Assembly: GCA_001644045.1 (NCBI GenBank)
Contig: LUUF01000019.1
Span: 62,001-126,000, forward strand
DNA: 64,000 nt
Source: Methylomonas methanica
Lineage (GTDB): Bacteria; Pseudomonadota; Gammaproteobacteria; Methylococcales; Methylomonadaceae
Direction: 5' to 3'
The notes under the pieces were generated by a model. The model ran no database searches, was not told the origin of the DNA, and saw only the letters and a list, made by a program, of their open reading frames with translations. The first letter of the stretch is position 1. The number at the start of each line of letters is the position of its first letter. Below are positions 1 to 64,000 of this stretch, one piece after another. The translations under genes and the position numbers were made by a program.

Positions 1-834
1 GTCGTTGAAGCAGGACACTTGGTCTTTGTATTTTGCCAACAAATCGAAGGCGACGTTTTTGGCAAAATCTTCCCATTGGATAATCGCTTTCGGCCAGACA
101 TTCTTGACCGCATTGACGAATTTATCGACCAATTCGAAATAAGGCTGGTCGTGCAAGCGCTTGGTGTGCGCGCCCAAATAGAACGGATCGTCCAGTAATT
201 CGGCGCGGTTGGTGCCCACGTCCAGGTTGACCGGCAAGGTTTGAAACGGGCACATGCCACCGCCGACGGTATACAGCCCCAGTTTGCCGATGCAAATCGC
301 CAAACCGCCCATGCCCTGGTCGCCGATACCTAGAATGGACGAAGAATCGGTCACCACAATCATACGAACATCGTGTAATGGGTAGTTTTGCAAAATCGTT
401 TCGGCCCGGTCGATATTGGCCGCCGAAAAAGTCAAGCCGCGCGTGGTGGTAAAGTTGGAGCTGAACTGCTGTACCGCCAAGCCTATGGTCGGGGTATAGA
501 CGATGGGTACCATTTCGTCCAGATGCCGCTCCAACAGCGCGTAAAACAGCACCTCGGTGCGGTCTTGCAGTGCTCTTAGAAATTGATACTTGGAAATATC
601 GTTCGCTTGTTTTTGATAATTGGCGTACACCCGGTCGAGCTGCTGCTCCATATCCGTGACTTGCGGCGGCAATAAGCCATCCAATCCCAGTTCGATACGT
701 TCCTGGACGTTAAACGCGGTGCCTTTATTGGTTGCCGGTAGCCGGAGCAAAGTCACGCCTCGAATCGAAACCTCTACATATTTATTACCGTCGGCATCTA
801 GCCGGTAGTCGAAATAATCGCTTAGCGTTGTCAT
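1..834 (-). CDS. maeA: NAD-dependent malic enzyme, N-terminal 278 residues (partial)
   Basis: Oxidatively decarboxylates malate to pyruvate and CO2 in the cytoplasm. The reading frame starts with ATG at 834 and runs off the left edge of the window still open, so only the N-terminal half is visible. Recognisable malic-enzyme blocks are ALLERHLDEMVPIVYTPTIG near residue 105 (entry-site tyrosine), VVTDSSSILGIGDQG near 160, and IQWEDFAKNVA near 255, which holds the acidic metal ligands. The family usually reads VVTDGxxILGLGD, so the DSSS triplet is a small deviation also seen in MaeA-type enzymes. It is divergent from the peptide transporter at 1104. Identity as malic enzyme is near certain; NAD rather than NADP preference is inferred from similarity to the long MaeA type. 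Confidence 0.93.
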   Translation of the reverse strand, partial: MTTLSDYFDYRLDADGNKYVEVSIRGVTLLRLPATNKGTAFNVQERIELGLDGLLPPQVTDMEQQLDRVYANYQKQANDISKYQFLRALQDRTEVLFYALLERHLDEMVPIVYTPTIGLAVQQFSSNFTTTRGLTFSAANIDRAETILQNYPLHDVRMIVVTDSSSILGIGDQGMGGLAICIGKLGLYTVGGGMCPFQTLPVNLDVGTNRAELLDDPFYLGAHTKRLHDQPYFELVDKFVNAVKNVWPKAIIQWEDFAKNVAFDLLAKYKDQVSCFND

Positions 835-1103
835 TAAGTTTCCTTGGATTTATTTAATCGAACTCGCGGAGTTAACCAAGCAGCCCGAATAGCGCAAACT
901 ATGGCGCGTGTTCCCTTTATAACAGCCTAACCGGCGATGCGGTAGCCGCAAGGCAGCTGAATCGGCACTTTTTTTGTTACTCGTGCTTGCCGTGTTTCAA
1001 GGCGGTGCGTTTACTTGGCGTTTACCGTGAAAATGCCCCAGGTTGGCGCTTATGAGATGATGCGTTACAACCTCTCCCGGAAACTTAGCAACGCTTTTCC
1101 CTC

Positions 1104-2450
1104 GTGAAAAAAAAAAACCTGTTTGGTCATCCCATCGGCTTGTTCGTGCTGTTTTTTACCGAAATGTGGGAGCGCTTTTCCTATTACGGCATGCGCGCCT
1201 TGCTGGTGTTGTATATGACCCAACATTTAATTCAAGCAGCGCAAACCGATACCATAGTGTTCGGTTTCGCAAAGCTGCAAAGTGGTTTGGAAGGCTTGTT
1301 CGGGCCATTGTCCACACAAGCCTTGGCCTCGCAGATTTACGGTTTATATACCGGTCTGGTGTATTTCACCCCCTTGTTCGGCGGCATTTTGGCCGACCGG
1401 ATTTTGGGGCCGCGCAAATCCGTGATACTGGGCAGCGTGTTAATGGCTATCGGCCATTTTCTGATGGCCGCCGAAGCGTTTTTCCTGTTGGCGTTGCTGT
1501 TTTTGATTCTGGGCAACGGCTGTTTCAAAGCCAATATTTCGACCCAGGTCGGCAGTTTATATCCACCCGGCGATCTGCGCCGCGACGGCGCGTTTACCAT
1601 TTTCTACATGGGTATCAACTTGGGCGCATTCTTCTCGCCGTTGATCTGCGGTACCTTGGGGCAACGCTACGGCTGGCATTACGGCTTCGGCGCCGCCGGC
1701 ATTGGTATGTTGCTGGGTTTGCTGATTTACCTGTTTGGGCAAAAGTATTTGGGCGAGGATCAATTTGTTAAACCTGCGGAAAACGCGATTGTCCCCGCGC
1801 CTTTGACTGTTAAAGAATGGCAGGCCTTAGGCGGCTTAACGGCGTTAGCGGTTTTGAATATCCTGTTCTGGGCTGTTTACGAGCAACAAGGCAACACGCT
1901 GCAACTGTTCGCCGAGCACGATACCGATTGGCATATCCTGGGTTGGGAAATGCCCTCCACCTGGTTTCAATCCCTGAATCCGGCCTTCATTTTCCTGTTG
2001 GTGCCGCTGATCGACCGAGTATCCAGGCACCACGCCAGCCAGGGCCGGCAAAGTTCCAGTGTCGGCAAAATGGCTTTCGGCTCGATATTGCTGGGCGCTT
2101 CCTTTTTGATACTCATCTTCGCTATCAGCGGCAGCGAAACCAATCAAAAAATCAGCTTCCTGTGGCTGGCGTTGTGTACCTTGATTTATACGCTGGGCGA
2201 ACTTTACCTATCGCCGGTCGGCTTGTCGCTGGTCAGCAAAGTCTCGCCGCCGCGTTTGGTAGGCATGCTGATGGGCATGTGGTTTTTGTCGACGTTTTTC
2301 GGTAATTATTTATCGGGTTATATCGGCAGTTTCTACGAACAAATGCCGAAACAGGATTTCTTTCTGTTACTGGCAGTGCTGGCTGCAGGTACCGGCCTGG
2401 CTATATTTGCGTTCAAACCGTTGTTGAAAAAGGCGGTCGGTTCGGATTGA
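1104..2450 (+). CDS. POT/PTR2-family proton-dependent oligopeptide transporter
   Basis: Imports di- and tripeptides with protons across the inner membrane. The protein has 448 residues and about 12-14 hydrophobic helices. Residues 18-30 contain the ExxERFxYYG proton-coupling motif (EMWERFSYYG), followed by a PTR2 signature with FGGILADRILGPRK around residues 92-105 and the second signature FYMGINLGAFFSPL near 170. The start is GTG at 1104, where the reading MKKKNLFGHPIG gives the expected short cytoplasmic N-terminus; no strong ribosome binding site is visible. The gene ends 4 bp before the convergent lipoprotein gene. Substrate range within the family (peptides, or possibly other small molecules) cannot be told from sequence. 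Confidence 0.92.
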   Translation: MKKKNLFGHPIGLFVLFFTEMWERFSYYGMRALLVLYMTQHLIQAAQTDTIVFGFAKLQSGLEGLFGPLSTQALASQIYGLYTGLVYFTPLFGGILADRILGPRKSVILGSVLMAIGHFLMAAEAFFLLALLFLILGNGCFKANISTQVGSLYPPGDLRRDGAFTIFYMGINLGAFFSPLICGTLGQRYGWHYGFGAAGIGMLLGLLIYLFGQKYLGEDQFVKPAENAIVPAPLTVKEWQALGGLTALAVLNILFWAVYEQQGNTLQLFAEHDTDWHILGWEMPSTWFQSLNPAFIFLLVPLIDRVSRHHASQGRQSSSVGKMAFGSILLGASFLILIFAISGSETNQKISFLWLALCTLIYTLGELYLSPVGLSLVSKVSPPRLVGMLMGMWFLSTFFGNYLSGYIGSFYEQMPKQDFFLLLAVLAAGTGLAIFAFKPLLKKAVGSD

Positions 2451-2453
2451 CCA

Positions 2454-3017
2454 TCAAGGCGCAGGCCAGGGCGCGCCATTACTGCAATTTTCAACAAACA
2501 CCTGATTGTTACGGCTGTCGTTGGGGATGTAAACCTGATTCTCCGGGGACGGCTTATAGCTCAGACCGTTGGCGCAATCCGCGCTTTGTGCCGGACCAAT
2601 CGCCACCCGCGTACCGACTTTGACAGTGCAGACAATCAGTCGGTCCAGGCCGCTCCATTCCGGACAAATCGCTTCGGCTTGGCGGTAACTATCCCGCGAT
2701 CCAGCGGGATAATTCAGCGTCCACCAGTTGCCCCTAGCGCGGTCGGGCCACGCGCTATCCCAAATCCGGTAAACAGCGACAGGCATTTGTACCAGGAATA
2801 TTTTAGCCTTACACAGCTTGCCTTTACCCGGCTCGCCTTCGGCAGCCTGTCGCAGTTCGGCATCGACCACCTCTACCATGCCCACAGGCGGCTGTATCAC
2901 ATCGCCGACGCAAGCCGGACTATCCGTACCGGCAGTTAAATCTTGATTCAAATTGGCGCATGCCGCTACCAATAACAGCAATAGAGTGGCGCAACTCGCT
3001 CTTAAAAAGGCAGGCAT
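2454..3017 (-). CDS. putative lipoprotein of unknown function
   Basis: I do not recognise the family. The 187-residue protein from ATG 3017 begins with a textbook lipoprotein signal (MPAFLRASC, a leucine run, then the lipobox LVAAC), so it is probably anchored to the outer membrane and faces the periplasm. An in-frame start 30 bp upstream would place ten extra residues before the signal and is less likely. The mature part has several cysteines (PACVGD, KLCKAK, AICPEW, IVCTVK, ADCANG, ENCSNG), suggesting disulfide bonds, and is rich in Trp and Pro. It converges on the peptide transporter with a 3-bp gap and sits upstream of dctA in divergent orientation. Confidence 0.7.
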   Translation of the reverse strand: MPAFLRASCATLLLLLVAACANLNQDLTAGTDSPACVGDVIQPPVGMVEVVDAELRQAAEGEPGKGKLCKAKIFLVQMPVAVYRIWDSAWPDRARGNWWTLNYPAGSRDSYRQAEAICPEWSGLDRLIVCTVKVGTRVAIGPAQSADCANGLSYKPSPENQVYIPNDSRNNQVFVENCSNGAPWPAP

Positions 3018-3172
3018 GATCGAAACTCCAGCAGTAGTTGATACCATTCGGCATAGAGCTTATCCGAAAGCCGTATAACGGCCAATACTGCGTCGAACCG
3101 GTTTTTAGCCTTGCTTTGTAAACCGCTTTTAAACGATAGTTCGCTCAAACCCAATCTGTCTCGATTTAAACC

Positions 3173-4480
3173 ATGAACTCTGATAGCCAAAACCCGCCGC
3201 CGGCGAAAACTACCAGCCCATCTGCCCGACTCTATCTTTGGGTCTTGCTGGCTATCTTCGCCGGCGGCCTGTTCGGCTACCTGGACGCCGAACAGGCAGT
3301 GACACTCAAACCAATAGGCGACGGCTTTATCAGCCTGATCAAGATGTTGATAGGTCCGGTGGTGTTTTGCACCATCGTCTTGGGCATCGCCGGTGCCGAC
3401 GACATGAAAAAAGCCGGGCGCGTCGGGGTAAAAGCCTTGCTGTATTTCGAAATTGTCTCGACTTTCGCGTTAGCGCTGGGCGTGCTGGTCGCCAATCTGC
3501 TCAAACCCGGCCAAGGTTTTAACGTCGATCCGGCCACGCTGGACACACAGGCGGTGTCGGGTTATGTGAAACAAGCCAGCCAGCAAAGCACTGCCGACTT
3601 TCTGCTGCATATCATCCCCAAAACCTTTACCGATGCCTTCACCGGTTCCGGGGATTTGCTGCAAGTGTTATTGGTGGCGGTGCTGTTCGGTTTTGCGCTG
3701 CAACAAATGGGTAACGCCGGCAAATCGGTGTATGCGTTTATCGAGGAATGCTCGCACATCTTTTTTGCGATGATGAATGTAATCATGAAGCTGGCGCCAT
3801 TCGGTGCCGGCGCGGCGATGGCGTTTACCATCGGCAAATACGGCGTCGAGGCATTGAAGCCGCTGGCCGCACTGATGGGTAGCTTTTATCTGACCTGCAC
3901 GTTGTTTATCGTTTTGGTACTGGGCAGCATAGCCGCACTGACCGGCTTCAATATTTTTCGACTGCTGCGTTATATCAAGGAAGAAATGTTGCTGGTGCTG
4001 GGCACCTCGTCGTCGGAATCGGCGCTGGTGCCGTTGATGAATAAGCTGGAAAAACTGGGCTGTTCGCGTTCGGTGGTGGGCTTGGTGATTCCGTCCGGCT
4101 ATTCGTTCAATCTGGACGGCACCAATATCTATCTGACCATGGCCGCGCTGTTCGTTGCCCAGGCCTTGAATGTCGATCTGACGCTAACTCAGCAGTTAAC
4201 GTTGTTGTTGGTAGCGATGCTGACCAGCAAGGGCGCGTCCGGCGTCACCGGCGCCGGCTTTATCACGCTGGCCGCGACGCTGGCGGTGGTGCCGGCCGTG
4301 CCGGTCGCGGCGCTGTCATTAATCCTGGGAATAGACCGCTTCATGTCCGAAGCGCGGGCCTTGACCAATATCGTCGGCAATGCGGTAGCGACGATAGTGG
4401 TGTCGCATTCGGAAGGCGAGCTGGATAGGGAAAAGATGCAGGCACAGCTACGTCCAAACCGGTCAAGTCAAGGTGTCTAA
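3173..4480 (+). CDS. dctA: C4-dicarboxylate:cation symporter, DctA type
   Basis: Member of the DAACS family that imports succinate, fumarate or malate (or glutamate in close relatives) with H+ or Na+. The 435 residues carry the full C-terminal transport core: the serine-rich hairpin loop [21 protein letters not shown] near 275-295, the unwound helix [16 protein letters not shown] near 305-320, the second hairpin [14 protein letters not shown] near 350, and [18 protein letters not shown] near 385-400 with the substrate-binding Asp/Arg/Asn set. The SSSES and MSEARALTN blocks resemble DctA more than GltP. The last 18 bp overlap the convergent sheath-fusion gene. Proximity to malic enzyme fits C4-acid metabolism, but no operon links them. 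Confidence 0.9.
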
Positions 4481-5821
4481 ACCCAGTAAACGTAAACCTT
4501 GGCGTTGCCGATAGCCGACTACCGGCATAATGTTTTGCGCCAGTAGATTGTTCGCCTGCGCTTCGTTCAACACCACTTCCGTGGCCGGCTGTAGTACCTG
4601 CTCGCCGTCCAGTTCGTAGCTAAACGCCGGTACATCGGCAAAAAAGAATTGCTCCGCTGTCGCATCATCCTGAGCGGCTCTCAACAATACCCTGGCCGCC
4701 AAAAAGGCCGGATTTCCCCACAACAACTCGTCGGTCTGCGGGATATTAGCGCACTCTTCAAACGCCAAGCTTTCCAGCGGATCGCGTTTGCTGCCATAGG
4801 GCAAACGCATCAGCACGCGCGGATAAGCCAGGATCACGCTGTCGGCCTGGATTTCCCGGCGATATGCCAACCAGTCCGCCGCATTCTGCATAGCCGCAAC
4901 CGCCAAACCGTCCCCAGCGCCGGCCAAAAAACCCGCGCCGCATTTGGTCGCTAAATCCGCGCAAAAACCCAGTAAGGTCTTGTCGTCCACGTTATCGGAA
5001 AACAGATAGTCAGCAACGAACAACACATCCTGCTCGCCGTCGCCGGTTTGCATATGTTGCTGCAAACGCTGGACCACGCTCTCGCCGCCTTTTTCAAGCT
5101 CCGCCAGCAACTGCGCTTGGCTAATATCCAGCAAATAAAGCTGTTGCGCGTCGGCGGCTTCTTCATGCACCAAGCCATCCGTCGCCCGCCACAAGGCTTC
5201 CAGCGCTTGAAAATCCTGCCGGTGCAATAAGGCTTTCACAAACTGCGCCGTCGCGGCGTCAATCAGATCGATTAAAACCCGATGCTGCGGGTTGGCGTCC
5301 CTGGCGACATGCGGTTCCACAATCTGTTTCAGCAAATTATCCAAGGAATCGGACACAGCGGCCGCGCCTTCCGGCTTTTTCCCCAGCAGGCGCTCCAACA
5401 TATCGTCCTGGCTTTCCGTGGCCGGTGCGGGCGCGGCTGGTTCGCTGGCGGCTACTGCGGGGAAAAACGCCTGAATTTTCGCCGCTGCTTGCGCGGCGGT
5501 AGCGGGATTACCCAGTTCGGATTTTAAGGTCCGCAAATCGGCCAGCAGCTTGATTTTCCCCAACCAGGCATCGGGATGAAAATCGTCCAGCGTTGGAAAT
5601 TGCAGCGAGATTCCGGGGCTGATTTCCAGGGTCGGCAGGATTTGCGCCATCACTTGCTCGAAGTTGTCGACATCGATTCTCCGGATTTTGCTTTGCTCCC
5701 AGGGCGCGGCGGCACCGGAAAAATTTCCGAACACATAAACCCGGTAGGTGCTGTCACCGCTGCCAACTTTAGCCGCTTTTCCCGCGTTAAAACCCATCGT
5801 AAAATCAATTCTGCCTGACAT
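4463..5821 (-). CDS. TssB-TssC-like fused contractile sheath protein (orphan)
   Basis: A 452-residue protein that appears to join two type VI secretion sheath domains. Residues 25-115 resemble TssB/Vip[12 protein letters not shown], then [21 protein letters not shown] and LDDFHPDAW. After an Ala/Pro-rich linker (about 118-150), residues 160-450 resemble TssC/Vip[39 protein letters not shown] and a C-terminal LRLPYGSK segment. Normal TssB (about 170 residues) and TssC (about 500) are separate adjacent genes. No other secretion gene (tssK, tssM, hcp, vgrG, clpV) lies in the window, so the protein is an orphan here. Its product could be a sheath-like or regulatory relative; the domain assignment is from motif memory and needs profile confirmation. 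Confidence 0.7.
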
Positions 5822-5873
5822 ATAGTCTCCTAGTGTGTTGAACGCTTTGTAACTATTCAGCGAAGCACAGCAT

Positions 5874-5970
5874 CCCCTCTCCAGAGGGAGAGGTTAGGGT
5901 GAGGGGAATCTAAAGACATGTTCTTTAATCGGATTCTCCTCACCCCAGCCCTCTCCATCAGGAGAGGGGG
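5874..5970. repeat. long imperfect inverted repeat (dispersed palindromic element)
   Basis: Arms at 5874-5910 and 5931-5970 are near-complementary: the left reads CCCCTCTCCAGAGGGAGAGG followed by TTAGGGTGAGGGGAATC, and the right arm is its reverse complement with a few mismatches. Each arm also folds on itself around CTCTCC/GGAGAG. This type of CTCTCC...GGGTGAGG palindrome is common between genes of many proteobacteria. The 300-bp gap between the sheath-fusion gene and putA holds nothing else I can recognise. Confidence 0.75.
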
Positions 5971-6121
5971 CCGGCTTTTGGCAATTTATAGGATTTCGTA
6001 GTCAGTTAAATAGTTACATTGCTTTACCATCAACAGTAGCAGAGCAAACCCCGTCCAACAAGCCAACCGGTTTTTCCGGATAGCGGTATGCTTATGGTGG
6101 TCTGTCCAACAGGTGATAGCA

Positions 6122-9100
6122 ATGAGCAACGCAAACCGTTTAACCGAACTGCGCCAGTGCATCAATCAAGTATTTACCCAAGCAGAGCCGCAAGCAATCT
6201 CCGGCCTGATAGCCACATTGGGAGATTACGATAGTCAGGCCATCGGCGCATATTCGCAGGCATTGATAGAAGCGGTGCGCGCCAAGCATAAACAGCCGGG
6301 CATTTTCGAAGCCTTCTTGCACGAATACAGCCTGAATAGCGATGAAGGCATCGTGTTGATGAGCATCGCCGAGGCCCTGCTGCGGATTCCGGACCGCGAC
6401 ACGCAAAACCTGTTCTTGCGGGACAAACTGGCCGATGCCGATTGGCATGCCCATTGGCTACACAGCGATTCTCTACCAGTCAATCTGGCTAGCGGCAGCT
6501 TATGGATCGGCGGCAAAATGGAAGCGCTGATTCGGCAGCGGGTTTTTGATGGCTTATTAAGCCGGCTGGGCGAGGCGCTGATTCGCGCGGCCATCAAGCA
6601 GGCCATGCAGCAAATGGCCAAGCATTTCGTCATCGCCGAAGATATAACGGCCGCCGTCGAACAAGCCGGTCGCAATCCGGCCTACCGTTATTCTTTCGAC
6701 ATGCTCGGTGAAGCGGCCTTGACGGAAGACGATGCGGAACGCTATTTCGCGGCCTATCGCCATGCCATCGTAACGCTGGCCGAATCCGCTAACGCGGATT
6801 TATTTGCCAACCCCGGCATTTCCATCAAGCTCTCGGCGCTTTATCCGCGTTACGAGCCCTTGCAGTATCGCTATGCGGTGCCGGCAATCAGCAACAAGCT
6901 TTTAGTTCTGGCTAAGTTGGCCCTAGCGGCAAATATTTCCGTGACCGTGGATGCGGAAGAAGCCGAACGGCTGGACATGTCCTTGGATATTTTTACGGCG
7001 GTGTCTAGCGATCCGGCGTTGACCGGTTGGCCGGGTTTTGGCTTGGCGGTGCAGGCTTATCAAAAACGCGCCGAGGCAGTGATCGAATGGCTGGCCGCTT
7101 TGGCCGAATCCCAGCTACGCACAATTCCAATCCGCTTGGTGAAAGGCGCTTACTGGGATAGCGAGATCAAACGCGCCCAGGAAAACGGCTGGGACGACTA
7201 CCCGGTGTACACCCGCAAAGCCGCCACCGACCTGTCTTATCTGGCTTGCGCCCGGTTGATCCTGTCTCGCCCGCAAGCCTTCTATCCGCAATTTGCCACG
7301 CATAACGCGCATAGCGTGGCGGCGATTTGCGAGTTCGGCAAAGACCATCCGGGGTTTGAGTTCCAGCGTCTACATGGGATGGGATCTGCTTTGTATGACG
7401 AATTATTGAATCAGCGCCCTACCCACTGCCGAGTGTATGCGCCGGTCGGCGGCTACCGGGAATTGTTGCCTTATCTGGTCAGGCGATTGCTGGAGAACGG
7501 CGCGAACACCTCGTTTATCAATCAAATCGAAGACCCGCAGATCAGCACCGCGATGCTGTCCGTTGATCCGTTAATCCAGTTTAATCAAGTCGAATCTAAG
7601 CCGCTGGCTGTACCCGACGATTTATTCGGCGCGCAACGCCGAAATTCGCAGGGTCTGAATTTAAGCAACCCAGAGGTATTGCAGCAGCTGCAGCAGGATT
7701 TGGCAGCCATGTCAGACCATGCTTGGCAAGCCGCGCCATTGATCGCCGGCCAGCAAATTCGGAGCGAACCGCATCCAGTTTATAGCCCGCACGATAGACA
7801 CAGCCTGGTTGGCGAGGTGGTGTTCAGTTCCCAAAGCGATATAGAGCAGGCCTTGCAACAAGCCACCAGCGCATTCAATGACTGGCGTTTATGCCCGGTC
7901 GGAACCCGTGCCGGGTATCTGCGCAACGCGGCGGATTTATTCGAACAGCAGCGTTTGGAATTGGCGGCACTGTGCATCCGCGAAGGCGGCCGAACCGTGC
8001 GCGACGCGCTCGCGGAAGTGCGGGAAGCAGTCGATCTATGCCGTTACTACGCAGCCTGCGCGGTAGAGCAATTTGCTCAGCCACAGCGCTTACCCGGACC
8101 CACCGGCGAAGATAATCAGTTGTTTCAGATCGGGCGCGGCGTGTTTGTCTGTATTAGCCCGTGGAATTTCCCGATCGCGATCTTCATCGGCCAAATCGCC
8201 GCCGCGCTGGTGGCCGGCAATACCGTGATCGCCAAACCGGCTTTACAGACTTCGTTAACAGGCATGGCTTGCGTTCGCCTGCTACGGGAAGCCGGGATAC
8301 CGGAAAACGTCTTGCAGTTTTTACCGGGTGACGGTGCCGAGATTGGCCGGCACTTATTGAGTGACGGGCGCATCGCCGGCGTGGCATTCACCGGTTCCGG
8401 CGCCACCGCCCGGCTTATCAACCGGCAACTGGCTGATCGACACGGCGCCATCGCTGCCTTGATTGCCGAAACAGGTGGGCAAAACGTGATGATCGCTGAT
8501 AGCTCCGCGCATCAGGAGCAACTGGTCGCGGACGCCTTGCAATCGGCGTTTAACAGCGCCGGCCAACGCTGCTCGGCGTTGCGGGTGTTATTTCTGCCGA
8601 CAGACATCGCTGACAGCGTCATTACGCGTTTGATTGGCGCGATGCGTTTACTGCGAGTCGGTTCACCGCTGGATATTGCCAGCGACGTCGGCCCTATCAT
8701 CGATCAACGCGCATTAAACGCGCTGAATAAACATATCGAGACACTCAAACGCGAAGCCAAGCTGTTATATCAATTGCCCTTGCCTGCCGACCTGGCAGAC
8801 GGCTGCTTTTTTCCACCCACGTTGGCGGAAATACCGGCCTTATCCTTCCTTGACCACGAAGTGTTCGGCCCCATCCTGCATATTGTCCGTTACCAAGCCA
8901 ACGAGCTGGCAAAAGTGGTCGAGGCAATCAATTCCAGCGGTTACGGCTTGACGCTGGGTATACACAGCCGCATCAGTGCCACTATGCGCTATATCCGGCA
9001 ACACGCCCGCGTCGGCAACATCTACATCAACCGCAACATGATAGGCGCGGTGGTCGGTGTGCAGCCCTTCGGCGGTATGGGCCTGTCCGGCACCGGCCCG

Positions 9101-9202
9101 AAAGCCGGCGGGCCAAACTACTTGCAGCGCTTTGCCAACGAACAAACCCTGAGCACCAACCTGACAGCCATCGGCGGCAATCCTTGGTTGTTGCGGAAAT
9201 AA
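6122..9202 (+). CDS. putA: bifunctional proline dehydrogenase / glutamate-semialdehyde dehydrogenase
   Basis: Oxidises proline to glutamate in two steps, with FAD in the PRODH domain and NAD in the aldehyde dehydrogenase domain. The 1026-residue length fits the short type A PutA, without the long C-terminal tail or the N-terminal ribbon-helix-helix DNA-binding domain of E. coli PutA, so it is not expected to be a repressor. The PRODH barrel spans roughly 150-480 (IRLVKGAYWDSEIKRAQ near 340). The ALDH domain spans 530-1015, with the general-base Glu in AETGGQN and the catalytic Cys817 in SAGQRCSALRVL. The ATG at 6122 has AGGTG eight bases upstream and is preferred over the in-frame GTG at 6113. 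It stands alone on its strand. Confidence 0.96.
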   Translation: MSNANRLTELRQCINQVFTQAEPQAISGLIATLGDYDSQAIGAYSQALIEAVRAKHKQPGIFEAFLHEYSLNSDEGIVLMSIAEALLRIPDRDTQNLFLRDKLADADWHAHWLHSDSLPVNLASGSLWIGGKMEALIRQRVFDGLLSRLGEALIRAAIKQAMQQMAKHFVIAEDITAAVEQAGRNPAYRYSFDMLGEAALTEDDAERYFAAYRHAIVTLAESANADLFANPGISIKLSALYPRYEPLQYRYAVPAISNKLLVLAKLALAANISVTVDAEEAERLDMSLDIFTAVSSDPALTGWPGFGLAVQAYQKRAEAVIEWLAALAESQLRTIPIRLVKGAYWDSEIKRAQENGWDDYPVYTRKAATDLSYLACARLILSRPQAFYPQFATHNAHSVAAICEFGKDHPGFEFQRLHGMGSALYDELLNQRPTHCRVYAPVGGYRELLPYLVRRLLENGANTSFINQIEDPQISTAMLSVDPLIQFNQVESKPLAVPDDLFGAQRRNSQGLNLSNPEVLQQLQQDLAAMSDHAWQAAPLIAGQQIRSEPHPVYSPHDRHSLVGEVVFSSQSDIEQALQQATSAFNDWRLCPVGTRAGYLRNAADLFEQQRLELAALCIREGGRTVRDALAEVREAVDLCRYYAACAVEQFAQPQRLPGPTGEDNQLFQIGRGVFVCISPWNFPIAIFIGQIAAALVAGNTVIAKPALQTSLTGMACVRLLREAGIPENVLQFLPGDGAEIGRHLLSDGRIAGVAFTGSGATARLINRQLADRHGAIAALIAETGGQNVMIADSSAHQEQLVADALQSAFNSAGQRCSALRVLFLPTDIADSVITRLIGAMRLLRVGSPLDIASDVGPIIDQRALNALNKHIETLKREAKLLYQLPLPADLADGCFFPPTLAEIPALSFLDHEVFGPILHIVRYQANELAKVVEAINSSGYGLTLGIHSRISATMRYIRQHARVGNIYINRNMIGAVVGVQPFGGMGLSGTGPKAGGPNYLQRFANEQTLSTNLTAIGGNPWLLRK

Positions 9203-9340
9203 GTTGTAGGCTAGACGCATCGTGCCCAATGGTTAGAAATGCATTGAAATTATCGACTAGCCGGCGTTACTATTTTTCCCTGATCGGCGATAACGCTGAT
9301 TATCCCGCCTTCCAGTTTCCTACCACCCTGAGAACCCAGT

Positions 9341-10135
9341 ATGCTCGCGACCAAACGCTATGAATATCTACCCATCGATCAAATCGAATTTCATCACACG
9401 CTCACCAACCACAGAGAATTGGATCGCGCCAAGGTCACGCATCTGGAAAAAGATATTGTGGTCAACGGTTTGTTCGAACCACTGGTGGTTTGGGAGCGCA
9501 ACAACCGCGAATATTATCTGGTCGGCGGCTTTCATCGCATGGAGGCCATTCAAGGCATTCGCCGCGCCAATCCCGGCTATTTCGATAGAGTGGACGTCAG
9601 AATCGTCACCGGCGATCCTGACGAAATCAAGGCCTTGAATCTGAAACTGAATTCTGACCGCGTCGACACCCGCATTACCGATTACTTCCAGACCGTGATT
9701 TACTTGAACAATGCCAACTGGTCCAGGGAACGCATCGCCGAATTCTTCGACAAAAGCGTCAGCTGGATAGACGACATCATTCGCTACGCGCCGCTGACCA
9801 CAGAAGCGATGCGCGAAAAACTGGCGGGCGGCGAGCTGTCCTGGGCCAGGGCGCGCGACATCTTGCGCAAAGCCTTAAACGCGCCGCCCGGCAACGAAAA
9901 AGAGATTATCGAAAGCGAGCTATCGCGGCCCGCGCAACCGGTCGCCAAACCCCTGCCCTTCCACACCACGATCAAACGCTTATCCAGTTCCGTTAAAACC
10001 GATCCCAAACGCACGTTCAAGGTCAGCACCCAGGATATTTATGCTTTGGTGCTGACCTTGCGCGGAAAAAACGTCGATCAGGACGCTATCGAACGGGTGC
10101 GCAAGGCATTTCCAATTTTATGGGACGATGAATAG
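9341..10135 (+). CDS. ParB/Spo0J-like nuclease-domain protein (orphan)
   Basis: A 264-residue protein with an N-terminal ParB-like domain: the YLPIDQIEFH start, GLFEPLVVWE, and the GGFHRMEAI motif (equivalent to the ParB GERRxRA CTP-binding box) near residues 67-75. A helix-turn-helix-like stretch follows at 125-150 (WSRERIAEFFDKSVSWIDDIIRY). No parA partner or parS-like site is evident nearby, so a role in chromosome segregation is unlikely; transcription or phage/plasmid-derived regulation is possible. The C-terminal 60 residues (TFKVSTQDIYALVLTLRGK) are not recognised. A terminator-like hairpin follows at 10217. Confidence 0.75.
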   Translation: MLATKRYEYLPIDQIEFHHTLTNHRELDRAKVTHLEKDIVVNGLFEPLVVWERNNREYYLVGGFHRMEAIQGIRRANPGYFDRVDVRIVTGDPDEIKALNLKLNSDRVDTRITDYFQTVIYLNNANWSRERIAEFFDKSVSWIDDIIRYAPLTTEAMREKLAGGELSWARARDILRKALNAPPGNEKEIIESELSRPAQPVAKPLPFHTTIKRLSSSVKTDPKRTFKVSTQDIYALVLTLRGKNVDQDAIERVRKAFPILWDDE

Positions 10136-10216
10136 TTCGATAACAGGAAACTAGCCATTCCCGAATTGTCATAAAACCGTTAGCCCGCGTCAGCTAAGAT
10201 AAGTTTGACTGGAACA

Positions 10217-10253
10217 ATCCCCCGCTTTGCGCATCCTATGCGGGGATATTTTG
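10217..10253 (+). terminator. possible rho-independent terminator after the ParB-like gene
   Basis: ATCCCCCGC at the left and GCGGGGAT at the right form a GC-rich stem around a loop containing TTTGCGCATCCTAT, followed by ATATTTT. The stem is good and the U-tract is short, so termination is plausible rather than certain. It lies between the ParB-like gene and the hydrolase. Confidence 0.45.
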
Positions 10254-10284
10254 GGAAATTCAATACTGAAATAATGTGTTAGCG

Positions 10285-11331
10285 ATGAACAATCTTGTTT
10301 TGAAAATAGTGAACACTCGCAGACCGTATCGACAACGCATGCCACACGCCAGGGCACTGGCCGGCTTGCTAGTGCTGCTTTCGCTGAGCGGTTGCATGCC
10401 GATGAGCTATCCGCCCGGCGCCAAGACCAATACCGCGCAACTGAGCGACAATTCTTTTCTAACCGAGGACGGTGCAAGTCTGCCGCTACGCCGCTGGCTA
10501 CCGGATGCCGAACCCAATGCGGTGATAATCGCGCTGCACGGCTTTAACGATTACAGCCACTTTTTCGATTCGCCGGGCAACTATTTCAGCAAACTCGGCA
10601 TCGCCTGTTTCGCTTACGACCAACGCGGTTTCGGCGCGGCGCCGCAGCGCGGGCTGTGGGCGGGCGGCGAAGCTTATGCGCAGGATTTAAAACAATTAAC
10701 CCGACTGCTGAAACAGCGCTACCCGAACAAACCGATTTACCTGCTAGGAGAAAGCATGGGCGGTGCGATTGTGATCACCGCCATGCAACAGGAAAATATG
10801 CCGGATGTCGCCGGCATCATCCTCGCCGCACCGGCGCTATGGGCCAGATCGACCATGCCCTGGTATCAAACCAGTTTGCTGTGGACCCTGGCGCACAGCA
10901 TGCCCTGGCTGACCTTGACCGGCAGCGGGCTGGAAATTTTACCGTCGGATAATATCGATATGCTGCGGGCGATGGGTCGCGATCCGATGGTCATCAAAGC
11001 CACCCGCGTGGAAACGGTATACGGCTTAACCAACCTGATGGACGCCGCGTTCGACAGCGCCGGCTCGCTGCGGGCGCATACGCTGATGCTGTACGGCGAG
11101 AAAGACGAAGTCATTCCCAAGGAGCCAACCTACGCTTTCTTGCAACAAATGCTGACCACCGATACAGCGGAAAAAACCGTGGCCATCTACCAAAACGGCT
11201 ACCACATGCTGCTCCGCGACCTGCAAGCCCCCACCGCTTGGCAGGACATCGTGGCCTGGATTAAATCCGGCCCGAACCAGCTGCCTTCCGGTGCGGATAG
11301 CCGCGCCCGGCAATTGTTAAGTAAAGGCTAA
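10285..11331 (+). CDS. alpha/beta-hydrolase lipoprotein, lysophospholipase/monoacylglycerol-lipase type
   Basis: Probable envelope lipase or esterase. After a signal segment ending in the lipobox LSLSGC (Cys near residue 37 from ATG 10285), the protein has the monoglyceride-lipase pattern: oxyanion motif HGFNDYSHFF, DQRGFGAAP, the nucleophile elbow GESMGGA, then LMLYGEKDEVIP with the acid and YHMLLRD with the catalytic histidine. ATG 10285 leaves a rather long positively charged n-region; ATG at 10339 (MPHARALAG) gives a more typical signal peptide and may be the true start. A GTG nine bases upstream is also in frame. Substrate is unknown. Confidence 0.8.
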   Translation: MNNLVLKIVNTRRPYRQRMPHARALAGLLVLLSLSGCMPMSYPPGAKTNTAQLSDNSFLTEDGASLPLRRWLPDAEPNAVIIALHGFNDYSHFFDSPGNYFSKLGIACFAYDQRGFGAAPQRGLWAGGEAYAQDLKQLTRLLKQRYPNKPIYLLGESMGGAIVITAMQQENMPDVAGIILAAPALWARSTMPWYQTSLLWTLAHSMPWLTLTGSGLEILPSDNIDMLRAMGRDPMVIKATRVETVYGLTNLMDAAFDSAGSLRAHTLMLYGEKDEVIPKEPTYAFLQQMLTTDTAEKTVAIYQNGYHMLLRDLQAPTAWQDIVAWIKSGPNQLPSGADSRARQLLSKG

Positions 11332-11455
11332 AAGCCTTTTCACTGGCAGACGCACGCGGAATGTCGGCCAAGTGGCTATAAGCGCGGTTGGGGCGATGGC
11401 GCTTGGAACTGTTAAACTGCGGCGTAATTACTAACCTAGCCCTTAAATATCGTCT

Positions 11456-11473
11456 CTCCCGCGTAGGCGGGAG
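11456..11473. repeat. REP-like short palindrome
   Basis: CTCCCGCGTAGGCGGGAG is a compact inverted repeat (stem CTCCCGC/GCGGGAG) about 25 bp before exonuclease III. Such CCCGC-GCGGG elements are dispersed in many gammaproteobacterial genomes. It might also act as a weak terminator for the hydrolase. Confidence 0.5.
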
Positions 11474-11496
11474 CGCATAAATCCCAACCACTATCC

Positions 11497-12273
11497 ATGC
11501 TCCGCATCATCTCCGCCAATCTAAACGGTATTCGCTCGGCAACCAGAAAAGGTTTTTACGACTGGTTAGACACCCAAACCCCGGACTTCGTCTGTCTGCA
11601 GGAACTTAAAGCCCAGGCCGGCGATATGACAGCAGGCATGCTGACACCGAACGGCCTGCACGGCTATTTTCATTATGCCGAAAAGAAGGGCTACAGCGGC
11701 GTAGGCATTTACAGCAAACAGCCGGCCGATAACGTGATTGAAGGCTTGGGCCATGCCGACATCGATAGCGAGGGCCGCTATCTGGAAGTGCACGTCGGTA
11801 ATCTGGCGGTGATTTCCCTGTATCTGCCGTCCGGCTCCAGCAGCGAGGAACGGCAAACTGTCAAATACAGCGTGATGGAACGCTTCTATCCGCATCTTGC
11901 CGAACTGAAAGCCAGCGGCCGGGAAGTGGTGATTTGCGGCGACTGGAATATCGCCCACAAGGAGGCCGATTTGAAAAATTGGCGCGGCAACCAGAAAAAC
12001 TCCGGTTTTTTACCGGCGGAGCGGGCCTGGATGACGCAGGTCTATGATGAGTTGGGCTGGGTGGATGTTTATCGCAGCCTGCATCCCGACGCTACCGACG
12101 CCTGCTACACTTGGTGGAGCAATCGCGGCCAGGCTTGGGCCAAGAATGTCGGTTGGCGCATCGATTATCAAGTCGCCACACCCGGCATCGCCGGCCGCGC
12201 AAGCGCAACCAGCATTTTTAAAGAGCTACGCTTCAGCGACCACGCGCCGTTGATCGTGGATTACGACTTTTAA
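11497..12273 (+). CDS. xthA: exodeoxyribonuclease III (AP endonuclease)
   Basis: Repairs abasic sites and removes 3' blocking groups. The 258-residue protein matches the ExoIII/ExoA family throughout: MLRIISANLNGIRSA at the N-terminus (metal-binding Asn), CLQELKAQ with the catalytic Glu near residue 36, GDWNIAHKEADLKNWRGN near 147-165 with the Asp/Asn pair, WRIDYQ near 225, and the terminal SDHAPLIVDYDF with the essential Asp-His. Length is normal. It is a monocistronic gene with a 467-bp gap before amtB. Confidence 0.95.
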   Translation: MLRIISANLNGIRSATRKGFYDWLDTQTPDFVCLQELKAQAGDMTAGMLTPNGLHGYFHYAEKKGYSGVGIYSKQPADNVIEGLGHADIDSEGRYLEVHVGNLAVISLYLPSGSSSEERQTVKYSVMERFYPHLAELKASGREVVICGDWNIAHKEADLKNWRGNQKNSGFLPAERAWMTQVYDELGWVDVYRSLHPDATDACYTWWSNRGQAWAKNVGWRIDYQVATPGIAGRASATSIFKELRFSDHAPLIVDYDF

Positions 12274-12422
12274 CTTTATTATCAGTCAAAACGGATAACT
12301 AACTCTCCCCCATCGGATAGTCGAGCGAAAAGCCGCCCAAACCTTTGCTTGACCAGCATTTGGCCGGCAGCCGGCTTTTAGCTCATCAATTCCAGTCCCC
12401 TGTACGGTTATTCCTCACTCAG

Positions 12423-12458
12423 TTTGCACAGATAAAACATGCCCATATTTGGTGCAAA
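12423..12458. promoter_or_regulatory. inverted TTTGCAC...GTGCAAA, NtrC-like half sites upstream of amtB
   Basis: TTTGCAC at 12423-12429 and GTGCAAA at 12452-12458 form a perfect 7-bp inverted repeat with 22 bp between. The right arm, TGGTGCAA, matches the NtrC half-site (TGGTGCA), and another TGGTGCA lies at 12679. With ntrBC two genes downstream, control of amtB by NtrC is reasonable, but the arm spacing is wider than a classic NtrC box. I found no sigma-54 promoter with correct GG-N10-GC spacing close to amtB. The rest of the 467-bp gap (12274-12740) shows nothing else recognisable. Confidence 0.4.
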
Positions 12459-12660
12459 GCTGTTTAAGCGCATGTTGGTCACATTGCCACATCACAAAAT
12501 GTTATCGCCCTTCCTGCAAGGCATCCACCACAACAGATACCGGCACGGCTGCAAGGACTAAAAAGCCATCGCCATAAACCGGTACATGATCGCCCCCTGC
12601 ATCGCAAAGCTCTTAGTAATTAGAAAACATTTCCGCGCCAATATGGCGAGCCGATATTAT

Positions 12661-12689
12661 TTGCCACTCGCTACATTCTGGTGCATTAT
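12661..12689 (+). promoter_or_regulatory. possible sigma-70 promoter of amtB
   Basis: TTGCCA at 12661-12666 and CATTAT at 12684-12689 are separated by 17 bp, giving a transcription start near 12696 and a leader of about 45 nt to the amtB ATG. The spacer overlaps a TGGTGCA half-site. This is a motif match only. Confidence 0.35.
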
Positions 12690-12740
12690 GAGAACAGACG
12701 CACAGTTTTGGGTCAAAAATAATAACAATAAAGAAATCAT

Positions 12741-14039
12741 ATGCCGACTCTCTCAATCCGCCGTCAGTTTCTCAGCCTGACTTGCCTTTTAAGCTTTCCC
12801 GTTTTGGCGCGCGCCGATCAAATAAATGCCGCTGACACCGCATGGATATTGACTGCATCAGGGTTAGTACTCTTCATGACGGTACCAGGCTTGGCCTTAT
12901 TCTATGGTGGCCTGGTTCGCACCAAAAATGTGCTTTCAGTACTGATGCAGTGTTTTGCGATCACATCGCTGGTATCCGTACTCTGGCTTCTGGGTGGTTA
13001 TAGCCTGGCATTAAGCGATGGCGGTACCTGGCAAGATCTGCTGGGCGGTTTTTCAAGATTGTCCCTGCTATCGATGAATGCCGACAGCGTGAAAGATAAT
13101 CTGCCGGAAACCGTGTTTTGCATGTATCACCTGACCTTCGCGATCTTCGCGCCGGCCCTGATCATCGGCAGCGTCACCGAGAGAATGAAATTCTCCGCCC
13201 TGCTCTGGTTCGTTGCACTTTGGGAATTGCTGGTTTACGTGCCGGTATGCCATTGGCTGTGGGGCGGCGGTTGGTTATCGCAACTGGGGGCGATGGATTT
13301 TGCCGGCGGCATTGTCGTGCACGTTTCCGGCGGCACCGCTGCACTGGTTGGCGCACTGATGGTTGGCAGCCGCCGCGGTTTTCCCCGTGTAGCAATGCCG
13401 CCGCACAACTTGACGATGACCGCCACGGGCGCCGGCATACTTTGGGTGGGCTGGCATGGTTTCAGCGCCGGTAGCGCGTTGATGGCCAATGGCGCGGCGG
13501 GCATTGCCATGCTGTCGACCCACATGAGCGCTGCCGCCGGCTCTCTGGCCTGGATGTTCATCGAGTGGCTGCGTTTCGGCAAACCCAGCGGCTTGGGCGT
13601 GATCACGGGCATGGTTGCCGGACTGGGCATGATCGCACCGTCGGCTGGTTTTGTATCTCCGCTCGGCGGCTTAATAATCGGCTCGATAGCCGGTTCTTTG
13701 TGCTTCTGCAGCGTGCACTGGTTTAAACGCCGTTTTGCGATAGACGACACCCTGGACGTATTTGCGATACACGGCGTTGGCGGCATTGTCGGTTCCTTAC
13801 TCACTGCGGTACTGGCAACTCAATCGCTGGGAGGCATAGGTACTTTTGCTGAAGGCGAGATCGTGGGTCAATTGTTTGTGCAAGCTATCGCGGTTATTGC
13901 CGTACTGAGCTGGAGCGGCAGCATTAGCTACCTGATTCTGAAATTGCTGGATAAATCCCTGGGATTGCGGGTTAACAGCAACGACGAAACCGAAGGCCTG
14001 GACATATCGCTGCATAACGAGCAGGGCTACAATTTTTAA
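12741..14039 (+). CDS. amtB: ammonium transporter AmtB
   Basis: Trimeric inner-membrane ammonium channel. The 432-residue protein starts with a cleavable signal (MPTLSIRRQFLSLTCLLSFPVLARA), as in E. coli AmtB, followed by 11 predicted helices. The pore histidine pair is present at residues 194 (VVHVSGGTAALVGAL) and 344 (FAIHGVGGIVGS), exactly 150 residues apart as in E. coli H168/H318. FYGGLVRTKNVL near 50-60 matches the first signature. There is no glnK gene directly adjacent, which is unusual because amtB is normally paired with a PII gene; a small secreted protein and ntrBC follow instead. Confidence 0.96.
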   Translation: MPTLSIRRQFLSLTCLLSFPVLARADQINAADTAWILTASGLVLFMTVPGLALFYGGLVRTKNVLSVLMQCFAITSLVSVLWLLGGYSLALSDGGTWQDLLGGFSRLSLLSMNADSVKDNLPETVFCMYHLTFAIFAPALIIGSVTERMKFSALLWFVALWELLVYVPVCHWLWGGGWLSQLGAMDFAGGIVVHVSGGTAALVGALMVGSRRGFPRVAMPPHNLTMTATGAGILWVGWHGFSAGSALMANGAAGIAMLSTHMSAAAGSLAWMFIEWLRFGKPSGLGVITGMVAGLGMIAPSAGFVSPLGGLIIGSIAGSLCFCSVHWFKRRFAIDDTLDVFAIHGVGGIVGSLLTAVLATQSLGGIGTFAEGEIVGQLFVQAIAVIAVLSWSGSISYLILKLLDKSLGLRVNSNDETEGLDISLHNEQGYNF

Positions 14040-14082
14040 CTATTTGATCGTTCAACACAGACTCCATTAACGGTATCCCGAC

Positions 14083-14442
14083 ATGAAAATTCTTGCACAA
14101 GACTTTAACGTTAAGTTATTGAATGCATTGGTGATGTCAACCTTCTATTTCGGTTTCTCGCAGGCTGCGATAGCGATGGACAGCGAGGTAGCCGCCGCAC
14201 AAGTGAAGGCCATGATCTGCAAGAATAATATGACTGTCGATCAAGCGCTGGAACAGTCGATCAAAAGCAATTCCCAACGGGACGTCGGTTGGCGGTCGTT
14301 TCGGGAAAACGATTATGTCGATGTCGAACGCGCCATTTTGGTTAGCAAAGCCACCGAGTTGCATTACCGGTGGCGAGTAACAAACGATGGCAACATCCTG
14401 GCCGGAAGCGAACGCGCGGAAAAGCTCTGCAGCAGCAATTAA
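14083..14442 (+). CDS. small secreted protein of unknown function between amtB and ntrB
   Basis: Not recognised. The 119-residue product has a probable signal peptide (to about AAIA at residue 31) and a mature part of about 88 residues with two cysteines (MICKNN, KLCSSN) and the segment VGWRSFRENDYVDVERAILVSKATELHYRWRV. It lies 43 bp after amtB on the same strand and may be co-transcribed with it, which hints at an envelope role under nitrogen control. A 169-bp gap with its own sigma-54 promoter separates it from ntrB. Confidence 0.7.
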   Translation: MKILAQDFNVKLLNALVMSTFYFGFSQAAIAMDSEVAAAQVKAMICKNNMTVDQALEQSIKSNSQRDVGWRSFRENDYVDVERAILVSKATELHYRWRVTNDGNILAGSERAEKLCSSN

Positions 14443-14560
14443 ATCGGCGACCCAGTTGCTTTGCACCAATTTAGACCACTTATTTAAGCATCCGCACTAA
14501 AATAGATCGACAGCAGCGTTTTATAGGTTCCCAAGCGGGTAAACAGGTGAGCTATAGCTC

Positions 14561-14576
14561 TGGCGTGTTTATTGCT
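14561..14576 (+). promoter_or_regulatory. sigma-54 promoter match upstream of ntrB
   Basis: TGGCGTGTTTATTGCT matches the -24/-12 consensus TGGCAYRNNNNTTGCW at 11 of 12 constrained positions, with exact GG-N10-GC spacing. The start of transcription would be near 14587, and ntrB starts at 14612. A perfect 12-bp palindrome GAGCTATAGCTC (14549-14560) abuts it, and the NtrC-like half site TGCACCA lies about 95 bp upstream at 14462-14468. Autoregulated sigma-54 transcription of ntrBC is well known in enteric bacteria. Confidence 0.65.
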
Positions 14577-14611
14577 TTAGCTATTCCGACCATTAGAACT
14601 TCATCTATCCA

Positions 14612-15667
14612 GTGCATAAGAAGATACTCGATCACTTAAACGAAGCAATCCTGCTGTTCGACAAGGATTTGCGCCTGACTTATATCAATCCGGCCGGCGA
14701 AATGCTACTCGCTGACAGCGCCAAGCATTTGCTTGGCCAATCCGCCCACAAATTGTTCAAAACCGCGCATAACACCTTGTTTAACGATTTGTTGCCGCGC
14801 TTATATCTGCTGGAACCCCTGGTCGATAGAGAACTAATCCTAGAGCGGTTAAGCCAATCGATTACGGTTAACCTCAGCGCCACGCCGTTACTGGAAGACG
14901 GGAAATTAAGCGAAATCCTAATCGAACTGCAACAGGTGGACCGGCATCTACGCATTACCAAGGAAGAGCAATTGCTGGCTCAGCAAAATACCAGCCGCAT
15001 GCTGGTGCGCGGCTTGGCTCATGAAATTAAAAACCCGCTGGGAGGGCTGCGCGGCGCGGCGCAGCTGCTGGATCTGGAATTGCAGGATCCTGAATTAAAG
15101 GAATATACGCAAATCATTATCGCCGAATCCGACCGCCTGCAGGATCTGATGGACAAGATGCTCGGCCCGAACAAACCCGCGCATAAAAGCCAGCTGAATA
15201 TTCACGAGGTGTTGGAACGCGTCAGGCATCTGGTCACGGTGGAAGCCGCCCACGGCATCATGCTGCATACCAATTACGACCCGAGCATCCCGGAAATTTT
15301 CGCCGACAAAAATCAGCTGATCCAGGCCATTCTGAATATCGTCCGCAATGCGGTACAGGCCGTGCAGAACCACGGCGTGATCACCATCAAAACCCGTGTG
15401 CAACGCCATATGACCATAGGTCGCAAACGTTACAAACTGACCGTAAAAATCGACATTATCGATAACGGTCCGGGCATCAAACCCGAACTGATGGGACAAA
15501 TTTTTTATCCGATGATCACCGGCCGCGCCGAGGGCACCGGACTTGGCTTGTCTATTGCTCAATCCTTAATCAACCAACACAACGGCTTGATCGAATGCGA
15601 GAGCGAGCCGGGCAACACCGTATTTTCCATCTACCTACCTTTGGAGACGAATCATGCAAATACCTGA
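14612..15667 (+). CDS. ntrB: nitrogen regulation sensor histidine kinase NtrB (GlnL)
   Basis: Cytoplasmic kinase/phosphatase of NtrC, controlled by PII. The 351 residues contain an N-terminal PAS domain (HLNEAILLFDKDLRLTYINPAGEMLL, residues 6-31), the dimerisation/phosphoacceptor helix GLAHEIKNPLGGLRGAAQLL with His137, an N box (NIVRNAVQAV near 245), and G boxes DIIDNGPGI and GTGLGLSIA. No membrane segment is present. The start is GTG at 14612, giving the usual short N-terminus. Its last 14 bases overlap ntrC, so the two are translationally coupled. Confidence 0.95.
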   Translation: MHKKILDHLNEAILLFDKDLRLTYINPAGEMLLADSAKHLLGQSAHKLFKTAHNTLFNDLLPRLYLLEPLVDRELILERLSQSITVNLSATPLLEDGKLSEILIELQQVDRHLRITKEEQLLAQQNTSRMLVRGLAHEIKNPLGGLRGAAQLLDLELQDPELKEYTQIIIAESDRLQDLMDKMLGPNKPAHKSQLNIHEVLERVRHLVTVEAAHGIMLHTNYDPSIPEIFADKNQLIQAILNIVRNAVQAVQNHGVITIKTRVQRHMTIGRKRYKLTVKIDIIDNGPGIKPELMGQIFYPMITGRAEGTGLGLSIAQSLINQHNGLIECESEPGNTVFSIYLPLETNHANT

Positions 15668-17075
15668 CAAGGTCTGGATTGTCGATGATGACAAATCCAT
15701 CCGCTGGGTACTTGAGAAAGCCTTGCAAAAAGCCGGCGTGAATACGCAAAGCTTCGCCAATGCCAACGAACTGCTCAAATCCTTGCCCGGCGGCTTGCCG
15801 CAAGTGCTGATCACCGATATTCGGATGCCGGGCATGGACGGCTTCGAGTTGCTTCGCAATATTCAAAACAGTTATCCGGATTTACCGGTGATCGTGATGA
15901 CCGCGCATTCCGACCTGGAAAGCGCGGTTTCGGCGTTTCATGGCGGAGCCTTCGAATACCTGCCCAAACCCTTCGACGTCACCGAAGTTGTCGAAACCGT
16001 GCAACGCGCCTGCGCGCATAGCAAACAACGGCAAAGCGACCTTGTGCAAGCTCCACCTACCGTGGAGGAAACACCGGAAATCATCGGCGAAGCGCCTGCC
16101 ATGCAGGAAGTGTTTCGGGCCATAGGCCGTCTGGCGCGCTCGCACATCACCGTGCTGATTAACGGCGAATCGGGCACCGGCAAGGAACTGGTCGCCAAGG
16201 CCCTGCATCGCCACAGTCCACGCGCCGAGCAGCCGTTCATTGCCTTGAATATGGCCGCGATCCCCAGGGATTTGATGGAATCGGAATTGTTCGGCCATGA
16301 AAAAGGCGCGTTTACCGGCGCCCAGGCCAGACGAATCGGCCGTTTCGAACAAGCTAACAACGGTACGCTGTTTCTGGACGAGATCGGCGACATGCCGGCC
16401 GAACTGCAAACCCGCTTGCTGCGCGTATTGGCGGACAACGAGTTTTATCCGGTCGGCGCTCACACTTCGGTAAGAGTGAACGTCCGCATCATCGCCGCCA
16501 CCCATCAGGACCTGGAAGCGCTGGTGGCGCAGGGCCGGTTTCGCGAAGATTTGTTTCATCGCCTGAACGTGATTCGGATTCATATCCCGCCGTTGCGCGA
16601 ACGCCGCCAGGACATAGGTTTATTGATGCGGCATTATCTGTATCAAAGCGCAAAAGAATTGAATACCGAAATCAAACTTTTAAAACCCGAAACCGAGGCA
16701 TTTTTGAGCGGTTTGAAGTGGCCGGGCAATGTGCGGCAATTGGAAAATATCTGCCGTTGGCTGACGGTGATGGCCTCCGGACGAGAAATTCATCTGGAAG
16801 ATTTACCGCCGGAACTGACCCACAATACCGCCGATTCCGGATTGGCTGACAATACCCCCGGAGATTGGGAAAGCCAATTTAAAAACTGGGTCAAGCAACA
16901 ATTGACGACCGGTAAAGTGGACATCGCCAAGCAAGCCATCCCCACCTTGGAAACGCTGCTGATCGAGGCTGCGTTGAATCACACGCATGGCCGAAAACAC
17001 GAAGCGGCACTATTGCTAGGCTATGGCCGTAACACCTTGACCCGCAAAATCAAGGAGCTGGATATTAAGGAATAA
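15654..17075 (+). CDS. ntrC: nitrogen regulation response regulator NtrC (GlnG)
   Basis: Sigma-54 enhancer-binding activator of nitrogen genes. Of 473 residues, the receiver domain covers 5-120 with phosphoacceptor Asp55 (LITDIRMPG), followed by the AAA+ domain with Walker A GESGTGKE near 172, the sigma-54 contact loop GAFTGA near 220, and FLDEIGDMP. The C-terminal Fis-type helix-turn-helix (AALLLGYGRNTLTRKIKEL) is the NtrC-specific form. It is overlapped by ntrB. The same protein could act at the other sigma-54 promoters in this window, though that is inference. Confidence 0.96.
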   Translation: MQIPDKVWIVDDDKSIRWVLEKALQKAGVNTQSFANANELLKSLPGGLPQVLITDIRMPGMDGFELLRNIQNSYPDLPVIVMTAHSDLESAVSAFHGGAFEYLPKPFDVTEVVETVQRACAHSKQRQSDLVQAPPTVEETPEIIGEAPAMQEVFRAIGRLARSHITVLINGESGTGKELVAKALHRHSPRAEQPFIALNMAAIPRDLMESELFGHEKGAFTGAQARRIGRFEQANNGTLFLDEIGDMPAELQTRLLRVLADNEFYPVGAHTSVRVNVRIIAATHQDLEALVAQGRFREDLFHRLNVIRIHIPPLRERRQDIGLLMRHYLYQSAKELNTEIKLLKPETEAFLSGLKWPGNVRQLENICRWLTVMASGREIHLEDLPPELTHNTADSGLADNTPGDWESQFKNWVKQQLTTGKVDIAKQAIPTLETLLIEAALNHTHGRKHEAALLLGYGRNTLTRKIKELDIKE

Positions 17076-17148
17076 ACGCCGCCGCCACTGCCGGAAAGTC
17101 TCCATTTCCCATCGGGCGATAGCCTCTAAATGAGGCGTCTTAGACTCG

Positions 17149-17168
17149 AAAAACCGGCAGGTTTTTTT
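17149..17168 (+). terminator. probable rho-independent terminator after ntrC
   Basis: AAAAACC/GGTTTTTT form a stem around GGCA, followed by T residues; the stem is AT-rich and short. A GCCTC-TAAAT-GAGGC hairpin lies just upstream at 17122-17136. Together they plausibly end the ntrBC transcript. Confidence 0.5.
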
Positions 17169-17244
17169 ATCCGTTTAAATGCCATCGGTGTATACTCCCG
17201 CCGTCTGATTAACCTCAATAACAAGCAGAGAAGGTTTACATCTA

Positions 17245-18615
17245 ATGGCGGATAAAACGGTAAGTAAACACCTGACCAATCTTGAACGACAGTTCGCGGC
17301 GACCGATCCGGTTTTGCAAAAAACCGCGAAAATATTCCAGGAGCTGGATGAAATCGAGTTCGAACTGGGTTTGATCGATAACGACGAAACCACCGCGCGC
17401 AAAACCAGCTGGTGGCCTATCATCAGCACCTTGGGCGGCTACTCGCCCGCCAAATCAGACTTTGTTAATCGTTACCTGGGCGTGCAACTGCACACCGCCC
17501 GCCATAAATTCACCGTACTGCAATATACGCCGCAAGCCAATACCGCCACCCTACCCGGCACCGCGCTGGACGCCGACCACCGCTTGCCTTTCTATCAAAT
17601 CAGCCGTCAGATCGATTTGGTCACCAGCGGCGAAGGCAGCAAACTGAACAGTTATCTGGAACTGGTTACGGTCAATAGCGGCAAATTGAAAAACAAGCTG
17701 TTGATCGACACCCCGGTATTGAATCCGGCCGCGGAAAATCTGGTATCCGGACTGCTACGGAAATACGTGATAGGCATCTCCGATCTGGTATTGGTGTTTA
17801 ACGACTTATTCGAAGCCGATGCCGATCTGATCAAGGACACCTTGGCAGAGATCGTTGCCCACCAGGATGCCAACAAATTCATTTTCGTGATCGATCATTC
17901 CGAAATAACTATCGATGCGCTGAAAAGCCAGGAAATCGCCGCGTCTTGGCAACGCCGCCTGGCCGAGCTGGGCATCCACACCGGCCAATTCATCGTCTTG
18001 TCGCAATCCGGCGATACCTCGCTGTTCGATCAGCGCTTCAACAACATCAATAACGATCGCTCTTACCGCATACTCGGTACGCTGGAAAATAGCATCCGCG
18101 CGATTGACGACACGATCTTCCCGGAAGTGGAAGAAGCGTTAACCACTTGGAAGGATAGATGCAACGCTTCCACGCTAATCGTGCTCGGCTTTGTGGTGAT
18201 GCTGATGCTGTTTGCCGAAATTGCGGTGGGGATACTTGAATTGCTGCTTGATCCGCTGATAGGCCCAGCCATCGTCGCGGTACTGATTGGCGTCTTGACA
18301 CCGCTGCATATAATCGTCAGCCGCGTGCATGCCAAATTTCTGATCAAGCACTTGCATAAGCGGCGGAAACAGTTAAATCTCAGCGAAGACCTGGCGGGGC
18401 TGTTTGAAAAAAGCCTGAGCTTCTGGCGGATTTTAATGCCCATCACCGACCCGGTCGGTAAAAATAAGAAAAACCGCAAAAAACTGAACGCTCTTATCGA
18501 GCAGAGCAAGGACTTGGTGCAAGCCTTAAACGATCAGTTCAGCCATAGTCAACAGCCGGAATATCGCAGCCAATACGATGCGTATTCTTATGTCGACCAA
18601 GAGGAATCCAACTAA
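17245..18615 (+). CDS. dynamin-like GTPase relative with degenerate nucleotide-binding motifs
   Basis: A 456-residue protein whose N-terminal half looks like a bacterial dynamin-like GTPase domain. The P-loop position reads GGYSPAKSDFVNRYLG (residues 64-79), where dynamins have GxxSxGKSxFxNxLLG: the Gly before the Lys is replaced by Ala69. The G3 position reads LLIDTPVLN (about 152-160), lacking the DTPG glycine, and FVIDHSE may stand where G4 is expected. GTP hydrolysis is therefore doubtful. Two long hydrophobic stretches at about 305-350 form a membrane hairpin, as in membrane-remodelling dynamins, followed by a basic, helical C-terminus. The downstream membrane protein gene is only 18 bp away and probably co-transcribed. 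Function unknown. Confidence 0.65.
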   Translation: MADKTVSKHLTNLERQFAATDPVLQKTAKIFQELDEIEFELGLIDNDETTARKTSWWPIISTLGGYSPAKSDFVNRYLGVQLHTARHKFTVLQYTPQANTATLPGTALDADHRLPFYQISRQIDLVTSGEGSKLNSYLELVTVNSGKLKNKLLIDTPVLNPAAENLVSGLLRKYVIGISDLVLVFNDLFEADADLIKDTLAEIVAHQDANKFIFVIDHSEITIDALKSQEIAASWQRRLAELGIHTGQFIVLSQSGDTSLFDQRFNNINNDRSYRILGTLENSIRAIDDTIFPEVEEALTTWKDRCNASTLIVLGFVVMLMLFAEIAVGILELLLDPLIGPAIVAVLIGVLTPLHIIVSRVHAKFLIKHLHKRRKQLNLSEDLAGLFEKSLSFWRILMPITDPVGKNKKNRKKLNALIEQSKDLVQALNDQFSHSQQPEYRSQYDAYSYVDQEESN

Positions 18616-18633
18616 TTACTAGAGCGCCTTCCC

Positions 18634-19134
18634 ATGGACATGCTTAGACATTATTTCCCGCTGTGCTGGCTCAATGTCTCGGTCTTGGACCTGCCCAGAT
18701 CGACGCGTTTTTTTAAAAACAATGCGATTTTTTATTTTATCGCGGTGTTTTTTATTCAATTCAACATGTCTGACGACATTGACTCGGTCTTCGAGGTGTT
18801 GTTGGAGGTATTGCTAACCCTGGGCTTTATTGCGCTTGTGTTATTGCTGAATCGGACCTTTAACACCTTCATACAAGTCGCGTCGGCCATTTTGTTTTGC
18901 GAAAATGTCGTCGCGATCTTTCTGATTCCCATCGTGTTTTGGGTGACCGTGGCGGAAGATACGCCCAGCTATGCAACCCTGGCTTTGTTTTTTCTATGGG
19001 ACATAGCAATCGTCGCGCGGATCTTTAAGGATGTATTGCAAGTGAATACGCCGGCCAGCATGGTGGTGTCTTTGTTTTATTTTTTAACTACTTACGGCGG
19101 CGCTTACGGTATCTACAGCCTAGTGGGGGGCTGA
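18634..19134 (+). CDS. inner-membrane protein of unknown function
   Basis: The 166-residue protein is mostly hydrophobic, with about four to five membrane helices (FYFIAVFFIQF, VLLTLGFIALVLLL, VVAIFLIPIVFWV, ALFFLWDIAIVARIF, MVVSLFYFLTTYGG). The overall look recalls small YIP1-type or other bacterial integral proteins, but I do not recognise the family. It starts 18 bp after the dynamin-like gene and probably works with it at the membrane. Its 3' end overlaps the convergent DUF2066 gene by 15 bp. Confidence 0.7.
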   Translation: MDMLRHYFPLCWLNVSVLDLPRSTRFFKNNAIFYFIAVFFIQFNMSDDIDSVFEVLLEVLLTLGFIALVLLLNRTFNTFIQVASAILFCENVVAIFLIPIVFWVTVAEDTPSYATLALFFLWDIAIVARIFKDVLQVNTPASMVVSLFYFLTTYGGAYGIYSLVGG

Positions 19135-19971
19135 GGTTTCCGGTTTAACGCCGTAATAATTGGACAACACATCGTAGGCGCCTTGCACTCCGGCGACAGC
19201 TGCCGCTTTCAAAGGCAAACAAGCACCGCTCCATTGCTTGATCTTGCCGTCGAAATAAAATGCCCATTCGCCCTGCCAGCAATTGCCTTTCTTAGCAATC
19301 CGGCCCGCCATCACCGACGTTACTTCATAGCGGGCGGATACGGCCAACAAGTTACGGGAATCAGCACCCAGCACCTCGCTCAACGAGATTTTTTGCTGCT
19401 CTTCCAAGTCCAGCATCGGAAATATCATCGGCACGCCTTTAATTTTAGAAGCGAACGCCAACGCGCTTTCCAATTCCGGCATGCTGTCGGCGTTGTAAAA
19501 CCGCCGCCCCTCTTCGTCATCGACCACCAGCCACACCAAAGTTTCCGGCCTGATCTCGCTCCAGATACCTACCTGACTTTTGCGCATCACTTCCATCAAC
19601 TGGTCTTCGTCGAACTGTACTCGCAGCAAACGCGCGTCGGTGTCGGGCAGTTCGTCGGCGGAAATTAAGGAAAACTGCGACTGTTTCACGTAGTTCTGCG
19701 CACTATTCAATGCCTGCTGCACCACCGGTATTTTGGAAATATCCTCGGACACCAAGACCCGGCTCAACACCGCGTACATGGCCTGTTTGATCGCTTGCGT
19801 TCTATCCTCGGCGGACTGACTATTGGCTATCAGCTCAATCTCATACAAGCCTATTACTTCCACAGCCTCCGTTAGCTGAGAATTGCAAAGCAATCCCCAC
19901 AAACACAGCCTTAAAAACCCGGATTTACCCTTCATAAAAACATTGACCACAAGCCTACCCTGACAGTGCAT
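19120..19971 (-). CDS. DUF2066 domain protein, secreted
   Basis: A conserved gammaproteobacterial protein of unknown function that is commonly encoded next to purM in the opposite orientation, as here. Hallmarks are EVIGLYEIELIANSQSAEDR at the start of the domain, AIKQAMYAVLSRVLV, LLRVQFDEDQLMEVMRKSQVGIW and LVWLVVDD. An internal ATG at 19935 (MKGKSGFLRLCLWGLLC) begins a good signal peptide and may be the true start; the longer start at 19971 adds 12 residues. The protein is probably periplasmic. Neither start has a convincing ribosome binding site. Confidence 0.85.
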   Translation of the reverse strand: MHCQGRLVVNVFMKGKSGFLRLCLWGLLCNSQLTEAVEVIGLYEIELIANSQSAEDRTQAIKQAMYAVLSRVLVSEDISKIPVVQQALNSAQNYVKQSQFSLISADELPDTDARLLRVQFDEDQLMEVMRKSQVGIWSEIRPETLVWLVVDDEEGRRFYNADSMPELESALAFASKIKGVPMIFPMLDLEEQQKISLSEVLGADSRNLLAVSARYEVTSVMAGRIAKKGNCWQGEWAFYFDGKIKQWSGACLPLKAAAVAGVQGAYDVLSNYYGVKPETSAPH

Positions 19972-20031
19972 TAATGGGAACTATAGTACAATATCGGTCG
20001 TTTCAACCTTAACTTTAACGAGAGACTGACA

Positions 20032-21075
20032 TTGAGCGAACAACAACAAGACCGCCTGAATTATAAGAGCGCGGGCGTCGATATTGAAGCCGGCAACGCT
20101 TTAGTCGAACGCATCAAACCCATCGCGGCCAAAACCCGTAATGCGGGCGTCATGGCCGGTTTAGGCGGCTTTGGTTCGCTGTTCGAATTACCGCTGGATC
20201 GTTACAAGCAACCGGTGTTGGTGTCCGGCACCGACGGCGTCGGCACCAAATTGAAACTGGCGCTGGATTTGAATATCCACAACAGTGTCGGTATCGACCT
20301 AGTGGCCATGTGCGTTAACGACATCATCGTCCAGGGCGCGGAACCGCTGTTTTTCCTGGATTATTTCGCCACCGGCAAACTAGAAGTAGATACCGCCGCC
20401 AGCGTCATCGAAGGCATAGGCAAAGGCTGCGAACAATCCGGTGCGGCCCTGGTCGGCGGTGAAACCGCGGAAATGCCCGGCATGTATTCTGATGGCGATT
20501 ACGACTTGGCCGGCTTTTGCGTCGGTATCGTCGAAAAGGACCGCATCATCGACGGCAGCCAGGTACAAGCCGGCGACAAATTGATTGCCCTGGCCTCGTC
20601 CGGCCCGCACTCCAACGGCTACTCCTTGATTCGTAAAATCGTGGCGCGCAGCGGTCTGGCCTGGACCGATAGCGTCAACGGCAAACCGCTTGGCGAAACG
20701 CTGCTGACCCCAACCCGCATCTACGTCAAACCCTTGCTGGAACTGCTGAAAACCGTGCCGGTGCATGCAATGGCCCACATCACCGGCGGCGGCATCACGG
20801 AAAACCTGCCGCGCGTGCTGCCCAACGGTTTGAACGCGAATGTGCGTCTATCCGCTTGGCAATTGCCGGAAATTTTCGTCTGGCTGCAACAACAAGGCAA
20901 TGTCGAATTGGCCGACATGCTGGTCACCTTCAACTGCGGCATCGGCATGATCGTTTGTGTCGCGGCGGCGGACGAGGCTGCCACGTTGGAAATATTGCAA
21001 CAACAAGGCGAAACCGTGTTCAGAATCGGCGAAATCGTCGTCGGCGACGGCAAGCCTCACGTCGTCTATTCCTGA
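20032..21075 (+). CDS. purM: phosphoribosylformylglycinamidine cyclo-ligase (AIR synthetase)
   Basis: Fifth step of purine synthesis: ATP-dependent closure of FGAM to AIR. The 347-residue protein matches PurM along its length: [19 protein letters not shown] at the N-terminus, [14 protein letters not shown] near 65-78, [29 protein letters not shown] near 87-115, [11 protein letters not shown] near 143 and [12 protein letters not shown] near 185. It starts with TTG at 20032 ([15 protein letters not shown]), preceded by GAGAG; no ATG gives a complete N-terminus. No purN follows; a hairpin and a repeat element lie downstream instead. Confidence 0.97.
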
Positions 21076-21090
21076 TTTTCCACTATCAAC

Positions 21091-21115
21091 GCCATGCCTG
21101 TTTACCAGGCATGGC
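21091..21115 (+). terminator. perfect hairpin downstream of purM
   Basis: GCCATGCCTG and CAGGCATGGC are perfectly complementary 10-base arms around TTTAC, 15 bp after the purM stop. There is no U-tract, so this may be a weak terminator or an mRNA 3'-end stabiliser. Confidence 0.5.
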
Positions 21116-21120
21116 AGACC

Positions 21121-21280
21121 TCTAAAAATCGAAGAAATCTCCTTCTCCCAGGGAAACTGTCGCAATAGGTAGTATGGGCTGAATATAATGACGCCCAACA
21201 TTTGGATTTTGCTGGGCTCTGATCTGCCCAACCTACATTCGACTTTTACGCCGGCCGGCTCAGGGAGAAGGATTTTTAGA
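21121..21280. repeat. 160-bp element with terminal inverted repeats
   Basis: TCTAAAAATC at 21121-21130 is the perfect reverse complement of GATTTTTAGA at 21271-21280, and the inner CCTTCTCCC (21141) pairs with GGGAGAAGG (21263). The interior holds further inverted pieces (GTAGTATGGGC near the left, GCCCAACCTAC near the right) resembling the widely dispersed GTAGGTTGGGC palindromes. It looks like a small MITE or nested REP-type element between purM and yjdM and has no coding capacity. Confidence 0.5.
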
Positions 21281-21335
21281 GCTTCCTTTATACTAACCAA
21301 GCTGTCTCACAGCTTATCAATCAAACGGAACAACC

Positions 21336-21677
21336 ATGAGCGATTTACCCAACTGCCCTAAATGCGGTTCTGAATATACTTACAACGACGGCACTATGAA
21401 TATCTGCCCGGATTGCGCCCACGAATGGTCGGCCGATGCCGTCACCGAAAGCGGCGACGATACTAAAGTCATCAAGGACGCCAACGGCAACCTGCTGCAA
21501 GACGGTGATACCGTCACGGTGATTAAAGACCTGAAAGTGAAGGGCTCGTCACTAGTCGTGAAAGTCGGCACTCGCGTCAAAAATATCCGTTTGGTAGACG
21601 GCGATCACGACATCGACTGCAAAATCGACGGTATCGGTGCGATGAAGCTGAAATCGGAGTTTGTGAAAAAAGCTTAG
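21336..21677 (+). CDS. yjdM: YjdM (PhnA-like) zinc-ribbon protein
   Basis: Small cytoplasmic protein of 113 residues. The N-terminal zinc ribbon ([10 protein letters not shown] and CPDCAHEW, residues 8-29) is followed by the SH3-like PhnA domain ([27 protein letters not shown]), a pattern diagnostic for the family. Despite the old PhnA name, a role in phosphonate use is not established and no phn gene is nearby. A strong hairpin separates it from the convergent dabB. Confidence 0.92.
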
Positions 21678-21698
21678 TCTTTAAGCCTCTCCTAGAAA

Positions 21699-21733
21699 TG
21701 GCATCCTGATCACAAGTTGATCAAGATGCCATC
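21699..21733. terminator. strong hairpin between convergent yjdM and dabB
   Basis: ATGGCATCCTGATCA and TGATCAAGATGCCAT pair over 15 bases with one mismatch around CAAGT. It sits 22 bp after yjdM and 26 bp after the dabB stop, so it can serve both converging transcripts. There is no clear U-tract on either side. Confidence 0.55.
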
Positions 21734-21758
21734 CATCGACCGCTCGCTTGCCGTAAAT

Positions 21759-23639
21759 CTATAAAACCGCGCCTCGCAGCTCTACCGGCCGCCCCATGCA
21801 AAGCCTCAAATAAACCCGAGCTATGGCGATGCCGTTGATCACGAAGGACACGGTGATCGGTGCGGCAAACCAGGGATGTTGACTGCTTGCGTGCGACAAT
21901 AGCAAATCCTCACCCAGAAATGCCGGCGTAATCGGAAAGCCGACCAAACCCAAAAAGCTCAAAAACAACATCAGCGACCAACCAGGGCGGGTCTCGGCGA
22001 AGGCGCGAAACACGAAAGGTTCATCGGCAAAATTGTAATGCCTCAGCAACACGCTCAGTGCCCAGATACCCAAGGCCCATGAGGGAATGATACCGCTGAA
22101 GAATAAGGCCACATCCGGCCAGGCTGAAGGCACCATCAACCAAACCGCAACACCGGCCAAGATACTGCTCAAGGCCACGCTATGCCAAACCTGGAACGGG
22201 CTGTGCTTGTTGCTGAATGCGCTCAAGGACACCACGGCCATCGCCAGCGAGACCGGCATGGACAGATAAATTCTAGCCACGCTGCTGACGCCGGACGCGG
22301 CAATGGCGATGATAACTAACATGGCCAGACCCGCTAAAATTTTGACCCACAGGCTCACCGCGTTCAGTTGCCGACCCACGTTTTTCAGCGGCTCCCACAA
22401 AATCTTCTTCACCAACAACTCCAACTGCCCTTCCTGCAACGCAAACACATACAAGGTGTTTTGCAAGACATCCGGCAGGGAGTTGCGAATCGACGCCGGT
22501 AAAAATGTCAGTTGTTCGTTGTTTTTGATGTAAAAATCGCTATCAACATTGCCTTCCACTCGCAACAGATGCGCGACGATGGACGGCGACACCAGCAATT
22601 GGTAGCACCGTAAAAACGCATTGCCCATGAAGTGCAGCAGCACCAGACCTTCCAGGCCCAATGCCAATTCGACGAACATAATTCCTACCTGAGCGATGGA
22701 GGCATAAGCCACCTGCCCTTTGATGTTGGATTGGGTCTTCTCGGCCAGGGTGGCGACAAACACCGTCAACACGCCAATACTCAGCACGATCAGGCGCGGC
22801 AGATAGTGATAACTCCAGATCGGCATCGTCCGCAACAATAGAAAGACTCCTAGATGAATGGATAAGGCGCCATAGAATATCGCGCTGGAAGGTGTCGGCC
22901 CTTCCATTGCTCTAGGTAGCCAAAAACTAAACGGAAACTGCGCCGACTTACCCGAGGCCGCCAAGATAATCAGCCAGGATAAAATCGACAAAGACGCATA
23001 GCCGGCTGGTGGAATGCTGTGCGCGTCGAACATGGCCAACAACTGGCTAAAATGCTGACTTTCGTGAAACAGCAAATGGCTCATCCAGGTACCGACCAGC
23101 AAGCCCACATCGCAAAAGCGGTAAATGGTGTAGGCGCGTAAGGCATTGCGCACCGGTTGCGGCCGATGCCGGTAAAAGGCGATCAGCAAAAACGAAGATA
23201 TCCCGACAATTTCCCAGCCGGCAAACAGCATATCGATACTGCCTGACAACACGATCAGGTTCAGGCCGAACGCAAAGCCGAAAATAGCTTGAAAAAAACG
23301 CTTATAGCCGGCTTCGCGATGCAGATAGACCCGGCAATATTTAACAATCGCCGAAAATACCGCCCACACCACGAACAAATAAGCGGCGCCGACCCTATCC
23401 AGAAAGAACAGTAAAGGGAACTGGTAATCGTCGTGCTGATATAACACCAGCCACTGGTATTCGAAGTTGGCAAAACCCTGGGCAGCCCATGCAGCCAGCA
23501 GACCCAACACCGCGACACCCTTGAGCCTGGTCATCCACAGACTGATCGCTGCAATTCTATGTTCGTTGTCCGGGCTGAAAAAAATCAGCAAAAAGCCGAT
23601 TAACGGCAATAACACGCATGCCAATAATAAAATACTCAT
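21759..23639 (-). CDS. dabB: DabB: NuoL/Mrp-like membrane subunit of the DAB inorganic-carbon pump
   Basis: Proton-conducting partner of DabA. In DAB complexes, the NuoL-like subunit is thought to couple the proton motive force to CO2 hydration by DabA, so that bicarbonate accumulates in the cell. The 626 residues are almost entirely membrane helices, with the antiporter-family core GWEIVGISSFLLIAFY and SAQFPFSFWLPRAMEGPTPS (NuoL: WLPDAMAGPTPVSA). A soluble stretch near 380-410 interrupts the helices. It begins 4 bp inside the dabA end (ATGA-type overlap), which means translational coupling. It is longer than many described DabB proteins. The pairing with DUF2309 makes this call far more likely than a NADH dehydrogenase subunit. 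Confidence 0.9.
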   Translation of the reverse strand: MSILLLACVLLPLIGFLLIFFSPDNEHRIAAISLWMTRLKGVAVLGLLAAWAAQGFANFEYQWLVLYQHDDYQFPLLFFLDRVGAAYLFVVWAVFSAIVKYCRVYLHREAGYKRFFQAIFGFAFGLNLIVLSGSIDMLFAGWEIVGISSFLLIAFYRHRPQPVRNALRAYTIYRFCDVGLLVGTWMSHLLFHESQHFSQLLAMFDAHSIPPAGYASLSILSWLIILAASGKSAQFPFSFWLPRAMEGPTPSSAIFYGALSIHLGVFLLLRTMPIWSYHYLPRLIVLSIGVLTVFVATLAEKTQSNIKGQVAYASIAQVGIMFVELALGLEGLVLLHFMGNAFLRCYQLLVSPSIVAHLLRVEGNVDSDFYIKNNEQLTFLPASIRNSLPDVLQNTLYVFALQEGQLELLVKKILWEPLKNVGRQLNAVSLWVKILAGLAMLVIIAIAASGVSSVARIYLSMPVSLAMAVVSLSAFSNKHSPFQVWHSVALSSILAGVAVWLMVPSAWPDVALFFSGIIPSWALGIWALSVLLRHYNFADEPFVFRAFAETRPGWSLMLFLSFLGLVGFPITPAFLGEDLLLSHASSQHPWFAAPITVSFVINGIAIARVYLRLCMGRPVELRGAVL

Positions 23640-26209
23640 CCATGTCTCCTTTCCAATTCATGCACCGGAATGGTCCGGGTTTGTCCGACGATAATTTTCT
23701 CTGAGCGGCTGCAAACCGGCAACGGCCTACCACTGGCGGGTTCGGCAACGTTCCAGCCCTTGCTGCTATATAAATACAATTCGCGGCTCACCGGATCGCA
23801 GGCCACCAGGCGTATCCATTCGTTATCCAGCCATTCCCGCAAGCCGCCCAGCACCGCAATCGCCTGATCGGCAATCGCGGTGCTTTGTTCCACCACCATC
23901 AGCAAACGCGCCGGCTCATGCACCTCTATCATTTGCGACGGCAAGCCGGTGCGCAAATCTCCCTCCACGCCGTTGGCCACGCCCAACAAGCCGATCACGT
24001 TGTGCGGCAGCTTGGTGCCGGCACCGTAGACCGAGTTATCGATGCGCGAAAATAGATACTCCAGATTGATACCGCCGCAAACCGGAATCACCGCCGACAA
24101 CACCTTGACCAATATCGAGCCGTCGTGGTCGCTATTGGGATCGTACGATTGCAAAAACGCCCGCCGATCCATGAATAAATGCCGGGTTAAGCCGCGCCGC
24201 CCGACTACGCAATACAAATTATTGGAATGATTCAATTCCGGGCGCGGCTCGAAAATCGACGACGCCCGCGCCACCACATGCCGATGCGCTTCTTCGTTTT
24301 TATGCGATTTCGGCCCCAACTCGAACCAACGGCAGCGCTCGCGCGCATTGCGCTGCAAGGCATGCTGCATGCTGTGTTGGAAACTGTGCAGTTCGTGGCG
24401 CGCGGCTTTATCCAGTTCCTGTTGATCAAAGTAAGTGATCTCGTCGCGGCTGGTATTGTGCAAAGCCGGCACAAAATGGGTACTGTCGGGAATATCTATA
24501 CCCCGTTCACGCAAAATCTCTCGTACCTGCGGATGGTTGGCCATCCAGGCAAAAGCCCGCGCATTGGGCGCACCCGGCTTACCGGAGCAAGCACCGCAGT
24601 CGTAAGCGGCGAAATGCGGATTGTTGACGCTGCTGGAACCATGCGCCACCACCACGACCAACGGCGCAAACTGCTTAGTCAGCCCGATATTACGCAGCAA
24701 GCCACCCACCCGATCTGCCATTTCCGTCAACGAAAACCCCAGCAGATAGCCGTCTTCGTTGAGTTCATCGCTCTCGCGCAACAGATGCAAATGGCTGTGG
24801 GCTTCCACTTCGCTCAAACTTTGGATACCCGGTAACTGGCCACCGGGGCGCAATACGCTCCATCCCAAGCGCAACGCATATGCCAGACCCAGCGTTTGCG
24901 TGTACAACCAACCGCGCAGCATGGAATGCGCGCCAAAATGCATGGTCGACAGCGATTCGCCCTTATCGGATTTGTCGGACTGCGGCGTATCGGTCGACTC
25001 CAGAATCAAATGTTTGGGTTTAATCACCACCGGACATTGCGCCACCGGATATACATCGTCCAGACCTTGATACAGAAAATCGATACCAAAAAATCCCGGT
25101 GCGCCGAAGGTTTCGATACCCGAATCCATTTCTTCCAGGTAACGCCGTAGCGAACATTCTCTATCGTCGATGCAAAACAATGCCTGCACTTTGGGAGCAT
25201 GTCCGGTTGCCTGGTCAAGAGGGGCTTGCTCGCGCAAGGCCAACAACAACTCGGAATGCAGCGACCACTCCATCGCCTCGTGCCACACGCGCATTTTCAA
25301 AGGCACTTGCGGCTTGGTCGCATCCCGCTCTAATAACGGAATGGCGTGTAAATTGGGCAGTTGCGCGATCTGTAAAAAACGGTGCCCGTACTTTTTATCG
25401 ATAAACGCCAGCTCGCAAGCCAGTTCCACTGCAAGCAATTCTTTCAACGAAATAGCTCGGGGCGCCAACAGCACATTGGGCTGGGTTTCGATAATCCGTA
25501 CCATCCCGGACCAACCGGGATGCGCCAGCAATACCTCCAACAGATATTGCCCGTACAAGGTTTCATCGCCGACGATCTTGGCCAGGCAATTCAAAATCAC
25601 CTGATCAGGGCCGGCATCCAGCATTTGCCTTACAACGGGCTGATGAAACGGATACAAAGGTAATAGGCTGTTTTGCACCAGTCGCAACACGCAATCCCAA
25701 AAGCGCTCGTCCGGTTTCGGCATCGCCCAACGGCTAATGCCTTGATCGAGAAAATTACTCAACAACCGGAACATCACCGGATGCACCATACCGTTCAAGT
25801 CGATTTCCAGGTGATTTAGCCAGGCGCTACGGATACCGTGGTTAGCCAAGGACTGCGGCGGATAATGACTGTGACCGTCGGGCTCAAACAAAGAAGACCG
25901 CAATGACTCCTCTTGATAGACACTGCAATTAGCCTGCGCAATCGCCCATTCCAGCGCCTGATCACTGATGCGGCCCTCGTTATACCGCTTCAGATAATCG
26001 GCCAGGGGCAAATAACTTTTGGCGCCATATACCTGAGCCGCCACCGCCACCCCTTCGTGAAACGGATAGTCCTGCACGGCGTGCAAGGTATTATGATGAA
26101 TAAAATCCTTGATCGGTCCCTGGCTGGGCAGCCAATGGGCAATGTGGTCGATAGCCACATCCAGATCGAAAGCATCGTTGTGAACATTGTGATGGGTGGG
26201 AGCAGACAT
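23636..26209 (-). CDS. dabA: DabA: zinc-dependent inorganic-carbon transporter subunit (DUF2309)
   Basis: Peripheral, beta-carbonic-anhydrase-like subunit of the DAB system. The 857-residue protein carries the four expected zinc/active-site residues: Cys346 and Asp348 in LFCIDDREC, His523 in VAHGSSSVNNP and Cys538 in AAYDCGACSG, closely matching the positions known for the Halothiobacillus protein. GWSVLRPGG and an RDEITYFDQQELDKA-like segment also belong to the family. It is the first gene of the dabA-dabB unit, read leftward from a sigma-54 promoter match at 26272-26287, with GAGG about 12 bases before the ATG. Confidence 0.95.
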   Translation of the reverse strand: MSAPTHHNVHNDAFDLDVAIDHIAHWLPSQGPIKDFIHHNTLHAVQDYPFHEGVAVAAQVYGAKSYLPLADYLKRYNEGRISDQALEWAIAQANCSVYQEESLRSSLFEPDGHSHYPPQSLANHGIRSAWLNHLEIDLNGMVHPVMFRLLSNFLDQGISRWAMPKPDERFWDCVLRLVQNSLLPLYPFHQPVVRQMLDAGPDQVILNCLAKIVGDETLYGQYLLEVLLAHPGWSGMVRIIETQPNVLLAPRAISLKELLAVELACELAFIDKKYGHRFLQIAQLPNLHAIPLLERDATKPQVPLKMRVWHEAMEWSLHSELLLALREQAPLDQATGHAPKVQALFCIDDRECSLRRYLEEMDSGIETFGAPGFFGIDFLYQGLDDVYPVAQCPVVIKPKHLILESTDTPQSDKSDKGESLSTMHFGAHSMLRGWLYTQTLGLAYALRLGWSVLRPGGQLPGIQSLSEVEAHSHLHLLRESDELNEDGYLLGFSLTEMADRVGGLLRNIGLTKQFAPLVVVVAHGSSSVNNPHFAAYDCGACSGKPGAPNARAFAWMANHPQVREILRERGIDIPDSTHFVPALHNTSRDEITYFDQQELDKAARHELHSFQHSMQHALQRNARERCRWFELGPKSHKNEEAHRHVVARASSIFEPRPELNHSNNLYCVVGRRGLTRHLFMDRRAFLQSYDPNSDHDGSILVKVLSAVIPVCGGINLEYLFSRIDNSVYGAGTKLPHNVIGLLGVANGVEGDLRTGLPSQMIEVHEPARLLMVVEQSTAIADQAIAVLGGLREWLDNEWIRLVACDPVSRELYLYSSKGWNVAEPASGRPLPVCSRSEKIIVGQTRTIPVHELERRHG

Positions 26210-26271
26210 CTGTAACTTAAACCTCGCTAGTCAAACAGAAGTTGAGGCAAACAGCCTCTTACGCTTAGCAC

Positions 26272-26287
26272 TGCATAGTGCGTGCCA
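26272..26287 (-). promoter_or_regulatory. sigma-54 promoter match for dabA-dabB
   Basis: Read on the minus strand the site is TGGCACGCACTATGCA: 11 of 12 constrained positions of TGGCAYRNNNNTTGCW, with exact GG-N10-GC spacing. Transcription would begin near 26261, about 50 bases before the dabA ATG. The mismatch is A for T in the -12 box. Confidence 0.6.
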
Positions 26288-26372
26288 AATCCCGAAACCC
26301 TGGCATAGCACCGTTTCCAGCTTATTGTTCAAATTCCAAGCCAAGCGACATCGGTGCAAATAAACCACCCAA

Positions 26373-26398
26373 CTGGTTGAACCTGACGAATCAACCAG
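26373..26398. promoter_or_regulatory. perfect inverted repeat midway between divergent sigma-54 promoters
   Basis: CTGGTTGA and TCAACCAG are perfect 8-bp inverted arms separated by ACCTGACGAA. The centre (26385.5) is about 99 bp from each facing promoter element (26287 and 26485), the distance and symmetry expected for an enhancer bound by a sigma-54 activator serving both directions. The protein that binds is unknown. The remainder of the 326-bp dabA-sulP gap shows no other gene. Confidence 0.55.
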
Positions 26399-26484
26399 GC
26401 CAGCAAATCAAATCTACAACAATTTTAAGGCTAGCCACTGCCACAACCCTTGATATACCTACACTGCCGCGATTCTTGCAAAAT

Positions 26485-26500
26485 TGGCATGTTTCTCGCT
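26485..26500 (+). promoter_or_regulatory. sigma-54 promoter match for the sulP gene
   Basis: TGGCATGTTTCTCGCT fits TGGCAYRNNNNTTGCW at 11 of 12 constrained positions, with GG-N10-GC spacing; the mismatch is C for T in the -12 box. The start of transcription would be near 26511, 25 bases before the chosen ATG at 26536, which also supports that start over the upstream in-frame GTG. Confidence 0.6.
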
Positions 26501-26535
26501 GTACTTTGGTTTTCCTAGGCTTCTTGAGAAAAACC

Positions 26536-28182
26536 ATGACCTCATCAACTCCAGTCATCCTGCCAAAGACCGGGCTCTCCGGTTTGATTGAAAACTGGCG
26601 CAGCGATCTGCTATCCGGTTTTTTAGTGTTTTTGATCGCCCTTCCGCTCTGCCTGGGCATAGCCATGGCATCGGGTTTCCCGCCCATGTCCGGCATCATT
26701 ACCGCAATCATCGGCGGCGTGGTGGTTTCCAGAATCAATGGTTCATATGTCACGATCAACGGCCCGGCCGCCGGCTTGATCGTGGTTATCGTCGATGCGG
26801 TGCAATCCTTGGGACAAGGCGATGCGATGGCCGGTTATCGATATACGCTGGCCGCCATCGTGATAGCCAGCGTCTTGCAAGTACTGCTGGGCGTGTTTAA
26901 GGCCGGCAAACTGAGCGCCTTTTTTCCCTCATCGGTCGTACACGGCATGTTGGCAGCCATCGGCATCATCATCATGGCCAAACAGATTCATACCCTGCTG
27001 GGCGTAAAACCGGCGGCTAAATCGCTGTTGGGCACCATCGCCGAGATTCCGCATTCGCTGATGGAAATGAATCCGGAAGTCTCGCTGATAGGCTTGCTAG
27101 GTTTGTTGCTATTGACACTTTGGTCGGTGATCAAACATCCCACCTTGAAAATGATCCCGGCCCCCCTGTTGGTGGTGTTGCTGGGTCTGGCCTTGGGACA
27201 GTATTTTGATTTGGATCATATTCATCAATACATGTTCCTGCCGGACGCGGCAATTCTGCCGCACCACGAATTCAGCGTCGGCCCTTCATTTCTGGTGGCG
27301 GTGCCCGAACATTTTCTGGCCGGGTTTTATCTGCCCGATTTTTCCAAAATCGCCACCGGCGAATTCTGGCTGGCGGTATTGACCATCTGGCTGGTCGGTA
27401 GCCTGGAAAGTTTGTTAAGCGCATCGGCAGTCGACAAGCTAGACCCGTACAAACGCAACTCCAACCTGAACCGCGACTTGACCGCCGTCGGCATCGGCAA
27501 CATGGTCGCCGGCATGATCGGCGGCTTGCCTATGATCGCCGAAATCGTCCGTAGCTCCGCCAACATCAACAACGGCGCAAAAACCGGCTGGTCCAACTTC
27601 TTTCACGGCTTGTTTTTACTGGTGTTTGTCGCGCTGTTCCCCAAACTGATACACGAAATCCCGCTATCGGCCTTGGCGGCATTATTGGTATTCACCGGTT
27701 TCCGTCTGGCCTCGCCGAAAGAATTTGCGAAAACCCTGGCGGTGGGTCTTGACCATTTCGCGGTGTTCGTGATCACCATCCTGGGCGTACTGGCAACCGA
27801 TTTGCTGGTCGGCGTGGCAATCGGCATCGCGGTTGAATTGGCGATTCACGTCAGCCGTGGCTTGAAACTGCGTAACGCGTTTTCTATGGCTTTTCACGTG
27901 CGCCAAACCGATGCCGATACCCACCATATCGAAGTATCCGGCGCGGCGGTATTCTCCAACTTCATCACGCTAAAAAGCTTGTTGGCCGATTTTCCGGAAC
28001 GCAAAACCGTGTTTTTCGACCTTACCGAAGCCGACCTGATCGACCATACGGTGATGGAATTCATCCACCATTTTGCCGAAGACTACAACCATGCCGGCGG
28101 CCGTTGCCAAATTGTCGGCCTGGACGATCACGAAAGTTATTCCGACCACCATCTCTCTGCTCGCCGCAAAATTGCGCTCTGA
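26536..28182 (+). CDS. SulP-family anion/bicarbonate transporter with STAS domain
   Basis: Inner-membrane SLC26/SulP transporter of 548 residues. It has the N-terminal core (SDLLSGFLVFLIALPLCLGIAMASG; GPAAGLIVVIVDAV), about 12-14 helices to residue 430, and a C-terminal cytoplasmic STAS domain (HHIEVSGAAVFSNFITLK, KTVFFDLTEADLIDHTVMEFI). SulP proteins beside dabA/carbonic anhydrase genes are usually assigned to bicarbonate uptake, so bicarbonate (BicA-like) is more likely than sulfate. ATG 26536 follows GAGAAAAACC; the frame extends 86 codons upstream to 26278, but that part crosses the promoter and looks noncoding. Confidence 0.88.
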   Translation: MTSSTPVILPKTGLSGLIENWRSDLLSGFLVFLIALPLCLGIAMASGFPPMSGIITAIIGGVVVSRINGSYVTINGPAAGLIVVIVDAVQSLGQGDAMAGYRYTLAAIVIASVLQVLLGVFKAGKLSAFFPSSVVHGMLAAIGIIIMAKQIHTLLGVKPAAKSLLGTIAEIPHSLMEMNPEVSLIGLLGLLLLTLWSVIKHPTLKMIPAPLLVVLLGLALGQYFDLDHIHQYMFLPDAAILPHHEFSVGPSFLVAVPEHFLAGFYLPDFSKIATGEFWLAVLTIWLVGSLESLLSASAVDKLDPYKRNSNLNRDLTAVGIGNMVAGMIGGLPMIAEIVRSSANINNGAKTGWSNFFHGLFLLVFVALFPKLIHEIPLSALAALLVFTGFRLASPKEFAKTLAVGLDHFAVFVITILGVLATDLLVGVAIGIAVELAIHVSRGLKLRNAFSMAFHVRQTDADTHHIEVSGAAVFSNFITLKSLLADFPERKTVFFDLTEADLIDHTVMEFIHHFAEDYNHAGGRCQIVGLDDHESYSDHHLSARRKIAL

Positions 28183-28194
28183 CCGGGTAACTCT

Positions 28195-28226
28195 GTCATT
28201 CCGACCGGACAAACCGCCGGAGTGAC
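28195..28226. repeat. REP-like hairpin after the sulP gene
   Basis: GTCATTCCG and GGAGTGAC arms with inner CCGG/CCGCC pairing, 12 bp after the stop. This matches the GTCATTCCG...CGGAATGAC style of dispersed palindromes and may help end the transcript. Confidence 0.45.
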
Positions 28227-28277
28227 GCTTTACCCTCTATAAGCTCTTTGCTTTAACAACACCAACAACAGACCTTC

Positions 28278-28300
28278 ATCTCCCTGTGACACAGGGAGAT
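28278..28300. promoter_or_regulatory. perfect palindrome upstream of the DUF2490 gene
   Basis: ATCTCCCTGTG and CACAGGGAGAT are perfect 11-bp arms with a single A between, 34 bp before the ATG at 28335. It could be an operator or a leader hairpin. No U-tract follows, so a terminator is less likely. Confidence 0.4.
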
Positions 28301-28334
28301 ACGCCAACTTTTGCTTAAATTTTGGGGAAACTTT

Positions 28335-29054
28335 ATGCACAAGCTATCTCGAAAAATATTTTGTTTGCCGTTTTTAGGCTGCCTATCGCTAACAGCAATG
28401 TCTGCCGACGTAGCGGCCGACGATCTGACGGAAGATTCCGGCGCCTGGTTGCAAGCCGTTGGCGAAGGCAGCATGAGCTTCATCGATCCGAGCTTGAAAA
28501 ACGGCCGGGTCTGGGTAGAAGGCCAATCGCGCTTCGATGGCGACTGGGGCCATTGGTACCAAGGCATGGTCCGCACCGCGGTGGGTTATTCCTTGAGCGA
28601 CCGCGCCACAATCTGGGCCGGTTATACCTGGCTGCCGACCCAAAACATCGGCAAATCTTATGTCTCCCAGCAAGATATTTGGCCGGCGTTTCGCTATGTG
28701 TTGCCCACGGAGATAGGCACTTTTACGTTCCGCACCATGTGGGAAACCAACTTTCTGAACGGCGACCAGTTGCGCGAACGCCCCCGGCAAATGATCAAAT
28801 TCATGCACCCGCTCGAGTTCGAACCGCGCTTGAGCCTGATCGCCTGGGATGAAGCTTTTTACCGGGTCAATTCCACCACCTTTGGCGGCAAATCCGGATT
28901 TGACCAAAACCGGGCGTTTGCCGGTTTCGGCTGGAGCTTCAACAAAAACGTTAGAACCGAACTGGGCTATATGAACCAATATGTCGAAAACGCCAATCAC
29001 AGTGCAGCGACGATGCGGCATTTGGGTATGGCATCGGTGTTTGTTAATTTCTAA
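28335..29054 (+). CDS. DUF2490-type outer-membrane protein
   Basis: A 239-residue secreted protein. The signal peptide (MHKLSRKIFCLPFLGCLSLTAMS) is followed by a beta-strand pattern with alternating aromatic residues, and it ends in VFVNF, a C-terminal Phe typical of outer-membrane barrels. Motifs GRVWVEGQSRFDGDWGHWYQGMVRTAVGYSL and FRTMWETNF fit the DUF2490 family (about 220 residues). ATG 28335 has GGGGAAA upstream. Its place within the carbon island suggests an outer-membrane pore or assembly role for that system, which is inference only. Confidence 0.75.
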   Translation: MHKLSRKIFCLPFLGCLSLTAMSADVAADDLTEDSGAWLQAVGEGSMSFIDPSLKNGRVWVEGQSRFDGDWGHWYQGMVRTAVGYSLSDRATIWAGYTWLPTQNIGKSYVSQQDIWPAFRYVLPTEIGTFTFRTMWETNFLNGDQLRERPRQMIKFMHPLEFEPRLSLIAWDEAFYRVNSTTFGGKSGFDQNRAFAGFGWSFNKNVRTELGYMNQYVENANHSAATMRHLGMASVFVNF

Positions 29055-29173
29055 TTCGGCGGACACCAAATGTATATCAAGACTTTTTTTGCGTAATCAA
29101 CTAGATTGTTTCTTACCACCAGCAGATGCCAGTGCAATCGGCGCTAACAAATATCACTGAACAGGCAAATGAC

Positions 29174-29737
29174 ATGACCCGTATCATCATTATTTTTATA
29201 CTATTTTTCAGTGCCGTATCTTGCTCCACCGAATCAAAGCATGAACCTGCCGCCGCGCAGCAATCGTCCGACACCCGCCCGGTATTGGCGAAAAGCAGCA
29301 AGATCCCCGAGCCGCCGGAAACCGGCGAGCCCGCCATGCATGCGATTCAGAACAGTCGCCTGCAACACGTGATGCAGCAGATCAACGAACTGGTCTACAG
29401 CCAGCTGAGCGGCGAAATTAACCTGAAAGAACAACGCGAATTGAAAACAGCGGAAATCGCCCGAACTGCCAACGAGTTGGCCTCCAGCGAAAAATCGATA
29501 GTGGAAACGCTGCCCTCGCTAAATCTGAAACCCGACGAACAAACCACCTTTCTTGCCTTGGCGGATAAACTGCGGGTGAGCGCCGTGCATATGCAGGACT
29601 TGGCCGATCAAAACCAATTGCGAGAAATTCCGGCAACATTGGATACCATCACCAATACCTGCATCTCCTGCCATGTCTTGTTTAGAAAGAGCCGTAGTTT
29701 GTTAGAAAAGTGCAAAGACCCCAGATACACTTGCTAA
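29174..29737 (+). CDS. cytochrome c'-like lipoprotein with a C-terminal haem site
   Basis: A 187-residue protein whose signal MTRIIIIFILFFSAVSC ends in a lipobox-like AVSC, suggesting a lipid-anchored periplasmic protein. The mature part is helical (RLQHVMQQINELVYSQL; AEIARTANELASSEK) and ends with one c-type haem motif, CISCH, about 25 residues before the C-terminus. A four-helix bundle with the haem on the last helix is the cytochrome c' / c556 plan. GTG/ATG starts further upstream (to 29126) would bury the signal and are rejected. Ligand (NO, CO) or electron-transfer function is unknown; it sits between the DUF2490 protein and carbonic anhydrase. Confidence 0.75.
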   Translation: MTRIIIIFILFFSAVSCSTESKHEPAAAQQSSDTRPVLAKSSKIPEPPETGEPAMHAIQNSRLQHVMQQINELVYSQLSGEINLKEQRELKTAEIARTANELASSEKSIVETLPSLNLKPDEQTTFLALADKLRVSAVHMQDLADQNQLREIPATLDTITNTCISCHVLFRKSRSLLEKCKDPRYTC

Positions 29738-29780
29738 GAGACTTTCGACGCTCTAACGGCCCTTATTCAATTAACAATCG

Positions 29781-30584
29781 ATGGTTTCAAATCGTGCCAT
29801 GAACCAAAACTTTACGCTGCTCGCCTGTTTGACCATTTTCAGTCAGGTATTAAACCCCACGGAAGCATTCGCGGCCGACGGCCATGCCGACCCGCATTGG
29901 ACTTACGAGGAACAGGAAAGCTGGGGCGAATTAAAGGACCAACTCTACAAACCGCCTTTTCCGTACGCGGAATGCGGCATCGGCCAGAAGCAATCGCCGG
30001 TAAACATCGAACCGGGTAGCACCGTAAGAGTCGAAAAGATTGACGAGCTGCAACCCAATTATATGGAAATACCGCTGAGTCTGACCAATAACGGCCACAC
30101 CATCAGAGCCAACACCAGCAGAGGCAAGTTAAACTTCGGCAATAACGAATACGATTTGGTGCAATTTCATTTTCATGCGCCCAGCGAGCACTTGCTGAAC
30201 GGCGTGGCCTATCCGCTGGAGATTCATTTTGTCAACGGTACCGCCGACGGCCGGATGGCGGTGCTGGGCGTGTTGGTGAAAGCCGGCGCACACAACCCGG
30301 CATTCCAGGAAATTCTTGAGCAATCGCCCAAGCACATTGGTGACACCAGCAATCCGCCGCTGATGATCCGCCCGGCGCGTTTGCTGCCGGAACATACCCA
30401 ACATTTCTATACCTATGCCGGCTCGCTAACCACCCCGCCCTGCAGCGAAGGTGTGCAATGGTTTGTCCTGCAGGATATTTTGGAAGTATCGGAACAGCAA
30501 ATTAGAGACTTCAACAGCAAGTTCTACCATGACAACGCCCGCGCCGAACAGAAACTAAACGGCCGGGTATTGGACGCCCATTAG
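29781..30584 (+). CDS. periplasmic alpha-carbonic anhydrase
   Basis: Interconverts CO2 and bicarbonate in the periplasm. The 267-residue protein has an N-terminal signal (ending near AFAADG) and complete alpha-class features: GIGQKQSPVNIEP, the zinc histidines at 130, 132 and 149 (FHFHAPSEH and EIHFVN), and YAGSLTTPPCSEGVQWFVL near 213-231 holding the substrate-pocket Thr. The cysteine pair (AECGIG, PPCSEG) should form the usual disulfide. Start at 29781 or the Met at 29799. It closes the inorganic-carbon island and could supply bicarbonate or CO2 to the SulP and DAB systems. Confidence 0.95.
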   Translation: MVSNRAMNQNFTLLACLTIFSQVLNPTEAFAADGHADPHWTYEEQESWGELKDQLYKPPFPYAECGIGQKQSPVNIEPGSTVRVEKIDELQPNYMEIPLSLTNNGHTIRANTSRGKLNFGNNEYDLVQFHFHAPSEHLLNGVAYPLEIHFVNGTADGRMAVLGVLVKAGAHNPAFQEILEQSPKHIGDTSNPPLMIRPARLLPEHTQHFYTYAGSLTTPPCSEGVQWFVLQDILEVSEQQIRDFNSKFYHDNARAEQKLNGRVLDAH

Positions 30585-30707
30585 TCGCGCAAAGCAGCCA
30601 AGCCCATTTGATTACGTAGCCATAGTTAACTCACCAATCCGACAAATTCTCCCAGGCATCCAAGGCTCACAATTTACCGCACACTCAAAAATAACCGAGG
30701 TCGAAGT

Positions 30708-33242
30708 ATGTCAATCAACATCGCCCCCAAACAGTCGAAGCCGTTTTGGCATAACCCGATCCAGGAACTATTCCAGCAGTTGCAAGCCGATGAACATGGC
30801 CTGACCCGGCAGGAAGCGGCATCGCGTCTAAAACAGTATGGCGATAACCGCCCGCAAAACCACAAACCGCCTAGCGCCGTAAGCTTGTTTTTCGGGCAAT
30901 TCAAAAGCTCGATCATTCTGATCCTGCTGTTTGCCACCGGCCTGTCCTTTTATCTGCACGACAAACTGGATGCCATCATCATCCTCTGCATCATTCTGAT
31001 GAGCGCGCTGCTGGGTTTTTGGCAGGAGAAAGGCGCAGCCGACGCGGTCGGCAAATTGCTGGCAATGGTGCAAATCAAGGTTTCCGTATTGCGCGACGGC
31101 ACTATGCAAGAACTGCCTGCCGAACAAATCGTCCCCGGCGACATCGTGCAGTTGCGGGCCGGCGATGTGATTCCCGCCGATTGTCGCTTACTGAGCGCCG
31201 ACAATCTGTTCGTCGACGAAGCCATCCTCACCGGCGAAAGCTATCCGGCCGAAAAATACGTCACCGAACTGCCGATCAACACCGGTCTCAGCCAACGCCA
31301 GAACTGCCTGTGGATGGGCTCGCACGTGCAAAGCGGCAGCGCCACGGCCCTGGCGGTCGCGACCGGCTCCAGCAGCGAATTCGGCAAACTCTCCGAACGT
31401 ATCAAACTGAAAGCGCCGGAAACCGAATTCGAACACGGCGTGCGCCGCTTCGGTTATCTATTGATGGAAGTAACACTGACGCTGGTGATCATGATCTTCG
31501 CGGTCAACGTCTATCTGGACAAACCGGTCATGGACTCGTTTCTGTTTGCGCTAGCTCTGGCAGTCGGTTTAACGCCACAGCTATTACCGGCGGTAATCAG
31601 CATCAATCTGGCGCATGGCGCCAAACGCATGGCCGAGCAAAAGGTCATCGTCAAGCAACTAGCCGCCATCGAAAACTTCGGCAGCATGAATGTGCTGTGT
31701 TCCGACAAAACCGGCACCTTGACCGAGGGCACGGTTCAACTTAAAGACCCGCTGGATATTATGGGCCAGGCCAGCGACAAGGTGGCGCGCTATGCTTACC
31801 TCAACTCTGCTTACGAAACCGGCTTCAATAACCCCATCGATCAGGCCGTCCGCCAATTCAAAAGCTTTGACATCGCCGCGGACGGCAAACTCGACGAAAT
31901 CCCCTACGACTTCCATCGCAAACGGCTGAGCATGCTGGTGCAAGATCAAGGCGAGACCTTGATGATCTGCAAAGGCGCGTTAAACAATATCCTGGAAATT
32001 TGCACTACGGCGGAAAATGCCGATGGCGAACTGCAACCCATCGCTACCGCTTACGACGCGATTCAGCAGCGTTATAAGGAATACAGCAGCCAGGGTTTCA
32101 GAACCCTGGGCGTTGCCTACAAACCCATGCCGGATACGACAAAATTTGCCAAGGACGACGAAAGCGGCTTGCGCTTCCTGGGTTTTTTGACGTTCTTCGA
32201 CCCGCCGAAAGCCGATTGCGTCGAAACGATCTACCTGTTGCGCGAACAAGGCGTGACGCTGAAAATCATCACCGGCGATAACCGCTTGGTAGCGGAAACC
32301 GTGGCCGGGCAACTAGGCTTAACGTCCTCGGCCATCCTGACCGGTACCGACCTGGCCGGCATGAGCGAAAGAGCCTTGATTCATCAAGTCGCGCAGGTCA
32401 ACTTGTTCGCCGAAATCGAACCCAATCAGAAAGAACGCATCATCGTCGCCTTGAAAAAAGCCGGTTTCGTGGTCGGTTATATGGGCGACGGCATCAACGA
32501 TGTCTCGGCGCTGCATGCGGCGGATGTCGGCATTTCGGTGGACAGCGCCGCTGATGTCGCCAAGCAAACCGCGCAAATCGTGTTGCTGGAAAAAGATCTG
32601 CGGGTATTGCTGGGCGGCATTCGCGAGGGCCGCATCACCTTCGCCAACACGCTAAAATACGTGTTCATGGCCACCAGCGCCAATTTCGGCAATATGTTCA
32701 GCATGGCCGGCGCTTCGCTGTTTTTGCCCTTTCTGCCGCTATTGCCCAAGCAAATTTTGCTGACCAATCTACTAACCGATTTTCCGGAAATGACCATCGC
32801 GTCCGACAACGTCGATCCGGAAATGCTCGGCAAGCCGCACCGCTGGAATATCGGCTTTATCCGCAAATTCATGCTGACTTTCGGCATCGTCAGCTCCCTA
32901 TTCGATTACCTGACTTTTGGCCTATTGCTATGGCTGCAAGTGCCGGCCGAACAATTCCGCACCGGTTGGTTCAGCGAATCGGTGATTTCCGCAGCGCTGA
33001 TAGTATTCGTGGTGCGTAGCCAAAATCATTTGTTCAGCAATCGTCCGGGCAAGTATTTAATGATCACCACCGCAACCATCGTCGCGTTGACTTTGGCACT
33101 GCCTTATACGCCCTTGGCGCCGTTTATCGGCTTTCAGCCCCTACCCCTGGCTATTTCCGGCGGGCTAGGCTTGATCGTGCTGCTTTACATCCTTACCGCG
33201 GAACTAGCGAAACGAATTTTCTATCGTCATGTAAAGCTATAA
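30708..33242 (+). CDS. mgtA: magnesium-translocating P-type ATPase
   Basis: Inner-membrane P-type ATPase of type IIIB that imports Mg2+. The 844 residues include the cation-ATPase N-terminal domain (GLTRQEAASRLKQYGDNRP), actuator TGES (ILTGESYPAEK), phosphorylation Asp333 in SDKTGTLTEG, KIITGDN, and the hinge GDGINDVSALHAADVGISVDSAADVAKQTA. The unusual feature of this subfamily, NFGNMFSMAGASLFLPFLP in the membrane region, is present and separates it from Ca2+ pumps. It begins after a 123-bp gap from carbonic anhydrase and is likely a separate unit. No mgtL or M-box could be identified in the short leader. Confidence 0.93.
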   Translation: MSINIAPKQSKPFWHNPIQELFQQLQADEHGLTRQEAASRLKQYGDNRPQNHKPPSAVSLFFGQFKSSIILILLFATGLSFYLHDKLDAIIILCIILMSALLGFWQEKGAADAVGKLLAMVQIKVSVLRDGTMQELPAEQIVPGDIVQLRAGDVIPADCRLLSADNLFVDEAILTGESYPAEKYVTELPINTGLSQRQNCLWMGSHVQSGSATALAVATGSSSEFGKLSERIKLKAPETEFEHGVRRFGYLLMEVTLTLVIMIFAVNVYLDKPVMDSFLFALALAVGLTPQLLPAVISINLAHGAKRMAEQKVIVKQLAAIENFGSMNVLCSDKTGTLTEGTVQLKDPLDIMGQASDKVARYAYLNSAYETGFNNPIDQAVRQFKSFDIAADGKLDEIPYDFHRKRLSMLVQDQGETLMICKGALNNILEICTTAENADGELQPIATAYDAIQQRYKEYSSQGFRTLGVAYKPMPDTTKFAKDDESGLRFLGFLTFFDPPKADCVETIYLLREQGVTLKIITGDNRLVAETVAGQLGLTSSAILTGTDLAGMSERALIHQVAQVNLFAEIEPNQKERIIVALKKAGFVVGYMGDGINDVSALHAADVGISVDSAADVAKQTAQIVLLEKDLRVLLGGIREGRITFANTLKYVFMATSANFGNMFSMAGASLFLPFLPLLPKQILLTNLLTDFPEMTIASDNVDPEMLGKPHRWNIGFIRKFMLTFGIVSSLFDYLTFGLLLWLQVPAEQFRTGWFSESVISAALIVFVVRSQNHLFSNRPGKYLMITTATIVALTLALPYTPLAPFIGFQPLPLAISGGLGLIVLLYILTAELAKRIFYRHVKL

Positions 33243-33269
33243 TCAGAATATTTCTTAAAAAAGCTCCCA

Positions 33270-33575
33270 ATGAAACACAACGACAACAACGACCTTTCCC
33301 TGCACATTTTGCCGAATTCGGCCACGATGGTAGGCGTTTGTATTATGGTCATCAGCATCGTGAAAGGCCAACCTACAGATATGGTCGGTTACGTTATCGA
33401 CAAGGCGCTGGCGATAGACAGTTTGCTATTCACCATCAGCGCGCTGCTATCGTTCTTGTCGATTCGGCTGGAGCGCTCGACAATAGGTTTGGAGCGCTGG
33501 GCGGAAGTGCTTTTTATAATCGGACTGGTGTCGATGACAGTCATTGCCCTCATTTTCTCGTTCGAAATTGTGTAA
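33270..33575 (+). CDS. small membrane protein of unknown function
   Basis: Product of 101 residues with about three hydrophobic helices (TMVGVCIMVISIVKG, SLLFTISALLSFLSIRL, EVLFIIGLVSMTVIALIFSF) and a charged N-terminus. It lies 27 bp after mgtA on the same strand and is probably co-transcribed. I do not recognise the family; an accessory role to the Mg2+ pump is possible but unsupported. Confidence 0.6.
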   Translation: MKHNDNNDLSLHILPNSATMVGVCIMVISIVKGQPTDMVGYVIDKALAIDSLLFTISALLSFLSIRLERSTIGLERWAEVLFIIGLVSMTVIALIFSFEIV

Positions 33576-33661
33576 ACGATTTTTGCTAAACAACCGAAAT
33601 GCGTACGCGCAGTGGATATTGCCCAAACAACAGGGCTGTTCGGCCAATCGATGAAAGCAAC

Positions 33662-33677
33662 TGGTTTAAATAAACCA
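33662..33677. promoter_or_regulatory. palindrome upstream of the metal-efflux operon, candidate activator site
   Basis: TGGTTTA and TAAACCA are perfect inverted arms around AA, about 100 bp upstream of the sigma-54 promoter match at 33774. That is a usual enhancer distance. A second perfect palindrome, GCCGAA-TT-TTCGGC, lies at 33737-33750. Confidence 0.4.
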
Positions 33678-33736
33678 AATTTGTTCTAAATAACCGTTAG
33701 CCTAAGCACCTTTAACTGGCGATAAGGTTGAAATAA

Positions 33737-33750
33737 GCCGAATTTTCGGC
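33737..33750. promoter_or_regulatory. second palindrome upstream of the metal-efflux operon
   Basis: GCCGAATTTTCGGC is a perfect 14-bp palindrome ending 24 bp before the -24 element at 33774. It could be a repressor site or the binding site of a metal sensor. Confidence 0.35.
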
Positions 33751-33773
33751 ATTTATCAAGCGCGCGGGCATCT

Positions 33774-33789
33774 TGGCAGGCTAATTGCT
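33774..33789 (+). promoter_or_regulatory. sigma-54 promoter match for the czcCBA operon
   Basis: TGGCAGGCTAATTGCT matches TGGCAYRNNNNTTGCW at 11 of 12 constrained positions (G for Y at position 6), with a perfect TTGC -12 box and GG-N10-GC spacing. Transcription would start near 33800, 38 bases before the first ATG of the operon. Confidence 0.65.
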
Positions 33790-33837
33790 TTTAGTGGTTA
33801 CCAACCACGTTCAATAGCGCGACTGCGGTGATAAACC

Positions 33838-35187
33838 ATGCAAAACAAACGTTTCATCTATAGCGCTGCGCTCGGCTTGTTGGGGTCTATGCTGACTTTT
33901 CAGGCTTACGCGCAAAACGTCCCCTTATCCATCGACGAGGCCCTGGCGATTTTTTACCAGCGCAATCTCGATCTGATCGCCGCCCAATACAATATCGACC
34001 AGTCCCGCGCCGACGCGCTGATCGCCGCGGCGATCCCCAATCCGACGCTGGGCGTGCAGATTTCCGAGTTAAGCAATCGGCCCAACATGGGTTCCAACGC
34101 CAGCGGTTGTAATCACGATGCCGGCGTCTCCTGCGGCCCGGCCGAATATTTTTCCTTTAGTCAGTTGATCGAAGTCGCCGGCAAACGCGGCCTGCGCATG
34201 CAAAGCAGCGGATTCGCCACCCAGGCGGCGGAAAGCGATTTCCGCGATGCGGTGCGAATCTTTTCCAATATGGTTCGAGACGCCTACTACGACCTGCTGC
34301 TGGCACAAAAAAACCGCTGGCTGGCCCAAGAAATTGTCGATCATTACCAAACCATTTCCAAAGCCAACCAACTCAGGATGAACAGCGGCGACATCGCCGA
34401 ATCGGATTTTCTGCGGGTAAAAATGGAAGCGATGCGCGCACAATCCGATCTGGATACCGCACAAACCGCGGTGGAACAGGCGCAAGCCGGTTTGGCGGTG
34501 ATCTTGCGCTGGCCGAGTGACGGTCTGCATTTCGAAGCCAGGGAACAATGGCCGGACGCCAAGGACATCGGTCAAAACCTGTCCAAAGACGAATTGATGA
34601 ACAAAGCCCTGCAACAACGTCCGGATCTACTGGCCGACAAACAACGCGCCGCCCAAGCCGAAAAAGAACTGGAATTGGCCAGACGCCTGAAATATCCGGA
34701 CGTGACCGTCAATGCCGGCTATGCGCGCGACCCCAGCAACAACGCACTCAATTCATTTTTCGTCGGCGTCAGCGTGCCGGTGCCGCTGTTTAACCAATAC
34801 CAGGGCGAATCGGACAAGGCGGCGGTTGCGTTAAACCAGAACCAGCTGGCGGTCGAGCAAACCGAACTGGGCATTCGCAACGACGTCACCAATGCCTTAG
34901 CCACCTGGAATAGCGCGGATAAAATCGTGCAGCGCTTCCAAAGCGGCTTGCTCGACGATGCGCTGGCGGTGCGCAACAGCGCCGATCTGGCGTACAGCAA
35001 GGGCGCTACCGGCGTGCTGGATTTTATCGAGGCGCAACGCAGCTATAAAAATGTGATGCGCGATTACAGCCAGGCCATGATCAGCCGCGCCAACGCGTAT
35101 TACGATCTGGCCAAAGCCCTGGGCGAGGAAGTTGGTAACGACAACGCTGCCACCCACAAGGCTCACGAGCAAGCCCAATTGCCATAG
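33838..35187 (+). CDS. czcC: outer-membrane channel of heavy-metal efflux (TolC/CzcC family)
   Basis: Outer-membrane factor of a tripartite RND pump. The 449 residues start with a signal peptide (to AYAQ at about residue 26), followed by the two OEP repeats. LSIDEALAIFYQRNLDLIAAQYNIDQSRADALIAAAIPNPTLGVQ-type sequence begins repeat one, and LMNKALQQRPDLLADKQRA begins repeat two near 255, each ending in long coiled helices. AEYFSFSQLIEVAGKR is typical of CzcC/CusC. It is the first gene of the operon; the adaptor gene begins 22 bp after its stop. Confidence 0.9.
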   Translation: MQNKRFIYSAALGLLGSMLTFQAYAQNVPLSIDEALAIFYQRNLDLIAAQYNIDQSRADALIAAAIPNPTLGVQISELSNRPNMGSNASGCNHDAGVSCGPAEYFSFSQLIEVAGKRGLRMQSSGFATQAAESDFRDAVRIFSNMVRDAYYDLLLAQKNRWLAQEIVDHYQTISKANQLRMNSGDIAESDFLRVKMEAMRAQSDLDTAQTAVEQAQAGLAVILRWPSDGLHFEAREQWPDAKDIGQNLSKDELMNKALQQRPDLLADKQRAAQAEKELELARRLKYPDVTVNAGYARDPSNNALNSFFVGVSVPVPLFNQYQGESDKAAVALNQNQLAVEQTELGIRNDVTNALATWNSADKIVQRFQSGLLDDALAVRNSADLAYSKGATGVLDFIEAQRSYKNVMRDYSQAMISRANAYYDLAKALGEEVGNDNAATHKAHEQAQLP

Positions 35188-35209
35188 CAAACTTGAACAA
35201 CTAATCGAC

Positions 35210-36379
35210 ATGAATGTACCTATGCAATCTCTCGCCAAAACACCGCTGCTCTGCTGTTACCTGCTGGCTGCCGGAATAATAACGGCTTGTTCCGACTCGA
35301 CCGACAAGACGCCAGTACCACCCAAACCACCAACGCCCGCCGGCGAAGTGATCCTGGCGCCCGATTCGCCGAAAAAAGCCTATGTCAAAACCGCCAAGCT
35401 GAGCTTGGCACAACATCCCTTGCTGGAACCCTTGGCCGGCAAAGTCGTGTATGACGAAAGCCTGACCTCGCGCATCAGCTCACCGGTTGCCGGCCGGGTC
35501 GTTGCCACACCTGTTGCGCTGGGTACGCCGGTTCAAGCGGGTTCGACTCTATTGGAATTGGACAGCCCGGATGTCGCCGATGCGGAAGCCGATTTCGCCA
35601 AGGCGCAAGCCGCAGCAACATTGGCCGGCCATGCCTTCAATCGCCAACAAGAGCTATACGCCGGCAAAGCCATTTCCCGCAAGGAACTGGAACAAGCGCA
35701 AAGTGATTTGAGCAGCGCCCGTAGCGATCTGCAACGCGCTACGGACCGTTTAAAAAACCTGCACTTGTCCGCCCGCCAAGCCGATGGCCGCTTCGCGTTG
35801 CGCGCCACGGTGCCCGGCGTGGTAGTGGAACGTAACGTCAATCCGGGCATGGAAGTACGGCCGGACCTGGATACGCCTCTGTATGTGGTCTCCGATCTGA
35901 AGCACTTGACGGTATTGCTGGAGGTGTTCGAAGTCAACATCGGCAAAATCAAGTTAGGACAACAGGTGTCCGTCTCGGTGCCGGCCTATCCCGGCCAGAC
36001 CTTTCCAGCGACGGTGCAATACATCGGCCAGGTACTCGACGAAACCACCCGCACCGTGCAAGTACGTTGCAAACTGGATAATCCGGATGGCAGCCTGATG
36101 CCGGGCATGTACGCCACCATCACGGTAGAAAGCGCGGCGGACGACAAGGCATTCGTGATTCCGCTGACAGCGGTGTTTACCGAAGGCGATGCCGATTATG
36201 TGTTCATCGCCTTGGACGATAACCGCTACCGACAACGCAAGGCCGATATCGGCTTGCGTTTGAAAGACAAGGCGATCGTCACGCAAGGCCTGGAAGCTAA
36301 CGAGCTGCTGGTGACTGAAGGTGCGTTGATGCTGCGCGCCGAAGAAGAAGTCGAAACCGAAAGTAATAACCAGCCCTAG
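35210..36379 (+). CDS. czcB: periplasmic adaptor of heavy-metal RND efflux (CzcB family)
   Basis: Membrane-fusion protein linking the RND pump to the outer-membrane channel. The lipobox AAGIITAC near residues 20-27 marks a lipid-anchored N-terminus; a short Pro-rich linker follows (KTPVPPKPPTP). The lipoyl domain (ISSPVAGRVVATPVALGTPVQAGSTLLELDSPD), the alpha-hairpin (residues 145-195) and the beta-barrel (VVERNVNPGMEVRPDLDTPLYVVSDL) are in normal order. Start could be 35210 or the Met at 35222; the frame further upstream overlaps czcC and is rejected. It is followed 21 bp later by the pump gene. Confidence 0.9.
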   Translation: MNVPMQSLAKTPLLCCYLLAAGIITACSDSTDKTPVPPKPPTPAGEVILAPDSPKKAYVKTAKLSLAQHPLLEPLAGKVVYDESLTSRISSPVAGRVVATPVALGTPVQAGSTLLELDSPDVADAEADFAKAQAAATLAGHAFNRQQELYAGKAISRKELEQAQSDLSSARSDLQRATDRLKNLHLSARQADGRFALRATVPGVVVERNVNPGMEVRPDLDTPLYVVSDLKHLTVLLEVFEVNIGKIKLGQQVSVSVPAYPGQTFPATVQYIGQVLDETTRTVQVRCKLDNPDGSLMPGMYATITVESAADDKAFVIPLTAVFTEGDADYVFIALDDNRYRQRKADIGLRLKDKAIVTQGLEANELLVTEGALMLRAEEEVETESNNQP

Positions 36380-36400
36380 CGCCATACCCAGGACACTGAC

Positions 36401-39400
36401 ATGATCGAGCGTCTTATCGCGTTTTGTTTACAGCAACGGCTGATGGTAATCGGCGCCACGTTGGCGATTGCCGTTTCCGGTATCATCGCCTTCGAAAACC
36501 TGCCGGTCCAGGCCTTTCCGGACGTACAAAACGTCTTTGTACAAGTCGTGACTCAATTTCCCGGCCAGGCACCGGAAGAAGTGGAAAAGCAAATCTCCCT
36601 GCCTATCGAACGGGAAATGAACGGCTTGCCGCATTTGATGAATATGCGTTCGGTATCGATTTTCGGCCTGTCGGTGGTGACGCTGACTTTCGACGACAAG
36701 GCCGAGGATTATTTCTCCCGCCAGCAAGTCCTGGAGCGCCTGCAATACGCCGATATTCCCAGCGAGACCAAACCGCAACTCGGGCCGCTATCCACCGGTG
36801 TCGGCGAGATCTTGCGCTATGTGATCGATGCGAAAAACTTACCCTTAGTGGAGCAACGCGCGTTGCAGGATTGGATCATCGAGCCGCGCTTGCGCTCGGT
36901 ACAGGGCGTAGCGGACGTGGTCGGTTTCGGCGGCGGGGTGAAGGAATATAAAGTCGCCGCCAAGCCGGATCGCCTAAAAAACTATCGCATCGACCTCAAC
37001 CAAGTATTCCAGGCCATCGCCGCCAACAACACCAACACCGGCGGCGGCTATATCGAACATGGCGACGAAGCCTTAGTGGTGCGCGGTACCGGTTTACTGA
37101 AATCCGCCGACGAAATCGGCGAAATCGTGATCACCACCAACGACGGGGTGCCGGTGCGGATCAAGGATGTCGCAGACATCAGCGTAGGGCCACAACCCCG
37201 TAACGGCATGGTAGGCATGAATCAACACGACGATGTAGTGGAAGGCATTGTGTTGTTGATCAAGGGCCGCGACGCAGTCAATGTGCTGGACGGCGTGAAA
37301 CAGAAAATCAAGGAGCTCAACGACTTCGGCTTGCCGCCCGGCGTAAAAATCACGCCGTTCTACGACCGAACCGAGCTGGTGGGACATACCATTCATACCG
37401 TCGAGCACAATATGATAGAAGGCGCGGTATTGATCCTGATTATCCTTCTGGTGTTTTTGCGGCGCTTTGTAGCTGCCCTGCTGGTCACGCTGATTATTCC
37501 GCTATCATTACTGTTTGCTTTTATCCTGGTGGATCTCGGCGGCATTTCCGCCAATCTGATTTCGCTGGGCGCCATCGACTTCGGCATCATTGTCGACGGC
37601 GCTGTGGTACTGGTCGAAGCCGTGATGGTGCAAGTCACGCTGGATTTACAACACAATGCCGATATGCGGCATCTGCGGCAATCGCTGCTCACCACCGCCA
37701 AGGAAATGGGCCGGCCCATCCTGTTTTCCAAAGCCATCATCATCATCGCCTTTTTGCCGATTTTTACCTTCCAGCGCGTGGAAGCCAAAATCTTTTCGCC
37801 GATGGCCTATACCCTGAGTTTTGCGCTAGTGGCTTCCATGCTGTTCAGCCTAACCTTTGTGCCGGCCATGCTGACTTATTTGCTGGGTCCGAAACTCGCC
37901 GAGCAACACAATCCGCTGGTGCACGCGATGGAACACCATTACCGGCGGACGCTGGAATGGGTGTTACGGCATGCACGGGCCGTATTCATAGCGGCAATCA
38001 CCGCGCTGGTGCTCAGCTTCATGTCCGTAAAACTGATAGGCACCGAATTCATGCCCAAGCTCGACGAAGGCAATATCTGGCTGACCATTACTTTGCCGAC
38101 GCCGGTATCGCTGAGCACTGCCAAACAACTGGAACGGCAGGTCCGCGAAACGCTGGAAACCTTTTCGGAAGCCAACACCATCATCACCCAACTGGGTCGC
38201 CCGGAAGACGGCACCGACCCCAAAGGCTTTAATAATCTGGAAGTGCTGATCGATCTGAAACCCAAGGATACCTGGCGTTACAAGCGCAAAGACGATCTGG
38301 TGCAGGCCATGGACAAGGCACTGGCAATCTTTCCGGGCATACTCACCAACTTTTCCCAGGTGATTCAGGACAACGTCGAAGAGGCCATTTCCGGCGTGAA
38401 AGGCGAAATCGCCATTAAAATCTTCGGCAGCGATTTGCAAACCTTGCAGGACAGGGCCGATCAAGTCACGCATATTCTGGCCGGCATTCAGGGCGCCACC
38501 GACGTCGCCGCCGAGCAGCAAGCCGGCCTGGCGCAAGTGATTGTCGACATCGACCGGGCCAAAGTGTCGCGCTATGGCATCAATGTCGCCGATGTGGAGC
38601 GGGTGATGGAAATCGGCATGGGCGGCAAGGCGGCCTCGCAGTTTCTGGAAGGCGAACGCCGTTTCGACATCACCCTGCGTTACGAAGACAGCGCCCGTAA
38701 TTCGGTAGCCAATCTGGAAAATCTGACGGTGCAAACTCCAAGCGGCCAACGCATTCCGCTAGCCGAGCTGGCCACCATCAAAATCAATCAAGGCGCGTCC
38801 CGCATCAGCCGCGAAGACAATATGCGGCGCATCGCGATCAAATGTAATCTGATCGACCGCGACCAGGGCAGCTTCGTCGCCGAAGCCCAGCAAAAAGTCG
38901 CGGCACAAGTCGATTTACCGCCCGGTTATCACATCGTCTGGAGCGGCCAGTTCGAAAACCAGCAACGGGCGATGAAGCGGCTGGCCGTCATCGTGCCCAT
39001 CAGCCTGGGCCTGATTTTTGTACTGTTGTTCTGGGCTTTCATGTCGATTAAAAATGCCTTATTGATCGTGATGAACGTGCCGTTCGCGATGATAGGCGGC
39101 TTGCTGATTCTGTTGGCTACCGGCATTAACCTGAGCGTGTCGGCTGCGGTCGGCTTCATTGCCCTGTTCGGGATTGCCGTGCAAAATGGGGTGATTTTGG
39201 TTTCGCAATTGAACAAGCTGCGCCGCGACGGCCAAAAATTGCACGACGCCATCGTCAACGGCTCGGTGAGTCGCTTGCGGCCGGTGGTGATGACGGCTTT
39301 GATGGCGATGCTGGGTTTGTTTCCGGCCGCGCTGTCGACCAGCGTCGGCTCCGAAACCGCCAAGCCGTTTGCGATCGTGATTATCGGCGGCCTGATCACC

Positions 39401-39469
39401 GCCACCCTGTTGACCTTGACCCTGCTACCCGCGCTGTATCGCTATTTCGCCGAACCTGACGAGCCTTAG
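36401..39469 (+). CDS. czcA: heavy-metal efflux RND pump (CzcA family)
   Basis: Inner-membrane proton-driven pump of 1022 residues in the HME-RND subfamily. It begins MIERLIAFCLQQRLMVI and has two sets of large periplasmic loops. The fourth membrane helix reads IDFGIIVDGAVVLVEAV near 385-400; the D-F-G...D-G-A...V-E pattern is that of divalent-cation exporters (Zn, Co, Cd, Ni), not the Cu/Ag (CusA) form, which lacks the first Asp. The usual VEN is VEA here. The exact metal cannot be read from sequence. It precedes the PII-like gene by 9 bp, indicating one operon. Confidence 0.92.
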   Translation: MIERLIAFCLQQRLMVIGATLAIAVSGIIAFENLPVQAFPDVQNVFVQVVTQFPGQAPEEVEKQISLPIEREMNGLPHLMNMRSVSIFGLSVVTLTFDDKAEDYFSRQQVLERLQYADIPSETKPQLGPLSTGVGEILRYVIDAKNLPLVEQRALQDWIIEPRLRSVQGVADVVGFGGGVKEYKVAAKPDRLKNYRIDLNQVFQAIAANNTNTGGGYIEHGDEALVVRGTGLLKSADEIGEIVITTNDGVPVRIKDVADISVGPQPRNGMVGMNQHDDVVEGIVLLIKGRDAVNVLDGVKQKIKELNDFGLPPGVKITPFYDRTELVGHTIHTVEHNMIEGAVLILIILLVFLRRFVAALLVTLIIPLSLLFAFILVDLGGISANLISLGAIDFGIIVDGAVVLVEAVMVQVTLDLQHNADMRHLRQSLLTTAKEMGRPILFSKAIIIIAFLPIFTFQRVEAKIFSPMAYTLSFALVASMLFSLTFVPAMLTYLLGPKLAEQHNPLVHAMEHHYRRTLEWVLRHARAVFIAAITALVLSFMSVKLIGTEFMPKLDEGNIWLTITLPTPVSLSTAKQLERQVRETLETFSEANTIITQLGRPEDGTDPKGFNNLEVLIDLKPKDTWRYKRKDDLVQAMDKALAIFPGILTNFSQVIQDNVEEAISGVKGEIAIKIFGSDLQTLQDRADQVTHILAGIQGATDVAAEQQAGLAQVIVDIDRAKVSRYGINVADVERVMEIGMGGKAASQFLEGERRFDITLRYEDSARNSVANLENLTVQTPSGQRIPLAELATIKINQGASRISREDNMRRIAIKCNLIDRDQGSFVAEAQQKVAAQVDLPPGYHIVWSGQFENQQRAMKRLAVIVPISLGLIFVLLFWAFMSIKNALLIVMNVPFAMIGGLLILLATGINLSVSAAVGFIALFGIAVQNGVILVSQLNKLRRDGQKLHDAIVNGSVSRLRPVVMTALMAMLGLFPAALSTSVGSETAKPFAIVIIGGLITATLLTLTLLPALYRYFAEPDEP

Positions 39470-39478
39470 AGGATTACC

Positions 39479-39805
39479 ATGAAAGAAATTCGCGCTTATG
39501 TGCAACCGCACAAGCTTAGCCAGATTACGATGGCTTTGATGGAGATCCCGGGCTTTCCGGGCATGTCGATAGTCGATTGCGAAGGCTTCGGCCGCGAACG
39601 CACGGAACACGTTCAGGATTACAAACCGTTTCTGGCCCGCAAACGCCTGGAGATCTTTGCGCCGGACGAGCTGGTGGACATCATTTTCGAAACCATCATG
39701 CGCACCGCCCGCAGCGGGCATCATGGCGACGGCAAGGTTTACATCATCGACGCGCACGAAGGCGGCCGCATCAGTAGCGGCGAGCGGGATAAGGATTTGG
39801 GCTGA
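39479..39805 (+). CDS. non-canonical PII-family regulator linked to metal efflux (PII-NG type)
   Basis: A 108-residue PII-like protein. The core is recognisable (MKEIRAYVQPHKLSQITMALMEIPGFPGMSI at the start; RKRLEIFAPDELVDIIFETIMRTARSGHHGDGKVYI near 56-90). The T-loop is changed: the uridylylated Tyr region is replaced by GRERTEHVQDYKPFLA, and the B-loop GKxGDGKI is SGHHGDGKV. A divergent PII group encoded next to CzcA/CusA-type pumps has been described, and this gene fits it. It sits 9 bp after czcA, so it is likely a small trimeric modulator of the pump; ligand unknown. Confidence 0.85.
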   Translation: MKEIRAYVQPHKLSQITMALMEIPGFPGMSIVDCEGFGRERTEHVQDYKPFLARKRLEIFAPDELVDIIFETIMRTARSGHHGDGKVYIIDAHEGGRISSGERDKDLG

Positions 39806-39807
39806 CC

Positions 39808-41274
39808 GTGATGTGCAATCGACCCTGCGAGGCAGTTTTCTACGGTGCCGTGTTGGTGCTGATGCTTTGTGTTGCCGACACGCAAGCCGAGGAACAACAG
39901 CCCGATGCCGAAGACGGAAATTTTTCGTTTATGCAGTTACTGGCCGATCAGGGCTGGCACGATATGGCCGACGAACGCTGGAATGCCTATGGCCAAGCTA
40001 CTTATATTTCCAGCTGGAAACCAACCTTCCCTGCCCAATACACCAATCTCAACGGTACGCCGCACTCGCTGCTGCCCGAAGCCGAGCGCAGTTTCACCGG
40101 CACGGTCACCGCTTATTTTGGCTTGAAAGCCTGGCAAGGCGGCGAAATCTATCTGGCGCCGGAAATGATTTCCGAACTGCCCCTATCGGATTTAAAGGGT
40201 TTGGGCGGCAGCATCCAGAACTTTGAATTGCAAAAATCCGGCTCGGTGAGCGCCACTTGGTATAAATCGCGCTTTTACTTAAAACAGACTTTCAATCTGG
40301 GCGGCGACAGTCATCGTGTGGCGTCCGGGCCCATGCAATTGGCGGGTAGTTTTAATAGCCATCGCTTGGTAATTACCGGCGGCAACCTCAGCATTCTGGA
40401 TATTTTCGATAAGAACAGCTATGCCGCCGATTTGCGCCAGCAATTTTTGAACATGGCGTTTCTGACCAATGCCGCTTACGACTTCGCCGCCGATGCGCGC
40501 GGCTACAGCGTGGGTTTGGCGGCCGAATATTATTTCGACGACTGGACCTTTCGATTGGGCCGCTTCGCCACGCCGCAAAACCCCAACGACTTGCCGCTGG
40601 ATTTCCGGATGTTCAAATATTACGGCGATCAGATGGAGATTGAACATCGTCATGAACTATTTAAACAGCCGGGCGCCGTCAGGCTATTGGCGTACCGGAA
40701 CCGCGAACGGATGGGCCGCTGGGACGATGCCATCGCCGCCTACCAGGCCAATCCGGCGCAAAACGCCGCCAATTGCACGAGCTTCAACTACGACTCGGCC
40801 AATAACGGCGCGCCCGATCTATGCTGGGTGCGTAAAGCCAACGTCAAAATGGGCATAGGCATCAATCTGGAACAGCAGCTGGTTGACGGCATCGGCGTGT
40901 TTTTGCGCGGCATGGTCAGCGACGGTAAAACCGAAGTGTATTCCTATACATCGGCGGACCGCTCGCTATCGTTCGGCACCCTGATCGGCGGCGACAGTTG
41001 GGGCAGGCATTACGATGCGCTGGGCGTAGCTTATGCCAGCAGCTGGATTTCCGCCGGACATGCCGAGTATTTGCGCCTGGGCGGCGTAGACGGTTTTATC
41101 GGCGACGGCAATCTGCGCTATCGGCCCGAACAAGTGGTCGATATTTATTACAAACTGCGCCTGCTGCCGTCCGCCTGGATGACGCTGGATTACCAGCACA
41201 TCGCCAACCCCGCCTACAACGCGGATCGCGGGCCTGTCGATGTGTATGGCGTCAGGGCGCATTTTGAGTTTTAG
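39808..41274 (+). CDS. OprB-like carbohydrate-selective porin family protein
   Basis: Outer-membrane barrel of about 488 residues starting GTG 39808 or ATG 39811, only 2 bp after the PII-like gene, so it is almost certainly in the same operon. A signal peptide ends near DTQAEE. The mature sequence has alternating strand patterns (YGQATYISSWKPTFPAQYTNLNG; ETAYFGLKAW-like segments; WTFRLGRFATPQNPN) and terminates with VRAHFEF, whose C-terminal Phe is typical of barrels. The GGNLSILDIFDKNSYA segment matches OprB-type porins. A sugar porin in a metal operon is unexpected; it may instead admit metal complexes or other solutes. Confidence 0.75.
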   Translation: MMCNRPCEAVFYGAVLVLMLCVADTQAEEQQPDAEDGNFSFMQLLADQGWHDMADERWNAYGQATYISSWKPTFPAQYTNLNGTPHSLLPEAERSFTGTVTAYFGLKAWQGGEIYLAPEMISELPLSDLKGLGGSIQNFELQKSGSVSATWYKSRFYLKQTFNLGGDSHRVASGPMQLAGSFNSHRLVITGGNLSILDIFDKNSYAADLRQQFLNMAFLTNAAYDFAADARGYSVGLAAEYYFDDWTFRLGRFATPQNPNDLPLDFRMFKYYGDQMEIEHRHELFKQPGAVRLLAYRNRERMGRWDDAIAAYQANPAQNAANCTSFNYDSANNGAPDLCWVRKANVKMGIGINLEQQLVDGIGVFLRGMVSDGKTEVYSYTSADRSLSFGTLIGGDSWGRHYDALGVAYASSWISAGHAEYLRLGGVDGFIGDGNLRYRPEQVVDIYYKLRLLPSAWMTLDYQHIANPAYNADRGPVDVYGVRAHFEF

Positions 41275-41289
41275 TCGAGCCCGCTCGAC
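41274..41289. terminator. palindrome at the end of the czc operon
   Basis: GTCGAGC and GCTCGAC are perfect 7-bp arms around CC, beginning at the porin stop codon. There is no U-tract. It may mark the operon end. Confidence 0.35.
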
Positions 41290-41313
41290 ACAGTCCACGC
41301 CGGAGAAATAGTC

Positions 41314-41691
41314 ATGCCTAAAGCAAACACAACAGAGATTCGTTGGTTGCCCGATGTGGAAGAACATGATTACCCAGCGGCCGGATCTTATCTCAGCATC
41401 CTTTACAGCGACGACAAGGTAGCCGAGATGATAGCCCTATTAAAAATTGCCGCCGTGGTGCAATTCAAGGCCAAAGACATCTTCAGGGCATCACAGTTGT
41501 CATTATTGGGCGTCAGCAATTTGCATGTGGAAAAAGATAGAAAAAAGATCCGGAAACAGAAAAGTATTTCTCCTTTACTGCTGGTCCGAGATTCGCAAAA
41601 TGGCAAAGTGATCATTGCCGATGGCTACCACCGTTTGTGCGCCATTTACGGGTTTAATGAAGATGCATTGATCAGTTGCAAGATTATATAA
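41314..41691 (+). CDS. small ParB-like domain protein
   Basis: A 125-residue cytoplasmic protein. The C-terminal part (ISPLLLVRDSQNGKVIIADGYHRLCAIYGFNEDALI) resembles the ParB/Srx nuclease-like fold, with ADGYHR in place of the GERR box. The N-terminal 80 residues (IRWLPDVEEHDYPAAGSYLSILYSD) are not recognised. No DNA-binding helix-turn-helix is visible, and the protein is half the size of true ParB. Its neighbours (porin, hydrolase) do not explain its role. Confidence 0.6.
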   Translation: MPKANTTEIRWLPDVEEHDYPAAGSYLSILYSDDKVAEMIALLKIAAVVQFKAKDIFRASQLSLLGVSNLHVEKDRKKIRKQKSISPLLLVRDSQNGKVIIADGYHRLCAIYGFNEDALISCKII

Positions 41692-41759
41692 GCCTGATCA
41701 ACTCAAAAACTCGATAAACCAAGAGATCCAGCTACCTCAAATATGAGGCAACAATTTTG

Positions 41760-42635
41760 ATGAAGCGCATATTGCAGATGAGCGGAGTATTTTTACTGAT
41801 CTTCTTTTTCGCCATTTGGATTTGGTTAAGCCCGATGTCGGGTAACTTTCTAAATTACCTAATATGGAAAGCGACAACCAGCACCCAAACGGTCAGTGGC
41901 GACATTGAAAATCATGGCGCCCACATTCGGTATGTCGCTTACGGCCGGGGCGAGCCCATCCTGTTACTGCATGGCGGCTTGAGCAATAAACTCAGCTGGT
42001 TTTCGCAGATACCCTGGCTGGTGAAATTGGGAAAGCAGGTCGTGCTGATTGATACACGTGGACACGGCGAGTCGACACCCGGTCATTCTGCGCTGAGCTA
42101 TCAGGTTTTTGCGGAAGACACCTTGTTGGTGTTGGATCGGTTGGGTATTCAACGTACCGATATTGTCGGCTGGAGCGATGGCGGCATTATTGCGCTGTTA
42201 TTGGGCCTGGAGTCCCCGCAACGCGTGGGGAAAATCATCGCGATAAGCGCCAATTTCCACCCCTCGGGTGTAATCCAGGCAGCCGACAACACTCAAGTTG
42301 ATGCAATAAGCCCACCGCAGCATAAAATCATCGATTGGCTGCGAGGCTGGTGGTCCGGCGCGGGAGAAAACCACCCGGCTCTGGAAGCGGAAATCAAGGC
42401 CCTGTGGCGCGTGGCACCGCAACTCAAGCATGCGGATTTGCGGGCAATTACCGCACCGACCTTAGTTATTGCCGGCGAAAACGACATTATCGATCTCCCC
42501 CACTCGGGCGAATTGGCGCAAATGTTGGCGAGCGCAAAAATAGAAATTGTCTTGGGCGCTGGCCATGCGGCACCGGTTACTCACCCGCGCCAGATTAACC
42601 AGTTAATTGCGTCATTCTTGGACTTAAACCAGTGA
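41760..42635 (+). CDS. alpha/beta-hydrolase, membrane-anchored
   Basis: A hydrolase with an N-terminal signal anchor (MKRILQMSGVFLLIFFFAIWIWL) followed by the fold's motifs: LLLHGGLSNKLSW (oxyanion), IDTRGHGES, VGWSDGGIIALLLG with the nucleophile in GWSDGG, VIAGENDIID with the acid, and GAGHAAPVTHP with the histidine. ATG 41760 follows GAGG eleven bases upstream and is preferred over TTG 41757. It ends 37 bp before the VirJ-like gene, so it may belong to the envelope-lipid group. Substrate unknown. Confidence 0.8.
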   Translation: MKRILQMSGVFLLIFFFAIWIWLSPMSGNFLNYLIWKATTSTQTVSGDIENHGAHIRYVAYGRGEPILLLHGGLSNKLSWFSQIPWLVKLGKQVVLIDTRGHGESTPGHSALSYQVFAEDTLLVLDRLGIQRTDIVGWSDGGIIALLLGLESPQRVGKIIAISANFHPSGVIQAADNTQVDAISPPQHKIIDWLRGWWSGAGENHPALEAEIKALWRVAPQLKHADLRAITAPTLVIAGENDIIDLPHSGELAQMLASAKIEIVLGAGHAAPVTHPRQINQLIASFLDLNQ

Positions 42636-42672
42636 TGCACTATGCCTTAAGCGCTTTTTGCTGGGTCAGACT

Positions 42673-44025
42673 ATGAAAATAAAAAGAGTACTCTTGGTAT
42701 TTCTGACTTTAGGGGTCATATCCGCGGGTGTCTGGCTAAGCGTTCAGAAAAGGCCGCTGCTTGTAGAAAAACAGCTCACTAGCGAAAATTTCGGCTATAT
42801 AAGTATTGCCGAACCGCTATGGGACTCTCAAGGCATGGTGCTGGTCTTTGTCGACACCCAAAAATTTCCGGCCAAAGCCTTGGCTCAGCGACTGGCGGCG
42901 ACCGGTGTGACGGCAGCTGTCATCGATACCGCCAAGATTTTCAAACACTTTAATGCTGAAAACGAAGAATGCCTGGATGGCCACTTTGTCGCGACCACCA
43001 TCAATGCGTTAGTAACACAACTGCCCGACCCGGCGGTCAACCGGCTGATAGTTGCCGGGCTTGCCGACGGGGCATTGCTACCGTTTCTGAATGCCCAAGC
43101 TCCGCTTGGGAACGCAGCTATCAATCTTTCTATCGGTTTTTCGGTGGCCTTACCAGCCGATTTAGACCTATGCCCACCATTAAGTAGCTCGCAGAAGAAT
43201 AAGCAACGCCTACTGATTTCCGCGCCAGCCCCCGAAGGCAATTGGCGTTCGGTGTGGACCGAGCAACCTGCTGACGAAACCGCGGTGTTTATCCGCACAT
43301 TAGGCGATGTCGATACCCGGATTGCCGCTTACGATACCCCACTGGACGACCTGTTGATCGAAGAAGTCAAAACGGCTATGGGTCAAAGCAAGCAGGCGTC
43401 TCCACCGATGCCGGTGGTGGAAGTGCCTGCCGCCAAACCCAGCGACACCGTCACGCTGTTCTATTCCGGCGACGGCGGCTGGCGCGACCTGGACAGAACC
43501 GTGGCCGGCGAGATGGCGGCACAAAATTATTCGGTAGTTGGGGTCGATGTCTTACGCTATTTCTGGGAGCATAAAACGCCGGAACAGGCTGCCGCCGATC
43601 TGGCCGCCACCATGGCTTACTATCGAAAAAACTGGGGCGTAAAGTCCTTTGTGTTAGCCGGTTACTCGTTCGGCGCCGACATCTTGCCTCCCGTTTACAA
43701 CCGTCTGTCGGCACAGGATCAACACAGCGTGTCGCTGCTGGTGCTGTTGGCACTGGCCGATCATGCGGATTTTGAAATCCACGTGACCGGCTGGCTTGGG
43801 AAAAGCGGCGGAGAACACGCGTTGGCGCCGGAACTGATAAAGCTGCCGAAACAGAAAATCCTGTGTGTCTATGGCAAAGACGAAAAGGCCAAAACCGCCT
43901 GTACTGCTCTGATAAATAGCGACGCCAGTATTCTGGAATTGCCCGGCGGCCACCATTTCGACCAAGACTACCCCAAATTGACCCGGCAAATTCTGGATGT
44001 TTACCAACGCCACGGCATTCACTAA
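42673..44025 (+). CDS. VirJ/AcvB-family protein, probable lysyl-phosphatidylglycerol hydrolase
   Basis: Secreted alpha/beta-hydrolase of about 450 residues. A signal anchor (MKIKRVLLVFLTLGVISAGVWL) precedes a poorly conserved N-terminal domain and the C-terminal VirJ domain, from about 255: VTLFYSGDGGWRDLDRTVAGEM, VDVLRYFWEHKTPEQAA, and the nucleophile elbow LAGYSFGADILPPVYNRL, with catalytic His in GGHHFDQDY. In Agrobacterium, AcvB cleaves lysyl-phosphatidylglycerol in the periplasm. The next gene, 24 bp away, encodes the synthase MprF, which strongly supports the same activity here. ATG 42673 is chosen over 42658 because it starts the signal. Confidence 0.88.
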   Translation: MKIKRVLLVFLTLGVISAGVWLSVQKRPLLVEKQLTSENFGYISIAEPLWDSQGMVLVFVDTQKFPAKALAQRLAATGVTAAVIDTAKIFKHFNAENEECLDGHFVATTINALVTQLPDPAVNRLIVAGLADGALLPFLNAQAPLGNAAINLSIGFSVALPADLDLCPPLSSSQKNKQRLLISAPAPEGNWRSVWTEQPADETAVFIRTLGDVDTRIAAYDTPLDDLLIEEVKTAMGQSKQASPPMPVVEVPAAKPSDTVTLFYSGDGGWRDLDRTVAGEMAAQNYSVVGVDVLRYFWEHKTPEQAAADLAATMAYYRKNWGVKSFVLAGYSFGADILPPVYNRLSAQDQHSVSLLVLLALADHADFEIHVTGWLGKSGGEHALAPELIKLPKQKILCVYGKDEKAKTACTALINSDASILELPGGHHFDQDYPKLTRQILDVYQRHGIH

Positions 44026-44049
44026 TTTCATAGCGGCATTCAGCAAACC

Positions 44050-46632
44050 ATGACTCGCGTAACCCTAAATCGTTTCTTACAACAGATCAGCCATTGGCTG
44101 CCGGTGTTGTTATTTGCTTGCGCGCTTTACATCGTCCATAAGCAATTAGCCGTTCATGATCTGAGCGACATCCTGGCAACGCTGAAAACCACACCGATGC
44201 CTATCGTATTTGCAGCTTTGCTGCTCACGGTGATCAACTACCTGGTGTTGGCCGGTTATGACTGGCTGGCATTACGCTTCACAGGCCATAGCCAAATTCC
44301 GCTGCGGAAGATGATCCCAGCGGCTTTATTGAGTTACGCCATCAGCAATAACACCGGTCATGCCTGGGCCGCGGGCGGCTCGATCCGCTATCGGTTTTAT
44401 TCCAAATGGGGCGTACCGGGTTGGGATATTTTAAAAATCTCCTTGTTCCAGGCGGTCACCTATCTGCTCGGCGCACTGAGCTTGGGCCTGGTGGGCAGCT
44501 TGATATTGCCCCACTATTTATCCAGCACTATTCAAGAACCAACTGCCATTCATTGGGTCAGTCTGATTTGCGCGATTAGCTTGCTAGCATATTGGGGCGG
44601 GGTTTTTCTGTGGCGTAAGCCATTATTAATTAAAGGTTTCGAGTTACACCTGCCCTCGCCGTCGATGGCTTTCTGGCAAACCCTGGTCGCCAGCATCGAC
44701 GTGGTGTTGTCGTCACTCGTGTTGTGGGTGCTGTTGCTGAATCAGGTCGATATCGATTTCGGCGCCTTCCTGGTGGTGTTCGTGGTAGCCCAGGTGATGG
44801 GTGTGATTAGCCAGGTGCCCGGCGGCATAGGCGTGTTTGAAAGCGCATTTCTGTGGCTGATGGCAGACATGGAAGCAATGGATCAGCATCTGGTTCTGAT
44901 CAGCGCCTTGTTGTTGTACCGAGTGATTTACTACTTCGTACCCCTGCTGCTGGCCGGTGTCGGTTTGCTGGGTTACGAGATCTACAGCCGGCGTTCCCTG
45001 CTTTCCGAAAGTAGTCAGCTGATCGGCAAGGTTCTGACTGCGATCGTACCGCAACTTTACTCCCTATTGCTGCTGGTTGCCGGCGGCGTATTGATCGTTT
45101 CCGGCTCCATTCCCGCCAACTCGGAAGCCATGGCTTGGCTAAGCGATATGATTGCGCTACCTGTCGTCGAGTTTTCGCATCTGGCCGGCAGTTTGATCGG
45201 CTTATTGCTGCTGTTTTTGGCGCGAGGCATTTGGCTGCGAATCGATGCGGCGTGGTTCGGCAGCCTGATACTGTTGGGACTGGGGATAATCGCCTCCGTG
45301 CTCAAGGGCTTCGATTGGCGGGAAGCGCTGGTATTATCAATGATCATGCTGTTGTTATTGCCGACGCGTAGCCACTTCCAACGCCGCTCGTCGCTGCTGC
45401 GCATGTCCTTTTCCGCCTCCTGGATAGCCACCATCGTGATGGTGCTGGCAGGTTCGACCTGGCTAGGATTTTTCGCCCATCGCGATGTCGAATACGCCCA
45501 TGAGTTATGGTGGCAGTTTTCCTATGAAGACGATGCACCAAGATTCTTGAGGGCCTTGTTGTTAATGACGGTGGTGAGCGTGTCTTATGGACTTTCGCGT
45601 TTACTCAACGTTGCACCGCCGGAGGATTTGCAAACGCCCTCGGCGGAAGAAATCAGCGAAGTAAGGGAGCTACTGACTCACTGCGAGGATACTCATGGCT
45701 TTCTGGCTTTACTTGCCGACAAGTATTTGCTGTGGAACCCACAACGCAGTGCATTCATCATGTACGCAACCACCGACCAATTCTGGGTGGCGATGGGCGA
45801 TCCCATCGGCGAACCGTCCGCTATTGAAAATCTGCTTTGGGAGTTTTACGAGCAAGCCAATCTGCATGGCGCCAAAGCGGTGTTCTATCAAGCCGGCCCC
45901 AGCTTGTTACCCTACTATTTGGATTTGGGCATGTCCCTGTTCAAGCTTGGCGAGGAAGCGCGGGTGGATCTGACTACTTTCAGCTTGCAAGGCAAACAAC
46001 GCGACTCCCAGCGCAGCGCCCGCAATAAATTCGGCAAATTGGACTATCAATTTGAAATTCTCACCGGCGATGAGGTCGAGACGGCATTGCCGACCTTACG
46101 ACAAATCTCCGATGCCTGGCTGGCGCATAAAAACACCCGCGAAAAAGGTTTTTCGCTAGGCTTTTTTGCCGAAGAGTATTTGCGCCACACCGATGTCGCC
46201 GTCATCAAGGCCCCATCGGGACAAATCAAAGCCTTTGCAAATCTCTGGCAAACCGCAAATCGGCAAGAGTTATCTATCGACCTGATGCGCTACGATCAGG
46301 ACAGTCCGAATGGCATTATGGACTTCCTATTTGCCGAGTTGATGTTGTGGGGCAAGGCGGAAAATTACCGCTGGTTTTCGCTGGGAATGGCGCCGCTGGC
46401 CGGTCTGGAACGCCGTCCCCTGGCACCGCTGTGGCATAAAATCGGCACCACCATTTTCGATTTGGGCGATCACTTTTACAATTTCGAAGGGCTTTACGAA
46501 TACAAGGCTAAATTTGCCCCAACCTGGCAACCCCGTTACTTGGCGGCGCCGGCGGGTATCTCGCTACCTTTTATTTTAATGGTCGTCACCCGCCTGATTT
46601 CCGGCGGATGGCAAGGTATTTTTAGCAAGTAA
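44050..46632 (+). CDS. mprF: bifunctional lysylphosphatidylglycerol synthase/flippase MprF
   Basis: Transfers lysine from lysyl-tRNA to phosphatidylglycerol and flips the product to the outer leaflet, raising resistance to cationic peptides and acid. The 860 residues have an N-terminal flippase with about 14 helices (to residue 500; SRQVPGGIGVFES-type segment VISQVPGGIGVFESAFLW near 255-270) and a C-terminal soluble synthase of DUF2156/GNAT type (FIMYATTDQFWVAMGDPIGEPS; SIDLMRYDQDSPNGIMDFLFAELM; WFSLGMAPLAGLE). Amino-acid specificity (Lys or Ala) cannot be settled by eye. It pairs with the VirJ-type hydrolase upstream. Confidence 0.95.
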   Translation: MTRVTLNRFLQQISHWLPVLLFACALYIVHKQLAVHDLSDILATLKTTPMPIVFAALLLTVINYLVLAGYDWLALRFTGHSQIPLRKMIPAALLSYAISNNTGHAWAAGGSIRYRFYSKWGVPGWDILKISLFQAVTYLLGALSLGLVGSLILPHYLSSTIQEPTAIHWVSLICAISLLAYWGGVFLWRKPLLIKGFELHLPSPSMAFWQTLVASIDVVLSSLVLWVLLLNQVDIDFGAFLVVFVVAQVMGVISQVPGGIGVFESAFLWLMADMEAMDQHLVLISALLLYRVIYYFVPLLLAGVGLLGYEIYSRRSLLSESSQLIGKVLTAIVPQLYSLLLLVAGGVLIVSGSIPANSEAMAWLSDMIALPVVEFSHLAGSLIGLLLLFLARGIWLRIDAAWFGSLILLGLGIIASVLKGFDWREALVLSMIMLLLLPTRSHFQRRSSLLRMSFSASWIATIVMVLAGSTWLGFFAHRDVEYAHELWWQFSYEDDAPRFLRALLLMTVVSVSYGLSRLLNVAPPEDLQTPSAEEISEVRELLTHCEDTHGFLALLADKYLLWNPQRSAFIMYATTDQFWVAMGDPIGEPSAIENLLWEFYEQANLHGAKAVFYQAGPSLLPYYLDLGMSLFKLGEEARVDLTTFSLQGKQRDSQRSARNKFGKLDYQFEILTGDEVETALPTLRQISDAWLAHKNTREKGFSLGFFAEEYLRHTDVAVIKAPSGQIKAFANLWQTANRQELSIDLMRYDQDSPNGIMDFLFAELMLWGKAENYRWFSLGMAPLAGLERRPLAPLWHKIGTTIFDLGDHFYNFEGLYEYKAKFAPTWQPRYLAAPAGISLPFILMVVTRLISGGWQGIFSK

Positions 46633-46707
46633 GCGTTTAATTAATGCCCTTGCCCATAGTCACAACGGGCCTGACATCCGAGTAACTAGAAACACCAAGG
46701 AGTCTCA

Positions 46708-47736
46708 ATGCAATTCTCTCCTCACAGACGCTACCTATGTATTTGCCTGCTATTGCTGGCAAGCCCCGCGATTGCTGTGGCCGAACCAAGCCTGGAAATC
46801 GGCAAGGGTGAGCGCCTGCTGGTATTGGCCCCGCATCCCGACGACGAAACGCTGAGTTCGGCCGGTCTGATCCAGCAGGTATTGCAACAGGGCGGCAGCG
46901 TGCGCTCTACGGTAGTGACATCCGGCGATGCTTACGTCGGTGCGGTGATGCTGGATAGCGGCAAACGCAACCCGTCGGCGGCGGATTATCTGGACTTTGG
47001 TGAGAAACGTCTGGAAGAATCGCGCCGCGCCGCCGAAATTTTGGGCAAGGGCTTCGTGCATCTGGATTTATTGGGGTTCTCGGACGGCAGCATTTACTCG
47101 GCGCTGGTATCGCATTGGCGACGCAATAATCCGATGCGCTCCGAATTCACCGGCTTCGACCACGTACCCTACCGGCAAGCGGAAGATCACGGTTTTGCCC
47201 AGGATGGACAGGATTTGCTGAACGAACTGGTCGCTATTCTGCAAGATACCAAACCCACGATCATCGCCTTCCCGGATGTGATGGAAAACGACTCAGACCA
47301 TGCCGGGTTGGGCATGTTTACGTTACTGGCCGTGCATAACTGGCTATTGCAAAACCCGACGCAGCGCCCGCAACCGAAATTACTAGCCTATTTGATTCAT
47401 TGGCAACACGGCTGGCCAACCGGCTCCAACTGGGGCATAGCGCAGGATTGGAGCGATCAACCGCTGTTATTGCCGCCCGATTTGCCGCTACGCGGCCATA
47501 GCCGCGCTTGCATCAATCTCTCGCCCGCGCAAATCAACTTAAAACGGGCAGCCCTGGCCGAATACAAAACCCAGCAACGCATCATGGGCGACTTTTTGTC
47601 GGCCTTCGTGCGCAGCAGCGAATGCTTTACCCAGCTTAAACCCCGCGACGGCAAGCGTATCGAACAGGTTCTGGAACATTGGCGGCAGGTGCGCAAGGCA
47701 TTTGATAATCACCCGCTGAGCCGGCGTAAAATTTGA
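46708..47736 (+). CDS. secreted PIG-L family deacetylase
   Basis: Zinc-dependent N-deacetylase fold of 342 residues with a signal peptide ending near AVAEP (residue 27). The metal motif APHPDDETLSSAG lies at 41-53, with a second metal histidine expected in the later SDHAGLG segment near 195. SVRSTVVTSGDAYVG and KRLEESRRAAEILG are typical. It is preceded by AGGAG and follows mprF by 75 bp on the same strand. Periplasmic members may act on sugars of the envelope; the substrate is unknown. Secretion is notable since many PIG-L proteins are cytoplasmic. Confidence 0.85.
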   Translation: MQFSPHRRYLCICLLLLASPAIAVAEPSLEIGKGERLLVLAPHPDDETLSSAGLIQQVLQQGGSVRSTVVTSGDAYVGAVMLDSGKRNPSAADYLDFGEKRLEESRRAAEILGKGFVHLDLLGFSDGSIYSALVSHWRRNNPMRSEFTGFDHVPYRQAEDHGFAQDGQDLLNELVAILQDTKPTIIAFPDVMENDSDHAGLGMFTLLAVHNWLLQNPTQRPQPKLLAYLIHWQHGWPTGSNWGIAQDWSDQPLLLPPDLPLRGHSRACINLSPAQINLKRAALAEYKTQQRIMGDFLSAFVRSSECFTQLKPRDGKRIEQVLEHWRQVRKAFDNHPLSRRKI

Positions 47737-47889
47737 CATGGCAGCTATCCCAACCGCAATGTCATGCTTCTTATATGCAAGTGTCGTCATGCCTGCAGGA
47801 CGTGGGCATCCAGTGCCAGGGATGGTAGCGTCAAGCTTTCCTTGCAGTCTGGCTTTTCGCTTGGCCGTAACCCATTTGAGGATTAAAGC

Positions 47890-49314
47890 ATGCTAAAACT
47901 TCTGTTACGTCCGGTCATTTTCGTCACGATAGTGATGAGCATTCTGGTGATTGGCGAGCTGCTGGCCATCGGCCGCCTGACCTGGCGCAATCATCAACGC
48001 ATTCAGACCATAGAAACCGACATCGGCAAAGGCCATCACCTGGAAGAAACGATTTTCGAATTGCTGGAGCTGCAATCGCAATTGGCATTGCACCGCAGCA
48101 ACCCCAGCCTTGCCGCCGAGCAGATCAACGAAATTCAGGATAGGCTGCTGGATTTACTGCAGACGCACAATAAAAGTGCCGAATTTGTAGTCGCGGTCGA
48201 TCTGAACATCTTGCAAACCAAATTCGCCGCCGCCAGCAACGGCGACCCGCAAGCGCTGATCGACTCGGTGAATATGATCCGTCAGGTATTGGATAGGCAG
48301 ACCAACGAAGAAGAAAAAATGTTGATCAATGTCGAAGACGATAGCCGCCTGGAGCTGCAACTGGCGGTGGTGCTGCCCTTGCTGCTGTTTTGGCTGGGCC
48401 ATTACTTTTTCCGCAATAACGTGCTGGAGCCTTTGGACGCGCTGCGCGATCTGCTGTCCGGACTGGCGGAAGGCGTCAAGCAGCCCATAACGCGCGAGAC
48501 GGCCGACCCGGTCCTGCGCGATCTGTTCGACCGTTACAATAATCTGGTCGATCATTTGATCGAACTGGAACAGGAGCATCTGCACTACACCAATCGCCTG
48601 GAGCAACAGGTACGGCAAACCAGTCACGCCCTGCTGGAACAAAGCCAGCGTCTGGCCAAAGCCGAGCGTTTGGCGGCCTTGACCGAAATGGCGGCCAGCA
48701 CCGCGCACGAATTGCGCAATCCGTTGGCTATTATCCAGGTCGCGCTGGAGAACTTGTTGTCGGAATCGACCGACCCGGATCTGCGCCAACGCATCGGCCT
48801 GCTGCACAGCGAAGTACAAAGACTGACCAGCCATCTCAACGACCTGCTCAGCTCCGCGCGGCATAGCAGCAAAATTGCCCAACCGACCGACGTCAACGCC
48901 GTGGTCAACGACTTGATCACGCTGTTCAAATATCAGGCTACCGATAACATCCGCTTTGCGGTGCACGGCAAAGCGGATACTTCGGTCATGTTGCCGGAGA
49001 TCGAATTTCGGCAAGCGCTGTTAAACCTGTTGCAAAACGCGGTGCAGGCAATCGGCACCCGCAACGGCAGTGTGGAAGTCGATATTGCGCAAAACGACCA
49101 GCAGCTATCGGTGAGTGTGATTGACAGCGGCGACGGCTTTGGTGAAGAGTTTTTGCGGCAAGGCATCCGCCCCTTCGTCAGCCTGAAGGAAAAAGGCAGC
49201 GGTTTGGGGCTGGTAATGGTGCAACGTTTTGCCAAGGACCTCAGCGGTCAGCTGAAACTGGACAACGATGCCGCCGGCCACGGCCGGGTAACCCTGACTT
49301 TACCAATGACTTAA
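47890..49314 (+). CDS. membrane sensor histidine kinase
   Basis: A 474-residue kinase with an N-terminal helix (residues 7-28, VIFVTIVMSILVIGELLAIG), a helical periplasmic sensor of about 120 residues, a second helix (LAVVLPLLLFWLGHYFF near 157-173), a HAMP-like stretch, and the kinase core: TAHELRNPLAIIQVALENLL with the phosphoacceptor His, NLLQNAVQAIG (N box), VIDSGDGFG and GSGLGLVMVQ (G boxes). It precedes a sigma-54 response regulator by 91 bp, together forming an NtrY/ZraS-like pair. A signal related to the envelope is plausible given the upstream lipid genes, but not shown. Confidence 0.92.
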   Translation: MLKLLLRPVIFVTIVMSILVIGELLAIGRLTWRNHQRIQTIETDIGKGHHLEETIFELLELQSQLALHRSNPSLAAEQINEIQDRLLDLLQTHNKSAEFVVAVDLNILQTKFAAASNGDPQALIDSVNMIRQVLDRQTNEEEKMLINVEDDSRLELQLAVVLPLLLFWLGHYFFRNNVLEPLDALRDLLSGLAEGVKQPITRETADPVLRDLFDRYNNLVDHLIELEQEHLHYTNRLEQQVRQTSHALLEQSQRLAKAERLAALTEMAASTAHELRNPLAIIQVALENLLSESTDPDLRQRIGLLHSEVQRLTSHLNDLLSSARHSSKIAQPTDVNAVVNDLITLFKYQATDNIRFAVHGKADTSVMLPEIEFRQALLNLLQNAVQAIGTRNGSVEVDIAQNDQQLSVSVIDSGDGFGEEFLRQGIRPFVSLKEKGSGLGLVMVQRFAKDLSGQLKLDNDAAGHGRVTLTLPMT

Positions 49315-49405
49315 ATCAAGAATAACCCCAGACCAAATCCAGCGACTGCCCGGCTAATGCCGGCCAATCGAATACAATGCTGTAACCCGAACAGAAGCCC
49401 ATACC

Positions 49406-50800
49406 ATGATGCCCAACACGCTGTTAATTATCGAAGACGAAACCCTGCTGGCCTCCGAACTGGCGCGCTATTTCGGCAAGGGCGGCTGGGAAGTCAGCAT
49501 CGCCCATACCCTGCAACAAGCCGAACAATATCTGTGCGGACAAACCCTGGACCCCTTGGTGGTGCTGTCCGACATGAATTTGCCGGACGGCAACGCGCTG
49601 GATTTGCTGGAAAAACTCAAACCGGAGATCGGCAGCAGCGAATGGGTATTTTTAACCGGCTACGGCAGCGTCACCGATTCGGTGCGCGCGGTACGGCTGG
49701 GCGCTTACGACTTTATCGAAAAGCCCTGCTCGCTGGACCGTCTGAATCTATTGGTGGAAGGGGCCGCCCGCAGCGCCCGCGCCCAGCGACGCCTGGAACA
49801 GCAAACCGCCACGCAAAACCACCAATACGGCATCGACAGTCTGATCGGCTCCAGCCCGGCCATGTCTCAGTTGCGGGCGATGCTGAAACAAATCGCCAAT
49901 GTGCCCTTCTCCAGCCTGATCGTCAGCGGCGAAACCGGCACCGGCAAAGGTATGATCGCCCGCATCCTGCATTATTCCGGCAGTCGCGCCGCTGCGCCGC
50001 TGGTGGAAATCAACTGCGCCGCGCTACCGCGTGAACTATTGGAGGCCGAATTGTTCGGCTACGAAGCTGGCGCCTTTACCGGCGCGAAAAAACGCCATCG
50101 CGGCCTGTTCGAACAGGCCCATACCGGCACGCTGTTTCTGGATGAAATCGGCGAAATGGATCTGGATTTGCAAAGCAAGCTGTTAAAAGCCGTGGAAGAT
50201 TTACGTATCCGCCGGGTGGGCGGCGAAGCGGAAATCAGTATCGACGTACAAATCATCGCCGCCACCAATCTGGACCTGGTGGAAAAAGTCGCCGAAGGCG
50301 CGTTCCGCCGCGATCTCTATCATCGTTTGAACGTGATCAACATACGCATGCCGGCCTTGCGCGAACACAAGCAAGACCTGGAACAACTGGTGCCGCAATT
50401 CATCGCCGAATGCAATCGCAAATCGGCCAAGGCCGTCAATCACATTCCGGAACAAGCCTGGCAGGCACTGAAAAGTTACGATTGGCCGGGCAATATCCGC
50501 GAACTGCACAACGTATTGGAACGCTGCGTGTTGTTGTCCAACGATCACAACTTGCCGGTGGAATGGCTGCAGCTACAAGCCCCGCAAGCCGCCGCCACCC
50601 ATAACGCCAAGGTCAATCAAGAAGGTGTGTTCATTCCGCTGGACGGCAGCATCAGCCTACACGAAATGGAGAAATTCATTATCCAGGAAGCCCTGAACCG
50701 CAACGACGCCAACGTCACCGGCGCGGCCCGCATGCTGGGTACCACCCGGGAAACCCTGCGCTACCGGGTGCAGAAGTATCATTTGAAATGTAAATTTTAA
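49406..50800 (+). CDS. sigma-54-dependent response regulator
   Basis: A 464-residue activator with a receiver domain (LLIIEDETLLASELARYF; phosphoacceptor Asp in VVLSDMNLPDG near 55), an AAA+ domain with Walker A GETGTGKG, the sigma-54 contact loop GAFTGAKKR, and FLDEIGEMD, and a Fis-type C-terminal helix-turn-helix (VTGAARMLGTTRETLRYRVQKYHL). It partners the kinase upstream. Because it activates sigma-54 promoters, it is a candidate regulator for the carbon and metal operons in this window, as is NtrC. Confidence 0.93.
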   Translation: MMPNTLLIIEDETLLASELARYFGKGGWEVSIAHTLQQAEQYLCGQTLDPLVVLSDMNLPDGNALDLLEKLKPEIGSSEWVFLTGYGSVTDSVRAVRLGAYDFIEKPCSLDRLNLLVEGAARSARAQRRLEQQTATQNHQYGIDSLIGSSPAMSQLRAMLKQIANVPFSSLIVSGETGTGKGMIARILHYSGSRAAAPLVEINCAALPRELLEAELFGYEAGAFTGAKKRHRGLFEQAHTGTLFLDEIGEMDLDLQSKLLKAVEDLRIRRVGGEAEISIDVQIIAATNLDLVEKVAEGAFRRDLYHRLNVINIRMPALREHKQDLEQLVPQFIAECNRKSAKAVNHIPEQAWQALKSYDWPGNIRELHNVLERCVLLSNDHNLPVEWLQLQAPQAAATHNAKVNQEGVFIPLDGSISLHEMEKFIIQEALNRNDANVTGAARMLGTTRETLRYRVQKYHLKCKF

Positions 50801-51005
50801 GAGGCGTTGGCCGGTAGCCGGGATTACTTTATTGCGGACAAAAAAATGCGCCCTGACCGCCCGAAGAACTTCGACCAACCAGAGCGCCACGTCCACACAT
50901 GAGAACAGATAGGAGTAACAACACAACCTAAGTATTGCAAGGTTGATGCCAAATAGCCGAAACCTTGATTTTGCTGGATTTGTGATGTTAACAACCAATA
51001 AAAGA

Positions 51006-51034
51006 CCGGTAGATTTGCACCAGATGCAACCGGA
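51006..51034. repeat. palindrome in the gap after the response regulator
   Basis: CCGGT...TTGCA-CCAGA-TGCAA-CCGG forms a hairpin with a four-base left-arm interruption. It is the only structure I see between 50801 and 51119; no gene is supported in that stretch. Confidence 0.35.
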
Positions 51035-51119
51035 ATTTGTCTGAAATGCACCAGGATGGCTCAGATAAAGAGCGCTTTTGAACAGCCGACATAACCCACC
51101 GTGGATGATTGTGCCCGAG

Positions 51120-51608
51120 AACCGCAGCGTTCTACAAAATTTGTCGGTCGTTCTCGTTCAGAGCTCGGCGATTGCACAAAATTACTCAAACGTTCGAGCT
51201 CGCCGCGAGAATGCCCGAGCTATTTTGGAGAATGGTCGAGAAAATAGCTCGGCCGTTTTACCAGCGAACTGCATCGTTCTACAAACTTTGTCGGATGTTC
51301 CCGTTCGAAGCTCGGCCATTGCACAAAATTACTCCAACGCTCGAGCTCGCCGGGAGAATGCCCGAGTTATTTTGGAGAATGATCGAGAAAATAGCTCGGC
51401 CGTTTTACCAGCAAACTACATCGTTCTACAAAATTTGTCGGCTGTTCTCGTTCGGAGCTCGGCGATTGCACAAAATTACTCCAACGCTCGAGCTCGCAGT
51501 GAGAACGCCCGAGTTATTTTGGAGAACGGCCGAGAAAATAGCTCGCCCGCTTCGCCAGCGAACCGCATTGTTCTACAAAATTTGTCGGACGTTTTAATTC
51601 GAAATTAG
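51120..51608. repeat. 147-bp tandem repeat, 3.3 copies
   Basis: Units at 51120-51266, 51267-51413 and 51414-51560, with a partial fourth to 51608, share the anchor GTTCTACAAA near their starts at exactly 147-bp steps (51129, 51276, 51423, 51570). Each has about 10 % changes from the next. Within each unit CCGAGCTATTTT and AAAATAGCTCGG form a hairpin (51215-51252 in unit 1), perfect in unit 1 and nearly so in 2 and 3. Because 147 is a multiple of three, two forward frames stay open by construction; substitutions are not concentrated at synonymous sites in either, so I treat the array as noncoding. Confidence 0.85.
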
Positions 51609-51648
51609 GCCAATTTCTAAAATACACCTAGTTATTCCTAACCACCTT

Positions 51649-51932
51649 GCGATCGGGATGGTTTTCGTCCCCTATGCCGCGCCGAGCACCGGAGATTTTG
51701 GCGAGAACAGCTCGTAAGGGGAGCGGCAGGGATGCCGCTCGTTTTCGGAGGGCTAGGACAGCCCTTCCGAAAACCCTCGCCAAAATCTTCGGCGCGCAGG
51801 AGAAAAGCGGCATTTGGGGTGGCCTTTTCTTTGGATACTTTCTTTTGGCCAAACAAAAGAAAGTATCGCGGTTGTCGGTCCGCGAACCGACATTAAAACC
51901 AGCCGTCGCGTTAGCGACACATAAAACCAATC
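51649..51932 (+). repeat. multi-hairpin repeat element, copy 1
   Basis: First of three direct copies of a structured intergenic element. An outer stem GATTTTGGCGAG (51694-51705) / CTCGCCAAAATC (51776-51787) encloses two hairpins: GAGCGGC-AGGGAT-GCCGCTC (51721-51740) and GTTTTCGGAGGGCT...AGCCCTTCCGAAAAC (51741-51774). Downstream are GATACTTTCTTTTG/CAAAAGAAAGTATC (51834-51867), a TGTCGGT/ACCGACA stem (51871-51892) and GTCGC/GCGAC (51905-51918). Copies 2 and 3 keep the shape with different bases. Orientation is arbitrary. Confidence 0.85.
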
Positions 51933-51976
51933 ACCGCGTGGGCACAAAAAGCCGTGCCCACCCTACTTGGCTACCG

Positions 51977-52240
51977 CGCAATCGGGATGGTTTTCGTCCC
52001 GCATGCCGCGCCGAGCACCGGAGCTTTTGAACGGATCAGCCCGAAGGGGCGCCGCAGGGATGCGGCGCGTTGACGAAGGGGCAGGAAGCCCCTTTCGGCA
52101 ACCCCGTTCAAAAGCGAGGAGCGCAGGGAACAAGCGGCATCCGGGTGTCTTTTCTTTTGGATACTTTTCTTTGGACAAGCAAAGAAAAGTATCTCGGCTG
52201 TCGGGCCGGGACCGACAATAAAATAAGTCGCGGTTCAAGC
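51977..52240 (+). repeat. multi-hairpin repeat element, copy 2
   Basis: Outer stem GCTTTTGAACGG (52023-52034) / CCGTTCAAAAGC (52104-52115), inner hairpins GCGCCGC-AGGGAT-GCGGCGC (52049-52068) and GTTGACGAAGGGGC...GCCCCTTTCGGCAAC (52069-52102). The later stem here reads GATACTTTTCTTTG/CAAAGAAAAGTATC, differing from copies 1 and 3 on both arms in step. Flanking sequence beyond the element is unique. Confidence 0.85.
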
Positions 52241-52289
52241 ATGCGTACGATTACGCTACCGCTAATCTACGCGGATTACACCAGCTACC

Positions 52290-52574
52290 GTGGAATTGGG
52301 ATGGTTTTCTCCCCGTATGCTGCGCCGAGCACCGGAGCTTTTGAACGGATCGGCCCGTTAGGGGCGCCGCAGGGATGCGGCGCGTTGACGAAGGGGCAGG
52401 AAGCCCCTTTCGGCAACCCCGTTCAAAAGCGAGGAGCGCAGGAAATAAGCGGCATCCGGGTGGCTTTTTCTTTGGATACTTTCTTTTGGCCAAACAAAAG
52501 AAAGTATCGCGGTTGTCGGTCCGCGAACCGACATTAAAACCAGCCGTCGCGTTAGCGACACAAGACACGAAAGC
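52290..52574 (+). repeat. multi-hairpin repeat element, copy 3
   Basis: The left half equals copy 2 (outer stem 52337-52348 / 52419-52430), while the right half from the GATACTTTCTTTTGG stem through GTCGCGTTAGCGAC equals copy 1. It is therefore a mosaic of the two variants, as expected if copies recombine or convert one another. Confidence 0.85.
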
Positions 52575-52625
52575 CTATTAACCGCGTGGGTAGTGGAGTC
52601 GGGTTAATTCATTAATTGGGTGCTA

Positions 52626-53114
52626 TTAAACGTTGTACTTTTTTCTGAGTTGGTTAAAATCGCGAAAAACCATTTCGACCCTTGCTGCCTTTGACTCTAG
52701 CTCGTCGAGACTCATAGCTTCTTCAAGTTCATCGCCTAGAATATGTTTCATCCACTCAGGAGAAGAAATACTTACAGGAGATCCTTTACGCATTGGGTAA
52801 AAATTCCAAGTAGCGTGGACATATCGATTTCTTAGCTCCCTGACTTCATGAGCTTGTAGAAACCATTCCTCAAATTCAGAAACTCCTTTTTTCCCTATAT
52901 AGAGATGTAGCGGATCTTCTTTTAAAAGCGATTTAAACCACTTCATTTTTTTATCAAAAGATTTACTTGATAGTTTTTTAACTATTTCGTCACGGGGCAG
53001 TGGTCCAGGTATGCTTGCAATCAAAAGCCCAATATTAAGGTCTATATAATTAAAACTTCTTAGCAACTTAAAAATGGCTTTTTCAAACCTCGCATTTGGA
53101 TCTTGTTCAATCAT
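52626..53114 (-). CDS. HEPN-like protein of unknown function, probably acquired
   Basis: A 162-residue protein encoded by DNA that is clearly more AT-rich than its neighbours (AAA/AAT/TTT codons, few GC-ending codons), which suggests horizontal transfer. The helical sequence contains VRELRNRYVHATW near residues 90-103, an exact RNxxxH motif of HEPN ribonuclease domains, in the common position after a charged helix. The C-terminus is helical (ELEEAMSLDELESKAARVEMVFRDFNQLRKKY). No nucleotidyltransferase partner (MNT) or toxin-antitoxin mate is adjacent; the neighbours are the repeat cluster and the yej operon. HEPN assignment is from the motif only. Confidence 0.6.
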   Translation of the reverse strand: MIEQDPNARFEKAIFKLLRSFNYIDLNIGLLIASIPGPLPRDEIVKKLSSKSFDKKMKWFKSLLKEDPLHLYIGKKGVSEFEEWFLQAHEVRELRNRYVHATWNFYPMRKGSPVSISSPEWMKHILGDELEEAMSLDELESKAARVEMVFRDFNQLRKKYNV

Positions 53115-53184
53115 ACCAATGGCTAACTATTCAGAGTATCTAGCGAATTATTATGCTATTCCAGCATACCATCTATCTTATATC

Positions 53185-54948
53185 TCACACCACCAACCTC
53201 GGCACCGCCGACAACAACCTCTGAGTATAAGGATGCTCCGGCGCCCCACAAACCTTAGCAGTTAAACCTTCTTCTACAATCTTCCCCTTATACATCACCA
53301 CCGTCCGATCACTGAGATACTCCACCACCCCAATATTATGCGTAATAAACAACAAGGTCAGATTACGCCGACGGCGAATATCCAACAGCAATTGCAGAAT
53401 TTCCGCCTGCACCGACACATCCAGCGCGCTGGTAATTTCATCACACACCACAAACTCCGGATTTAATGCCAAAGCCCGCGCCAAACCGATACGCTGGCGC
53501 TGGCCGCCGGAAAATTCGTGCGGGTAGCGCCACAGCGATTCGCGGCTGAGTTGCATGTCTTCCAGCAGTTGCCCGGCCAATTCGATACGTTCTTCTTGAT
53601 TGGCGCCGATGCCGTGTACCTTCATCGGTTCGGTCAACGTGGTTTCCACCAGCAGACGCGGATTTAATGAGGATTGCGGGTCCTGAAAGGCAATCTGCAT
53701 CTTGCGGCGTAACGGCCGCAGTTCGCGAGCGGACAGGCCGGTGAGCTCCTGGCCGTCGATGCGGATGCTGCCGGCGGTCGGCGGCTCAAGTTGCAATACC
53801 GCCCGGCCCAACGTGGTTTTGCCGCATCCGGATTCACCCACCAAGGCGACGATTTCACCTTGCGGAATATCCAGCGACACTTCATCCACGGCTTTTACAT
53901 AATCGACAGTTTGTCGGAACAAGCCCTTTTTGATCGGGAACCAGACTTTCAAGTCACGGATTTGTAGCAAGGGCTGATCATCTGCGCTTGGCAGCGCGCC
54001 GGGCGTATTTGCCAGAGAAACAGTCTGCTTGGCCTGCCCCCGTAAACCGGCGCGCGTCAGCACCGACAGCAGTTTTTTATCGCTGTCACTCAGGCTTTCG
54101 TCATCGGCCGGGTCGGGGTCTTCGGTGTGCGGAGGCTCGACAACCGGTTTGGCCAGATTCTCCGGCACCGAGGCCAGCAGTTTTTGCGTATAGGGGTGCT
54201 GGGGATTGCGCAACACGGCTTTGCACGCGCCAACTTCCACCAGTTTGCCCTGCTGCATCACCCCCACCCAATGCGCCATCTGCGCCACCACACCAAAGTC
54301 GTGAGTGATGAACAACATGCTCATGCCGGTATCGTCCTGGAGTTTGCGCATCAAGCGCAATATCTCGGCTTGCACGGTCACATCCAGCGCGGTGGTAGGT
54401 TCGTCGGCGATCAGCAAGTGCGGCTCGCAGGCCAGCGCCATCGCGATCATCACCCGCTGGCGTTGGCCGCCGGACAGTTGATGCGGATAGTCGCGGAAGC
54501 GGCTGGAGGCGTTGGGAATTTGCACTTGTTCCAAAGCTTTGATGGTGCGCTCGGTCGCTTCCGCATCGTCCATATCGGGATGATGCAGTTGCAGCGCCTC
54601 GGTGATTTGTTCGCCTATGCTCATGACCGGATTCAACGAGGTCATCGGCTCCTGGAAAATCATCGCGATCTTTAAGCCGCGCACGGCGCGAATGCCCTGA
54701 TCGTCTAGCTTTAACAAGTCCTGCCCGTTCAGCAAAATCTCGCCGCTGGGATGGGAAGATACACCGTCCGGCAACAAACGGATTACGGATAAGGCGCTCA
54801 CCGACTTGCCGCTGCCCGATTCGCCGACCAAGCAAAAGGTTTCGCCTTTGGGGATACTGAAACTGATGTCGTCCACCGCCCGAACTTCGCCGCCGCCGGA
54901 CCTTAAATAAGTGCGCAGATTGCGGACTTCCAACAAGGCTTGGCTCAT
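53185..54948 (-). CDS. yejF: ABC transporter with two ATPase modules (YejF-like)
   Basis: Cytoplasmic energising subunit of a peptide/microcin-C type importer, with both ATPases fused in one 587-residue chain. Module one (residues 1-270) has Walker [17 protein letters not shown] and [12 protein letters not shown]. After a charged linker (about 275-325), module two has [23 protein letters not shown] and [12 protein letters not shown]. Each ends with the oligopeptide-family C-terminal extension ([22 protein letters not shown]). ATG 54948 overlaps the yejE stop as ATGA; the frame runs further upstream, but that part overlaps yejE. Confidence 0.93.
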
Positions 54949-56126
54949 GATTTGATCCCAGCCTTGTCGGACAGGCGCGGATCGATGGCGTCCCGAAACG
55001 CTTCGCCGATCAGATTGTAGGCGAACACCGTCATGAAAATCGAGCCGCCGGGAAACACCGCCATCCACCAGTTAAAAGTCGAGGATTTGACGGCCTGATC
55101 CAGCATCGCCCCCCAGGATGGCGCATCGACCACGCCCAAGCCCAGGAAGCTTAGCGTCGCTTCCGACAAAATCGCCCCGGCCACGCCAAAGCTGACCGCC
55201 ACCAATAAGGGTGCGACGCCGTTGGGCAGCATATGCCGAAACAAAATGGACGTTAACGGCAAGCCGCTGGCGACTGCCGCCTGCACGTAATCCTGTTTGC
55301 GCAGTTTCAAAAACTCCTGCCGCACGTACCGAGCGTACCCCGACCAACCGGTGACGCCAATGATCACCATCATCATGTACAAACTGCGGCCAAAAAACGC
55401 CACGAAAGTCAGCAGTAGAAATAGCGTAGGAATGTCTTCGAAAATCTCCACCAGCCGCATGCCCAGCATATCGACGATGCCGGAAAAATAGCCCATCAAG
55501 CCGCCGACCACGATACCGATAGCCAATGCTATCCCGGACGCGATCAGGCCGATGCTCAAGGAAATCCTGCAGGCATGGATCATCCGGCTTAACACGTCGG
55601 CGCCGTTTTCCTCGGTGCCCATCAAATGGGTATGGCCGTCCGTGGCGAATGGCGCTTCCAGGCCCTTGCTGCCCAAATCGCGCAAATAGTCTACGGGCGC
55701 ATAGGGTATGGGCGGCATGATCTTCCAATCCACTTGCGTGTAAGCGGCGCTGCGAAAATCGTCGTAGATCACCAGCACCGGCGGTTTGACGAAGCTATTG
55801 ACCAGCAGCGCCGCCAACGCACTACCCAGCAAAAACCACAGTATCTGTTTGCCGCCGTCGATTTTTAGCCGGTACACGGCCAATGCGATGAAAAAGCTGG
55901 TCAGGATCCAGGCATCTTCCACCGACAAATATTCCAGCACCGGCGCGGAAATGACGCCGTCCTTGCTCATCAGCAAGGGCATGGAGTTGGCGAGAAAGGG
56001 CGCAAACACCGCGCAAAATATCAACAAGGCAATCCAGATCAAACCAAATTTGACGCCGACGCCGGCCAGCGTCTTGCGCCAGATGCGGGCCGAGAAGGAT
56101 TCGCGGCTAACCACAGGCTTAGTCAT
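54945..56126 (-). CDS. yejE: ABC transporter permease (YejE-like)
   Basis: Second membrane subunit of the importer, 393 residues. An N-terminal extension of about 150 residues with two or three helices precedes the permease core (ARISLSIGLIASGIALAIGIVVGGLMGYFSG) and the EAA loop LKLRKQDYVQAAVASGLPLTSILFRHMLPNG near 290-320. DppC/OppC-family permeases share this plan; the long N-terminal part is characteristic of YejE. It overlaps yejB by 8 bp and yejF by 4 bp. Confidence 0.92.
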   Translation of the reverse strand: MTKPVVSRESFSARIWRKTLAGVGVKFGLIWIALLIFCAVFAPFLANSMPLLMSKDGVISAPVLEYLSVEDAWILTSFFIALAVYRLKIDGGKQILWFLLGSALAALLVNSFVKPPVLVIYDDFRSAAYTQVDWKIMPPIPYAPVDYLRDLGSKGLEAPFATDGHTHLMGTEENGADVLSRMIHACRISLSIGLIASGIALAIGIVVGGLMGYFSGIVDMLGMRLVEIFEDIPTLFLLLTFVAFFGRSLYMMMVIIGVTGWSGYARYVRQEFLKLRKQDYVQAAVASGLPLTSILFRHMLPNGVAPLLVAVSFGVAGAILSEATLSFLGLGVVDAPSWGAMLDQAVKSSTFNWWMAVFPGGSIFMTVFAYNLIGEAFRDAIDPRLSDKAGIKS

Positions 56127-57195
56127 AACTTACCCGCGGATCGGCCAGGGTGTAACAGGAATCAGCAATCAGGTAGCCAATCAAGGTCAAAAAGCCGCTG
56201 ATCCAGGTAATCGACAGCACCAATTCGCGGTCGCGGCCTTTCACCGCTTCCACCGCCAACTGGCCCATGCCGTTGATGCTGAAAATATTTTCGACGATCA
56301 AGGAGCCGGCCAACAGACTGGGTAACAAGCCGGCCGAGACAGTAATCAAGGGCAGCAGACTATTGCGGAATACGTGCTTCCAGAGCACGTCGTTTTCGGC
56401 CAAGCCCTTGGCGCGGGCGGTGCGGGCGTAATCGGCATGCAGATTTTCCAGGATCGAGGTGCGGGTCAGCTTGGTCAGCGCGGCAAAGCCGCCGTAAGAC
56501 AAACAAATCACAGGCAAAATCAGGTGCCAGATTCTGTCCAATAAAAAACCACGAATAAAACCGCCCTCATCCCAATGCGGCAGGAACGGCATATCTTGCG
56601 CTTCCCGACTGCTGATACCGGCGGTTGGGAACCATTGAAAGTACTGAATATTGGCAAAAAAACCCAGCAGCAATACCCCGGCCAGCATGGTCGGAATCGA
56701 CCATAAAGCCAGCATCGATACGCCGGCGCCGACATCGAAAGCGCTGCCGCGCTGGGTCGCCGCTTTCATGCCGACCATGATCGCGATGATGTAGGTAAAC
56801 GGCAGCGTGACCAGATTGAGTAGCAAGGTGATCGGAATCCGTTCGGCCAGAATGGCCGACACCGGCCGGCCGTATTGAAAGCTGGTGCCCAGATCCATGC
56901 CCTTGCTGAAGGAAAATTCGCCGCGCCGGCCTTGGGCATCGGTGACGAAGCCGATTGGCGAGACATTATTCAACCAGCGCAGATACTGGACCGGTGCGGG
57001 CTGATCCAGACCGTAGCGTTTGTTGTAATAATCCAGCAGGGCTTGTTTTTCCTGCGGCTTCATATCCATGCCGCCGATCAAGGTCTGCGCGCTAATGCCA
57101 CCCGGCGACATAGCCATCACGCTGAACACCAATACGGTAATCCCCAACAAGGTAGGGATCATCAACAGCACGCGCCGCAGCAGGTAGGTTAACAT
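56119..57195 (-). CDS. yejB: ABC transporter permease (YejB-like)
   Basis: First membrane subunit, 358 residues, with six helices. It begins MLTYLLRRVLLMIPTLLGITVLVFSVMAMSPGG, as in DppB/YejB, and has the EAA motif ADYARTARAKGLAENDVLWKHVFRNSLLPLIT near 255-285. A soluble loop (QKQALLDYYNKRYGLDQPAPVQYLRWLNNV) in positions 47-78 is typical of YejB. It lies 15 bp after the binding-protein gene and overlaps yejE. Confidence 0.92.
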   Translation of the reverse strand: MLTYLLRRVLLMIPTLLGITVLVFSVMAMSPGGISAQTLIGGMDMKPQEKQALLDYYNKRYGLDQPAPVQYLRWLNNVSPIGFVTDAQGRRGEFSFSKGMDLGTSFQYGRPVSAILAERIPITLLLNLVTLPFTYIIAIMVGMKAATQRGSAFDVGAGVSMLALWSIPTMLAGVLLLGFFANIQYFQWFPTAGISSREAQDMPFLPHWDEGGFIRGFLLDRIWHLILPVICLSYGGFAALTKLTRTSILENLHADYARTARAKGLAENDVLWKHVFRNSLLPLITVSAGLLPSLLAGSLIVENIFSINGMGQLAVEAVKGRDRELVLSITWISGFLTLIGYLIADSCYTLADPRVSYD

Positions 57196-57210
57196 CGGCG
57201 AATCCTTGGC

Positions 57211-59064
57211 CTATTGCGTGTATTTTTGCTGCGCCAGTGGCACGTAATTTTCCAACGGCAAGGAGCCGAAGTTCAAACCCAGTTTGGTCATTTGCAGGTT
57301 GTGGATGCGCTTGTCGACGAACAGAAGGCTCTTTCGGCGCATCAAAAAGGTATAGGGCTGATCTTCGTAAAGAATACGCTCGGCCTGCTGCCAGAGCGGC
57401 ATGCGTTTGCTTTCGTCGACGGTGCGGCGGGCGTCATCGATTAACTTGTCCAGGGCCGGATTTTTGTAACTGACGTAGTTATCGCCTTTGCTGACGGCTT
57501 GCGAGCTGTGGAAGATTTGGTACAAATCGGTTTCGATGCCGCTGGTCCAGCCCAGGGTAATGGCGTCGAAGTCTTTTTTATCCAGATTCTCCAGCATCAC
57601 CGGCCATTCTTGCGGCGTTGGAATCAACTTCACCCCGGCGCGGGCGTACAAGTCTTTCAGCAACAAAACCATGCGTTTGGTGTCTTCGTTGGCTTGAAAG
57701 TAGGTCAGTTTAAATTCGAAGGGCTGTCCGGCTTTGTCTTCCAACACGCCATCGGCATTCTTATCCTGATAGCCAGCGTCTTTCAACAGCGCTTTGGCTT
57801 TGTCCAAATCCACTTGATAAGGCTGCAAGGCCGCGTCGTGTTGTTTGCTGGCATTACTGAACGGACTGACGGCTGGCTCGGCGTAATCCAACATGACGTC
57901 CTTGATCACCCGGCTGACGTCGGTCAAATAGGTCATCGCCTGGCGCACGCGTTTGTCGGCGAAACGGGTCGGCTTACCGCCACGCTCCTGGTTCCAGCCG
58001 ATGTAGCTATAGCCCACGACCGGCGGCATGTATTCGAAGTTTTGGCTCTTGGCCTGGATTTGCGGGTCTTTCTTCAGCTCCTGATATTCGACCGGACGCG
58101 CCGAGTAGGAGTCTATGTCGCCATTGCGAAAAGTGGTTAAGCGGGCACTATCGTTCTGGATGATTTTCCACAGAATCCTATGGTAGGACGGTTGCACATC
58201 ACCCCAGTAGCGCTCGTTGCGCACCAGTTCTATATTGCCCTTGTCCGGCGTCCAGTTTTTCGGATCGGCCAGCCGATAAGGGCCGCTACCCAATAACAGG
58301 CCTTTGGATTCGTTGAATTTTTGCGGCTCTTTCAAATACGGCTCGTAAAAATGCTTGGGCATGATGCCGATACCGCCCGCCAAAGACAGCGCTTCGAAAT
58401 AGGGTTCCTTGAAAGTAAACACCACTTCATACTTGCCGTTGGCTTTGACGCTTTTGATTTTTTCCAGATAGGCGCGCTCGCGCGGCGCCTGGATCGCATC
58501 GGTCATGATGAAATCGAAACTGAACACCACGTCGTCGGCGGTCAGCGGTTGTCCATCGGAAAAGCTCACATCCTCGCGCATCCGGAAGCTGATTACCAAG
58601 CCGTCTTCACTGATCGTCCAGTCCTTGGCAACCAAACCTTCCCATTCCAAAGTATCGGGATTGCGGGTAATCAGGCTCTCTAGCACATAACTCTGCACAT
58701 TGGAGGCGTAGGCATCGCTGGACACCAGCGGGGTGATGGTTTTGAGATTGGTGCCGAACGCTTCCACGCTCCAGTCACCTTGGGCGTAATCCGGCTGACG
58801 ACTGGCGGCATAAGCACGTTGAAACGCTTGTGCGACTTCGCCGCTTTTGGTCGAATTTGTTGATGCGTTTGCAGCAATCGCACCGGAAGCAATCGCCCCG
58901 CGCAATTCTCGCATATCCTTGGCTTGTTCCGACAATGCGATTTGCATCTCGCTTAATTTCAGCCATTGCCGGTCGATTTGATACATCGCCAACACGATCA
59001 GCAGAATAGTCAAACTGAGTAGCGAATAGAGAATCCAGTCTCGGGTAGTTGATTGTGTTTGCAT
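57211..59064 (-). CDS. yejA: membrane-anchored extracellular solute-binding protein, family 5 (YejA-like)
   Basis: Substrate-binding subunit of the importer, 617 residues. The SBP_bac_5 core is clear (LVAKDWTISEDGLVISFRMREDVSFSDGQPLTADDVVFSFDFI near 143-185; MPPVVGYSYIGWNQERGGKPTRFADKRVRQAMTYL near 345-380). In place of a cleavable signal, the N-terminus has a hydrophobic helix (ILYSLLSLTILLIVLAMY, 11-28) followed by a coiled-coil-like LKLSEMQIALSEQAKDMRELRG and a Ser/Ala-rich linker, so the protein is probably tethered to the inner membrane. It is the first gene of a four-gene operon. Substrate (peptides, possibly microcin C-like) is inferred from family. Confidence 0.9.
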   Translation of the reverse strand: MQTQSTTRDWILYSLLSLTILLIVLAMYQIDRQWLKLSEMQIALSEQAKDMRELRGAIASGAIAANASTNSTKSGEVAQAFQRAYAASRQPDYAQGDWSVEAFGTNLKTITPLVSSDAYASNVQSYVLESLITRNPDTLEWEGLVAKDWTISEDGLVISFRMREDVSFSDGQPLTADDVVFSFDFIMTDAIQAPRERAYLEKIKSVKANGKYEVVFTFKEPYFEALSLAGGIGIMPKHFYEPYLKEPQKFNESKGLLLGSGPYRLADPKNWTPDKGNIELVRNERYWGDVQPSYHRILWKIIQNDSARLTTFRNGDIDSYSARPVEYQELKKDPQIQAKSQNFEYMPPVVGYSYIGWNQERGGKPTRFADKRVRQAMTYLTDVSRVIKDVMLDYAEPAVSPFSNASKQHDAALQPYQVDLDKAKALLKDAGYQDKNADGVLEDKAGQPFEFKLTYFQANEDTKRMVLLLKDLYARAGVKLIPTPQEWPVMLENLDKKDFDAITLGWTSGIETDLYQIFHSSQAVSKGDNYVSYKNPALDKLIDDARRTVDESKRMPLWQQAERILYEDQPYTFLMRRKSLLFVDKRIHNLQMTKLGLNFGSLPLENYVPLAQQKYTQ

Positions 59065-59239
59065 GTTTCCAGTGTTTCGCAGAAATTAAACAGAAACTTC
59101 AGCGACGCTTTTGCTTGATGGCCAGAGCTATATGAATCGCTTCCGGGGCTTATCGATAACGCCGCCTTTGCAAAAACGCCAGGTGTCCTTACTTTTTAAC
59201 CCGATGGGTAGTCGCCGCACTAGCCACCGGGGTACATCT

Positions 59240-60430
59240 TTACAACAAATTAGCGATCGGTGCCTCAGGATTGACTTCGGCATCATAATCCACGCCGTCT
59301 ACTTCAAAACCGAACAACTTGAGAAACTCATGTTTGTAACCGGCAAAATCGCTCAATTCGTTGATATTGTCATTGTTGATTTGTTCCCACAAGGCCGTGA
59401 CCTTGTCTTGCACTTGCGGTTGCAATTCTTTCAGGTCGGCGCGCAGGCGGCCGGTATCGTCCAGGATGGGATTGGCACCATACAGACTATCGCGGAACAA
59501 GCCGTTGACCTGCTCGATACAACCTTCGTGAGTTCCCTCTGCCTTCATGGTTTTGAACAATAAGGCCAGATACAAAGGCATGACCGGAATCGCCGCGCTG
59601 GCTTGGGTAACCACGGCTTTCAGCACCGATACCCTGGCATCACCACCCAAGGCAACCAATTTACTGCGAATATCGATGACACGTTTATCCAGATCCTTCT
59701 TCGCCGCACCGATGGTGCCGTCCCAATAAATATCCCAGGTGATCTTTTCGCCCAAATAGGTGTAAGCGGTGGTTTTAGCTCCTTCCGCCAATACGCCCGC
59801 TTCCGCCAGCGCATCGATCCACATTTGCCAGTCTTCACCGCCCATCACGGCAACGGTGTTATCGATTTCTTCTTGAGTCGCGGCCGGCAAGGTAAAGGAT
59901 TTAATAACCTCTTTGTCGGTATCGATACCGTTTTGTACCAAATCCTTGCCAATCGGTTTTAATGTGGAGTTGTGCGTAATACCAGTTTTTGGATTAGTGC
60001 GGCGCGGCGCGGCCAGGCTGTAAATCACCAGATCGACTTTGCCCAAATCCTGTTTAATGGCGTCTATGGTTTTTTGTTTGATCTCGTCGGAAAACGCGTC
60101 ACCGTTGATGCTTTTGGCATACAGGCCTTCGGCTTCGGCAAATTTATGAAAGGCCGCGGAATTGTACCAACCGGGAGTACCCGGCTTATCCGCAGTGCCT
60201 TCGCGCTCAAAAAACACACCTAGCGTTTTCGCACCCGAACCGAAAGCCGAGACAATGCGCGAAGCCAGACCGTAGCCGGTGGAAGCGCCCAGAATCAGCA
60301 CATTTTTCGGGCCATTATCAATGGCGCCAAAGCTTTTCACATAGTCGATCTGCTGTTTGACATTGGCTTCGCAGCCGACGGGATGGGTGGTGACGCACAT
60401 AAATCCGCGTACGCGAGGTTTGATAATCAT
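59240..60430 (-). CDS. fabV: trans-2-enoyl-ACP/CoA reductase FabV
   Basis: NADH-dependent enoyl reductase that completes each fatty-acid elongation round; FabV enzymes are naturally insensitive to triclosan. The 396 residues show [20 protein letters not shown] at the start, the Rossmann loop [15 protein letters not shown] near 45-58, and the FabV-specific Y-x8-K catalytic set in [14 protein letters not shown] near 235. No fabI is seen in the window. A good AAGGA site precedes the ATG. The 388-bp gap upstream (60431-60818) holds the ppiD terminator and nothing else I can assign. Confidence 0.96.
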
Positions 60431-60773
60431 GTTGATCCTTAAATCAAGCTATTAAAAAATTAAGTCGGGTGTCGCTGTGCCAGCGATGTTTGTTACAAAC
60501 ATTAAAGTTTATCCCATGAGATGGCTCAACAGGAAAATAATATCGATTGTTTCCGGAGCGAAAAACCAACTTATTCGGGCATCAGCGGCTATGTTAATAA
60601 ACGTTGGTCTAAAAGCCAATGTGGGTTGAACGCGGTTAGCTTTTGGCGCACAAGGCAGCGGGAATATCGGAGCGTTTCAATGCACAGGCCCCGCGTCGCC
60701 AACGAAATTTCCTGTGATAACGGCCTAAAACATGTCGATTCGGTAACCGGTAAAACCGTTTATGCCGGCAATA

Positions 60774-60800
60774 AAAAAGGGAGCTTCAAGCTCCCTTTTT
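60774..60800 (-). terminator. rho-independent terminator of ppiD
   Basis: AAAAAGGGAGCTT and AAGCTCCCTTTTT pair over the full arm, giving a U-run on the minus strand just after the ppiD stop at 60819; the mirror A-run allows it to work in both directions. Confidence 0.85.
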
Positions 60801-60818
60801 GTCGGTCCGCGTGACGAT

Positions 60819-62687
60819 TTACTGTTTTTGCGTATTGATAACGATGTCGGCTTTAGTCTGCAGCGCATTCAATACCGCTTCCATCTGCGCCTTACCGAAG
60901 GCAGTAGAAATGTTTTTGGCGATCAAGGCTTGTTTGTTCTTGTCGCTATCCGACATTACGCCTTCATGTACGCTGTTGACGCTAACCACCAATTTACCCC
61001 CCTTGGCTTCATCGATCACAGCGACGCTAGGTTGACCAGCCTTCGGCTTGGCGGCTCTAAAAATCTCCTGAGTAACTGCTGCCGGCAAATCGCTAACAGT
61101 ACGAGTCAGACCGTTGATTTTTTTGGTTTGCAAATGTTGCGTTTCGGCAATCTGAGCAAGAGTTTTACCGCTAGCCAATTCCTGCTTAATTTTATCGACA
61201 GTGGCGATTGCTTGTTGTTTGGCCTTATCTTGCTGGATCGCGGCAATGACCTGCGGTTTAACTTCCTTCAGTTCTCTGCTGGCGGCAGGTTGATGCGACA
61301 ACATGCGTAACACCAGCACTTTGTCGCCGCCAATTTCCAGCGGCTCGCTGTTGCTGCCTTTTAACACGTCTTCAGAAAATGCCGCCGCCCGAACTTTTTC
61401 GTCCGCAGCAATGCCTTCGCCGGCCGTGCGAGTAAATGCCTCGGTCTTGCTAGTCGCTCCACCCAACAATTGCGCGACTGCCGCCAGGCTATCCGGGTTT
61501 TCGTAACTGACTTCGGCAACTTTTTCGGCCAAGGTATTAAATTTGGCTTCGGCCTGCGCTTTTTGATAAGCCTTACTGACTTCCGCTTTTACCGCTTCGT
61601 AAGGCTTCACGTCACCCGGTATCAATTCGGTGACTTTAATCAAGTGATAACCAAAAGCCGATTTAACGGGCTCGGAGACTTCACCCAATTTTAAACTGCT
61701 CGCGGCATCTTCAAAGGCTTTTTCCATCACCCCGACATTGAACAAACCCAGGTCGCCGCCATTTTTTGCGGTCAGTTTGTCGTCGGACACTTCCGCAGCG
61801 AGGGCCGCAAAATCCTTATTTTTCAAATCTTGTTTAGCTTTCAGAGCTTTTTGCAACGCCAAGTCGTCGGCAGTTTTGTCCTTGTTGAAAGCAAACAGGA
61901 TATGGCTGATTTTTCTGCGCTCTTTCGTGGTGAATTGGACTTTTTGTTCTTCATAATAGGCTTTTAACTGCTCTTCGCTAGGCTTAATCTCAGCCGCCAG
62001 TTTATCCAAAGATAATTCCACATATTCGATAGCTACCTGCTCGGGAGTCTGATAGGCATCCTGATGCTGCTGGTAATAAGCGGTAATTTCTTCTTCGCCA
62101 GGTTGCTGGCTGACCGGCGTTAACGGCACGGTCAAATATTCGACGTCGCGAGTTTGGTTCTGAATTTTAAAGAAGTTATTGATTTCCACTGGCGTCACAA
62201 AGCTGCTATCAACCACGGCACGTTGAAACTGCTCCATGACCAAGGCTTTCTTGATACGGTTGACGAACTCGGCGGAAGACATGCCTTGCGAACCGAGCAT
62301 AGTCTGATATTGAGTCTTATCAAACTTGCCGTCTTTTTGGAAATACTCCAGGGTTTGAATGAAATCCCTGGCGGTATCGTCGCTAACCAACAGGTTTTGA
62401 TCCTGAACGTACTGCAACAACACTTCGTCGCGAACCAGCTTTTCCAAGGCCTGTTTTTTCAGCGTCTCTTCGTCGAACTTCATGCCCGCCAGATTTTGCG
62501 CATACTGCTGATAGGCCTGATTGACATCGCGCTGATAAAACTCCTTGTCCCCTACCGACACCACTGGCGCTTCTTTACCGCCGCCAAGATAGTTTTGGAT
62601 GCCCCACAATCCGAAAAGCACACAAATCAAAATCAATATGATCGATGCAAACAGACCGTGCACCTTTTCTCTAATCTCTAAAAGCAT
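60819..62687 (-). CDS. ppiD: periplasmic folding chaperone PpiD (SurA-like peptidyl-prolyl isomerase)
   Basis: Membrane-anchored chaperone that meets proteins leaving the Sec translocon. The 622-residue protein has a short cytoplasmic N-terminus and one membrane helix (SIILILICVLFGLWGIQNYLG, about 15-35), a SurA-like chaperone domain (residues 40-230), and one parvulin-type domain near 265-360 (ERRKISHILFAFN; KNGGDLGLFNVGVMEKAF; GYHLIKVTEL). E. coli PpiD has the same order and 623 residues. It lies in the hupB-tRNA-ppiD neighbourhood usual for the class, ending at a strong terminator. Confidence 0.94.
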   Translation of the reverse strand: MLLEIREKVHGLFASIILILICVLFGLWGIQNYLGGGKEAPVVSVGDKEFYQRDVNQAYQQYAQNLAGMKFDEETLKKQALEKLVRDEVLLQYVQDQNLLVSDDTARDFIQTLEYFQKDGKFDKTQYQTMLGSQGMSSAEFVNRIKKALVMEQFQRAVVDSSFVTPVEINNFFKIQNQTRDVEYLTVPLTPVSQQPGEEEITAYYQQHQDAYQTPEQVAIEYVELSLDKLAAEIKPSEEQLKAYYEEQKVQFTTKERRKISHILFAFNKDKTADDLALQKALKAKQDLKNKDFAALAAEVSDDKLTAKNGGDLGLFNVGVMEKAFEDAASSLKLGEVSEPVKSAFGYHLIKVTELIPGDVKPYEAVKAEVSKAYQKAQAEAKFNTLAEKVAEVSYENPDSLAAVAQLLGGATSKTEAFTRTAGEGIAADEKVRAAAFSEDVLKGSNSEPLEIGGDKVLVLRMLSHQPAASRELKEVKPQVIAAIQQDKAKQQAIATVDKIKQELASGKTLAQIAETQHLQTKKINGLTRTVSDLPAAVTQEIFRAAKPKAGQPSVAVIDEAKGGKLVVSVNSVHEGVMSDSDKNKQALIAKNISTAFGKAQMEAVLNALQTKADIVINTQKQ

Positions 62688-62745
62688 AAACGCTGTCCTT
62701 AAACAGTATTAAACCCGATCGCTTCAGGCCATAAAATTAACAGGC

Positions 62746-62779
62746 AAAAAAAAACCTCGGACCATACGGCCCGAGGTTT
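62746..62779 (-). terminator. rho-independent terminator downstream of the tRNA genes
   Basis: On the minus strand AACCTCGGGCC...GGTCCGAGGTT is followed by a run of nine T residues, a clear terminator placed just after tRNA-Asp and before ppiD. Confidence 0.88.
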
Positions 62780-62785
62780 CTGTTT

Positions 62786-62862
62786 TGGCGGAGCGGACGG
62801 GGCTCGAACCCGCGACCCCCGGCGTGACAGGCCGGTATTCTAACCAACTGAACTACCGCTCC
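62786..62862 (-). tRNA. tRNA-Asp (GTC)
   Basis: 77 nt including an encoded CCA. Minus-strand sequence begins GGAGCGGTAGTTCAGTTGG, pairs GGAGCGG with CCGCTCC in the acceptor stem, has anticodon loop CTGTCAC (anticodon GTC) and the T loop TTCGAGC. It lies 6 bp after tRNA-Val and probably shares its transcript. Confidence 0.97.
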
Positions 62863-62868
62863 AAAGTC

Positions 62869-62944
62869 TGGTGGGTGCTGAGGGGTTCGAACCCCCGACC
62901 CTCGCCTTGTAAGGGCGATGCTCTCCCAGCTGAGCTAAGCACCC
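62869..62944 (-). tRNA. tRNA-Val (TAC)
   Basis: 76 nt including an encoded CCA. Minus-strand sequence begins GGGTGCTTAGCTCAGCTGGG, with acceptor stem GGGTGCT/AGCACCC, anticodon loop CTTACAA (anticodon TAC) and T loop TTCGAAC. It follows hupB by 13 bp in the same direction, so it may be transcribed with hupB. Confidence 0.97.
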
Positions 62945-62957
62945 GACTAAAGAGCGG

Positions 62958-63230
62958 CTAGTTTACAGCATCTTTTAAAGATTTGCCAGCTTTAAATGAA
63001 GGAATTTTTGCAGCTTTGATAGTAATCTCTTCGCCGGTTTGCGGATTACGGCCTTTACGCTCTGCTCTTTCTTTAACATCGAACGTGCCGAAGCCGACCA
63101 AGGCAACGGAATCGCCTTGTTTCAAAGCATCTTCTACTGCTTTGATAAAGCCATCTAAAGCGCGACCAGCATCGGCTTTAGTTAACTGGGACGCACTGGC
63201 GATTGCATCGATAAGTTCCGATTTATTCAT
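62958..63230 (-). CDS. hupB: DNA-binding protein HU-beta
   Basis: Small nucleoid protein, 90 residues. The N-terminal helices [29 protein letters not shown] and the signature [24 protein letters not shown] (residues 46-69), with the beta-arm Pro, are diagnostic. The C-terminal [17 protein letters not shown] is standard for HU. It sits downstream of lon, as in many gammaproteobacteria. Confidence 0.97.
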
Positions 63231-63325
63231 TTATTTCCCCTTAGGATGTCGTTGTATTAATTATGCTCAGCAAACAAATGCTTGGATTTGCCCACTAACC
63301 GGTTTTCCACCAACCCGATTTACAG

Positions 63326-63344
63326 CCTCTCCTGGTGCGAGAGG
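63326..63344. repeat. hairpin in the lon-hupB gap
   Basis: CCTCTC-CTGGTGC-GAGAGG stem. A second, longer imperfect stem around TCGGCGGAAGCC / GGTTTCCGCCGA lies at 63391-63428, just after the lon stop. Neither has a U-tract. Confidence 0.35.
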
Positions 63345-63442
63345 CCGACATTTATATCAATCGCCTACAAGCGATGTCAAGCACTGAAGTCGGCGGAAGC
63401 CACGATCCTGATGGTTTCCGCCGATTCGACTCGACTCGACTT

Positions 63443-64000
63443 TTAATGTGCAACAACACCCGGCTTTTTTACCTCCGCCTTGGTGGCGGCAGTTTCAGTT
63501 ATTTCAGTCACCGGAATTGCCGCAATCGGGGTGGGCATATGCTGTAAAGCTAATTCCAACACTTCATCTATCCAACGGACACACTTAATCGCCAAATTGC
63601 GTTTGATGTTTTCGGGGATCTCGGCGAGATCTTTTTCGTTTTCCGCGGGAATCACCACGGTCACAATACCGCCGCGATGCGCAGCCAGCAGTTTTTCTTT
63701 TAATCCGCCAATCGGCAACACCTCACCGCGCAACGTGATCTCGCCGGTCATCGCCACATCAGCACGCACCGGAATTTTGGTCAGTGCGGAAATGATAGCG
63801 GTACACATCCCGATGCCCGCGCTCGGCCCGTCTTTTGGCGTAGCGCCTTCCGGAACGTGGATATGGATGTCGTTTTTCTGAAACACATCACTGTCGATAC
63901 CCAAAATATCAGCCCGGCTCCTAACTACCGTAACCGCGGCTTCAATAGACTCCTTCATCACATCGCCGAGCTTACCGGTCGCTAGCTGTTTGCCCTTGCC
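63443..64000 (-). CDS. lon: ATP-dependent protease Lon, C-terminal 186 residues (partial)
   Basis: The frame enters from the right edge of the window already open, so the gene is cut here and only the proteolytic domain is seen. It contains the catalytic Ser in [11 protein letters not shown] and the catalytic Lys in [14 protein letters not shown], followed by the conserved [16 protein letters not shown]. The C-terminal tail beyond LELAL is longer than in E. coli Lon and rich in Ala/Thr/Lys ([22 protein letters not shown]). An internal ATG at 63961 is not the true start. Confidence 0.97.

Follow-up and report, generated by a model that had tools for sequence, protein, structure and literature searches.

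A candidate bidirectional sigma-54 control region between the dabA and sulP genes of Methylomonas methanica

Sigma-54 is better known for nitrogen control. The closest described systems include NtrBC, AtoSC and ZraSR, in which a histidine kinase is paired with a regulator of Response_reg-AAA-Fis architecture and the enhancers lie upstream of -24/-12 promoters. CbrAB of Pseudomonas, a sigma-54 pair linked to carbon, has a small RNA (sRNA), CrcZ, that depends on sigma-54 and is encoded beside the regulator gene. The DIC transporters of chemolithoautotrophs are under LysR-type control, and the regulation of DAB systems elsewhere is mostly attributed to LysR-type proteins. To our knowledge, inorganic-carbon sensing and the control of CO2/bicarbonate uptake in non-photosynthetic bacteria are poorly known. 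Methanotrophs, which are used industrially, need CO2 besides methane.

The systems considered here include a DabA/DabB CO2-hydrating complex, like the DAB2 of chemolithoautotrophs as presented in the sections consulted of PMC13144422; that paper reports the DAB2 structure, its regulation passages in those sections deal with enzyme gating and cloning and not with native transcription, and no mention of LysR, promoter or methanotroph was found there. In the same partial sense, PMC12628692 describes low-DIC induction of transporters in Thiomicrospira, and the terms sigma, two-component, LysR and NtrC do not occur in the part consulted. For Methylosinus, PMC12403871, in the part consulted, reports that nitrogen genes are preceded by RpoN motifs, and neither bicarbonate nor carbonic anhydrase occurs there. 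In PMC2621215, also consulted in part, hydrogenase, formate, nif and pilus genes are connected with sigma-54, and a PTS-RpoN cascade is put forward, as speculation, for the response to low fixed carbon; a bicarbonate transporter is named there only in the reference list. A literature search with thin coverage of subscription journals found no paper joining sigma-54 with DAB.

We consider it probable that a bidirectional sigma-54 region, turned on by the regulator encoded at 49406-50800 (the 49406 regulator), governs dabAB and sulP together. The sequences show the promoter elements and the enhancer pair, together with how these are conserved and oriented; they also show that rpoN is present and that the regulator is associated with the locus at the genome level. 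The locus shares with NtrBC, AtoSC and ZraSR the kinase, the Response_reg-AAA-Fis regulator and an enhancer upstream of -24/-12 elements, but has its own enhancer motif and inorganic-carbon target genes. Like CbrAB/CrcZ, it combines a carbon-linked sigma-54 pair with an adjoining candidate sRNA; unlike CrcZ, this candidate is transcribed convergently to the regulator gene, might be driven by the 49406 regulator or by NtrC, and matches no Rfam family at gathering cut-offs. DAB and SulP-type targets are shared with the LysR-controlled DIC transporters, with sigma-54 promoters and an NtrC-type regulator here instead. What the analysis offers for methanotrophs is a kinase-regulator pair as candidate, together with an exact motif and a target gene set; if the proposal is true, inorganic carbon joins the processes run by sigma-54.

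The DNA analysed (the window) is 64,000 nt long, and corresponds to positions 62,001-126,000 on the forward strand of LUUF01000019.1 from Methylomonas methanica GCA_001644045.1. This was the one genome checked for pmoA, which it contains above cut-off, and the organism is therefore a methanotroph. Family searches covered 237 genomes of the same family. The dabA sample comprises 84 loci out of 83 of these genomes; it does not include G176, and contig-edge starts and partial genes were excluded (for example G083, G087, G005, G010, G012 and G057). Removal of L072 and L078, which have too little upstream sequence, left 82 usable loci, 31 with a divergent sulP and 51 without. The loci are related by descent, so that the counts given below are not independent. 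The list of genomes with the regulator, the assignment of loci to genomes and the distances used for linkage were compiled by hand. Sigma-54 elements were scored against TGGCAYR-N4-TTGCW, with 12 constrained positions, which we take to be the consensus.

The dabA-sulP region and its promoter elements

The gap between dabA and sulP is 326 bp long. The flanking genes and the promoter-associated features are as follows.

21759-23639, minus strand: dabB-like membrane partner (Proton_antipo_M PF00361, 122 bits), overlapping the end of dabA
23636-26209, minus strand: dabA (Pfam DabA PF10070, 773 bits)
26272-26287, minus strand: sigma-54 element toward dabA, TGGCACGCACTATGCA (TGGCACG-N4-ATGCA, 11/12)
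26449-26456: CTTGATAT block, invariant in nine genomes, between the enhancer and the sulP promoter
26485-26500, plus strand: sigma-54 element toward sulP, TGGCATGTTTCTCGCT (TGGCATG-N4-TCGCT, 11/12)
26536-28182, plus strand: sulP, SulP-family anion transporter (Pfam sulfate-permease family)
28335-29054, plus strand: DUF2490 protein, downstream of sulP
29781-30584, plus strand: carbonic anhydrase (PF00194), downstream of sulP

The match to the DabA family and the adjoining NuoL/Mrp-like membrane partner identify dabAB as a DAB complex. SulP is probably a bicarbonate importer, but its substrate is a tentative assignment, since it scores 130 bits against an NCBIfam BicA cut-off of 880; it misses the sulfate permease cut-off too. 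A cytochrome c'-like protein gene is also found downstream of sulP. In the dabA leader there is a hairpin, GAGGC/GCCTC, at 26244-26258 on the minus strand, which becomes GAGAC/GTCTC in L006 and is broken in L011.

The original prediction placed two outward-facing sigma-54 elements in the gap, each with 11 of 12 constrained positions, and re-reading of the sequence agrees with it at both sites. Both have the GG-N10-GC spacing, and the genome contains rpoN (PF04552, 231 bits). Taken singly, such matches are common: the window contains seven at 11/12, compared to a mean of 3.7 in shuffled sequence, and 15 of 100 shuffles reach seven. A lone 11/12 match in 64 kb is therefore ordinary, and this is what favours a reading in which the elements are chance or relic matches and a sigma-70/LysR system is in control. 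We regard this reading as highly improbable. Within the gaps of the nine close loci, an 11/12 match arises in only 0-3 of 100 Markov-resampled gaps per direction, and a search of the dabA-sulP gap turned up no sigma-70-like pair. The gap is diverged, yet among the nine closest genomes the element toward dabA retains 14 of 16 invariant columns and that toward sulP 13 of 16, compared with invariant fractions of 0.23 and 0.18 in two neighbouring spacers. Windows of 16 columns that are equally conserved make up 4.8% (at the dabA-ward level) and 8.9% (at the sulP-ward level) of the gap, because it contains other conserved blocks. One of these is the CTTGATAT block, which on its minus strand resembles what we take to be the core of an IHF site.

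The direction of the elements argues in the same way. An operon-ward element of at least 10/12 is present at 73 of the 82 dabA loci, and at 36 of them it reaches at least 11/12. For the 51 loci without a divergent sulP there are 46 matches of at least 10/12 toward the operon and one away from it, and at the stricter threshold of at least 11/12 there are 17 and none. Where dabA and sulP are divergent (31 loci), 27 have a sulP-ward element of at least 11/12, and likewise 27 a dabA-ward element of at least 10/12; both elements are at least 10/12 in 23. The -24/-12 elements are thus largely retained by relatives that keep the dabA-sulP arrangement, whose loss of them would have spoken against the original prediction. 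The ATGC form of the -12 box found in the window is common to many dabA elements.

Nine loci have sulP upstream of dabA in the same direction (a tenth, L025, has only a 24% partial match), and eight of the nine have sequence upstream of sulP. In five of these eight (L055, L064, L073, L080 and L081) a sigma-54 element of 11-12/12 precedes sulP together with enhancer copies at 1-3 mismatches, and neither an element nor an enhancer was found before dabA. The other three (L040, L041 and L082), in genomes without the proposed regulator, have neither before sulP. Judged from these sequences, the sigma-54 elements appear to move along with the head of the operon. Because they are conserved in relatives, we take the elements to be real rather than chance.

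The enhancer motif

The widely conserved unit between the promoters is a 16-bp palindrome, TGGTTKAWWTMAACCA, which is frequently paired at an interval of 21-24 bp. In the window it is represented by two altered copies.

26352-26367: enhancer copy A, CGGTGCAAATAAACCA, 3 mismatches to TGGTTKAWWTMAACCA, with 14 of 16 columns invariant in nine genomes
26373-26398: enhancer copy B, CTGGTTGA-N10-TCAACCAG, with a variable spacer

Copy B is the inverted repeat noticed originally. The repeat is indeed present, but it is only part of the enhancer and its 24-bp form is clade-specific. Its TGGT begins 22 bp after copy A, it carries an extra 8 bp between the halves compared to TGGTTKAWWTMAACCA, and its left arm, TGGTTGAA at 26374-26381, is invariant at all eight positions in the nine genomes. 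By sequence, the enhancer of the window is a degenerate pair made up of 26352-26367 and 26374-26397. The idea of a single central activator site shared by both promoters is supported by this conserved and often paired arrangement.

The motif was derived from divergent gaps and then tried on 52 non-divergent loci that had not been used in deriving it. At up to one mismatch it occurs in 13 of these 52 loci (resampled mean 0.0), and at up to three mismatches in 34 (resampled mean 3.5, largest 7). Matches with at most one mismatch are found in 35 of 37 genomes of the genus, with 123 forward matches as against 26 for the reversed pattern. Within the genome of the window the corresponding numbers at up to two mismatches are 32 and 9; this search skips the site in the window itself, because copy A is 3 mismatches off and copy B is elongated. 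In 110 copies collected at up to three mismatches the GGT/ACC positions are nearly fixed, although such a collection itself favours these positions. The 42 spacings between neighbouring copies fall into 26 at 21-24 bp, one at 26 bp and 15 at 96 bp or more.

From the centre of the inverted repeat it is 98.5 bp to one element and 99.5 bp to the other, and the symmetry of about 99 bp that had been pointed out is thus found in the window, but it is specific to the window's clade and not general. An equal 99-bp spacing as a functional rule is ruled out by enhancer-promoter distances that range from 51 to 311 bp among the loci. On the sulP side the distances are suggestive of helical phasing (R 0.74 at 10.8 bp, p 0.0005, 15 unique distances). 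Phasing on the dabA side is weaker and has an implausible period (R 0.41 at 11.3 bp, p 0.026, 33 unique distances). Neither result is taken as proof of phasing, because the sequences are related.

The candidate activator

The window encodes a two-component pair that includes an NtrC-type regulator.

47890-49314, plus strand: histidine kinase with HisKA and HATPase_c, the probable partner of the 49406 regulator
49406-50800, plus strand: NtrC-type response regulator (Response_reg, Sigma54_activat, HTH_8), with GAFTGA present

The regulator has the receiver, sigma-54 AAA+ domain, Fis-type HTH and GAFTGA motif of the NtrC family. It is under the cut-off of all 25 NCBIfam models shown, including AtoC (371 bits, cut-off 714), NtrC (354, cut-off 558.6) and ZraR (299, cut-off 760); it is therefore not filed as NtrC, and seems to represent a subfamily without a name. 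Relatives at E<=1e-90 are found in 172 of the 237 family genomes, and a second copy, 54-55% identical, occurs in G106, G108, G110 and G100. That of G106 (54% identical) is 30.7 kb from dabA.

The original prediction named both NtrC and the 49406 regulator as possible activators, and linkage to dabA was compared for these two in 20 genomes having dabA, the 49406 regulator and NtrC on one contig of at least 1.7 Mb. In ten of the 20 no more than 31 kb (about 3.5-30 kb) separates dabA from the best regulator copy, and in the other ten the distance exceeds 300 kb; in the window it is 23 kb. For NtrC, the distance to dabA is at most 31 kb in one of the 20 and at most 45 kb in two.

Activation by NtrC (15654-17075) from sigma-54 promoters that are themselves real would tie carbon uptake to nitrogen status. 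NtrC is found in 228 of the 237 family genomes, only 6.5 kb separates its gene from dabA in the window, and copy A includes a GGTGCA half-site that suits it. We nevertheless consider this explanation very unlikely, since it is disfavoured both by the rare linkage to dabA and by the scan for sites. Presuming an NtrC-type site of TGCACY-N5-RGTGCA, matches at up to one mismatch occur in two of the 82 loci, L009 and L010 (resampled mean 0.2), at up to two mismatches in 6 (mean 4.7) and at up to three in 28 (mean 29.1), the latter two numbers being no higher than chance would give, and the best site in the gap of the window has 4 mismatches. Furthermore, G021, G022, G124 and G171 keep NtrC, yet lack promoter and enhancer. 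The 49406 regulator is the better supported of the two candidates. As a separate observation, an 11/12 sigma-54-like element, TGGCGTGTTTATTGCT, is found at 14561-14576 on the plus strand, 35 bp before the start of ntrB.

The kinase-regulator pair is divergent from dabA, as its next recognised neighbour, in five of the 84 loci, all of one genus; these five gaps contain the motif, at 1-3 mismatches, as well as sigma-54-like elements facing either way that score 10-11/12. Methyloglobulus morosus KoM1 (L186, regulator 67% identical) has sulP divergent from the kinase-regulator genes, which are preceded by a relative of the DUF2490 gene; in the gap are an enhancer pair and two sigma-54 elements, which score 12/12 and 11/12. 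At L187, from a gammaproteobacterial MAG (regulator 54% identical, with no DAB within the 9-kb contig), a small frame and then the kinase and regulator genes are preceded by a perfect palindrome, together with a second copy that is visible and an element of 10/12. These are the only two of 80 loci around regulator relatives with the motif at up to one mismatch, in both cases upstream of the pair's own genes, and the reversed pattern gave no match in 1.35 Mb. In L188, L189 and L191, with regulators 52-59% identical, the motif is absent at up to two mismatches in flanks of up to 10 kb.

Promoter and enhancer are found together at 67 of 76 loci from genomes with the regulator and at one of six from genomes without it (Fisher p 4e-4, uncorrected for kinship). 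When the six regulator-less genomes were rechecked, the best matches were 35-38% identical in five, and there was none in G058, a genome that is 74% complete. Eight of the nine regulator-bearing loci that fail do so by having a best motif at 4 mismatches, and two of these, L010 and L017, still have both promoters. There are exceptions on both sides: L044 has neither promoter nor enhancer with the regulator in its genome, and G138 has the sites, with no regulator detected.

A different enhancer-binding protein could be the activator, given that the genome encodes 18 strong sigma-54 activators (PF00158), with 4 further weak matches, and that linkage was compared for two. In Methyloglobulus and in the gammaproteobacterial MAG, however, the same motif stands before the operon of the pair itself, and it is absent from most genomes that lack the 49406 regulator; this makes such an alternative distinctly unlikely. 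For the 49406 regulator we propose the following mechanism, in which the binding, the phosphorylation, the looping, the help from IHF and the signal are all inferred. RpoN-RNA polymerase would wait at the two outward -24/-12 promoters. The kinase (47890-49314) would phosphorylate the regulator, which would then bind the paired enhancer sites at 26352-26397 and loop to either promoter, possibly helped by IHF, such that dabAB, for the vectorial hydration of CO2, and sulP, for the uptake of bicarbonate, would be induced together. The signal is presumably inorganic-carbon shortage or a linked pH or membrane cue.

Possible further targets

The motif and sigma-54-like elements also occur at other genes, as listed here.

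33662-33677: perfect palindrome TGGTTTAAATAAACCA; no other 0-mismatch copy came up in the genome assembly of the window
33774-33789, plus strand: sigma-54-like element (TGGCAGG-N4-TTGCT), facing an RND efflux operon that starts at 33838
L104, 9620-9720 (also L106-L108, L111, L117, L120-L124 and L128): motif pair at a second DAB operon
50840-50925, minus strand: sRNA candidate of 86 nt with a terminator hairpin, downstream of and convergent with the regulator gene
50936-50951, minus strand: conserved sigma-54-like element facing the sRNA candidate (TGGCATC-N4-TTGCA)

We suggest tentatively, and would put it at rather below an even chance, that methanotrophs have a regulon dedicated to inorganic carbon, in which the one pair turns on DAB1 and SulP, turns down the second DAB over a sigma-70-like promoter, controls the operon with the RND, PII-like and porin genes, and drives a sigma-54-dependent sRNA.

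In the RND region (33662-41274) a PII-like protein (39479-39805) and an OprB porin are encoded behind the RND genes, and the palindrome and element before the operon are kept in two relatives, L105 and L127. Since the sole perfect site found in the genome precedes an efflux operon, and since SulP scores below both transporter cut-offs, the same circuit might answer pH, metal or anion stress instead of carbon shortage, with SulP not a bicarbonate carrier. We consider this unlikely: DabA is matched by its own family, the motif marks the second DAB operon in relatives too, and the carbonic anhydrase and the OprB porin belong to the same cluster.

The survey of other sites read L100-L103 and L105-L133, and did not include L089-L099 from the window's own genome. 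In 11 of the 29 loci of the genus (L105-L133) the motif precedes the leading gene of the second DAB operon. The alignment places the two copies about 30 bp apart beside a conserved TAGAAT-like -10 stretch, with no sigma-54 element before this operon, and on the basis of these sequences we infer that the same regulator may repress it. Divergent from the second DAB operon in L104, at 9831-12734, are genes for metallo-hydrolase-like and GGDEF-EAL-like proteins, named from their frames.

The first 35 columns of the sRNA candidate include 33 that are invariant. When the family genomes were searched with a covariance model, 19 of 237 contained it, and 17 of these belong to the same genus. The candidate adjoins the regulator in nine close genomes; weaker matches (37 and 31 bits) are 1.7 and 1.5 kb from the regulator in G134 and G125, and in G104, G106, G109, G110 and G115 a match is about 4.5 kb from ntrC. 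Covariation is modest, with one of 18 predicted pairs changing on both sides. An Rfam search of the window gave only two tRNAs at gathering cut-offs, and the candidate matched no family. The TGGTGCA half-sites upstream of the candidate would suit NtrC as well, so that either regulator may activate it. A small peptide as the product is disfavoured, because the ATG examined reads AAG in L278 and L279.

Just past the promoter of the sRNA candidate, at 51078-51608, is a frame made up of several near-identical repeats. A second RNA-like element, with the sequence GGACAAAGGCGTCCTG and a terminator, is present near position 1500 of L301-L304 (G133, G104, G106 and G125), and upstream of it are promoters of the TTGGCAT-N-TTG type and GGTGC-type half-sites.
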